From: Acidobacteriota bacterium
GTDB taxonomy: Bacteria > Acidobacteriota > UBA6911
Reading direction: 5' to 3'
Assembly (NCBI GenBank): GCA_016934295.1
Contig: JAFGTD010000174.1
Location: 1-39,011, forward strand
DNA: 39,011 bases
Shown: one piece after another, positions 1 to 39,011 of the stretch
How the letters are laid out: every line of letters starts with the position of its first letter
Numbering within the stretch: the stretch's first letter is position 1
Translations under genes and position numbers: made by a program
Notes under the pieces: generated by a model
The model's input: only the letters and a program-made list of their open reading frames with translations
Told to the model about the DNA's origin: nothing
Database searches by the model: none

Positions 1-212
1 ATCACGGACTTGGCATGTATTCCTATTTGGGACATATGTCGTCCATTGCGGTCAAGGAAGGAGACCGTGTAGAAACCGGCGACATCGTGGGTAAAGTCGG
101 CGCGACGGGACGCGTCACCGGGCCCCACCTGCATTGGACCGTTCGGCTGCGGATCAGCCGCGTCGACCCCATCTCCCTGTTAACCGTTCTCGGGAGCTCT
201 CCGAAGAAATAA
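1..212 (+). CDS. M23 (LytM-type) peptidase, C-terminal fragment
   Basis: Only the last ~70 codons lie in the window and the reading frame is open through base 1, so the gene starts upstream. The visible part has the end of a LytM/M23 zinc endopeptidase fold: an HG..MYSYLGHMS segment, the V..GD.V..GDIVGKVG..G.VTG strand pattern, and the metal-binding HLHW near the C terminus. Family members cleave peptidoglycan cross-bridges or act as division activators in the periplasm. The N-terminal region that would show a signal peptide or coiled coil is missing, so the subtype cannot be told. Confidence 0.85.
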   Translation, partial: HGLGMYSYLGHMSSIAVKEGDRVETGDIVGKVGATGRVTGPHLHWTVRLRISRVDPISLLTVLGSSPKK

Positions 213-270
213 ATAGAAACGGAAGTGTATTCGTATACCTCCTCGTAATGCGGTGTGGAGTAGCGGCCCT

Positions 271-945
271 TCAGGTGATCTGTTCCACCCGCAAGACGCG
301 GAAACCCTCGGCAAATTCATACCCATCGTGTATTTTGGACATTTTTTCCCGGACGAATTTTCCCACCCTGCTGAAATCCGGAAACTGCGACCTGTGGCAG
401 GCAAGCAGTTCGAGTTTGGTGTCGATGACATCCCCGACATCTATGAAACAGTCGGGCTTGTGACTCCCGAAAAAATAGATTTCTTCAACGCGATGCGCCT
501 CACCCGGGTACATCCAAAGGTTTTTCGCGGCGAAACAAGCGTCGAACACAACTTCAGCCGCGATACGATGATCCCGGTGGAAAAGATTGAGATTGTCGTA
601 TTCCCGGTTGGCCGGATCGAAAGAGAATACCTTCTGCGGACGGTGCTGTTTTAAAATACCTGCAATACGGCACCGCATATCCTCTGTGTATTCTAAAAAG
701 CCGTCGGGATAGTCCAGGAAGATTATTTCCTCGATCCCGAGTTTTCGGCCGACTTCCAGTTGTTCTTCTTTACGAATCCGTACACGCTCCTCCGGAGGCG
801 CCTGACCTATTTTAAAACCGTTTTCCCCGTTGGTAAGGATCACGAAGCGGGCGCGCCAACCGTCCTTCAAATGCTTGATAACCGTTCCCATGCATCCGAA
901 CTCGATGTCGTCCGCGTGGGCGCCGAAACACATCAATTCCTTCAT
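271..945 (-). CDS. PIG-L/LmbE family deacetylase
   Basis: A 224-residue protein of normal length for the PIG-L (LmbE) family of zinc-dependent de-N-acetylases. Near the N terminus it has GAHADDIEFG, the AHxDD metal-binding motif. In the middle it has FHRDHR, matching the second metal-binding HxxDH. These enzymes deacetylate GlcNAc-containing glycans, glycolipids or bacillithiol/mycothiol precursors, and the substrate here cannot be read from sequence. The ATG at 945 has a GAGG ribosome site 7 nt upstream. The gene converges on the M23 gene (end 212) and is followed upstream by a ~160 bp gap to the end of mgtE, so it looks monocistronic. Confidence 0.9.
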   Translation of the reverse strand: MKELMCFGAHADDIEFGCMGTVIKHLKDGWRARFVILTNGENGFKIGQAPPEERVRIRKEEQLEVGRKLGIEEIIFLDYPDGFLEYTEDMRCRIAGILKQHRPQKVFSFDPANREYDNLNLFHRDHRIAAEVVFDACFAAKNLWMYPGEAHRVEEIYFFGSHKPDCFIDVGDVIDTKLELLACHRSQFPDFSRVGKFVREKMSKIHDGYEFAEGFRVLRVEQIT

Positions 946-1108
946 GATCGTACCTCTATAAGAAAAACTGCCGGTGCCGATTCCACAATAGGATTGAATC
1001 CGGATCCCGGTCTTTGCCGAGACGTACTATCCACCATGGCCCCCCAATTCTATCAGAATCGGTCCGTATTATTCCGGAGATAAAAAGTATCGGTCCGGCA
1101 GATATCCG

Positions 1109-2479
1109 TCAAGCCGCCTTCAACACCCCCGCCGCTATCGAAAAATAAATGAACAGACCGACCACATCGGCTATGGACGTGATCAGAGGACTGCTGGCGA
1201 CCGCCGGATCGAATTTAAGCTTAAGGAGCATAAATGGAACGATCACGCCGATAATATTCGAGACGAGGACGATGCACAGCATTGCACTGAATACCACAGC
1301 GGCAATATTCCACCCGCCGGAAAAGAAACCCAGCATCCATCCCCCGGCCCCCATGGTAATGCCCAAAAGGAAACCGATGATCAGTTCCCGGCCGACGCTT
1401 GACAGCCATTGATTGACCCGGACGTCCCCTACAGCCAGGGCGCGAACGATCAGGGTTGAAGACTGCGCCCCCGTATTTCCCCCGCAGGCGCCCAGAAGCG
1501 GGATAAACATCGTCAGTGTAATGGCGGTACGGAGCACTTCTTCGTACGCGGCGATGATCCCGGCGGTAAGGAGGTTGATCCCGAGAAACACGCAAAGCCA
1601 GACGATCCGCTTCGAATAGAGAGACCAGATGCCGGCTTCCCGGTAGCTCATTTTCAAAGGCTCCACGGCCGCGGTCTTTTGAAAATCTTCGGTTGTTTCT
1701 TCCTGAACAACGTCGAGCGCATCGTCCACCGTTACAATGCCCAGAAGGACGCCCTCGGAATCAACGACAGGCAGCGCAATGAGATCGTAGTGCTGCATCA
1801 TCCGAACCGCCTCTTCCCGATCCTCCGTTACGGGAATGCTGATGAAGGAATAATCCATAAGAGCGGCAATCGTAACCGCGGATTCTGCCAGAATGAATCT
1901 CCGAAGATCCAGCACGTCCAGCAGTTTCCATGAACTGTCCGTGACGTAAATGACGTTTATCGTTTCGCTGTCCTTTCCCCGGTTCCGGATATGCGTGAGC
2001 GCCTGCCCGACCGTCCATTCCGGACGGACGGCCACGTAATCCGGCGTCATCAGCCGGCCGACGCTGTCCTCCGGATACCCCAGCAGGATGCGGGCTTTTT
2101 TTAAATCCTCGGGGCTGAGAAGATTCAACGACCGCTGAACGGCCTGTCCGGGGAGTTCTTCAAGATAATCCGTAAGGTCGTCGGGCGTTAAATCATGCAG
2201 CAGGCGGCGGGATTCCTCGTCGCTGAGATCCTTCAACAGGGCGTCCTTGTGCAACGGCTCAAGGTATGCAAACACTTCCGAAGATAAGGGCCTCTGCAGT
2301 ATTCTGAAAAGAAGAATGCGTTCGGCCGTATCAAGATCGATCATAAGATCCGCGATATCGGGCGCGCGCCACTCGGTAAGATACCCGCGCAATTCCCCCC
2401 ATCGACGATCCTGGATCAGCTCTTTTATCTTCGACTGAAATCCCTCGAATTTACTTTCATAATTATTTTCTCTATGCAA
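1109..2479 (-). CDS. mgtE: Magnesium transporter MgtE
   Basis: Full-length MgtE. The N-terminal helical superhelix domain (about residues 10-120) is followed by a CBS pair (about 130-250), a connecting helix and five membrane segments in the last ~170 residues. The pore region contains the conserved GGNTGAQSS. MgtE is a homodimeric Mg2+ channel of the inner membrane, gated by Mg2+ binding between the N, CBS and plug-helix parts. I chose a TTG start at 2479 because a strong GGGAGGG lies 6 nt before it. An in-frame ATG at 2494 lies directly on that ribosome site and has none of its own. The gene is divergent from the MgtC/DUF4010 gene, with ~300 bp between. Confidence 0.95.
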   Translation of the reverse strand: MHRENNYESKFEGFQSKIKELIQDRRWGELRGYLTEWRAPDIADLMIDLDTAERILLFRILQRPLSSEVFAYLEPLHKDALLKDLSDEESRRLLHDLTPDDLTDYLEELPGQAVQRSLNLLSPEDLKKARILLGYPEDSVGRLMTPDYVAVRPEWTVGQALTHIRNRGKDSETINVIYVTDSSWKLLDVLDLRRFILAESAVTIAALMDYSFISIPVTEDREEAVRMMQHYDLIALPVVDSEGVLLGIVTVDDALDVVQEETTEDFQKTAAVEPLKMSYREAGIWSLYSKRIVWLCVFLGINLLTAGIIAAYEEVLRTAITLTMFIPLLGACGGNTGAQSSTLIVRALAVGDVRVNQWLSSVGRELIIGFLLGITMGAGGWMLGFFSGGWNIAAVVFSAMLCIVLVSNIIGVIVPFMLLKLKFDPAVASSPLITSIADVVGLFIYFSIAAGVLKAA

Positions 2480-2792
2480 AACACACCCTCCCATGGAGCC
2501 GTTGCGTCCGCATCATCCATATACGCTTGAACCTTCGATAAAAATACCCGTCGGGGCGTTTTATCCAAAGCAGATTTACGACCTTTCTCAATAATTTCTG
2601 AAACACGCGTAAGATCACACAAGCTTATTAGATATTACAGCACTGAAATCACTTTAATGGAGACATCCCGTTTTCTTATGGGAAACATCGCATGGCCGTC
2701 CAGATAGCCACGTCGTGCCTGTAGATTTTTCCCGGCTGAAATTACAGTACTCCGATAGACCGCAATCGCGTACAATGGTTTCCGGAAAAGCC
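2480..2792. other. Divergent intergenic region between mgtE and the MgtC/DUF4010 gene
   Basis: About 310 bases separate the two divergent starts and must hold both promoters. I see no M-box (ykoK) riboswitch consensus upstream of mgtE and no other clear RNA element. A short minus-strand open frame from a TTG at 2622 runs into the mgtE start region, but has no ribosome site that I can defend. Confidence 0.5.
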
Positions 2793-4043
2793 ATGGATCT
2801 CATACTGGTCGAACAGCTTGGAATATCGCTTGGACTTGGACTGATTGTCGGCTTTCAAAGAGAATGGGGCTCCTCCCATGTGGCCGGCATTCGCAGCTTT
2901 GCGCTCATAACGCTCCTGGGAACCGTCTGTGCCAAACTCGGCATCCTGCAAAGCGGTTGGATCCTGCCGTTCGGCCTGATAGCCGTGACAGCCCTGGTGA
3001 TCGCAGGCGGCTTCGCTAAAATTTCCAGCGGCGAAATAGGCCCGGGTATTACGACAAGTGTATCGGCTCTCGTCATGTACACGATTGGAGCCCTCGTAGT
3101 CTACCACATCCCGGTTGCCATCATCCTGGGAGGGACCGTAGCCCTCCTGCTTTACGGAAAGGAGCATTTACATTCTCTGGTCCACAGCGTCAGCAGGGAT
3201 GAGTTCCGCGCGATCTTTCAGCTGATTTTAATCGCCCTGGTGATTCTCCCCATCCTCCCCAATCGGGCCTACGGGCCCTATAATGTGCTGAATCCTTTCC
3301 ATATATGGCTGATGGTTGTCTTAATTGTCGGCATCAGCCTCGGAGGATACGTCATTTCCCGAGTTCTGGGAACCGGGAAAGGAGCCCTGGTTTCGGGCAT
3401 TATAGGCGGCATTATTTCAAGCACGGCCACCACCGCCGGCTTTTCCAGAAAGTCCCGGGAAGAGGGGGTGAGCATCCCTCTCTCGGCCTTTGTTATTTTA
3501 GCGGCTTCTACGGTCGTTTTTTTCAGGGTGGCCCTGGAAATGGGCATCGCGGCGCCTCAAATCCTTCCCACAGTGCTCCCCCAGCTCCTTTCGATGGCAG
3601 CCATTACGGGTTTTATCTGCGGGATCTTTTACATTCTTCATTTAAGAAAGGTGAAAGCGGAAACGCCGGCGGAAACCAAGGATCCCGCAAATATGAAAAT
3701 GGCTGTCGTATTCGGCCTCCTGTATGCCGTTGTGCTGTTCGCCGTCGCCGCCGCCATCGATGAAGCCGGCGGCAGCGGCATGTATATCATAGCCGGATTA
3801 TCCGGTTTGACGGACATGGACGCCATTACGCTTTCCACGGCCCAGCTTTTAAAACAGCAGCGGATAGGCATCGATATGGGCTGGAAAATGATACTGATCG
3901 GCGCATTGGCCAATATGATCTTCAAACTGGCAATTGTCGGAGTACTCGGTCACCGCAGGCTTTTACGTCTGCTCGCCGTCTATTTCGGAATAATCATCCT
4001 GGGCGGCATACTTCTCATTGCATTCTGGCCTGCTGTTTCCTGA
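2793..4043 (+). CDS. MgtC/SapB family membrane protein with DUF4010
   Basis: A ~416-residue polytopic membrane protein. The N-terminal ~140 residues match the MgtC/SapB fold (LGLGLIVGFQREW, then AGIRSFALITLLG, then TTSVSALVMYTIGAL). The rest is the DUF4010 region with GYVISRVLGTGKGALVSGIIGGIISSTATT and GLSGLTDMDAITLS. The function of this two-domain family is unproven. MgtC proper is a virulence and low-Mg2+ factor that modulates the F-type ATPase, so lying next to mgtE is suggestive of divalent-ion physiology. I chose the ATG at 2793 (GGAAAAG upstream, hydrophobic segment begins at once). An ATG at 2775 or a GTG at 2715 are in frame, but neither has a ribosome site. Confidence 0.9.
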   Translation: MDLILVEQLGISLGLGLIVGFQREWGSSHVAGIRSFALITLLGTVCAKLGILQSGWILPFGLIAVTALVIAGGFAKISSGEIGPGITTSVSALVMYTIGALVVYHIPVAIILGGTVALLLYGKEHLHSLVHSVSRDEFRAIFQLILIALVILPILPNRAYGPYNVLNPFHIWLMVVLIVGISLGGYVISRVLGTGKGALVSGIIGGIISSTATTAGFSRKSREEGVSIPLSAFVILAASTVVFFRVALEMGIAAPQILPTVLPQLLSMAAITGFICGIFYILHLRKVKAETPAETKDPANMKMAVVFGLLYAVVLFAVAAAIDEAGGSGMYIIAGLSGLTDMDAITLSTAQLLKQQRIGIDMGWKMILIGALANMIFKLAIVGVLGHRRLLRLLAVYFGIIILGGILLIAFWPAVS

Positions 4044-4499
4044 ACTCAAGCTGCGGCTCACATCCTATCCCCTGCCACCTCCCGCTTAGCACCGGTCTTT
4101 TCAGGAAAGCTGAAGAAGATATATTCACACGAAGCCGCTATGATCCGTCAATGTATGTACAGCATTACCCTCAGAGTGCACAAAGAGTTATTGCGTTTCT
4201 GGATCAATTTGGAGGATTACGGGCAATTCTCATTGTTATATTACTGGGGCTTAAATAGAATCGAATCAGAAAGTGTCAGTTTTCTTTACAGTCTTAAATA
4301 TAAATACGGGACAAATTAGTAGTTATTTAAATTTTGAAAGAAATTTTCAAACAATCTGTAAGAATTTCTTACATAATTTTACTGCTGGCATTAATTGAAG
4401 GTATCTATCCGCACTTGATAATTCTTACTTCTATAAACACAATTTGCGCTACGATGGGAATGCGCCTAATTCCCTTGCAAAGATCTCTAAATATGTAAA
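4044..4499. other. AT-rich gene-free stretch with two inverted repeats
   Basis: No convincing gene is present in about 455 bases. Base composition becomes clearly AT-rich from about 4240. Two small perfect inverted repeats stand side by side: TTTGAAA (4333-4339) with TTTCAAA (4345-4351), and TGTAAGAA (4357-4364) with TTCTTACA (4366-4373) around a single central T. They look like operators or remnants of the edge of an older mobile element, whose integrase stump follows at 4500. Confidence 0.5.
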
Positions 4500-4793
4500 A
4501 TGGATCCGGATAACATTGTCAAACGGGATTTCCAGGAAGCATTACAGAAAGCCGAAAAGAAACGGTCAGAGAAGAAGCTCCCGGAGATAGGCAGGGCCGC
4601 TGTCATGAATCTTCGGCATACATTCCGAAGCCTTAAAATCGATCAGGGCGAAAATATCTACTACGTGATGCGGCAGATGGGGCACAGCTCGATTCAGGTG
4701 GCGATTGACGTTTATGGGCATTTGCTGAAGGATTGGAAGCCGGAGGCGGCGGCGAAGACTGATGAGGTAATTTTCGGGAGTTTCCTACAATGA
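4500..4793 (+). pseudogene. Tyrosine recombinase/phage integrase, C-terminal remnant
   Basis: A 97-codon open frame that matches only the last quarter of a phage-type tyrosine integrase. It has LRHTFRSL (the HxxR box of the catalytic domain), MGHSS (second conserved His) and DVYGHL (the nucleophilic Tyr). The SAM-like N-terminal domain and the first catalytic Arg box are absent. A stop codon lies in frame just upstream (4488-4490), so this is a truncated gene, not a small complete one. It points toward the tRNA and is unrelated in detail to the intact island integrase at 6262. It most likely marks an older, decayed integration event at the same tRNA neighbourhood. Confidence 0.8.
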
Positions 4794-4800
4794 CAATTAT

Positions 4801-5133
4801 TTATCGAGGCGGTTTCTTGACAGCATATAGGCAGTCCCCGCTCCTTAGACGCTTTGGATCTGGCTGTCCACTTGCGCCTAGAGTCTGGTCGGGCCTAAGG
4901 AATTGATGGATTTCGACGATAAGCCAGTTAGTATTATCGTAGTAACGGATAATTTGTGAGTGTGTACAAAAGGGGCCCTGAAAAGGCTTAGGTGCCTTTA
5001 AATGGTTGTGTGAAATCACCTTAGAACGCATTGAGCCATTCTTAATTAATTTAGGGTATGGACCTTCGTTAAATTTTTTGCGTATAATATCAGGAGAAAC
5101 GTAGTAAACTTTTTCATTCGGTAGGTAACTCAT
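4801..5133 (-). CDS. Small hypothetical protein with LRPDxTLGASGxPDPKRL motif
   Basis: A 110-residue protein of unknown function. Its C-terminal third reads WLIVEIHQFLRPDQTLGASG followed by QPDPKRL. I recall this composition from short hypothetical proteins scattered in many bacterial genomes, and it supports a real gene. It ends next to the integrase stump and starts with an ATG embedded in the same CATG as the opposite-strand gene at 5132. The nearest minus-strand GGAGG lies 15 nt before the ATG, which is too far to be ideal, so the true start is uncertain. No function is inferred. Confidence 0.6.
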   Translation of the reverse strand: MSYLPNEKVYYVSPDIIRKKFNEGPYPKLIKNGSMRSKVISHNHLKAPKPFQGPFCTHSQIIRYYDNTNWLIVEIHQFLRPDQTLGASGQPDPKRLRSGDCLYAVKKPPR

Positions 5134-5491
5134 GGAAAAAGAAGCGATCCTCCAAACCTGCAGAGATTATATCTCCGGAAATATTCGCCTGAGCGAGCTT
5201 GAAGACTGGGTATTATCCCACATTGAGGGGATATTGCGCTCCGGGAACCAAGAAGCCATTGCGATGATCGATCGCATTGATGCTCTTATCATTGAGATCA
5301 GTGAAGAAATAGTTTCGGAAAAAGAGCTTTTCAATACTATCTCCGGACTCATTAGCGAGTCAGAAACGGTGAGATTGGATATTGCTATTGATAATATTCC
5401 GGATGTTTATTTTGGCACGATGAGTCTAACAACCAATGATTCCCCTACTGTACTACCTCTTGATCTTGATTTTTCACTGCGCTTTGTGTGA
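5132..5491 (+). CDS. Hypothetical acidic helical protein
   Basis: A 119-residue acidic protein that looks mostly alpha-helical in its first 90 residues (SGNIRLSELEDWVLSHIEGI, then IEISEEIVSEKELF) and ends in a short beta-like tail. A GGTAGG site lies 6 nt before the ATG. I do not recognise a family. Its start codon overlaps the start of the divergent gene at 4801-5133, and its last ~47 bases overlap the 3' end of the convergent gene at 5445-5915. It lies in the accessory strip between the integrase remnant and the tRNA. Confidence 0.6.
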   Translation: MEKEAILQTCRDYISGNIRLSELEDWVLSHIEGILRSGNQEAIAMIDRIDALIIEISEEIVSEKELFNTISGLISESETVRLDIAIDNIPDVYFGTMSLTTNDSPTVLPLDLDFSLRFV

Positions 5492-5915
5492 GGTAAACCA
5501 AAGTTAGCGGTATCTTCGTCAATAATAACTCGTCAACGTAAACACTAAACCAGTACGTTCCTTCCTGCTCCAGCCCAAGATTTAAGTTCAATATCATATC
5601 AGTTCCCTTGCCATCGGGTGGCTCCAAGTTAATACGAAAAATCTGTTCTGGCGCATTACTGCCATCTGGTCGAGTAAATCCTATTTTTATTTCATGTTTT
5701 CCAGGCTTCTTCCCGGTTTTTAATGACAGAAAGAGTGATAAAGGCGCATTGAGCTTTGGCATCTTTTCAGGAGCTTCTTTCCCGTGAACTTGCGAAATAA
5801 TACGATCAACTATTCTCATCGCACTCTTAACGCCATCTTTTTCTTCAAGCACCCGTTCACAGAGGAAGGCGGCTGAAAGATAAGGCCCCTCTTGGAAAAC
5901 ATTTTCAATAGGCAT
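5445..5915 (-). CDS. Hypothetical protein resembling DUF6941-type proteins
   Basis: A 156-residue soluble protein with a beta-rich pattern: APLSLFLSLKTGKKPGKHEI, then FRINLEPPDGKGTDMILNLN, then GTYWFSVYVDELLLTKIPLT. The layout (early AFLCERVL segment, central strands, a W-F-x-V-Y-V-D-x-x-L-L-T-x-I-P-L ending) resembles the poorly described DUF6941 family. I hold that name loosely. The ATG at 5915 is chosen because GAGGA stands 7 nt upstream. A TTG at 5942 is in frame but lacks a site. The 3' end overlaps the convergent 5132-5491 gene by 47 bases. Function unknown. Confidence 0.65.
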   Translation of the reverse strand: MPIENVFQEGPYLSAAFLCERVLEEKDGVKSAMRIVDRIISQVHGKEAPEKMPKLNAPLSLFLSLKTGKKPGKHEIKIGFTRPDGSNAPEQIFRINLEPPDGKGTDMILNLNLGLEQEGTYWFSVYVDELLLTKIPLTLVYLTQSAVKNQDQEVVQ

Positions 5916-6014
5916 CGCAATGTCCTCGCGTGTGTATTTCAAAGGGTATATTTTCGTTATCTAAACATAAGATGTCCAGAAAGAAAATTTGAGTTGTTAG
6001 CAGGATGTTAGCAA

Positions 6015-6037
6015 GGGGCCTTTCAGGCCCCGTTTTT
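6015..6037 (+). terminator. Rho-independent terminator hairpin
   Basis: GGGGCC (6015-6020), a five-base loop TTTCA and GGCCCC (6026-6031) form a 6 bp G+C stem followed by G and five T on the plus strand, a textbook terminator. No plus-strand gene ends nearby, since the flanking genes are minus. It may therefore block antisense reading toward the tRNA. On the minus strand the hairpin lies ~37 bases after the tRNA 3' end, but only a weak TTGCT follows. Confidence 0.75.
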
Positions 6038-6073
6038 GCTTCTTAAATTTAATGTAAATATTTATGAGTGCGT

Positions 6074-6161
<88 letters not shown>

Positions 6162-6175
<14 letters not shown>

Positions 6176-6190
6176 GTGGTTAAGAGTCAA
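6162..6190 (-). promoter_or_regulatory. Sigma70-type promoter of tRNA-fMet (island-supplied copy)
   Basis: On the minus strand TTGACT (6185-6190) and TATAAT (6162-6167) are separated by exactly 17 bases. The TATAAT ends 11 bases before the tRNA 5' end, predicting a very short leader. This is near-consensus, as expected for a stable RNA gene. The copy lies inside the island end and reads out into the tRNA. Confidence 0.9.
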
Positions 6191-6261
6191 GGCAATCCTC
6201 AATAAAATCAATAGTCTGAGGAAATCATTGATTCCATTGGGTATGCCGTTGGACAGTACCA

Positions 6262-7452
6262 TTATTGTACGCTTCCCTTCTCTGAAACCGTTTCTACCAC
6301 AAATCTACCACAGATATCACCGAGCACATTCCCGAGGATTTCTGCACTCTGATCCACCTGTTCCTCGTCCGTGTGAACATAAATATTACCGGTCGTCGAC
6401 AAATCCGAGTGCCCGAGTTGCCCCTGAGCCATTTTTAAGCTCCCGGTCAACTTGTGAATTACAGATCCTGCGTAATGCCTAAAAGCATGACATCCTGATT
6501 GTCGAGGGACATAGGTAATACCGGCCGCTTTAAGAGCCGGATATATTCCCTGCTTCCGCAACGTATCGGGATTCATAGGCGATCCGTCTTCTCTGCAAAA
6601 CACAAAATCTTCCAGGTCGGTAAAATTCGAGCTTTTCCGATGTTCCAAAAGGATATGTGATAGTGGTTCGGAGATACCGAGTTCCCTTTCGCTGGCCTCT
6701 GTTTTTGTTGGAACCGGATTCTTCCGCCAAAGACTATTGGCTATCACAATCCGTTTTCGGAGAAAATCGACATTCTTCCATTTAATAGCCAGCAATTCAC
6801 CTACACGGACACCCGATAATGCAAAGACAATCAGAGGGATCCTGTATTTCGGATTAACTGCTGACAATAAGGCTTTGACCTGTTCGATGTTCCAGACAAT
6901 TTTTTTTGCCCGAACCACCTTGGGACGATGGATCTTCGGATTAATAGGATTGGATGTCATATATCCATTAAACTGGGCTACCTCAAACATCAATCGAAGG
7001 ACTTGATATATATTCAACCGATATTTCGCACCCAGCCCTTCAGACTGGAGGAAATTAATAAAACTGCCCACATCCGCGGAATCGATTTCATCGAGAACTC
7101 GATTTCCGAAATACGGCCGTATCCAATTTTTAACAATGGAATCCCACGAAGCGAGAGTTGACTCCCTTACAGCTTGATTAGCCAAATAATTCGGCCAAGG
7201 AGTATTGAGGAGATCCGACATTGTTTTTAGGCTATGAGTCATACCGCCGTTAGATCCATTTATCTTACGGAGCCGTTCATCAAGCACCTTTTGGGCTGCT
7301 TTTTTATTTTGGCAATCCCGCAAAGTCTCGGTGACTTGCTTCCATCCCCCATCGGGCTTACGTTCTCGATAGCGGATCTGGAAGACCGTCCGGTTTTTTG
7401 TTTTTACCAGTCTTATGCTTCCTTTTTGATAAGATTTCTTTTTGCGAGTCAT
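6262..7452 (-). CDS. int: Tyrosine recombinase/site-specific integrase of the island
   Basis: A ~396-residue phage-type integrase. An N-terminal arm-binding-like region (YQKGSIRLVK..., residues 7-60) leads into a SAM-like core-binding domain (about 75-180) and a catalytic domain with the full set: Arg in SGVRVGELL (R216), HxxR in HAFRHYA (H322, R325), His in LGHSDLSTT (H348) and the nucleophile in NIYVHT (Y358). The ATG at 7452 has AGGAGA 7 nt upstream. A longer in-frame start at 7512 would lie deep in the preceding gene. The gene ends ~110 bases from tRNA-fMet, and its 5' end overlaps the small RHH-like gene by ~95 bases in another frame. It should excise and insert the island at the tRNA. 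Confidence 0.95.
   Translation of the reverse strand: MTRKKKSYQKGSIRLVKTKNRTVFQIRYRERKPDGGWKQVTETLRDCQNKKAAQKVLDERLRKINGSNGGMTHSLKTMSDLLNTPWPNYLANQAVRESTLASWDSIVKNWIRPYFGNRVLDEIDSADVGSFINFLQSEGLGAKYRLNIYQVLRLMFEVAQFNGYMTSNPINPKIHRPKVVRAKKIVWNIEQVKALLSAVNPKYRIPLIVFALSGVRVGELLAIKWKNVDFLRKRIVIANSLWRKNPVPTKTEASERELGISEPLSHILLEHRKSSNFTDLEDFVFCREDGSPMNPDTLRKQGIYPALKAAGITYVPRQSGCHAFRHYAGSVIHKLTGSLKMAQGQLGHSDLSTTGNIYVHTDEEQVDQSAEILGNVLGDICGRFVVETVSEKGSVQ
6291..6312. repeat. Candidate integrase arm-type site, left end
   Basis: Two CTACCACA boxes (6294-6301 and 6305-6312) 3 bases apart, preceded by TTT. The same 22 bases occur exactly at 26301-26322 by the right end, and a degenerate inverted copy is at 7738-7757. 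Paired short repeats flanking both att cores are what arm-binding sites of lambda-type integrases look like. This copy lies inside the 3' end of the integrase gene. Confidence 0.6.
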
Positions 7453-7651
7453 TACTGCTCTCCTTTCCCGACTCGCCTTTCTGCTCAATACCCATGGCGT
7501 AAACCTTTGCACCAGTTCTCAAAAGGTCGCTGATAGTCATCCCGAGACGCTGTGCCGTCCGGGTCAACCATTCCATCTCATCCGCTGATACGCGGATAGG
7601 AAGGAGTTTCGACCTTCTGTGATTTTCTGGTAGGTAGGGTTTACGTGCCAT
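7358..7651 (-). CDS. Small RHH-like DNA-binding protein upstream of integrase
   Basis: A 97-residue basic protein. Residues 14-50 (KLLPIRVSADEMEWLTRTAQ, then RLGMTISDLLRTGA) have the strand-helix-helix pattern of ribbon-helix-helix proteins: an I-R-V strand, then an amphipathic helix, then a T-x-S-D-L-L helix. The remaining tail is lysine/serine-rich and runs over the integrase start. Likely a regulator of int or an accessory excision factor, by position. The overlap of ~95 bases with int suggests coupled expression. Confidence 0.7.
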   Translation of the reverse strand: MARKPYLPENHRRSKLLPIRVSADEMEWLTRTAQRLGMTISDLLRTGAKVYAMGIEQKGESGKESSNDSQKEILSKRKHKTGKNKKPDGLPDPLSRT

Positions 7652-7737
7652 AGCAATGAACTATAGTGTATATACACTTTAAAGTATTGTCAAGTCGAGA
7701 CAGTTAAAGTTTGCATAAGCTGGTTTCTCCTTATTGT

Positions 7738-7757
7738 TGTGGTAAATCGGTGGTAGG
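7738..7757. repeat. Candidate inverted arm-type site upstream of the RHH-integrase genes
   Basis: TGTGGTAA and GGTGGTAG, 3 bases apart, on the plus strand. This is the reverse orientation and a two-mismatch version of the paired boxes at 6291-6312. It lies in the short gap between the small RHH-like gene and the HTH gene, where an integrase or excisionase could also act as a repressor. Confidence 0.4.
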
Positions 7758-7786
7758 CCGTTTTCTGGCCCAGTGTTTTCAATAAC

Positions 7787-8008
7787 TTACAGAGCACGTT
7801 GAGTATCGGACCCAACGATGCCGCCCTTTTCATGCGCCTCCAGCCAGCGCCGGAATTCCGGAGATTCCGGATTGAACCGGACGTATTTCCCGAATTTCGC
7901 ATGAGGAATCGTTTCCGGCCCGTTCGTCCGCGTCCGGTCGTAAATCCACGACTCCGCAACGCCGAGTTCACTGGCAAGGTCTTTCACGGTGCAAAATTTC
8001 ATATTCAT
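7787..8008 (-). CDS. AlpA/Xis-like helix-turn-helix protein
   Basis: A 73-residue protein with a MerR-type/AlpA winged helix: FCTVKDLASELGVAESWIYD, then IPHAKFGKYVRFNPESPEFR, ending in RRWLEAHEKGG. This is the usual layout of excisionase-family DNA-binding proteins (HTH_17 type), which bend att DNA with integrase or activate int. An AAGGAGG site precedes two close ATGs (8008 and 8002). It lies between the ParB-like gene and the RHH/int pair, all same strand, consistent with an integration/excision control cassette. Confidence 0.85.
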   Translation of the reverse strand: MNMKFCTVKDLASELGVAESWIYDRTRTNGPETIPHAKFGKYVRFNPESPEFRRWLEAHEKGGIVGSDTQRAL

Positions 8009-8090
8009 TCAACCTCCTTCATGTTTAAGTTGTTTGCATTCACTCCTGACGGAAACTGTTTCCGTAGGAATTCTCTGTCGCGGTATTCAT

Positions 8091-9344
8091 CTAACTCTCC
8101 CCCTCTTTCAGGGTTTTCTCCCGTTGATCTTTATCTTTAATTGCTTTGATCCGGGCAGAGAACTTCTTCATCCAGGCTTGCTGTGGTTTACCCTCCACCT
8201 GAGCCTGAAAGGATGTATCCGGCGTTTGTGCCTTTGGGGGTAGGCATCCGTTCTTATGAGATGGCTTCTCATCCGCTGATTTTTCTGCCAGCGGTTCACG
8301 GGGAAGATCCTCAGAACTGGATTCGTTCCCATTGTTACCACGTTTCTCCCTTGATTTGGATTTTAGTGCCTTGCTATGAGCATCACCGACCTGTTCACTG
8401 TTATCTTTGTCTCTGATGATTTCATCGCCTGAGCTGACACATTCTTGAGCCTCATTAATTAACGCGGAAAATGCCTCCTCAAGACTATGCCGATCACCGT
8501 CAGGCGATTCCTTCAGCAAGACTGACAGTCCGCCAGCGGATCGAATTCTCAGGAAAAATGAACGCGACTGCTCAATTCCTTCCTTGACCCAATCAAATGG
8601 ATTGGGCCGGACTCTGGAAACCATCTCATTCGAAACAGATCCGGGGGGATTTTCATTGCAGTCTTTCTGTGCTTCATCCAGTTGTTCAGATTTGGATTTA
8701 CTGGATGATTTCCGCCTCTGGCCGATTTGCGCCGTCTTCATGACGGACGTACTCCCTTGCTTGTTTTTATAAGTGCGAGTTTTATTTTCCTCGTCTTCAG
8801 ATGGACGGCTCGAATCTGTAGCCACACTGTCAACCGTTGACAGTGTATTCCGTAAGTTTGAAACAAGCGTGTTGCTGACTTTGCACCGCCTGGCTATCTC
8901 ACGATCACTCCATTGGCGCAACTCAGGATCCTTCAGGAGCATCGAAACAGCCCGACGTTTATCTTCATTGGTCAGGCGCAGACCATGCGCTGTATTAGCG
9001 CCTACAGCAAATAAGATCGCCTGTCTATTATCGCCCTCTCTGATTTCAGCACTAATTTTTTCCAGACCAGCCTTCTTGGCGGCGTGGAAGCGATGAAATC
9101 CATCGATTAGGTAATAGGCGTTGCCTTTTATTAATACAACCACTGGTGGAAACTCCTCCCCGGATTGCATTGCCGCAGCATAATCGTCAATGGCCTCTTC
9201 ATTCAGGCATTTACGTATCTGGAAAGAATTTTCTATCTTGATATCCGCAATCGGTATCTGATTCCGGCCGATTCTCTTTAATGACATGCCAGCTTGTTTA
9301 TCTGGAGCGGGGCTTGAGGTTGTAGTCTTCTGTAAGGAGGTCAT
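8091..9344 (-). CDS. ParB-like nuclease-domain protein with HTH
   Basis: A 417-residue protein. Residues ~25-115 are a ParB/Srx-type domain with the hallmark YLIDGFHRFHAAKKAG box (78-93) and IREGDNRQAILFAVGANTAHG. Residues ~140-165 form an HTH (WSDREIARRCKVSNTLVSNL). The C-terminal 250 residues are low-complexity, lysine- and serine-rich with a basic end (AWMKKFSARIKAIKDKDQRE). Such proteins in integrative elements usually act in regulation or partition, and several relatives are nucleases. No ParA partner is visible. A strong AGGAGG lies 8 nt upstream. The start overlaps the stop of a 53-codon leader frame by ATGA, so translation may be coupled to it. Confidence 0.8.
   Translation of the reverse strand: MTSLQKTTTSSPAPDKQAGMSLKRIGRNQIPIADIKIENSFQIRKCLNEEAIDDYAAAMQSGEEFPPVVVLIKGNAYYLIDGFHRFHAAKKAGLEKISAEIREGDNRQAILFAVGANTAHGLRLTNEDKRRAVSMLLKDPELRQWSDREIARRCKVSNTLVSNLRNTLSTVDSVATDSSRPSEDEENKTRTYKNKQGSTSVMKTAQIGQRRKSSSKSKSEQLDEAQKDCNENPPGSVSNEMVSRVRPNPFDWVKEGIEQSRSFFLRIRSAGGLSVLLKESPDGDRHSLEEAFSALINEAQECVSSGDEIIRDKDNSEQVGDAHSKALKSKSREKRGNNGNESSSEDLPREPLAEKSADEKPSHKNGCLPPKAQTPDTSFQAQVEGKPQQAWMKKFSARIKAIKDKDQREKTLKEGES
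8825..8845. promoter_or_regulatory. Perfect 10+1+10 palindrome inside the ParB-like gene
   Basis: CACTGTCAAC (8825-8834) and GTTGACAGTG (8836-8845) are exact inverse copies around one C. Its centre TGTCAACCGTTGACA differs by one base from the palindrome at 12385-12399 upstream of the RHH gene. Two near-identical sites 3.5 kb apart in one element suggest a binding site for an element-encoded DNA-binding protein, though this copy also encodes protein. Confidence 0.45.
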
Positions 9345-9502
9345 CGCAAATTCCTCCTATGAGAAAACCAATAAATAGCCGGTCTGGATGAAAATCTTAC
9401 CCGCAGCCGAATAATAGACTTCTTCGGATGCTTGAGTAGGAATTGGTGACCTGAGAAGGATTTACCTGTGGAATTACTACTCACTGAGAAACCAGTAATC
9501 AT
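9341..9502 (-). CDS. 53-codon leader ORF overlapping the ParB-like gene start
   Basis: An ATG at 9502 opens a frame of 53 codons beginning MITGFSV and ending with a TGA whose last bases overlap the ATG of the ParB-like gene (ATGA). Its first seven codons and upstream leader are nearly identical to those of the zinc-ribbon gene at 11704, because both lie in the duplicated promoter-leader module. After the shared codons it becomes a basic, serine-rich sequence (SFSGHQFLLKHPKKSIIRL) with no recognisable domain. It may be a regulatory leader peptide, or a copy of the zinc-ribbon gene start that stayed open by selection or chance. Whether it is translated cannot be told from sequence. Confidence 0.45.
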   Translation of the reverse strand: MITGFSVSSNSTGKSFSGHQFLLKHPKKSIIRLRVRFSSRPAIYWFSHRRNLR

Positions 9503-9600
9503 TATTCTTCTTTCGTGAGGCCGGGTGTATCGGGAACCTGGCCGTTATTTCATTCTGGTTTCTCAACTGTACGGTAGCTGTGGCAGAATTTCCTGTCAAT
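9481..9600 (-). repeat. Promoter-leader module, copy 1
   Basis: About 120 bases closely matching 11683-11802. In minus-strand order: TTGACA (9594-9599), a 17-base spacer, a poor -10 TACCGT (9571-9576), CTGGTTTCTCA's complement TGAGAAACCAG (9555-9565), an internal GGCCAGGT/ACCCGGCC hairpin, an A+G-rich ribosome site, ATG (9502) and CTGGTTTCTCA (9485-9495). The two 11-base arms are perfect inverse copies 59 bases apart and would close a long stem around the ribosome site. It feeds the leader ORF and the ParB-like gene. Confidence 0.75.
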
Positions 9601-9633
9601 AAGAATTTATGTATTTGCTTTTAATAGGGGGGT

Positions 9634-9656
9634 ATGGGGGGATGTAGTCCCCCCAT
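9634..9656. promoter_or_regulatory. G6/C6 hairpin in the ori-like intergenic region
   Basis: ATGGGGGGA (9634-9642) and TCCCCCCAT (9648-9656) form a perfect 9 bp stem with a 5-base loop. No T tract follows on either strand, so it is not a standard intrinsic terminator. It could end the winged-helix transcript in a Rho-dependent way, or belong to a replication origin with the repeats at 9810-9864. Confidence 0.5.
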
Positions 9657-9809
9657 GCATTTATCAAAACAGGGATAAATAAAGTTAACACTTAAATAAC
9701 TATCACTTCTTTAATCTCATTCTTAAAGGTTAACACTTGCCTCACTCAGCATTTCCCGTATCACATTCATATTCATGGCTTTATAAATGATTTTTTACGA
9801 TTATTCACT

Positions 9810-9864
9810 ACGTTTTCGATCAGATTCAATACGTTCCGGATCAGATTCAATACGTTTTGGATCA
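9810..9864. repeat. Tandem 21 bp iteron-like repeats
   Basis: Three head-to-tail units: 9810-9830, 9831-9851 and a partial 9852-9864. All begin ACGTT, and the first two share the last 12 bases (ATCAGATTCAAT after a C/G). They lie directly after the stop of the winged-helix gene in an AT-rich stretch. A 21-22 bp period next to a DNA-binding protein gene is typical of iteron origins or autoregulatory arrays. Confidence 0.65.
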
Positions 9865-9870
9865 TTAATC

Positions 9871-11049
9871 CTACCAAATTGTCTCTAACTTTCTTCCCCT
9901 ATCATCGTAGTCACCGTCCGGATCAACATCGTTACCAAACGGTATTTTAGAGATGTCGGTCTCATTCAAATAATCCATATAGACTTCCATTTCATTATCG
10001 AAAAGTGGTGTGCCATCATCATCGAATACTGTCTCTTTTTCTTCAAATTCAAACCATCTTTCCCTTTGAAGGATCTCAATCATTTCTTTGACGGACGAAG
10101 CAGTTGTTTCCTGCTCAGATTTTGCGACTCCTTTAATTGCCAGTTCGACCAAGTAGGGCCCATGTTTCCGGAGGAGTTTTCGGAATCCGGCCTTCTCCTT
10201 GGGGCTTAACCCCATTCTTTCAATTTGCTCTAAAATCTCTTTTTCAAATCCAGGATCGGATTCAAGGCAGTTCTTAGTTTTATTCCTATGAGATGAGTTG
10301 AGTTGTTTCGGATGTACCGGATGAACTGAAGCGATAGATTCTGGATAGCTTTGAGCCGGAATCTCATCGTCACTCTCAGACCGGATCCTTTTCATTTTTT
10401 CCTGATCCGGATCATTGGATGGTTTAAAGTGTGGCTCGAAAAGCAATACGCTTCTTTTCCCTTCCACAGGATTGGAAAGAATTTGTATAAGACCCTTTTC
10501 CTGTAATTTGTCCAGAAGTCTTATGAGAATACGGAAACCGAGATCCCCTTCAGCCTCCTTTACTTTAAATTCAAGGAAACCCCAGCCGGTTACACGGTCG
10601 CGGAAATCATGACCTCCTATCTGAATGCGTGAGAATTTCCTTTGCATCCAGAGCCAAAGTAAACATTCATTTTTACTCAGTTTCATTAAACGACCGGGTT
10701 GCTTATTTCGACCTACGACCTGAGCGACGTGATGTGCTTGAATACAGAAGAAAGGTTTGCTTCGGAGGTCTTGGTTCACTTTCCAAGTGTATTTAATCCT
10801 ACGACTTCTTTTTTCTTTCTTCTGCAAAATTACAAGCTGTCTTTCGTAAAGGATTTGCAGCGATCTTTGTATTTCACCATCATTCTTTACGTTGAGTAAT
10901 CGTTTCAGGGTGGACATAGACGAAAAGAGAAATTCTTTCCCTTCTGACAGGTTTAGGAAAATGAGAATTATCGACCAGCAAAGCCTCGGCATTTCCATCT
11001 CTATCAATCGATCAGAAATTCTCATTAATTTTAATTGCGCCTTTGGCAT
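9871..11049 (-). CDS. Winged-helix replication-initiator-like protein (unassigned)
   Basis: A 392-residue basic protein. Residues ~20-110 and ~125-205 each look like a winged-helix unit (LCWSIILIFLNLSEGKEFLF; then FRILIRLLDKLQEKGLIQIL). Two winged helices side by side is the layout of RepA/RepE-type plasmid initiators, and tandem 21 bp repeats lie just past the stop. I cannot match it to a named family, so initiator is an inference. The last ~110 residues are acidic with FDDDGTPLFD and DVDPDGDYDD. It follows the zinc-ribbon gene by 16 bases and has a GGGAG site 9 nt upstream, so both form one operon from module copy 2. Confidence 0.65.
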   Translation of the reverse strand: MPKAQLKLMRISDRLIEMEMPRLCWSIILIFLNLSEGKEFLFSSMSTLKRLLNVKNDGEIQRSLQILYERQLVILQKKEKRSRRIKYTWKVNQDLRSKPFFCIQAHHVAQVVGRNKQPGRLMKLSKNECLLWLWMQRKFSRIQIGGHDFRDRVTGWGFLEFKVKEAEGDLGFRILIRLLDKLQEKGLIQILSNPVEGKRSVLLFEPHFKPSNDPDQEKMKRIRSESDDEIPAQSYPESIASVHPVHPKQLNSSHRNKTKNCLESDPGFEKEILEQIERMGLSPKEKAGFRKLLRKHGPYLVELAIKGVAKSEQETTASSVKEMIEILQRERWFEFEEKETVFDDDGTPLFDNEMEVYMDYLNETDISKIPFGNDVDPDGDYDDRGRKLETIW

Positions 11050-11065
11050 ATCTATTTACTCCCGA

Positions 11066-11704
11066 TTAAAAACAGCCAGCGTTGCCTGATAGAAAATCGA
11101 TGTCTTTGTAGGATCTTCTGCCTGGAACCTTCAGAAGATCGGCCGTTGATCCTTTATGTCTGAGTGATGACCTTCTGCGGTTTCGCAGAACAAGTATTGA
11201 TTGATTTATTCCTTCAAGTTCTGCAAGTCTTCTTGAGGTAGGATTTCTGGAAAGGATCTTCTCCTGACGGCGCAATAGCCGCTTAATGGGCACTACAATG
11301 TTTTTCCACCATTGGCGACTACCGGAATGCTGGCTCTTATAGCGCAATCCATGGCACCGACGACAAGCTATATCGGACAGATTCCCACTCGTTTGGTAGC
11401 CGGGAACGCAGTACAGTTTTCTCACTCGTCGACGACAACGGGGGCAGGAGAGGTATAACCGTACGTCACCGGTTTCAATTTCAGACCAGCGAGATTGTTT
11501 CCCCGGTAAAAAGTGGATGTCGTAGGTAAGGTATGTTGAGTAACATGTAGCGTTGATCCAAGATTGAACTGGATGGGCATTACGGACGGCCGCAAGGAGT
11601 TTCTCTCGTCCCTGAATCCGCTGTAATTCTTTAATTGAAATCGAAGGAGTTTCTTCGACAAGCCGAGTAGGAAAGGTATGCTTCACTGAGAAACCAGTAA
11701 TCAT
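11066..11704 (-). CDS. Zinc-ribbon protein of integrative elements
   Basis: A 212-residue protein with two cysteine pairs, SCPRCRRRVRKLYC (C87, C90) and ACRRCHGLRYKSQ (C114, C117), making a zinc ribbon. The wording CP.C..RV.KLY ... CR.CHGL.Y.SQ is shared, from memory, by hypothetical proteins common on bacterial genomic islands. The function of that family is not established, and a basic C terminus (IKRLLRRQEKIL) suggests nucleic-acid binding. It starts in promoter-leader module copy 2 and leads a two-gene operon with the winged-helix protein. The start at 11704 is fixed by GAAGGAAG upstream and the conserved MITGFSV. Confidence 0.75.
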   Translation of the reverse strand: MITGFSVKHTFPTRLVEETPSISIKELQRIQGREKLLAAVRNAHPVQSWINATCYSTYLTYDIHFLPGKQSRWSEIETGDVRLYLSCPRCRRRVRKLYCVPGYQTSGNLSDIACRRCHGLRYKSQHSGSRQWWKNIVVPIKRLLRRQEKILSRNPTSRRLAELEGINQSILVLRNRRRSSLRHKGSTADLLKVPGRRSYKDIDFLSGNAGCF

Positions 11705-11802
11705 AATTCTTCCTTCGTAAGGCCGGGTGTATCGGGAACCTGGCCGTTAATTGATTCTGGTTTCTCAACTGGACTGTAGCTGTGGCAGAATGTTCTGTCA
11801 AT
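11683..11802 (-). repeat. Promoter-leader module, copy 2
   Basis: Second copy of the module, in the same orientation. TTGACA (11796-11801), 17 bases, TACAGT (11773-11778), then the TGAGAAACCAG/CTGGTTTCTCA arms (11757-11767 and 11687-11697) and the internal GGCC hairpin. The ATG at 11704 with GAAGGAAG upstream begins the zinc-ribbon gene, so the second arm lies in codons 3-6. Differences from copy 1 fall mostly in the loop and spacer, while the arms are unchanged. Confidence 0.75.
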
Positions 11803-11922
11803 CAGATATGTCTGTTTTTGCCTAAAATCAGGGTGGGAAACTTCCTGCCCCGCGATGTCTTCATGTCTGCAACACATCTTAAATTGCCAGAAATATATCT
11901 ACCTGGCATTCCGTCCGACAAC

Positions 11923-12294
11923 TCAGTTGAACTTGAAGTGGGATGAAATCTGAAGAAGTCCAGCGTATGCTTCTTTGACTCCTGGGGTCTTTGGAAAATG
12001 GCGTTGTGTGGCAAAAGCCGTCGCCAGAATTTCAACGAACTGTCGTTTAAATTCCGCTCGTAAATCCCCGCGACCCCAAGCAAGATAATTTCCGACTCTA
12101 TCGTAGATTTCTTCAGGAGGTACGGTGATGATTTCATCCCCTTCATTTTGTCGGCTTTCCTCATCTTTACTAAAAAATGATCCGAGTGCCTTTCTTACTA
12201 CCGCCGTTACATCACACCCTGTATCATCACAATGCCTTTTAATATGATCGTGAAGGTTTTCATTGAGACGAACAGTAATCCTTCGAGATGGCAT
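11923..12294 (-). CDS. Ribbon-helix-helix regulator
   Basis: A 123-residue protein with an N-terminal RHH fold: RRITVRLNENLHDHIKRHCD, then DVTAVVRKALGSFF (beta strand, helix, helix). The acidic middle and a C-terminal helical part (YDRVGNYLAWGRGDLRAEFK) may mediate oligomerisation. RHH proteins of mobile elements act as copy-number, partition or transcription repressors. AAGGAGG lies 10 nt before the ATG. A palindrome overlapping a TTGACA lies ~90 bases upstream (12385-12399) and is a natural autoregulatory operator. The gene ends ~120 bases before module copy 2. Confidence 0.8.
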   Translation of the reverse strand: MPSRRITVRLNENLHDHIKRHCDDTGCDVTAVVRKALGSFFSKDEESRQNEGDEIITVPPEEIYDRVGNYLAWGRGDLRAEFKRQFVEILATAFATQRHFPKTPGVKEAYAGLLQISSHFKFN

Positions 12295-12594
12295 TTCCGA
12301 AATTCCTCCTTATTCCACTATTTGTTTAATGGATCAGACGCCGAATCTGGCTGTCTGACGCCTACCAATAGTTTACCGAAGCTCTGTCAACCCTTGACAA
12401 TATCAAGACGGATATGGATCCATGAAAGCCGGGAAACTGGTGGATTGTTATTATTTCGTGGTTCTTTGATGGGATCAGGATATTAGATTGATCTGTGAGA
12501 AGAAGTTTGTAACAGCTTATGACACTGCAAGTATCTGGCCCTTCTATTTGGCAACCAGTGTGAAGCGGCTCACATCAAGCAAACAATCAAGGGT
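12295..12594. other. Intergenic region between the restriction operon and the core cassette
   Basis: Three hundred bases with no gene that I can support. It holds the RHH promoter/operator region (12385-12399) and the 3' boundary of the hsd operon. No clear intrinsic terminator is seen for the YgjP gene ending at 12595. Confidence 0.5.
12385..12399. promoter_or_regulatory. Palindromic operator candidate upstream of the RHH gene
   Basis: TGTCAACCCTTGACA, arms TGTCAA and TTGACA around CCC. On the minus strand it contains a consensus -35 TTGACA, but the -10 is weak. One base differs from the centre of the palindrome at 8825-8845. Confidence 0.5.
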
Positions 12595-13287
12595 TTAAAG
12601 ATCCATTCCGGCGCCATTTATCCGGAGCCATTCCTTCCGTTCCATGTAATCGGGCATAACCTTGTCCACCTGATTCCAGAATGCGGTCGTGTGATTCGGG
12701 TAAAGGAGATGGGCGAGTTCATGCACAATGATGTAATCCAGAACGGTCGGAGGGGCCATCATGCATTTCCAATGGAAATTGATATTCCCGCCTACGGAGC
12801 AGGAAGCCCACCGGTTCTTGAGGTCTATTATCCGCACGGACTTCGGTTCAACACCCATGCGTTTCCTATAATGCTCAACCCGTTCTCCGATTCGTTTCTT
12901 CCCCTTCTGTCGGTAGAACTCCTTGAAGGCAGTATCCGGATCCGGAGCCGTGCCGCCGTTCGTTCGGAGACAAAAATAGCCATCCTTGAGCATCAAAGGA
13001 TTATCCTGCGAGGCGACCAGCTTGAGCCGATATGTTCGCCCCAGATACAGGAATCCTTCGCCATTAACGTATTCACGGCGAACTCTTGCGGCGTTGAGAT
13101 CCTTCCATTCAGCCAGATTCCGGTAAATCCACTTCCTCTTGCTTTCGATTAGCTCTTGGATCTGCCTTTTTGACAGGTTCTCCGGGACAAGGACTGACAC
13201 GGCGCCATCCCGCTCGATGTAAATACTGGCGGTTTTTCGCCTACTGGATTTGAGCGAATATTGGATGTCCTTGTATTGCTCCATCAT
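12595..13287 (-). CDS. YgjP-like (DUF45) M48-clan metallopeptidase
   Basis: A 230-residue protein of normal length for YgjP/DUF45 zinc metallopeptidases. Conserved parts are NRWASCSVGGNINFHWKCMM and the HELAHLLYPNH box, which is HExxH plus a third ligand a few residues on. Such genes very often follow hsdR in type I restriction operons, but no accepted role is known. Proteolytic control of HsdR, as ClpXP does elsewhere, is an idea only. The ATG overlaps the hsdR stop (ATGA), so it is translationally coupled and part of the hsd operon. Confidence 0.9.
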   Translation of the reverse strand: MMEQYKDIQYSLKSSRRKTASIYIERDGAVSVLVPENLSKRQIQELIESKRKWIYRNLAEWKDLNAARVRREYVNGEGFLYLGRTYRLKLVASQDNPLMLKDGYFCLRTNGGTAPDPDTAFKEFYRQKGKKRIGERVEHYRKRMGVEPKSVRIIDLKNRWASCSVGGNINFHWKCMMAPPTVLDYIIVHELAHLLYPNHTTAFWNQVDKVMPDYMERKEWLRINGAGMDL

Positions 13288-16200
13288 TTCACAATGTCCT
13301 GATGACGATTCTTCGCCAGTGCCGTGATTTCAGTGACGATTTTTTCACTATTCTCTACAAGATCATCAATCCCTGTTAACAGAATAAGATCAGACAGCCT
13401 TCCTCTTAACTTGCTGACTTCGGGGCCATTGCTCCAGAAACCAATAATGTTGATGGTACGGCGGAATTCTTCGAACACCTTAATCACAAGTTCTTTCAGT
13501 TTCTCCCTGTATTCTTCAGGCACACCGCCGCTACCAAAGCCTATCTGAGCGATCAGATCGTAAAATGGAGCCGCGTGTGGGCTGATTCCCTCAATATCAT
13601 CCTTTCGCCCTTCTTCGGCTTCCTGACGCAACGGGAAAAGGTTCCGGTATAACTCATCCCAGTCATCCTTGTATTTCTGGATGAGTGCCTCCAGCTTTTC
13701 GCTGAGGTTCTTGTAGAATACCGGATCCTGCTCGAAGTGAACCTTGCAGTGTTTCCGGATGGCGTGTTCCATTTCACTTGCCTTCGCCTTTGCAGACGTG
13801 TTCTTTTCAACCTCGGTAACAAATTTAGGAGAAAGTAGCTCAACGGGCGGGATTTTCGGATTGATCCCAAGGCTGACCAGATGCTCATCGATGAGCTTTT
13901 TCACCTTTTCCCCTGCTCCGGAAATGTTCAGGGACTCATCCTTGTATCGCTCTTTCACCTTGGACAGGATGTAGCCGAATCGTTTGACCGGAATCCGGTA
14001 GGGATTTGCCGCCGCATTGGGTAGCACGATGTCCATACTCTGCATGAATTTCTTGAAATACACTTCAAAATTTGCCCGGAGCCGGATGTCCTCCATCAAC
14101 TCGACAGCATTTTCCAGAACCATGTAGGCTTTCTTCCGGTCAGGGATTTTTTGCTCAACAAAATCCCGGATATCCTTAACTCCATTGTTATAAAACAGAT
14201 TGCACAGGCGGTTGTATCGATCCTCCAGAACCGGAAGTTCAACCGAAATGTCCTTGAGCGAATCCTCGATAATCTTCCGGTCATCGGTAGCGTAGATGGA
14301 CAGTGCCTCTTTAAGGTGGTTTGCCAAGCCGATGTAATCGACAATGTAGCCGCGACTCTTTCCCTTTGCGACCCGATTTACACGGGCAATGGTCTGGAGA
14401 AGGTTGTGATCCCGAACCTTCTTGTCGATATACATCACCTGTTCCACTGGCGCATCGAAGCCGGTAAGAAGCATGTCGCATATAACAAGAAAGGCAATGC
14501 CGGTATTTACTTTTTCCGGATCGTCATAGTTGAATGTCCGTTTGAAATTCTCGACTGCATCAACCGACTTGGCATGTTTCCGGGCTTGAGTAATCAGGGC
14601 GGGTTCATTCGTACCCTCTGAGGACACGACAACAACCGATTGCAGGAAACCGATCCTCTTGCACAGATCATCATCCCTGTAGATGCCACTGTCTTCCTCC
14701 GGTTTTGCGCCCGGATCTCCTTCCCATTCAGGCTTGGACTGCTCCAGTTTCAGTCGTTCCGTCAGTGCCTTATCAATGGCCTTTTTGTATTTGACCGCCG
14801 CCATCTTGGATGAACACACTACTTGGGCCTTGAAACCGTTGGGGAGGATGTCACCGACATAATGATTGACCATATCCGTGGCAATGGCTTCAATCCGTTT
14901 GTCGGCTTCGAGAATATCGCCGGCAGTGCCCCATTTCTTCTTCAGTTCCAGAATTTCCTGTTCAGATCGTTCCCTTACGAGATCATCGAACGGCTTCTGC
15001 TCCCGTTCCGCCATCCGTCTGAGTTTGGCGATATTTTCATCCTTCCTCATCTGCGAATAGACGTGTCCCTCGGCCAGTTCCGCAACCTTGGAGTCCAGCT
15101 CATATTTCCGGTCAATGGCTGCATCCGACGTTTTGCCTTCATAAAGGATCTGAACAGTCGCTCCGTCATCAACCGCATCCTGCAATTTGTATTTGTCGAT
15201 GTAATGCCCGAATCGCTCGACCGTTTTCTTCTTGTCTTTGACAAGAATCAGGGGAGTTCCGGTAAATGCCAGACGCGTGGCATTGGGGAAAGCCTCGAAC
15301 AGATTGTCTCCCAGATCACCGGACTGTGTTCTGTGCGCCTCATCGATCATGAGCAGGATCCGTTCTGACCGGTTCACAATACCGAAAGTCTGAAACTTCG
15401 GAATTTCCAGAACACTTTCAAGATAGTCGGGCAAGTTCTGATCCCGCACCTCCTGAAACTTATGAACCATGACCATATTGAGGTTTGAGGAATCATTTGA
15501 GAGCTTCTCTCTCAAGTCGGCTGTACTGGTTACGTATGTGACCTTTTCACCGGCTAATTCCGCTGTTTCGCCAAGCTGTTCCTCCAGATCGGTGCGGTCG
15601 TTTATCAGGCATATCTTGTAGTCCTTGAGATCGTCGCACATGCGGATCTTGCGAATGACGAAAACCATAGCGAGGGATTTCCCGCTCCCCTGGGTGTGCC
15701 AGATCACTCCGGATCGTTCTGCGGGTGTTTTCCCCATGCGAAGCCGGTCGATAACCTTGTTCATGGCGCGGTATTGCTGGTATCGGCTGACGATTTTCGC
15801 CCGGGTTTTACCTACCTCCATGAACACCGTACAGTTCCGGACGATATCGAGGAATGTCTCCTTCGGGAACATCCCCTGTATAAGAAGCTCTTGTTGCCGC
15901 ACCTTGCCGAGGGGTGGTGTATAGCTCCGATACTTTTCCGGGTAAATGTCCCGCCATGGATAGAAGAACTCTTCCTCAGTGGATGTAATGGTTCCGAACT
16001 CAGCCTTCTCGCCGTTGGTACGAATCAGTACCTGGTTTGTGAAGAACAGACGGGGTTCACCCTCTCTCAATCCTGATATTTTTGTTTCCTCCCGCTGATC
16101 CGCGTAGCGCATCAACTGGCGGAACGCCTCGTACATGGGATTGGCTTCGACATGGCTGGCATCCTTGCACTCGATAACTGCCATGGGGAGACCATTTACG

Positions 16201-16661
16201 AACAGGACAATATCCGGAATGATACAGTCCTTTACTCCGCCCGGAGTATCGATGCGGAACTGGTTGATAGCCAGAAAGTGGTTGCGCTCAGGGTGATGGA
16301 AGTCGATCAGATGAACATCGGGATACTCTTCACCGGTTAATTCATTCACGTCGACCTGAGTACGGTACAGAAGTTTCAGTACACTCTCATTGGCTTCCAG
16401 AAGACTGGCACCCGGGTGATGAAGGATCTGGTCGTGGAGTTCGTCGAGTTGTTTGTCGGTAAGCCATTGCTGGCTGTCTTCGGTGAGGTTAATGGATCGG
16501 ACGCTCCGGTTGAAAATGTCGCGGAGAATGATAGTTCGAAAGTCGATACGGTAACTTCTGGCGGGATCCGTAGGAAAAGCCGGGCTCTGATCGGCAACCT
16601 CCCATCCAAGGGCGGCTAACTGGTCAAGGAACGGCTTTTCGACATACTGGTATTCAGACAT
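13284..16661 (-). CDS. hsdR: Type I restriction enzyme, R subunit
   Basis: Full-length HsdR of 1125 residues, the endonuclease-translocase subunit of a type I restriction complex. The N-terminal PD-(D/E)xK nuclease is seen at PD (149-150) and ECK (164-166). The SF2 motor follows with Walker A WHTQGSGKS (321-329), DEAH (440-443), FTGTP (motif III) and a C-terminal helicase half including ITQARK and QTIARVNR (motif VI). A long helical C terminus contacts the methylase core. It overlaps hsdS upstream by 8 bases and the YgjP gene downstream by 4. No frameshift or missing motif is seen, so the nuclease should be active. Confidence 0.97.
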   Translation of the reverse strand: MSEYQYVEKPFLDQLAALGWEVADQSPAFPTDPARSYRIDFRTIILRDIFNRSVRSINLTEDSQQWLTDKQLDELHDQILHHPGASLLEANESVLKLLYRTQVDVNELTGEEYPDVHLIDFHHPERNHFLAINQFRIDTPGGVKDCIIPDIVLFVNGLPMAVIECKDASHVEANPMYEAFRQLMRYADQREETKISGLREGEPRLFFTNQVLIRTNGEKAEFGTITSTEEEFFYPWRDIYPEKYRSYTPPLGKVRQQELLIQGMFPKETFLDIVRNCTVFMEVGKTRAKIVSRYQQYRAMNKVIDRLRMGKTPAERSGVIWHTQGSGKSLAMVFVIRKIRMCDDLKDYKICLINDRTDLEEQLGETAELAGEKVTYVTSTADLREKLSNDSSNLNMVMVHKFQEVRDQNLPDYLESVLEIPKFQTFGIVNRSERILLMIDEAHRTQSGDLGDNLFEAFPNATRLAFTGTPLILVKDKKKTVERFGHYIDKYKLQDAVDDGATVQILYEGKTSDAAIDRKYELDSKVAELAEGHVYSQMRKDENIAKLRRMAEREQKPFDDLVRERSEQEILELKKKWGTAGDILEADKRIEAIATDMVNHYVGDILPNGFKAQVVCSSKMAAVKYKKAIDKALTERLKLEQSKPEWEGDPGAKPEEDSGIYRDDDLCKRIGFLQSVVVVSSEGTNEPALITQARKHAKSVDAVENFKRTFNYDDPEKVNTGIAFLVICDMLLTGFDAPVEQVMYIDKKVRDHNLLQTIARVNRVAKGKSRGYIVDYIGLANHLKEALSIYATDDRKIIEDSLKDISVELPVLEDRYNRLCNLFYNNGVKDIRDFVEQKIPDRKKAYMVLENAVELMEDIRLRANFEVYFKKFMQSMDIVLPNAAANPYRIPVKRFGYILSKVKERYKDESLNISGAGEKVKKLIDEHLVSLGINPKIPPVELLSPKFVTEVEKNTSAKAKASEMEHAIRKHCKVHFEQDPVFYKNLSEKLEALIQKYKDDWDELYRNLFPLRQEAEEGRKDDIEGISPHAAPFYDLIAQIGFGSGGVPEEYREKLKELVIKVFEEFRRTINIIGFWSNGPEVSKLRGRLSDLILLTGIDDLVENSEKIVTEITALAKNRHQDIVK

Positions 16662-17970
16662 CTTCCGTCTCCGTATCGGTTTTGACTCTAACTTTGCCGG
16701 TGAGAAGGTCTTGCATCAAGCCTCGCTTGATCGCCTGATATTTGGCAATCAAGGATTCGGTTTTTTCAATCTGGTTGTCGACCGTCGTAAGTATAAGAGC
16801 TATTGTGCATTGTTCGGTGATGGGTGGTAGAGAAATAACAAACTCACGCAAGTCAGCTTGGAATAGATGAGGGACACCCAGCCCAGCCTTCTTCAAGGTA
16901 ATCAGCTTTTGAAAATCTTCGCCATTTACATAATGGAAAAGAAATTCAGGATAGAGAGTATTTCTTTTGGTTCGGACAACCGCGATGGAGCCATTCACTG
17001 TAGCGGGGCGGGGCATTTTACGCACAAAGCTGCAAATACCCAAGGTCGATCCGTCCTTGACAATTAAGACGTCATGTTCACGAAGTTGTATCTCCGGTGA
17101 TTCCTCATATCGCCACTTCGAAATGAAATCAACGTTATGAAAGTCGATCTGATTCCCTTTTAGATTTGGAGTAGAGAGGAAAATATACCCATCATCTACA
17201 TATTCTTCCGCTTTTAATCCCTTCCAGCCCAGTCGTGCTTTAACTGTGGTGTGATCTCCCAAGCGGACGGAATGCCACCCCTTCGGGATCCAGCCAAGTT
17301 CCGACTCCTTATACAATTCCGGCGCCTCCTCGAACGTCGGCCTTAATCGCCCGTGTTCGTCCACGCCACGGGCAAACAAATCTTGCATCATCCCCTGCTT
17401 GATCGCCTGATATTTGGCAATCAGGGCTTCAGTATTTTCAATCAGGTTGTCGACCGTGGTGAGGATACGGGCGATTTTGCGTTGTTCGAACAGTGGTGGC
17501 AAGAGGAGTTTATATCGAAAGAAAAAATCTGTAGATACACGTTGTTGACCAGCGGAACCTGTAAAATTAGTTACTGCTTTTTTTCTCAGTTCATCAGATA
17601 GTGAGAGATGATAGATAAATTGAGGGTCACCAAAATTATTTGCTCTCAATACATGAAATTCAGTACTGCCAAATCCTACCCCGCTTTCTAAGTTAGTTGC
17701 CCAAGCTCCTTTTCCGTTTTCCATGCAGGGCGTAATTTTTGCAAACAGAACGTCCTTTTCTTGAAATCTTGTAAATCCATTCCGCACTTCCTTTAATTGA
17801 CGAGATTGCCGCTGAATTATGTGTCCACTTTCACTCACATCTGCCATAGATAGAAAACTAACAACATTTTCATCACATAGCCCTGCGATGCTAACAGGTG
17901 GATTGACATCAAGGATATCTGTTAAATGCCCATATTGCCATCTGCATGGAATTTCATCCCAATCACTCAT
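16654..17970 (-). CDS. hsdS: Type I restriction enzyme, specificity subunit
   Basis: A 438-residue HsdS with the classical two-half design: target-recognition domain 1 (about 10-165), a conserved helical spacer ([20 protein letters not shown], then [14 protein letters not shown]), domain 2 (about 225-380) and a second near-copy of the spacer ([20 protein letters not shown], then [13 protein letters not shown]). It sets the bipartite DNA target for both methylation and cleavage. The target cannot be predicted from sequence alone. It overlaps hsdM and hsdR by 8 bases each. The two spacers are also repeated at DNA level, which allows recombinational domain exchange. No invertase or extra hsdS fragment is present. 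Confidence 0.95.
16711..16798. repeat. hsdS internal direct repeat, spacer 2
   Basis: About 88 bases matching 17382-17469 with a minority of mismatches (shared runs such as GATCGCCTGATATTTGGCAA). It encodes the second conserved helical spacer of HsdS. Confidence 0.75.
17382..17469. repeat. hsdS internal direct repeat, spacer 1
   Basis: Partner of 16711-16798, encoding the first helical spacer between the two recognition domains. The pair lies 671 bases apart in direct orientation. Confidence 0.75.
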
Positions 17971-20578
17971 ATCCCAACTCCACCAGGAACAGATTCAGCT
18001 TTTCAGCTTCCTTATCCCGCTCTTCCAGAATCTGCTTCGTTGTCACAGCATATTTGTCCCACAGATTCTCTATAGCCGCGATAAACGCCCTCTGATACTG
18101 CCGTAGATACCCCTCATACTGTTCTAATAAAAGCATCTGAAGTCGTTCCAGTATCAATCCTTTCGCTTCATCCTCACTGATCTTTCCACGGGCAGCGGCT
18201 ACAAGATCATCCTTCTTCTTTTCGCTGGCACGGATATTCGCCTTGAGCATCTTCAGTTCGTTTTCCAGTTCCGTTTGCCGGGAAAGTTCCTCGTCGATCT
18301 GCTCCACCCTCCGGGATTTATCAAAGCCTTCAGCCTCTATATCATTTGCTTCAGCACGGGCTTCATTGATCTCAGACCGGATTGACCCAGCTTTTTCCAT
18401 CCGCTTAATATTTTTTCTTATCTCCCGGACTTCCTTTTTTATCTGGCGGATTTCACCGTTCAGGGCCTTCTTTTCATCCTTCAGAGCCTTCACTCTGGAC
18501 TTCGGTAGAACTCCATCGTCGGACTCTTCAGGTTCAGCTTCTTCGTCCTCCTCCGATGCATTAGCGGCGGCGAACAATCCCTCCAATTCGGCAATCCGAG
18601 CCTGATCCTTTTCGATCTGCTCCAGAACCTCCGGGAATTGGGACTGTAATATATCTTCTTCAGGTATTAATTCCGGGCCCCATCCACTTGCAGCCACCGA
18701 CTTGAAATCTGCCGCCAGTTGTTTCATATATGCGGCAAATGCCCCACGGATCTGATGGATATCGAGGACTTTAAGTCCCGCCAATGCTTCCCCGACACTG
18801 GATATAAACCGTCGACGAAGCTCAAAGACACTGTTCTTTTCTGGCAGTTCTTCGATATGCCGAACATTCTCACTCCACCACCGATCGAGGGTTTTGAGGA
18901 ATTCCTTGTGTTTCTTCTGTACGCCCGGAGCCGATTCAATCAAGGGTTTGATACTGTCTTTACCATCAATGGCTTTGGCAAAGTCACTGTAACTGTCATC
19001 CCGGGGCCGGAACAGAAGCTCCTTCGTACCTTTATAATTTCGAAAATATCCGCTCAGAGCATCGATTTCAGCCAGCGGCACTCCGCCATTCAGGTGTGCC
19101 CGAACGTCATGCGGCTCGGGTGGAGGGCTGTTATCGACATAGCGCCGAATATTGAGATTAAAATCCTCCTGCTCCAACTCTGTGTGGGGAACGAGTCTGG
19201 AATACTTGGGAACCTCCAGATGTTCGTGATAGACATGCGTGATCTTTTCAATATCCTCCGGTCGCAGTGAGTTCTGGTTCTTTCCCTCCTTGTATTCCCG
19301 GTCTCCATTGATAAAAAGCACACTCTTACGTTTCTGCGCTCCATCCTTGTTGATAACCAGCACACAGGCCGGAATACCGGTACCGTAAAACAGTCCGGGC
19401 GGCAAACCTACGACGGCTTCCAGTAATCCATCCTTGATGAATTTCTTGCGGCACTCCTTTTCCTCGCCCCCCCGGAACAGCACCCCATGAGGCATCACCA
19501 CGGCCATACGGCCGTCGCTTTTCAGTGACGCCACCATGTGCTGTACGAACATCAGGTCAGCCTTCTTACCCGATTCCGGTGTAAAGGTGTGGAACCGTTC
19601 CGGAAACTTCATGCCGTTTCTGGAATAGTTCTGAGAGAATGGAGGATTTGCGATTACACGGTCGAAGCGACGGATTTCACCGTTACTATCGAGATGTTGC
19701 GGGTCTTTGATCGTGTCTCCCTGTCGGATGTCGGCGCTGCGGATCCCATGCAGGATCATGTTCATTTTGCAGATAGACCACGTTCCGCCGTTGCTTTCCT
19801 GTCCGGCCAGCAATAAATTCCGTGAGTTTCCTCCTGTCTCCTGAACGTATTCTTTCGACTGGATGAGCATACCTCCGGATCCGGCACAGGGGTCATAGCA
19901 GGACATACCTTCTCTGGGTCTTATGAGCCGCACCATCATACGGACAACTTCAGAGGGTGTATAAAATTCGCCGCCTTTTTTACCGGCACTGTCGGCAAAA
20001 TATTTAATCAGGTATTCGTAGGCCGCGCCCAGAAGGTCTGGGAACTCAAAATCTTCATTCGAGAGAGGGATTGCATCGAAATGCTGGATAAACTCGACCA
20101 GAGTGCTGTCATCCATCGTCCTTTGGCCGACTTTGCGGTTAAAATTTATGCCTTTCAGCACATCTTGAAGGGTGTCCGGATTGGCGTCTTCAATCGCCTC
20201 CAGAGCCTTATTCAGCCCGGATCCCACGGACTCCTTGAGATGGCGGATTTTGCTCCAGTGGGATTTGGGAGGAACGAAGAAGTCGTATTTGTCCGGATTG
20301 CTGAGTTGCCGGTCAATCAGGTCGGATTTCATCCCCTTCTTTTCATAATCAGCCCGGAGAACAGCCTGGTCGCTGTCGAACTGATCGCTTGTCCGTTTGA
20401 GAAAGAGCATTCCGAAGATGTATTCCTTGTATTCGGACGCATCCATATTGCCGCGCAGGATGTCACATGCCTTAAACAGGAGGTTTTCCAGCCTTGCCAG
20501 TGTCAGCTTTTCCGGCTTTTTAAATCCCCGACCGTTCGCATGATTGCCCGTCGCTTCTTTCCCTCTGTTTCGGCCCAT
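17963..20578 (-). CDS. hsdM: Type I restriction enzyme, methylase subunit with long coiled-coil tail
   Basis: An N6-adenine methylase of the HsdM family. The N-terminal helical domain is followed by GGEFYTP (202-208), the SAM-binding DPCAGSGGM (229-237) and catalytic NPPF (311-314). At 871 residues it is several hundred longer than the common ~500-residue HsdM. The extra part from about residue 500 is charged and helical, with a long coiled coil ([40 protein letters not shown]) and an acidic linker ([13 protein letters not shown]). Long-tailed HsdM variants exist. The tail probably takes part in holding two HsdM on one HsdS, but that is inference. It is the first gene of the hsd operon and overlaps hsdS by 8 bases. 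Confidence 0.95.
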
Positions 20579-20837
20579 ATTCCCGCTCCACAGTGATTAT
20601 GATTTCGTGTTCTTTAACTGTTCGGATAACGTATCGTGAATTTCACAAAAATAATCTGCGCGATAGTGCAATATTCTACTATTTTACGGAGCAGATTACG
20701 TCAAAACATTTTAATTATGATTGGGATACAGGGGATGACAGGAATGGTGTGAAGCCCTTCATTCTTACACTCTGTAACGAATCAAAGATATACTGAGATT
20801 GAAATTGGAATTAATTCTGTACAAGAGTTCCATATAG

Positions 20838-22256
20838 CTAATTAAATAATGAGTTTAGAAAGCGATAGATTTCTACCATCGCAAAGGTATCTCGTTCACA
20901 ATACAACAAGAGGTCGTTAGCAATCTTTTTTGCTTCTTCCTCCTCAGCATTGACCATTCTCTGCCATGCCTCCATGGCCACAGATCCCTCCTGAACTTGA
21001 AGATCCTCGTAATTAAGACAAGGACAAATAACGGGTAAGACTTTCTTTATTGAAGTTGAGCCATCAAACCGTGCATCCACGTACGCTGATTTGAACAATT
21101 CTTCAAGGTCAACCATTCGTTTATTTATATCCATTAAGAAATCATTTTTGTCAGGGAACAGTTTCGTCATTTCATTGTTCTGCGTTTTCTCAAAGGAGGC
21201 GTGCCAAGAGACAATGCTTCCCTCAATTCCAATATCTTCTTGCATCTGCTCTACTAAATGCGATGGTAAACTTCTTTGCCGCTCTAAAAACTCCCGGTGA
21301 GTTAAGCTGCCATCTTTTTGCATGATATGTAGCGAATACTGTACTGGAAAATGCTTGTGGGGACTGGTTCCGTCAATAAGTGGAACGGCTGAGGCGAAAG
21401 TCTCAAAATCAAAAAAATACAAGGGAAACACTAATTGGCTAAGGAAACGTTGGATTTCGCCCATATTGATTTGTGGCCTTGCATTTTTTGCTGCATTAAT
21501 AACAATCCGTTGATTGTCTGATAGAGGGTAGTCATCAGGTATTTCGCCAAGCGCAAATATCTGTTTTGCTATTAAATCATCACGCTTCGTAGCATTAAGC
21601 CTTGGAATGCTATAGATCGATGGTATCGGCACGTTCGGATTGAATATAGAAAATGTATCGCAATGATTTGTGCGTGATTTGTGAAGACATGTGCAACTAT
21701 TTTTATCAATATCGGTTTGCTTTAGCAGTTCAAGTGCATCGTTGATTTCTTTTTCTGTCTCACTGGTGATATGTTCTATATCTTTTGTCACATCTACGAA
21801 AACGAGTAATTGTTCTGGCTCTATATCCCCTTTCCGTACGTATTCACCGTTCAAGTGCACAAGAAATACCTTGTCAAGGTTCAGTCCGGCACGCACTGCG
21901 CATATTTTCTGAAAACAAGCGTCTTTAAGATGGTTATGGGTATTGTCTGTCTTCACGCGGGTGGATGATTTGACTTCATAAAGGATTGTTTTGCCATCGC
22001 TTGTTTGCTCAAGTATATCAGCCCTTGCATATAGACCATCATCGGTCTCAAAAACACGCTGAAATTCAACAATCCTCTCTCCTGCATTTTTGAAATATTT
22101 CTGCACATAACTTTCAACCTCATACCCTTCACGGATCAATTTCCTTAAAAACGCAGAAAATTCTCCTTCTGGATAATTCTCTGGATCATGCTTCAATAGC
22201 CAAAGGGACTTCGGGCAGTTCCGATATTGAAGGAAATCGGTTTTCGTAATCTTCAT
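20838..22256 (-). CDS. DUF2779 protein: Cas4-like nuclease plus DEDD-exonuclease-like domain
   Basis: A 472-residue protein. The N-terminal part starts TKTDFLQYRNCPKSLWLLKH and carries D80 (ARAD) and E94-V-K96 (YEVKSS), the PD-(D/E)xK nuclease pattern of the Cas4/RecB class. Cysteines at 14, 188, 190 and 199 could bind an iron-sulfur cluster. The C-terminal part (from about 275) is DUF2779 with FFDFETF (D283, E285), WHASFEKTQ and YCERDTFAMVEIY (D456), which reads as an RNase-H-fold DEDD 3'-5' exonuclease. The family is known by domain number only. Location between a SIR2-HerA module and a type I restriction operon favours a defence role. It is separated by ~240 bases from KTSC and ~260 from hsdM. 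Confidence 0.8.
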   Translation of the reverse strand: MKITKTDFLQYRNCPKSLWLLKHDPENYPEGEFSAFLRKLIREGYEVESYVQKYFKNAGERIVEFQRVFETDDGLYARADILEQTSDGKTILYEVKSSTRVKTDNTHNHLKDACFQKICAVRAGLNLDKVFLVHLNGEYVRKGDIEPEQLLVFVDVTKDIEHITSETEKEINDALELLKQTDIDKNSCTCLHKSRTNHCDTFSIFNPNVPIPSIYSIPRLNATKRDDLIAKQIFALGEIPDDYPLSDNQRIVINAAKNARPQINMGEIQRFLSQLVFPLYFFDFETFASAVPLIDGTSPHKHFPVQYSLHIMQKDGSLTHREFLERQRSLPSHLVEQMQEDIGIEGSIVSWHASFEKTQNNEMTKLFPDKNDFLMDINKRMVDLEELFKSAYVDARFDGSTSIKKVLPVICPCLNYEDLQVQEGSVAMEAWQRMVNAEEEEAKKIANDLLLYCERDTFAMVEIYRFLNSLFN

Positions 22257-22495
22257 TCCCTAAATCCCCCTATCTTTTTGAATCATGTTAATCGCTTACA
22301 ATTATTTTCTATTCCAAGATTATTCAAGATTACTTCCTGATTATGCTTTCGATATCACCACAGTAAACTTTTCAGATTTGGGATTGAATAACGTTCCTGC
22401 AACATCCGCGTTCATCTTATCTATTGTCGATCCAAATCCGGAGATTTGCACTTCAAAATCATTAAATATGAAACACTGCACACTTTATTTTGTTT

Positions 22496-22705
22496 CTATG
22501 TTCGGACATAGCGATAACTATTCTTGATATTTTGATTAAGGTAGCGCCCGACAGATTCGGCGCCGATTAAATTATGATATTCCATTTCCGGAACATCGAA
22601 GTATTGATAAACCGAGCCGTTTGTGAATTCGACTTCGAGGGTCATTGTACTCGCATCGTAGCCAATGGAAGTCACATTTGTGGATTGCACCGGCGTTCTG
22701 TTCAT
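22496..22705 (-). CDS. KTSC domain protein
   Basis: A 69-residue single-domain protein matching the KTSC family over its whole length: NVTSIGYDASTMTLEVEFTN, then GSVYQYFDVPEMEYHNLIGA, then SVGRYLNQNIKNSYRY. The domain was named from its occurrence at the C terminus of some lysyl-tRNA synthetases and is otherwise of unknown function. The ATG overlaps the HerA stop (TAATG), with AGGAGA 6 nt upstream, so it is made together with SIR2 and HerA. Close coupling suggests a structural or regulatory partner of that complex, as inference. Confidence 0.9.
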   Translation of the reverse strand: MNRTPVQSTNVTSIGYDASTMTLEVEFTNGSVYQYFDVPEMEYHNLIGAESVGRYLNQNIKNSYRYVRT

Positions 22706-24570
22706 TAATTATCTCCTGAATCATTTATGTTTCGGGGATTTTCACTTCGCCATCTTTCAAGTACACGGGCGTAATCCTCCGGTTGTTTAAGACGGTTCCA
22801 ACCGCTATTCTTCTCTGGATCAAATATCTTCGGGTCGTGACTATCTGGAAGGCGATTTCTGCTCGGTTCATCAATAAGGGCACGTAAGGGGAGATGAACC
22901 GCCTCCCCCACAACTATAGCTTCGCCCGTTCTAAGTGTAGGTAGCATATTAAAGAGACCTTCAAGATTGTCACTCACGGTTCCGGTCACATGAGACCGGT
23001 CAATGGCGTTAGCAAGCCGCATGGCAAACATTGTGCCGCATTGAGACAGGATGGTGGGATCAATCTCCGATGGTCTTTGACTGACAATCATTGCACCCAG
23101 CCCATATTTTCTACCTTCCTTAACAATCCGACGAGTAGCGATGGACGCAGCGCCTTCATTCCCAGCATTCAGGTAGGCATGTGCTTCTTCTAAAACGAAC
23201 AATAATGGTCTGGTTCGGCCTCCTTCCGGAATGTAACGCGCCCAAAAAAGCGCATCAAACAAAAGCCTAATCAACGCACCTATAAGATCCATCAATATGG
23301 ATACCGGTACTCCGGAAAGGTCAAGAATAGTAATCGGTTTATCTCCGCCCACCCATGCTCTAATCAATACATCAAGGTCTTGATTGGGCTGTGAGTTAAG
23401 ATTTTGAAAAGTTGGGTTAGGGCACCATGGGCCGGGACGAAACAAGAAATTATACCTTGTATCTCGGAGAAGTGCCTCAGTAGCCATTATTTGTCGCCTA
23501 ATATTTAGTGGTGAACTACTCAAATACACGCGGTTTGGGCCACCGGAGGTAATCGGGCGAAATCGGGGAGGAATCACTCTCATAATATTACCACGCATTG
23601 GCTGTCCATCCTGTCCCATCTCGATTGCTTCTGTGTCATTACTCTGACTTGCCCCTTGTGCAGTATGTGTAGAACAGACATGCCTGTACAATTCGTACCA
23701 TAGACGGTGAATACTAAATGGAATAGGCGAATCCACTGTCATGGTATCAGCACAAACTCCGTTACGTGCCTGTTCCTGAAGAGAGTCAAGTTTCAACTGT
23801 TTGATCTTTTCGATCATTGCTGCTCTGTCTGCATCTCCCAACCCACGGAAAGGCGTTACACGAATAAGCTCATCAAAACTCAAGGCCCAATAGGGAATAA
23901 AAAGTTGCTGTTCGCCTCTTGCCTCATTCGCATTTACTCGGAAGATTGTCGCTCGATCACTTAAAGCCGTCTGATATTCTCCGTGGATATCCAATACAAT
24001 TATTCGAGCTGATGGATACTGCCCAGGATCGGAAAGTGAGGCGAGGAGGCTTGCCACAGTTGTAGACTTTCCTGATCCCGTTGTGCCCACTACGGCGCTA
24101 TGTCTGGCTATTAATCGATCAATATCGATTAGTGCGGGGATGGATTCCGCGCTTGCAAGGTTACCCACACGAATTAAATTCGGTGAATCTGATCTACCAT
24201 AAATGCGTGTCAAATCTTGTTCTGTTACAAGATGTGCTTCATCACCAATGGTTGGATACTGCGAAATACCGCGCTTAAATCCACTCGACCTCTGGCCTTC
24301 CCCGACTAACTGCACTTTCAACCAGCGATGGCCATAGGGATCAATTTTAGCCAATGTCTCGGGAACAGCCCCAGCTCCAACTTGTGACACGATTCCGAAT
24401 AAGTCTGTAAAGCCGATGGAGATACGAACAAAACTACCAATCTGGCCTATTCGATAGCCATGGCCGTCTATAAATGCCAGCCCGGATACTGTTTCCTTGT
24501 CGAGGGCGATACTAATTGTTGCGCCTTGAACGTCTTGAACAGAACCAAGATAGGTAGGACTGTTAGGCAT
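22705..24570 (-). CDS. HerA-like ATPase of a SIR2-HerA defence module
   Basis: A 621-residue FtsK/HerA-superfamily P-loop ATPase. An N-terminal HAS-barrel-like beta region (about 1-110) precedes Walker A VGTTGSGKSTT (about 161-171), a Walker B-like IIVLDIHGEY (about 190-199) and a later LLFVLEEAHAYL box, then SQRPSEIDPTILSQ (sensor region). Relatives form hexameric rings that move on DNA. With SIR2 they build large assemblies known from antiphage Nezha systems. I choose the ATG at 24570 because GGAGG lies 6 nt upstream inside the SIR2 end. The start at 24636 has no such site. It overlaps SIR2 by 8 bases and KTSC by one base. Confidence 0.92.
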   Translation of the reverse strand: MPNSPTYLGSVQDVQGATISIALDKETVSGLAFIDGHGYRIGQIGSFVRISIGFTDLFGIVSQVGAGAVPETLAKIDPYGHRWLKVQLVGEGQRSSGFKRGISQYPTIGDEAHLVTEQDLTRIYGRSDSPNLIRVGNLASAESIPALIDIDRLIARHSAVVGTTGSGKSTTVASLLASLSDPGQYPSARIIVLDIHGEYQTALSDRATIFRVNANEARGEQQLFIPYWALSFDELIRVTPFRGLGDADRAAMIEKIKQLKLDSLQEQARNGVCADTMTVDSPIPFSIHRLWYELYRHVCSTHTAQGASQSNDTEAIEMGQDGQPMRGNIMRVIPPRFRPITSGGPNRVYLSSSPLNIRRQIMATEALLRDTRYNFLFRPGPWCPNPTFQNLNSQPNQDLDVLIRAWVGGDKPITILDLSGVPVSILMDLIGALIRLLFDALFWARYIPEGGRTRPLLFVLEEAHAYLNAGNEGAASIATRRIVKEGRKYGLGAMIVSQRPSEIDPTILSQCGTMFAMRLANAIDRSHVTGTVSDNLEGLFNMLPTLRTGEAIVVGEAVHLPLRALIDEPSRNRLPDSHDPKIFDPEKNSGWNRLKQPEDYARVLERWRSENPRNINDSGDN

Positions 24571-25777
24571 CATAATCCTCCGGCGTCTGTCGAACATTAC
24601 CAACCAATTCATTGATAAATTGCCCAAAAACAGCAAAGTCGCCTAATTTAAATTTTGCAGAATGTTTGCCATTCTGGCCCTCCGGATCGACCGGCTCCCA
24701 CACGATCCATTCGTTGGTGTCTGCAGATACCAACTCCGCATCCTTTTCAGGCCACTTTGATTCTTGGCTACCGATGATCGCTCCATCTATAGCGAGAATA
24801 TTGAGATTGGAGCGTTTGGAGGCCAGAGCGATAGCTTGAGTGTAGGTATTGATTTCATTGAAAAGTAGCGCAAACGCAATGGCAGATTGATTGGATTGTA
24901 GTCCTTGTATAATAATCTCATTGATGTGTTCATCTCTGAAAGAATATCCACATAAAATGAGCGTGGCAGTTGGCTGCTTGAGGAAAGCACGCAGACGGTC
25001 AATCATAGCGAGATAAGGCATACGTCTGCTCTCTTGGTATTTCAGGTGTGAAGGATGAATGACACGCTTAGTCCCGCCTTCATCTTTAGCCGTTCCACGA
25101 AATACTCCCTTGTTCTCTATCTGATACCAATTAACCGAGCCATGAAGTTTCCATAACCGCGCCCATCGGGGAGGAAGCATGTCTTCCTCCATTGCCCGCA
25201 GATCAAAGAAGGGTTTTCGTACACCTGCAAATCCATCAAAGTAAGGAACACGCGAATCCTCGAATGCCTGTTCCATCAACAAATCATAGTTTGTAGTAAA
25301 AACCTCAATCGGGTTTTCACGCCTTACTGCATCTACCCATCCGGCAATTTGATGGTAAGGTGTATTGGAATTGGTGAGTGTTTTGTCAGCAACTTGGTGG
25401 ATGATTTGGCATATTCTATCATCCAATTTATCCAGTTGCTCGGCAGATAGTCCTCGCACTTCGTCTTTACCGGCCACAGATTGAAGAGCACGGATATGAG
25501 TAAGCATATCCTCAACCGTTACATCGGTACGCCCATCTTTCTCGAAGTGCTCCTGCATGATAGAAAGGAGTGGCCCGTATTCCGTGCATTTCGTTAATTC
25601 ATCACAAACTATACTGGTGATACCTGAGATGTCTGGAATGAGTGGCTCCTTGCCTTCAGGCCCAGTTTTTAAGGCCATAGGACAGCCAGCTCCAAGGAAA
25701 AAACCAATAGGTTTCTTATCGGTGGACAGACATTGTTGTAGATAATTAACCTGTTTATTTGGATCTTGGGTGCTCAT
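24563..25777 (-). CDS. SIR2-family NADase of a SIR2-HerA defence module
   Basis: A 404-residue SIR2-like protein. The NAD-binding GAG motif is in FFLGAGCPMA (29-31), the catalytic region has FTTNYDLLME (N163, D165), and the His is in WKLHGSVNW (H212). A later LILCGYSFRDEHIN is typical of bacterial defence SIR2 proteins. These enzymes deplete NAD+ on infection, not deacetylate proteins. With the downstream HerA it matches the SIR2-HerA (Nezha) arrangement. The ATG has GAGGA 6 nt upstream. It is the first island gene read from the right end, facing the orphaned tRNA promoter at 26457-26485. Confidence 0.92.
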   Translation of the reverse strand: MSTQDPNKQVNYLQQCLSTDKKPIGFFLGAGCPMALKTGPEGKEPLIPDISGITSIVCDELTKCTEYGPLLSIMQEHFEKDGRTDVTVEDMLTHIRALQSVAGKDEVRGLSAEQLDKLDDRICQIIHQVADKTLTNSNTPYHQIAGWVDAVRRENPIEVFTTNYDLLMEQAFEDSRVPYFDGFAGVRKPFFDLRAMEEDMLPPRWARLWKLHGSVNWYQIENKGVFRGTAKDEGGTKRVIHPSHLKYQESRRMPYLAMIDRLRAFLKQPTATLILCGYSFRDEHINEIIIQGLQSNQSAIAFALLFNEINTYTQAIALASKRSNLNILAIDGAIIGSQESKWPEKDAELVSADTNEWIVWEPVDPEGQNGKHSAKFKLGDFAVFGQFINELVGNVRQTPEDYDA

Positions 25778-26406
25778 TTTACATCCTCACAATTAGACTA
25801 CTGTTCGGCACGACCGGCCGGAAATGGAGCAGTGGATTTACCGATTTGAGTTGATGTCTTATATCCTACTTTTTACCCAGCTCGTTGATATCCTCCGTCC
25901 CTCGTATTTATCTGTGAAATCGAATATTTCTAATTTATTAATACGGTAATTTATTGAAAAACGTGGGGGTATTATATGTAGAGTGTCCGAGCGTGGAAAG
26001 AAAAAATTCCATGATGCTCTGTGTGAAAAGGTGTGAAGGTCTTCACAAGCGCATTCCGAAAGGATGATTCATCAAGAAAAAGCTGAGAGTCTGGAAAATT
26101 ATATTTGCGCCGGTCGAGGGAAGATACTGTATAAGAGCCCCACCCCCACCAAGCCCCGATACCTACCCCCCCTACCTCGGGAATTACAGGGCTCGGTTTT
26201 TTCGGGGCAGATTTTATCCTTTTTCATGTAGAGGTTGAGGGATCTTTGTGAGGGATTTGACCGATAATGAAAGTGACTGTAGAAATCAGAATCAGGCGAT
26301 TTTCTACCACAAATCTACCACAATAAGGCCCAAACAGTAGGAAAAATCAGGAAGGATGATCGTTGTAAATTATTGAGCAGAAAGGACGAGCTAATATGAA
26401 TTTGAC
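25778..26406. other. Right-end non-coding region of the island
   Basis: About 630 bases without a credible gene. It contains the SIR2 upstream region, a C-rich stretch (26137-26180), the arm-type pair at 26301-26322, and a cluster of GTGTGAA boxes (26021-26027, 26031-26037) with an inverted TTCACA (26042-26047). No clear intrinsic terminator on the minus strand separates the orphaned promoter from SIR2. Confidence 0.55.
26301..26322. repeat. Candidate integrase arm-type site, right end
   Basis: Exact copy of 6291-6312 with two CTACCACA boxes at 26304-26311 and 26315-26322, about 85 bases inside the attR core. It lies outside any gene, which argues that the match to the integrase-coding copy is functional and not coding constraint. 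Confidence 0.6.
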
Positions 26407-26470
26407 TTATGAGCCCAACGAGCTACCGGACTGCTCCACCCCGCGTCAATGGAGGAATTATAGAGATCGG
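26407..26470. repeat. attR: right copy of 64 bp direct repeat with tRNA half-gene
   Basis: An exact copy of 6112-6175. It holds a 39-base minus-strand tRNA-fMet 5' half (26407-26445) that stops after the anticodon loop, plus its leader and -10 box. No 3' half follows, so this is a displaced fragment, not a functional tRNA. It marks the right junction of the island, giving an element of about 20.3 kb. Confidence 0.92.
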
Positions 26471-26485
26471 AGTGGTTGGAGTCAA
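26457..26485 (-). promoter_or_regulatory. Orphaned tRNA-fMet promoter pointing into the island
   Basis: TTGACT (26480-26485) and TATAAT (26457-26462) with a 17-base spacer on the minus strand, as strong as the copy at the tRNA. It is the presumed original chromosomal promoter, now followed by a 39-base tRNA half and then by the island. The first island gene downstream is the SIR2 gene (start 25777). I found no clear terminator between them on that strand. Confidence 0.8.
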
Positions 26486-26572
26486 GGCAATCCACAATAA
26501 AATCAATAAGCTGCGGAAAGTCTTGATTCTATTGTATCTCCCGTCGAACTGCGCCATTGGATGCGTCCCTTT

Positions 26573-26791
26573 TCATTGTACTGTCCGGGTCAGGGTAAAC
26601 CTTAGAGCGGAACTCTTCGAGTCGAAATTGGAAACTTGTCCCGGTAGCGGCTCGACAGCAATCCAGCCTTCGCCGGCCAGGTCGGAAAGAGCGACTTCCC
26701 TGTCCACCCATTTTCGGACAGGATTGCCGCGAACACTCGTCGCCAGGCGCCATTGGCCGCAATAAAAATCCAACCACGCCAACTGATTCAT
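26573..26791 (-). CDS. Small conserved-looking hypothetical protein
   Basis: A 72-residue protein beginning MNQLAWLDFYCGQWRLATSV and continuing RGNPVRKWVDREVALSDLAG. It has an excellent AAGGAGG 5 nt before its ATG, which picks it over a longer overlapping frame. The W-D-F-Y-x-G-x-W-x-L-A and V-D-R-E-V patterns look conserved, but I cannot name a family. It is the first host gene right of the island, ending ~90 bases from the orphaned promoter, and is read in the same direction as it. Confidence 0.65.
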   Translation of the reverse strand: MNQLAWLDFYCGQWRLATSVRGNPVRKWVDREVALSDLAGEGWIAVEPLPGQVSNFDSKSSALRFTLTRTVQ

Positions 26792-27270
26792 ATATGCCTC
26801 CTTTCTTCACGGCCGGATCCGGTCCATCATACGCATGTTTTCAGATGCTGTAGCCGTATGCTTCATACTATGTTTATAAATACGCATCGTCCCGCAGCAG
26901 GTTACGATTTTATCTAACCGTCATCCTCGAGCTTTCCGCGAAATATCCGGAAAACAGGACGGAAATCCCTCCCCAACACAAATTATGTGCATAAAGCCAA
27001 TGTCTCGTTAAAAAATCGCATTGCATCGTATTGCTGCCATTAGCAATGTACAATGCAATCCGATAATGGTATCTTTTGGTTTGTCCGGTGGAGGACAGCA
27101 CTCTGCTTGTGCACGGCGCGATGAGTTGTTGCAAGCTTGTTTGACTCATCCCTTTCCATTTAATCCTGCATTGAGCCGCAATCCATCGTATTCGTTTCAT
27201 CAGTACCCTTATTGTTTGTGTATCACTTAGCCGAAGTGCCTTCCATTCCGGCTCACAGGAGGTTTTTATA
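26792..27270. other. Intergenic region upstream of the RRM gene
   Basis: About 480 bases with no supported gene. A nested hairpin (GCATTG 27018-27023 with CAATGC 27051-27056; ATTGC 27030-27034 with GCAAT 27043-27047) lies ~215 bases before the RRM start. It could belong to a long 5' leader such as those of cold-induced RNA-binding protein genes. I see no known riboswitch. Confidence 0.4.
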
Positions 27271-27609
27271 ATGGGAAAAAATATTTATGTCGGCAATCTC
27301 CCGGCATCGATGGGCGAAGCAGAGTTAAAGGAGCTTTTCGAACAAAAGGGGAGCGTTGATTCCGTAACGGTGATTCGCGATTACGATACCGGACGATCCC
27401 GGGGATTTGGATTTGTCGAGATGGCAACCGAAGAGGAAGCCCTTAAAGCGATTGAAGCACTGAACGCTTATTCGCTGGATGGACGCAATCTTACGGTGAA
27501 TGAAGCTCGACCTAAAACCGAACGCCGACGAGGTAATGCCGGCGGCGGAAGGGGCGGTCCCCGCGGGCACTCCGACAGGGGACGCGGCGGTTACCGCAGC
27601 CGCGGCTGA
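27271..27609 (+). CDS. Glycine-rich RRM RNA-binding protein
   Basis: A 112-residue protein. One RNA recognition motif has RNP2 (KNIYVGNL, residues 3-10) and RNP1 (RGFGFVEM, about 44-51). It is followed by an Arg/Gly tail (GGGRGGPRGHSDRGRGGYRS) from about residue 85. This is the layout of cyanobacterial and proteobacterial Rbp proteins, which bind single-stranded RNA and often respond to cold. AGGAGG stands 9 nt before the ATG. A DEAD-box helicase of matching logic lies 2.3 kb on, opposite strand. Confidence 0.93.
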   Translation: MGKNIYVGNLPASMGEAELKELFEQKGSVDSVTVIRDYDTGRSRGFGFVEMATEEEALKAIEALNAYSLDGRNLTVNEARPKTERRRGNAGGGRGGPRGHSDRGRGGYRSRG

Positions 27610-27664
27610 TACGGTTTCCCGAAGCCTTGATTGAATTCTCCCTCCTTTTATCCCGGGACTCACC

Positions 27665-29173
27665 ATGCAAGTTCATTTGATTAATCCGAGTGACGTATCA
27701 TTCGGAGTAGGCGTTATTACACCAAGATGGCTATATGTTATGGCCGGCGCAACCCCGCGTTGTTACGGAGATCCGATTATCTCCGATGAAACACTGGAAC
27801 CGTTTGACGCGGATCAGATCCATCCTTCAGACATTGTCGGGATTGGAATCCATACGAGCAATGCAAGCCGCGGCTACGAGATAGGGCGGTTGGTGCAAGC
27901 GCGCGGTGGAATTCCGGTTTTCGGAGGGATTCATGCAGGCATCTACCCGGAAGAATCGCACCAGCTGGGCAAGGCTGCGGCTGTAGTGCGCGGAGACGGA
28001 GACCAGGTGTGGGCCAAAGTACTGTCGGATTGCACCCGGGGCGACATAAAATCCCTTTACGAAGGGGGAACGATTGCCGCTGCCGATTTTGCCCCGGCTC
28101 GATGGGACCTGATGCCTCAGGGTTCCTATATGTGGGCATCCGTCCAAACGGTTCGCGGATGTCCCAAGCATTGTTCCTTCTGTTCGGTCTGGCGGACCGA
28201 CGGCCAGCTTCCGCGGCAGCGACCGGTCGATGCGGTAATTGAAGAGGTGGTGGCTCTTCGCCGTCTCGGGTATCGATTTATCGCGTTAGCCGATGATAAC
28301 TTCTATTCGGTCAGCCTCCATGATCTCGAACAGGCGGCCCGACGGGAGGATAAGAGCCATTATCAGAGGCTCCTGTCTCTCAGGCAGGAAAGATTTCAGT
28401 TGATGGAAAAGCTGGCGCGAATCGGCGGCAATATTATTTACTTCACCCAAATTACTATGGAAGCTGCGGAGGATGAGGCATTTTTGCGTGCGATGCAGTC
28501 AGCCGGCATAAAGGGAGCGCTCATTGGGATTGAGTCGGTTTCGTCTGAAGGCCTCGAGAGCACATATAAGAGCTTTAACTTAACAGGCACGGATCTTATT
28601 GCGCAGCTGCAGAAGTTTCGAAATTTCGATATACATGTGCTCGGCTCTTTTATTTTCGGCCTGCAGAGCGACACTCCGGAAACATTCTCCGCTACTTCGG
28701 ACCTGGCGGATAGTGCGGGATTAACCTTTGCACAATTCGTTCCCCTTACCCCGTTTCCGGGCACAATCGATTTTGAAAGATGGGAAAAAGAGATGCTCCG
28801 GGACGATGTAAGAGTTGCGGGCTTTCCCATCCACAAGCACTGGTTGATTCCGGCGGATCGTCGGCCCAAAATTTATATTCCGCATCCCAGTATGAATGCG
28901 GATGAAATACGCCGGCGCACGCAGAAAGTCTGGGATTCCTTTTACAGGATGTCGAAGATATGGAAGCGGTCGCGTTGCACGTCCAAGATTCGAAACCGTC
29001 TGGCTTTTGTGTTCATCTCCAAGCTCTATCGACAGATGTATGCCAAGACGGGAATTTCCACCGAAAGCGCCCGTAAATCCAATGCAGTTAAATGGACTCG
29101 ATTTATCGGGAAACTCTGCGTGCCTCTGTTCGCCGCCCGTGCGCTGCCAAACCTGCAGGCTCCACAGGATTAA
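27665..29173 (+). CDS. B12-binding-type radical SAM protein
   Basis: A 502-residue radical SAM enzyme. The N-terminal ~120 residues resemble a cobalamin-binding Rossmann domain (DIVGIGIHTSNASRGYEIGR, then PVFGGIHA) without the DxHxxG His, which is common in this class. The 4Fe-4S motif CPKHCSFC lies at about 165-172 (C-x3-C-x2-C). The core continues with FIALADDNFYS, ALIGIESVS and HVLGSFIFGL, and a basic C-terminal tail follows. The substrate is unknown. Relatives methylate or rearrange lipids, tetrapyrroles or secondary metabolites. It lies 55 bases after the RRM gene on the same strand with a weak ribosome site. Confidence 0.88.
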   Translation: MQVHLINPSDVSFGVGVITPRWLYVMAGATPRCYGDPIISDETLEPFDADQIHPSDIVGIGIHTSNASRGYEIGRLVQARGGIPVFGGIHAGIYPEESHQLGKAAAVVRGDGDQVWAKVLSDCTRGDIKSLYEGGTIAAADFAPARWDLMPQGSYMWASVQTVRGCPKHCSFCSVWRTDGQLPRQRPVDAVIEEVVALRRLGYRFIALADDNFYSVSLHDLEQAARREDKSHYQRLLSLRQERFQLMEKLARIGGNIIYFTQITMEAAEDEAFLRAMQSAGIKGALIGIESVSSEGLESTYKSFNLTGTDLIAQLQKFRNFDIHVLGSFIFGLQSDTPETFSATSDLADSAGLTFAQFVPLTPFPGTIDFERWEKEMLRDDVRVAGFPIHKHWLIPADRRPKIYIPHPSMNADEIRRRTQKVWDSFYRMSKIWKRSRCTSKIRNRLAFVFISKLYRQMYAKTGISTESARKSNAVKWTRFIGKLCVPLFAARALPNLQAPQD

Positions 29174-29243
29174 TGCGCCGGCCTGCATTCATTTGTGTCA
29201 TTCACCTTTGACCGGTCGTGAAAACAACGAGCAGCTTCCGTTA

Positions 29244-29627
29244 CTAAAGGGGTTGTTTCCGCTTTTTTTGCTTGTGATGAAACGGCTTCTTTCGGGGACC
29301 TGCGCCGGGACGTCCATTAGTTTTACGGAATTTGGAATAAAACGCCTGGTCCGAGCCTTTTTCTTCGGACTGCTCCCGCTGTTTTTCGCTCCCATGCCTG
29401 CGGGGACGCCCTGAAATCGACAACGGTTTTGAATAGGATTTCCTGGCAAAATGCCTGTCCGTGGAAGAATTTTCGCGATATGGCTTTTCCTGCAAATGAT
29501 GCATCAAACTATCTATTTTTTTCTCTAAAAAAAGCAACTGGCGCTGCATCTTTATCAGCATGCCTACAATATCTTCGCCGGATTGTTCCGGCAGAGCCGG
29601 GATACCTCGATCGATAGATTTGCTCAT
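29244..29627 (-). CDS. Basic low-complexity protein downstream of the RNA helicase
   Basis: A 127-residue protein. Residues ~18-47 form an amphipathic helix or short coiled coil (EDIVGMLIKMQRQLLFLEKK, IDSLMHHLQ). The rest is very basic and disordered (RPRRHGSEKQREQSEEKG; PRKKPFHHKQKKRKQPL). Such short helix plus basic-tail proteins occur near RNA helicases in environmental bacteria, from memory. RNA binding is an inference. It is the third gene on the strand after the helicase and the small basic protein, and converges on the radical SAM gene. Confidence 0.65.
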   Translation of the reverse strand: MSKSIDRGIPALPEQSGEDIVGMLIKMQRQLLFLEKKIDSLMHHLQEKPYRENSSTDRHFARKSYSKPLSISGRPRRHGSEKQREQSEEKGSDQAFYSKFRKTNGRPGAGPRKKPFHHKQKKRKQPL

Positions 29628-29709
29628 CTGAATCGGATTCCTTTCATTGATATATTGAGGCCCATATTCCCAGGTCGCAAGCAGGCCTGCATACTATTTG
29701 AAACAATAT

Positions 29710-29871
29710 TTATTCGGTTGTTTCCTCGTTGGAGTCCGTGTCTGCGGGATAAGCGTCTTCATCCGGTTTCTCCAGACGCCGCTGCTGGCGGTCCTCACGC
29801 TTCTGGAGCGCTTTTTCAATTCGCTTCAGTTCCTTCTGTCTTTTCAGAAAGGATGTTCGCTTCGTTGCCAT
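29710..29871 (-). CDS. Small charged helical protein downstream of the RNA helicase
   Basis: A 53-residue protein starting MATKRTSFLKRQKELKRIEK and ending in an acidic tail (DEDAYPADTDSNEETTE). The GAGGAGG 6 nt before the ATG at 29871 fixes the start. A longer in-frame start at 29928 would lie inside the helicase 3' end. It begins 17 bases after the helicase stop, so it is co-transcribed. The basic helix followed by acidic tail resembles small proteins sometimes found next to DEAD-box genes. No function is known. Confidence 0.7.
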   Translation of the reverse strand: MATKRTSFLKRQKELKRIEKALQKREDRQQRRLEKPDEDAYPADTDSNEETTE

Positions 29872-29887
29872 TCCATACCTCCTCGAT

Positions 29888-31114
29888 TCAAACCCGGGCG
29901 CGTATTCGCCTTCTCCTGCCGGCGGCACTGAGACGAAATCTTCGACGGGAACTCGCCATTTGGGTTTTTATCGGCAAGGCTGCCGGCTGGAAATACGGCA
30001 CTTCCAGGCCCGGCAATTGACGGCGCTCGATTCGTTTTCCGATGGTCTTCTCGATTTGAAACACAAGCGGTTCATCCGTTCGAAGAATGAAAGTTAAGGC
30101 TTCCCCGGTGCGCCGGGCGCGCCCCGTGCGTCCGATACGGTGTGTGTAGGCATCGGTTGTGTCGGGCATGTCGTAGTTGATAACGTGTGTAATATCCATG
30201 ACATCAATGCCGCGGGCGGCGATATCGGTTGCCACGAGAATGTCGTATTTCCCGGTGCGAAATCCGTCGATGGAGGCCTGCCGACTACTCTGCGTCATGT
30301 TCCCCTGCAGGGAGGATACGCGATGGCCTTCCTTCTTAAGGTTCGCCGCTATACGGCATGCACGGTACTTTGTCCGCGTAAAAATCAGGACCCGACCGGT
30401 TGCGGTTTTTTCCAGCACCGCCAACAACAGTTTTAACTTGAGTCCTTCAGAAATAGGATAAAGTGTGTGGGATACGGTTTCAACCGGCGCCATTTCTCCG
30501 GCCTGCACAGTGATCGGATCCTTCAGTATCCTGGCTGCCAGTGCGCGAATATCTCCGGGCATCGTCGCCGAGAAAAACAGGGTCTGTCGGCGATCGGGCA
30601 AGTGCCGGAGAATGCGTCGAATGTCCGGCAGAAATCCCATATCGCACATGCGATCGGCTTCATCCAGAACCAAGGTTTCAATGGATGAAATATCTATGCT
30701 GCCGTTATCAATATGATCGAGCAGACGACCCGGGCAGGCCGTAATAATTTCGACGCCCCGCCGCAATGCCGCCAGTTGGCTGCGCATACTTACCCCGCCG
30801 TAAATGGAGACACCCCGAATCCGGCCGTTGCCGCCTAAACTGCCAACCGTTCTGTGTACCTGTTCGGCCAGCTCCCGTGTGGGCTCCAGTATGAGGACGC
30901 GGGGTTTATTCGATGCAGCCACGGTCAACCGCTGCAATATGGGCAAAAGGAATGCCGCCGTTTTCCCGGTTCCGGTCTGCGACATTCCAAGAATGTCTCG
31001 TCCCTCGAGAACAATGGGGATTGCCCGTCTCTGAATCGGCGTCGGTGTAAAATAACCGGCAGCCTTTATAGCTGCCTGGATTGGTGCATTAAAACTAAAT
31101 TGATCAAAATTCAA
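29888..31114 (-). CDS. rhlE: DEAD-box RNA helicase, RhlE-like
   Basis: A 408-residue SF2 helicase with the full motif set: Q motif (GYFTPTPIQ), motif I SQTGTGKT (about 45-52), Ia PTRELAEQ, II DEAD (about 153-156), III SAT, and VI HRIGRTGRA in the second RecA domain. A short Arg-rich C-terminal tail (RRRFRLSAAGRRRRIRARV) fits the RhlE subgroup. It remodels RNA or assists ribosome assembly, often more needed in the cold. It heads an operon with the two small charged proteins downstream. A ~390-base gap upstream may include a long leader. Confidence 0.93.
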   Translation of the reverse strand: MNFDQFSFNAPIQAAIKAAGYFTPTPIQRRAIPIVLEGRDILGMSQTGTGKTAAFLLPILQRLTVAASNKPRVLILEPTRELAEQVHRTVGSLGGNGRIRGVSIYGGVSMRSQLAALRRGVEIITACPGRLLDHIDNGSIDISSIETLVLDEADRMCDMGFLPDIRRILRHLPDRRQTLFFSATMPGDIRALAARILKDPITVQAGEMAPVETVSHTLYPISEGLKLKLLLAVLEKTATGRVLIFTRTKYRACRIAANLKKEGHRVSSLQGNMTQSSRQASIDGFRTGKYDILVATDIAARGIDVMDITHVINYDMPDTTDAYTHRIGRTGRARRTGEALTFILRTDEPLVFQIEKTIGKRIERRQLPGLEVPYFQPAALPIKTQMASSRRRFRLSAAGRRRRIRARV

Positions 31115-31504
31115 AAAGTACTCCCTGACTCAAATGAGCCAAGTCGCACTCTCAGCCCTGTTCAATGTTATTAAATTCGCTTCGTTTATTGCGGTGCTGT
31201 CGCGGGAAGGGCGAATCTTTGGAATTATAGCATTCACAGGCGGATAAATCCAATTGGGAATATTTTGCCGCGATAATCGGCAAGATTTTCAATCGCATTA
31301 AAGCGGAGCCGTAAGGAAAAGCTCAACGGGAAAGGATACGCGCCGATGAAAAGAATTCTGCTGAATCTTTCTTCTATATACTGTATTTTCAGAACCGGAT
31401 CGGTGCCCTGAAGCACCTTTTAAGGGATTATACCCGATAATATGTCGAACCGACAAAATCCGGATCCGACGATTAATGCTCGCCTGGAATAAGGTACAGA
31501 ATCT
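31115..31504. other. Divergent intergenic region between the helicase gene and wecB
   Basis: About 390 bases serving two divergent genes. I find no gene with a plausible start, and no hairpin with a T tract. A long leader for the helicase gene is possible but not shown. Confidence 0.4.
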
Positions 31505-32680
31505 ATGAATGCACGGAATCCTCTTAAGGTCGCGGTCATCTTCGGCACACGCCCGGAAGCCATAAAACTGGCGCCGCTGATCAAACGGTTTAAAGACAAT
31601 CCTGAACGTTTTGAAGCAACCACTATTGTTACGGCCCAGCATCGCGAAATGCTGGACCAGGTATTGGATTTGTTTTCCATTCAACCCGATTATGACCTCA
31701 ACATCATCAGGCCCCGCCAGGAGTTGGCCCAGATTACGGCACGTGCCATAGCCGGCCTGGATCCGGTTCTCAATGAGGTCAAACCTGATTTCGTCATGGT
31801 GCAAGGGGATACCACGACTACTTTTATAGGTGCTCTGGCCGCTTTCTACCACAAAATCGCCTGCGCGCATGTTGAAGCGGGATTGAGAACCCACAAAAAG
31901 TATTATCCGTACCCGGAGGAAATCAACAGGCAGCTTACAAGCGTCCTGTCGGATGCCCATTTTGCCCCAACCGACACTTCCAGGCAAAACCTGCTCATGG
32001 AAGGAGTGCCCGCAGGGAAAATATTCGTGACCGGCAACACGGTTATCGACGCGCTTCAGGATATTCTCAGCCGAAACACTGAATACTCGCATCCGGTACT
32101 GGAAAAAGTTACCGCCCGGAAATTACGCATGGTCATGGTTACCTCGCACCGGAGGGAAAATCAGGGGAAGCCTCAGGAACAGATTTGTGACGCGCTGATT
32201 GAACTCGTGAACCGTTTCAAGGATATTCTGGTGGTTTTTCCTGTTCATTTGAGCCCGGCGGTCCGGGAGGTCGTCTTACCGAGACTAAAGCAACACGACC
32301 GAATCGTCCTGCTGGATCCGATCGATTATCTTGAAACCGCTCACTTTATGAAAGCATCGCATCTTATTCTGACCGACTCCGGGGGCATCCAGGAAGAAGC
32401 TCCGGCGTTGGGCAAACCGGTTCTGGTTTTGCGTAACGACACGGAAAGGCCGGAAGGATTGGCCGCAGGCACGGTTCGATTGGCCGGTGTCGAGAAAAGA
32501 AATATCGTCGACCTCGCCTCCCTGCTCCTGGAGAACTCCGGCGCATACCGATGCATGGCGGAGGCTGTGAATCCTTATGGAGACGGCCGGGCCAGTGAAA
32601 GGATCCTTCAAGGCCTGGAGTACATCAAACAACGCGCCCCCAATCCCGAACCTTTTATCAACGGGGTCGGCCCGCAATAA
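31505..32680 (+). CDS. wecB: UDP-N-acetylglucosamine 2-epimerase (non-hydrolysing)
   Basis: A 391-residue GT-B-fold enzyme typical in length for WecB/MnaA. The N terminus has KVAVIFGTRPEAIKLAPLI, then VTAQHREMLDQVL, GDTTTTF, AHVEAGLRT, and near the C terminus TDSGGIQEEAPALGKPVLVL, all signature stretches. It interconverts UDP-GlcNAc and UDP-ManNAc in the cytoplasm for surface polysaccharide synthesis. No other glycan genes are next to it, so it serves a pathway encoded elsewhere. AAGG lies ~10 nt before the ATG. Confidence 0.96.
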   Translation: MNARNPLKVAVIFGTRPEAIKLAPLIKRFKDNPERFEATTIVTAQHREMLDQVLDLFSIQPDYDLNIIRPRQELAQITARAIAGLDPVLNEVKPDFVMVQGDTTTTFIGALAAFYHKIACAHVEAGLRTHKKYYPYPEEINRQLTSVLSDAHFAPTDTSRQNLLMEGVPAGKIFVTGNTVIDALQDILSRNTEYSHPVLEKVTARKLRMVMVTSHRRENQGKPQEQICDALIELVNRFKDILVVFPVHLSPAVREVVLPRLKQHDRIVLLDPIDYLETAHFMKASHLILTDSGGIQEEAPALGKPVLVLRNDTERPEGLAAGTVRLAGVEKRNIVDLASLLLENSGAYRCMAEAVNPYGDGRASERILQGLEYIKQRAPNPEPFINGVGPQ

Positions 32681-32834
32681 ATAATAGTACATTCACATAT
32701 CTCTTCACCGCAGGATTCCCGTATGGCATGATAACCGAACCGGCGACAGGACTCCTGGAGGATCGGAGTCAGAAGCCATAAATAAATTGACGATTTCGAA
32801 CCGTAAATCCAATCCGATTATGGAGTTACAGTAA

Positions 32835-33365
32835 ATGGCAGAACCACTGAAACTTGAGTCCCAGGGAGCCGACTGCAATATTCCAAATGCATGTGAACGC
32901 GTTGTTCCGACCTGGCTGATAGTGTTGGACAACGCTCCCACGGCCGTTCTCTTTCTACTGGGAACGGCAATAATATGGAACCTTCATTCGATTCTATCCC
33001 TTGTGTTTCTTGCATATTGCTGCCTGTCCATAGTGCTTTTCTGGAAGCTTATCTGCCCATGGTGCCACCATTTCGGCACGACGGGATGCCCGTGCGGCTA
33101 TTCAAGAATTGCAGCCCGGCTCTTTAAAAAGAAAACGGGGAAAGAATTCAGGCGTGTCTTCAGGCGGAATATCGTCGTCGTCTTTCCCTGCTGGTTCCTT
33201 CCCCTTGCCGCAGGAATCTACCTGCTCTGGACGGATTACAGCCGCGCATTGCTGTTTCTCCTCCTTGCATTCTGCTTTGTCGGTTTCGTTCTGATACCCG
33301 CGATATCGAAATTTGTCGGATGCCGATCCTGCGAAATTAAAGATCAGTGTCCCTGGATGTCCTGA
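32835..33365 (+). CDS. Cysteine-rich integral membrane protein
   Basis: A 176-residue protein with four likely membrane segments in two pairs (about 30-75 and 112-155). Between them and at the end lie cysteine motifs: CPWCHHFGTTGCPCGYSR in the loop after the first pair, and CRSCEIKDQCPW at the C terminus. The spacing suggests metal or iron-sulfur binding, or redox-active thiols on one face of the membrane. I recall similar hypothetical proteins in anaerobes but know no function. It stands alone between wecB and the PilZ gene. Confidence 0.75.
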   Translation: MAEPLKLESQGADCNIPNACERVVPTWLIVLDNAPTAVLFLLGTAIIWNLHSILSLVFLAYCCLSIVLFWKLICPWCHHFGTTGCPCGYSRIAARLFKKKTGKEFRRVFRRNIVVVFPCWFLPLAAGIYLLWTDYSRALLFLLLAFCFVGFVLIPAISKFVGCRSCEIKDQCPWMS

Positions 33366-33631
33366 CTCCGGCCAACCCGCATTTCCCCCAGTATTGCGGT
33401 CGCTTCGCTTAAACCGGGGCTGTGTAGAGGGCTGTTGGACACTCCGCTTCGTTAATCGGTATGCAATTGAGGCTTCCGCAGCCAGACACGGCCCTCCGTG
33501 CCGCAGGAGTAGAAGCTTCCAGAACAATGCGGGTTAAGCACTTATCGACGAATCATATTTTTACCCCAAAATGCCGATATGAAAATGAAGTTTCTCGTGG
33601 TAATTTTTATACCGGGCGAAGGGGGTTGACG

Positions 33632-34057
33632 ATGAAATCCACTTTACAGAAATTCAGCCGGAAATTCGGTCGGAGAACACATGACAGATTTTCCATTCCG
33701 GGGGCGACTGTTTCCTGGAAACCTATGGATCGAGATGCCTTTCCCGAAGAGACATTGCCTTTATCCGATATCAGCAGATTCGGATTGTCGCTTTTAGCCA
33801 ATACCCCGCCCCAGGTGAATTCCATTATCGCCCTGCGAATCAATCTTCCAAGGGAGCCTGAAAAATTCGATCTGCTTGGCAAAGTTGTTTATGCCATCTT
33901 CAGAGGTCCAGGCCTCACTTACGAATATCGAGTCGGGATACAATTACAACCGTTTTCGGAAACCGAGGGAGACAATCCCCCCGAACTGCAGCAGAAAATC
34001 CAGGAACTGGAACAAATGTACGGAAAGCGGTTTGATCAAGTGGATATTGAAGATTAA
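33632..34057 (+). CDS. PilZ domain protein
   Basis: A ~141-residue protein with the c-di-GMP-binding PilZ layout: RRTHDRF near residue 15 gives the RxxxR box, and LSDISRFGLSLL gives the (D/N)xSxxG box ~33 residues later, followed by a beta barrel (LRINLP, GKVVYA, YRVGIQL). A helical tail with EQM and acidic residues ends it. The ATG at 33632 has a G-rich stretch just upstream. It should sense cyclic di-GMP, with an unknown output partner. Confidence 0.85.
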   Translation: MKSTLQKFSRKFGRRTHDRFSIPGATVSWKPMDRDAFPEETLPLSDISRFGLSLLANTPPQVNSIIALRINLPREPEKFDLLGKVVYAIFRGPGLTYEYRVGIQLQPFSETEGDNPPELQQKIQELEQMYGKRFDQVDIED

Positions 34058-34152
34058 AGATTGAAGTTGATGATTCATGGACCCGCCTTCCGATGGATCT
34101 CAACCTCGCCCGCCAGAGCAACACCGGTTTTAGTTAACAGCCGTTTAAACTT

Positions 34153-34590
34153 TTATATACCGATATCCTCGTTCCATAACTCCGGTTTTGCTTCGATAAA
34201 ATCACGCATCATCCCGATACAATCCGGATCGTTCAATACGACCAGATCCACGCCCCTGGAAAGCAGCATGCTTTCCGCACCCCGAAAAGTGCGGTTCTCG
34301 CCGATGACAACCCTGGGAATTTTATAGAGAAGAACGGCTCCGCTGCACATATCGCATGGAGACAGCGTCGTATACAAAACGGCTTTACGATAGTCCGAGG
34401 ATAGAAGACGGCCGGCGTTTTCCAGAGCATCCATCTCTGCGTGCAGAATGGCGCTTCCCTTCTGTACCCGGCGGTTATGGCCCTTCCCGGCGATAGCACC
34501 GTCAATAACCAGCACCGAACCGATGGGTATTCCCCCTTCGGCCAATCCCTTTCTTGCTTCCGCTACCGCCGCCTTCATGAACGCGTCCAT
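34153..34590 (-). CDS. Nucleoside/cytosine deaminase, yeast Fcy1-like
   Basis: A 145-residue zinc deaminase. HAEMDAL provides the zinc His and catalytic Glu, and TTLSPCDMCSGA the two zinc Cys (PCxxC). Wording such as GGIPIGSVL, HNRRVQKGSAILHAEMDALE and the ending ELWNEDIGI is closest, from memory, to yeast cytosine deaminase and not to tRNA adenosine deaminase TadA. It likely turns cytosine into uracil for pyrimidine salvage, or acts on a related base. GGAAGGGA lies 2-9 nt before the ATG. Confidence 0.9.
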   Translation of the reverse strand: MDAFMKAAVAEARKGLAEGGIPIGSVLVIDGAIAGKGHNRRVQKGSAILHAEMDALENAGRLLSSDYRKAVLYTTLSPCDMCSGAVLLYKIPRVVIGENRTFRGAESMLLSRGVDLVVLNDPDCIGMMRDFIEAKPELWNEDIGI

Positions 34591-34631
34591 ATTCCCTTCC
34601 CGTAATTAGTGAAATTAGACCGCAACGTGGC

Positions 34632-36029
34632 TCAAAGGCCCAATTTATTGGCGGCATCCAGGGCGGCCACCTTATAGCCTTCCGCCAGCGTAGGGTAATT
34701 GAACACGGTGTGCAGGAAATAATCGAGCCCGCCGCCCAGCCGTAAAACAGCCTGTCCGATATGAATAAGCTCGGTCGCCCCGGTACCGATGGCGTGCACT
34801 CCCAGCAATTGTTTCGTCTTACGGCTGAAAAGCATTTTCAGAAGGCCGGAATCATCTCCCAGAATCTGGCCGCGGGCGAGTTCCCGATACCGGGCGATCC
34901 CGGTTACGTAAGGTATTTCCTCAACATCCAGTTCGTGTTCGGGTTTTCCAACCATGGATATTTCAGGGATAGAATAGATACCCAGGGGAAAGTGTTCGGC
35001 CATTCCGCCGGTATCCCCGATAAAAGCGTGGCGCGAAGCGAGGCGTCCCTGCTCGCTCGATGTTGCCGCCAGGCTGGGAAATCCGATTACGTCCCCGGCT
35101 GCGTAAATGTGGGGAATATCCGTCTGGAAAAATTTGTTCACCTTCAGCCTTCCCTTCGAATCCGCTTCCAGCCCGGCTTTTTCCAGTTTCAGTTCGCTCG
35201 TTGCGCCGATCCGTCCTACTGAATATAAAATGATGTCGCCGGGTATCTCTTCACCCGATTGAAGCTTTACAACACCTCGACGGGCGGAGCCTTTTTTCGT
35301 CTCTATGGATTCGACGGACTCTTCGAGGCGAAAAACAACCTTCATTTTTTCCATCTGCCGCACCAGTTCATCAACAATTTCGCGGTCCAGGAATTCCAGC
35401 AGCCGGCGCCTTCGGTGAATGATCGTCACTTCAATCCCAAGGGCCGCAAAAATGGACGCGTATTCGATTCCGATTACGCCGGCGCCGATCACGGTCATTG
35501 TGCTCGGTATGAATTTGAGAAACGGCATATCGTCGCTGGTTACAATGATGCTCCTATCGTGATCCGGATCGGGATACAAAGCGGGTTGGCTTCCCGTGGC
35601 AATCAGGATCCTGTCGCCGCTGAGAACCGCCGAACCGGATTCCGATGATATCCGGACGGTGTGCAGTCCCTCCATGGAGGCGACGCCTCTTTTAAGGTCG
35701 ATATTATTGCGCTGCAACTGACGTTCGACTATATCCGCTTCATTTCGAACCACCTCCCTAACTTCCTTCTGAAGCTTCTCGGAAGTTACTATCTGCCCGA
35801 CGGATTTGCCCTGATGAGAAAGAAACCGGCTTCCGTAACCGGTATAAGTAAGAACTGCTTCACGAAATGTCTTGCTGGGGATTGTGCCGTAGTCGACACA
35901 GACGCCTCCGACCCACCGCTGCCGTTCGATCACCGCGACGCGTTTCCCCAGTTTCGCCGCCTGCACCGCAGCCCGCTGTCCCGCCGGGCCCGATCCGATG
36001 CAAATAAGGTCATAGTCAAAGGCATTCAT
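34632..36029 (-). CDS. sthA: Soluble pyridine nucleotide transhydrogenase
   Basis: A 465-residue flavoprotein disulfide reductase-family enzyme. The FAD-binding GSGPAGQRAAVQAAK lies at about 13-27, and GGVCVDYGTIPSKT follows where true disulfide reductases have CxxxxC. Here only one Cys remains, as in SthA. NAD-binding GAGVIGIEYA and IYAAGDVIG follow. SthA passes reducing equivalents between NADPH and NAD+ in the cytosol. It is divergent from pyk with ~210 bases between and 41 bases from the deaminase gene upstream of whose start it ends. Confidence 0.93.
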   Translation of the reverse strand: MNAFDYDLICIGSGPAGQRAAVQAAKLGKRVAVIERQRWVGGVCVDYGTIPSKTFREAVLTYTGYGSRFLSHQGKSVGQIVTSEKLQKEVREVVRNEADIVERQLQRNNIDLKRGVASMEGLHTVRISSESGSAVLSGDRILIATGSQPALYPDPDHDRSIIVTSDDMPFLKFIPSTMTVIGAGVIGIEYASIFAALGIEVTIIHRRRRLLEFLDREIVDELVRQMEKMKVVFRLEESVESIETKKGSARRGVVKLQSGEEIPGDIILYSVGRIGATSELKLEKAGLEADSKGRLKVNKFFQTDIPHIYAAGDVIGFPSLAATSSEQGRLASRHAFIGDTGGMAEHFPLGIYSIPEISMVGKPEHELDVEEIPYVTGIARYRELARGQILGDDSGLLKMLFSRKTKQLLGVHAIGTGATELIHIGQAVLRLGGGLDYFLHTVFNYPTLAEGYKVAALDAANKLGL

Positions 36030-36241
36030 AAGGATTCACATCCGCAGTTCTAAAGACGCATATTGAAGAGACAACATTATATGAAGAAACACATGAGAAA
36101 CTTCAACGATAAAGGTGCCCTGCCTGTAGCGCGGGATTTTTAAGTTGTTGATAATTGTTACTGGATTCTTTAAAAATAGAGCTTTACTTCCATTGGCGGT
36201 TATTGAAGAAGCCTGTAACCCCGAAATTAAGGACCGCTTCC

Positions 36242-37681
36242 ATGAACCTTCAGGACCATAAAACCAAAATTGTCTGTACGCTGGGACCGGCATCCGAAGA
36301 CCGGCGAGTCCTGGAAAAAATGCTTCGTGCCGGGATGGACGTAGCCAGGCTGAATTTTTCACACGGTGATTTTGAAAGCCACGGCAGAATGGTCGAAGCT
36401 CTCAGAGCGGCCGCACGCAATACCGGCAGGCGCGTCGCTATCCTGGCGGATCTGCCCGGACCTAAAATCCGAATCGGCCGTTTGGCGGAAGAGCCGATAG
36501 CTGTTGCGCCGGAATCCGTTCTTACATTAACCACGGACGATATTGTCGGTGACAGGGAAAGAATATCCGTAAATTTCTCCGATTTGCCGAAGGTCGTAAA
36601 AGGCGGCGATACCCTGTTCGTCAACGACGGTTTCATTCAACTTGAAGTGCTCAAAACCGAAGGGAGCGACGTTCGCTGCAAGGTTGTCGTCGGGGGCGAG
36701 CTGCGTTCCGGCAAAGGGCTCAATTTCCCGGGGATCCGGCTGGGCATCGGCGCCTTTACGGACAATGACCGGCGCTGCCTGGAATTCGCTCTCAAACTCG
36801 GGGTGGATGCCGTCAGCCAGTCGTTTGTGGAAAACGCTGAAGACATAGAATCGGTCCGCCGGGCGGCGACCGAAATGGGATATTCGCCATTTATTGTCGC
36901 CAAGATCGAGCGGGCCCAGGCCCTGGAGCATATAGACTCCATTATTGAAGCGGCCGACGGCGTCATGATCGGCAGGGGCGATCTCGGTGTGGAAATTCCG
37001 ATTGAACAGATCGCGGTCGTTCAAAAAAGACTGATGCGTTTGGCCAATCATGCGGGCAAACCGGTCATCACGGCGACCCAAATGCTGGAATCGATGACGG
37101 ACAACCCCCGGCCCACCAGGGCGGAAGCAACGGACGTCGCCAATGCCATCCTGGACGGAACCGATTGCGTGATGCTTTCGGGCGAATCCGCCATGGGCCG
37201 GTACCCTGTCGAATCCGTATCCATGTTGTCCCGTATTGCGGCTACGACGGAACCGAAAATCCCGCTCGGTTTCGGCCGCAACTCCGTGGGCACTTTCAAC
37301 AGGAACGTCGCGGTGCATCCCAAGGATTTAATTGCATTGAGTCTGGAGCACATGATGGATCACGTTTCTCCCGCAGCCCTCCTGGTCCCGACTCAAAGCG
37401 GGGCGACGGCGCGCAATATGGCGCGATTCCGGCTTCCCGTGTGGATCACGGCGGTCAGCTCCCGGGAACAGACCTGTCAAATCCTCCAGTTTTCCTATGG
37501 CGTTTTCCCGGTTTACGAACCGGAACCCCCAAAAGACTGGCAGCAGTATTCGCAGTCATGGCTGCAGTCGAACCGCTTGCGGGGAGACCTCGTGCTTTTG
37601 ATTGAAGGCCCGTCGCCCAGGAATCCAACCGCCAACCATCGTCTGGAAATAATCGATATGAAAAACCAGGAAGAAGGATAG
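36242..37681 (+). CDS. pyk: Pyruvate kinase
   Basis: A 479-residue enzyme of normal length. TKIVCTLGPASEDRRVLEKM opens it, followed by MDVARLNFSHG (substrate-binding Arg and Asn), LADLPGPKIRIG, the catalytic IVAKIERAQAL (Lys), GVMIGRGDLGVEIP and TATQMLESM. The C-terminal domain is present. It converts PEP and ADP to pyruvate and ATP. The ATG at 36242 begins the family-typical N terminus, and a longer in-frame start at 36155 would add 29 unlikely residues. The lipoprotein gene follows after 3 bases, so the two are co-transcribed. Confidence 0.96.
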   Translation: MNLQDHKTKIVCTLGPASEDRRVLEKMLRAGMDVARLNFSHGDFESHGRMVEALRAAARNTGRRVAILADLPGPKIRIGRLAEEPIAVAPESVLTLTTDDIVGDRERISVNFSDLPKVVKGGDTLFVNDGFIQLEVLKTEGSDVRCKVVVGGELRSGKGLNFPGIRLGIGAFTDNDRRCLEFALKLGVDAVSQSFVENAEDIESVRRAATEMGYSPFIVAKIERAQALEHIDSIIEAADGVMIGRGDLGVEIPIEQIAVVQKRLMRLANHAGKPVITATQMLESMTDNPRPTRAEATDVANAILDGTDCVMLSGESAMGRYPVESVSMLSRIAATTEPKIPLGFGRNSVGTFNRNVAVHPKDLIALSLEHMMDHVSPAALLVPTQSGATARNMARFRLPVWITAVSSREQTCQILQFSYGVFPVYEPEPPKDWQQYSQSWLQSNRLRGDLVLLIEGPSPRNPTANHRLEIIDMKNQEEG

Positions 37682-37684
37682 ATC

Positions 37685-38626
37685 ATGAAAAATCTACAGG
37701 GAATATTCCTGGCGGGTCTGCTCCTTTGCGTAACCGCGAGTTGCACCCGATCCGCCGCATGTGACAGGGCGTGCCTGGAAGGGATTGCGGACCGGTATCT
37801 GGAAGCCATGGTGGCGCATGACGCTTCCATGGCGCCGTTTTCCGAAGATGTCGTTTTTACGGAAAATACGATCAAGCTGCCCCTGACGGAAGGGCTCTGG
37901 TTTACCTCCTCCGGCCTGGGAGATTTCAAAATCACCATCTGCGATCTCCAGGCCGGCCAGGTGGCCTGGGTCGGTTCCGTCAAGGAACACGACAAGCCGG
38001 TGATCCTGTCCCTGCGTCTTAAAGTCGTAAACGGCCGGATCACGGAAGCCGAGTCGATCGTCATCCGCGATGCGGATGAAAAGAGCCTTGAGAACTTCAG
38101 GCTGACGGCTCCGGCCTTTTCGGAAATACTGGATCCGTCGGAACGGACATCACGCGAGAGACTGCTGCAGATTCCGGACCTTTATTTCGATGCTCTTAAG
38201 ATTTTGAACGACAGGGATGTCCCTTTTGATGACGAGTGCTACCGCCTGGAAAACGGCATGCTGACGGCGGGAACGTTTCCCGGCGCGCCCCCTCCTTCCC
38301 CGGAAATGCCCGGGAGTCCGAAATGCCGCAACGGCGAGATCCCGCCCATTCTGAAAACCATCCACAACGTTTCCCCGCGCCGCACCCCGGTGGTGGATGA
38401 AGAGAAAGGCATCACATGGGGGATTTATTGCTTCAACCACCGGGGACTCGCCTCGGTCGAGATGCCCGACGGTACTGTCCAACCCACCTATTTTCAGTCG
38501 CCCAATTCCATGCCCGTTTCGGAAATCTTCCGCTCCAAAAACGGTACGATCCGGGGCATCTGGGGGCTTGGAAGCGCCATGCCCTACGGCATCGGCGACG
38601 GGTGGGCCGGGGCGGTGTTCCCGTAG
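37685..38626 (+). CDS. Lipoprotein, NTF2/SnoaL-like N-terminal part
   Basis: A 313-residue exported protein. The signal peptide MKNLQGIFLAGLLLCVTASC ends in a lipobox-like VTASC, predicting a lipidated Cys20. The next ~120 residues (CLEGIADRYLEAMVAHDASM, then NGRITEAESIVIRD) look like a SnoaL/NTF2-like cone. The rest is unassigned (VVDEEKGITWGIYCFNHRGL; then SEIFRSKNGTIRGIWGLGSA). Function unknown. It is co-transcribed with pyk by its 3-base gap. The stop codon TAG is the first triplet of a large inverted repeat that begins at 38624. Confidence 0.8.
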   Translation: MKNLQGIFLAGLLLCVTASCTRSAACDRACLEGIADRYLEAMVAHDASMAPFSEDVVFTENTIKLPLTEGLWFTSSGLGDFKITICDLQAGQVAWVGSVKEHDKPVILSLRLKVVNGRITEAESIVIRDADEKSLENFRLTAPAFSEILDPSERTSRERLLQIPDLYFDALKILNDRDVPFDDECYRLENGMLTAGTFPGAPPPSPEMPGSPKCRNGEIPPILKTIHNVSPRRTPVVDEEKGITWGIYCFNHRGLASVEMPDGTVQPTYFQSPNSMPVSEIFRSKNGTIRGIWGLGSAMPYGIGDGWAGAVFP

Positions 38627-38708
38627 GGGCGAACCTTGTGTTCGCCCTTTCCCCTTCTCCAAACAGCCCTGCATATCGCGGCAAGGGCGGACACAAGGTT
38701 CGCCCCTA
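38624..38708. repeat. Inverted repeat with 26 bp arms (REP/terminator-like)
   Basis: Arms 38624-38649 and 38683-38708 match at 25 of 26 bases in inverse orientation with a 33-base loop. They begin TAGGGGCGAACC, a wording I know from dispersed intergenic repeats in many environmental genomes. It lies between two convergent genes and could act as a bidirectional terminator. The left arm includes the stop codon of the lipoprotein gene. Confidence 0.85.
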
Positions 38709-38740
38709 CAAGAGAAACGATCCGACTTGACGTCAGTCCA

Positions 38741-39011
38741 CTACTCGCTTTTCCAATCGGATTCCATGGTTAGCGGTTTACCTGTTACTGGATTCATGTA
38801 ATGAAAGGGCACGATGCTCGTATTGGGCCACATAGCCGGCGGGGAATCCATGGGTGCATCAGGACCTGTCGGATCTTCAGGATAGAGTTTCGGGGGTGTG
38901 GACACGTCATAAATCATTTTGGTCTTTCCCCAGCCGGATTCATAGTCGGCATGCCAGAGAGGGTTATAATTGAGCACCTGGAACTTCCAGACACCATCTT
39001 CTTTTACATAG
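38741..39011 (-). CDS. NTF2/SnoaL-like protein, C-terminal fragment
   Basis: The frame is open through the right edge of the window, so only the last ~89 codons are seen. The visible sequence YVKEDGVWKFQVLNYNPLWH followed by ADYESGWGKTKMIYD is typical of the last strands of SnoaL/NTF2-like proteins that end in a W-rich sheet. It is followed by a proline-rich tail (PPKLYPEDPTGPDAP; VNPVTGKPLTMES-like ending). It is convergent with the lipoprotein gene, which also seems to contain an NTF2-like part. The substrate is unknown. Confidence 0.75.
   Translation of the reverse strand, partial: YVKEDGVWKFQVLNYNPLWHADYESGWGKTKMIYDVSTPPKLYPEDPTGPDAPMDSPPAMWPNTSIVPFHYMNPVTGKPLTMESDWKSE

Follow-up and report, generated by a model that had tools for sequence, protein, structure and literature searches.

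A predicted island that entered an initiator tRNA gene from its 5′ side leaves the displaced host tRNA promoter facing a SIR2-HerA gene pair

Islands that leave a 5′ fragment of their target tRNA gene are known though uncommon, since 159 of the 3919 tRNA islands in Islander have such a fragment (PMC4383910). In ICEKp1, 5′ RACE, RT-PCR and reporter assays showed that the host tRNA-asn promoter drives int once integration displaces the tRNA terminator, and that stem-loops in the leader reduce this read-through (PMC13023037). The integrases of the archaeal elements pTN3 and TKV4 use the 5′ half of a tRNA gene as attB, and the rebuilt tRNA is cut from its original promoter (PMC8371274, PMC5495485); according to a review, expression of a rebuilt tRNA from another promoter has seldom been seen in bacteria (PMC8371274). 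IMEs in dusA and SXT in prfC integrate from the 5′ side, and the host gene that they interrupt receives a new promoter from the element (PMC8409611). A possible coupling of elements to growth via tRNA promoters has also been discussed (PMC2951348). A literature search at the level of titles and abstract openings, with subscription papers mostly outside it, found no displaced tRNA promoter driving defence cargo.

The locus described here lies in an Acidobacteriota genome of 5.45 Mb (343 contigs, 93.8% completeness). The stretch analysed, which we call the window, is one contig of this assembly (C274; 39,011 nucleotides). As in some of the systems above, the element would have entered its target from the 5′ side; the genes behind the displaced promoter are those of a SIR2-HerA pair. 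The features are listed in Table 1.

Table 1. Positions of the main features in the window
Feature	Position	Strand	Remark
Terminator-like hairpin 3′ of intact tRNA	6015..6031	-	score +13.5; absent behind stub
Intact initiator tRNA-Met	6074..6150	-	sole full copy found in genome
Left copy of 158-bp direct repeat	6106..6263	-	island-borne
Island-borne promoter copy, now before intact tRNA	6162..6190	-	TTGACT-17-TATAAT
Tyrosine integrase, 416 aa	6262..7512	-	ORF whole; Phage_integrase 1.6e-19
Left putative arm-type site	6291..6312	-	22 bp; within integrase 3′ end
NikA-like protein	7358-7651		weak match
Excisionase-like HTH protein	7787..8008	-	weak matches
ParB-like protein	8091..9344	-	
Replication-initiator-like protein	9871-11049	-	weak match
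YgjP-like metallopeptidase	12595..13287	-	
HsdR restriction subunit	13284..16661	-	
HsdS specificity subunit	16654..17970	-	
HsdM, type I methyltransferase	17963..20578	-	
DUF2779 / RNase H-like protein	20838..22256	-	N-terminal part weakly Cas4-like
HerA helicase	22705..24636	-	overlaps SIR2 end
SIR2 of SIR2-HerA pair	24563..25777	-	first gene behind displaced promoter
Untranslated leader, stub to SIR2	25778..26406	-	629 nt
Rival promoter-like site, TTTCCA-17-TATAAT	25971..25999	-	10/12; 194 bp before SIR2
Very stable leader hairpin, poor U tail	26137..26208	-	about -39 kcal/mol
Right putative arm-type site, tandem TGTGGTAGA	26301..26322	-	22 bp, identical to left site
Right copy of 158-bp direct repeat	26401..26558	-	tRNA 5′ half, promoter, upstream host DNA
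tRNA stub, 5′ half of initiator tRNA	26407..26445	-	39 nt; stops in anticodon loop CTCATAA
Displaced host promoter of initiator tRNA	26457..26485	-	TTGACT-17-TATAAT; inside right repeat

The island and its attachment site

ARAGORN detected one tRNA in the window, an initiator-type tRNA-Met, and Rfam concurs. When the whole genome was searched for initiator tRNA, one full copy was found; the second match was the stub in the window and the third covered 63 bp at 76%. With one full copy found in a genome that is 93.8% complete, the only detected initiator tRNA of the host now appears to rely on DNA of the element.

The 158-bp direct repeat runs from the anticodon loop back through the 5′ end of the tRNA and its promoter to about 110 bp upstream of the tRNA, and its two copies are identical at 133 of 158 positions. 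In the right copy the tRNA breaks off after the anticodon loop and unrelated sequence follows. The initial annotation had described a 39-base stub and then about 630 bases to SIR2, which agrees with the 629 nt measured to the SIR2 start. The integrase gene adjoins the left repeat copy, lies 5′ of the tRNA and reads toward it. The 22-bp sequence found near both ends consists of two TGTGGTAGA-like units, the right one lying 79 bp inside the right core; GTGGTAGA occurs seven times in the window against 0.49 expected, and four of the seven occurrences make up the two tandem pairs. These repeats look like arm-type integrase sites. In-silico joining of the two flanks (attB) rebuilt an intact tRNA with the same sequence as the one now in the window. 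Taken together, the repeat, the stub, the integrase position, the arm-type sites and the in-silico attB indicate a tyrosine-integrase island of about 20.3 kb (~6107-26406), which would have entered the tRNA gene from its 5′ side through a crossover in the anticodon loop. As in 5′-fragment tDNA islands, an intact tRNA and an upstream 5′ fragment in the same orientation enclose a tyrosine integrase gene.

In the search for an empty site, none of 13 tRNA loci from relatives shared flanking genes with the window, and the host and element copies of the repeat were assigned by the position of the integrase and the arm sites, not by relatives. The upstream parts of the two copies are about equally close to those of two other genomes (G003 and G008), the left copy being slightly closer. 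Beyond the 3′ end of the intact tRNA, a region low in GC (0.41-0.44; ~4000-6000) holds a C-terminal remnant of a second tyrosine integrase at 4500-4793 on the plus strand. This remnant is likely a decayed ordinary 3′-side element, and the initiator tRNA may have been entered by elements from both sides.

In a list of tRNA matches covering 60 genomes, we counted 16 matches from the anticodon loop to the 3′ end of the tRNA (3′ stubs), in nine genomes, and the only 5′ stub away from a contig edge was that of the window genome; two further 5′ matches, in G014 and G025, stop at contig edges. A pattern search for a 5′ half without a normal 3′ half returned one of 396 genomes of the phylum, again the window genome. 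Relatives of the integrase at E 1e-60 or better occur in G033, G274 and G001, that is, in four of the 396 genomes with the window genome included. These three relatives and a remnant in G015 were each found 3′ of a tRNA-Met and on the opposite strand, the tRNA-Met in G001 being not of the initiator type. Since all these relatives are on the 3′ side, an integrase family that normally sits there appears on the 5′ side in the window. The scan of the viral contig collection gave no relatives of the integrase, and that of genome contigs gave one distant locus. Three relatives (L050, L051 and L054) carry two 3′-half tRNA-fMet stubs per contig, 1.2 to 9.2 kb apart, which are probably tandem 3′-side islands.

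All nine island genes with a clear family match (integrase, ParB-like, YgjP-like, HsdR, HsdS, HsdM, DUF2779, HerA and SIR2) are on the minus strand and read from the displaced promoter toward the tRNA. SIR2-HerA is a defence system with NAD-linked anti-phage activity. The window pair resembles it in its adjacent SIR2-domain and HerA genes, with strong matches to the PADLOC models (SIR2 3.5e-138, HerA 3.7e-154), and differs from it in missing the NCBIfam equivalog cut-offs (60.5 against 500 and 212.4 against 850). As these scores are well below the cut-offs, the pair is best seen as a putative divergent branch.

Several repeats were observed elsewhere in the window. Three tandem 21-bp repeats (9803-9865) lie just downstream of the replication-initiator-like gene and near the ParB-like gene, and they are possible iterons or a partition site of an element able to replicate. 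A 124-bp direct repeat (92%; 9481-9604 and 11683-11806) covers the starts of two different reading frames, both of which begin with MITGFSV and one of which has a TTGACA-17-TACAGT site; judged by its sequence, it is a duplicated promoter and start region. At 38608-38724 there is an inverted repeat with 45-nt arms, 80% complementary and 27 nt apart.

The two promoter copies

The near-consensus promoter that the initial annotation had placed in the right repeat was found as claimed, with 11 of 12 matching positions. On both strands of the 39-kb window, sigma70-like sites with at least 11 of 12 matches were the two tRNA promoter copies only, and such a site arose in just 1.8% of 500 shuffles (minus strand, 25778-26560). 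We then compared the two window copies with the initiator tRNA loci of 12 relatives. The alignment, read by eye, showed TTGAC in 14 of 14 sequences and a TATAAT -10 element in 9 of 14. This conservation before the initiator tRNA of relatives shows that the site is a genuine tRNA promoter. The two window copies have the same hexamers at the same spacing, and the bin covering the spacer differs at 6 of its 20 bases. Because both copies were previously selected as tRNA promoters, the preserved hexamers are no proof that the displaced copy is still in use.

The terminator-like hairpin of the tRNA stays with the intact gene, and integration has separated it from the displaced promoter. When the island was closed into a circle in silico (attP), the island promoter, with identical hexamers and spacing, stood before the same stub and leader. 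The suggestion that a host tRNA promoter had been captured was supported in part: this promoter is displaced, intact, aimed at SIR2-HerA and free of the tRNA 3′ terminator. The further claim that excision would cut the operon off has to be given up, since the island copy takes the place of the host promoter before SIR2 in the circle, and a tRNA-type promoter would stand there in both states.

We propose the following explanation. The defence element would recombine, from the 5′ side, into the anticodon loop of the host initiator tRNA gene. As can be read from the assembled DNA, attP holds the 5′ half of the tRNA together with the element's own copy of the tRNA promoter, so that integration is a reciprocal promoter swap: the copy of the element takes over the tRNA, and the host promoter moves to the far end, where it faces SIR2-HerA without the tRNA terminator. 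The displaced promoter is predicted to be active and to give rise to some or all SIR2-HerA transcripts, at a level lowered by the structure of the untranslated leader, and in the excised circle the identical promoter of the element would do the same job. A stronger reading is that the swap is an expression strategy, in which the cargo sits on a tRNA promoter both in the circle on entry and when integrated. The sole initiator tRNA of the host would at the same time come to need element DNA, so that partial loss of the element would be lethal and it would be kept; we regard this reading as unlikely.

The leader in front of SIR2-HerA

The leader has no ORF of at least 80 aa on either strand, and its ORFs are short, up to 42 aa. 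A standard scan for intrinsic terminators found none in the leader, and a relaxed scan gave four weak matches compared with a shuffle mean of 3.2. In a scored scan, the best candidate was the hairpin at 26208-26137, whose score of -5.9 was reached by 14 of 60 shuffles. As none of the three scans rose above chance, an intrinsic terminator in the leader was rejected as a clear terminator. The earlier statement that no clear terminator is present was upheld by two scans, the standard and the scored one, with the strong hairpin as a caveat. Folded in a 101-nt context, the hairpin reached -40 kcal/mol (z -2.6), and it is a possible attenuator. Read-through from the displaced promoter to SIR2, perhaps attenuated, is plausible, and we give slightly better than even chances to the weak form of the proposal, in which the displaced promoter contributes to SIR2-HerA transcription.

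The alternative that fares best is that SIR2-HerA is transcribed mainly from a promoter of its own in the leader, either the site at 25999-25971 or another one, the displaced tRNA promoter being incidental. This site matches the consensus at 10 of 12 positions and lies 194 bp before SIR2, and for a captured promoter 629 nt is a long leader. However, sites with at least 10 of 12 matches arose in 10.8% of shuffles of the leader region, and the leader is not conserved with the two closest homologues. These are on IMG/VR contigs, L043 (73% for SIR2 and 83% for HerA) and L044 (66% for SIR2), and neither has sequence upstream of SIR2 in common with the window leader. In both, SIR2-HerA sits close behind a co-directional gene; the SIR2 copy in G001 begins at the contig edge. 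The comparison revealed no evident conserved private SIR2 promoter, and the lack of common upstream DNA in these two contigs together with the close co-directional gene suggests that SIR2-HerA relies on whatever lies upstream. We therefore hold an own promoter as the main source to be a tentative and rather doubtful explanation.

It is also conceivable that the displaced promoter fires and its RNA ends within the leader, by pausing at the hairpin or by Rho, as a by-product of 5′-side integration with no role for the cargo. Besides the hairpin and the short ORFs, C-rich and G-poor stretches (26430-26331, 26310-26191 and 26110-25911), with several 80-nt segments in which C is twice G, could load Rho, and in ICEKp1 leader stem-loops attenuate such read-through (PMC13023037). 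Against this, even the best terminator candidate of the leader scores negative, at a value that 14 of 60 shuffles reach, compared with +13.5 for the hairpin behind the intact tRNA, and we judge complete termination to be quite improbable. We consider it extremely improbable that the right repeat, instead of being an attachment site, arose by misassembly or by an old duplication of the tRNA. The assembly is fragmented, but the repeat copies differ at 25 of 158 positions, arm-type sites and an integrase stand where they would be expected, and L071, a distantly related element, is laid out in the same way.

If the displaced promoter does drive the operon, the choice of integration site itself would set the expression of a defence system, and 5′-side islands, which make up a few per cent of those in tRNA genes, would form a class whose cargo-facing promoter is predictable from sequence. 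The matched promoter copy would also make an essential tRNA dependent on mobile DNA.

Other 5′ stubs and comparison with described systems

The search of IMG/VR for tRNA-fMet gave at least 120 stretches. Of the 122 matches among those listed, 119 were intact, two ran into the sequence end and one was a true 5′ stub (L071). Within 1.5 kb of the intact tRNAs among those listed, integrases lay either 3′ of the tRNA (five opposite to it in direction, one in the same direction) or 5′ of it (one opposite, L134; one in the same direction, L071). Two wider stub patterns gave 17 and 22 IMG/VR stretches; pooled with an earlier pattern search, they contained eight non-intact matches (L071, L177, L183, L194, L199, L202, L207 and L209). 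L199 was dropped as a degenerate full tRNA and L207 as the same element as L202, and L177, in which 92 bp separate the stub from an intact tRNA downstream, was left out of the gene count.

In the five elements counted (L071, L183, L194, L202 and L209), the first gene behind the stub was co-directional with the displaced promoter in every case, or in six of six with the window, a small tally in which the first gene of several elements is or may be an integrase, a kind of gene that often reads away from att sites. Pfam identified an integrase as first gene in L183 and L202, where int could thus come under the host tRNA promoter on integration; L194 and L209 gave no clear integrase call. The leader of L183 has a terminator-like hairpin (score +11.6), which counts against read-through there. 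The L071 entry carries less weight because its small first gene (76 aa, no family) is overlapped by antisense ORFs.

L071 provides a complete second example of the window's layout, with an intact tRNA and a same-strand integrase 5′ of it. Both ends have a 27-bp arm-like repeat, and the 39-bp stub is preceded by TTGACC-17-TATGAT; the integrase is 25% identical to that of the window. No good promoter copy was found for the L071 tRNA, so between these two elements a matched copy was seen in the window only. L071 (1-9636) is a complete, satellite-like element of 9.6 kb; its target is the 5′ half of an initiator tRNA, and it carries genes for a capsid, a prohead protease and a small terminase. At L177:2060-2270, a promoter-like stretch and the tRNA-fMet 5′ stub precede an intact tRNA-fMet for which no separate promoter is obvious; the arrangement would fit the loss of a 5′-side element, after which the former promoter reads through the stub into the tRNA.

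Compared with what is described for the known systems, the window is closest in structure to the 5′-fragment islands of Islander, which have an intact tDNA, an upstream 5′ fragment in the same orientation, an integrase between them and an anticodon crossover (PMC4383910); it is unlike them in carrying a full matching promoter copy and in having defence genes behind the displaced one. With pTN3 and TKV4 it shares the use of the tRNA 5′ half and the loss of the original promoter by the rebuilt tRNA, but in those elements integration breaks the integrase gene and leaves the rebuilt tRNA on the integrase promoter (PMC8371274, PMC5495485), whereas in the window the integrase ORF is uninterrupted and the element provides a tRNA-type promoter. 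Integration from the 5′ side with an element-brought promoter for the host gene is likewise known from IMEs in dusA and SXT in prfC, although their targets are protein genes (PMC8409611). As in ICEKp1, integration has parted the tRNA terminator from the promoter; ICEKp1, however, integrates on the 3′ side and leaves the tRNA intact behind its own promoter (PMC13023037), while the tRNA in the window is split. The captured gene of ICEKp1 is int, and in the window the first gene is SIR2 with the integrase at the other end. Excised ICEKp1 uses another promoter, at the 3′ end, whereas the excised window island would rely on its own copy of the tRNA promoter. What is new in the window is that defence cargo, and not an integrase, stands behind the displaced promoter, together with a matched promoter for the only detected initiator tRNA.
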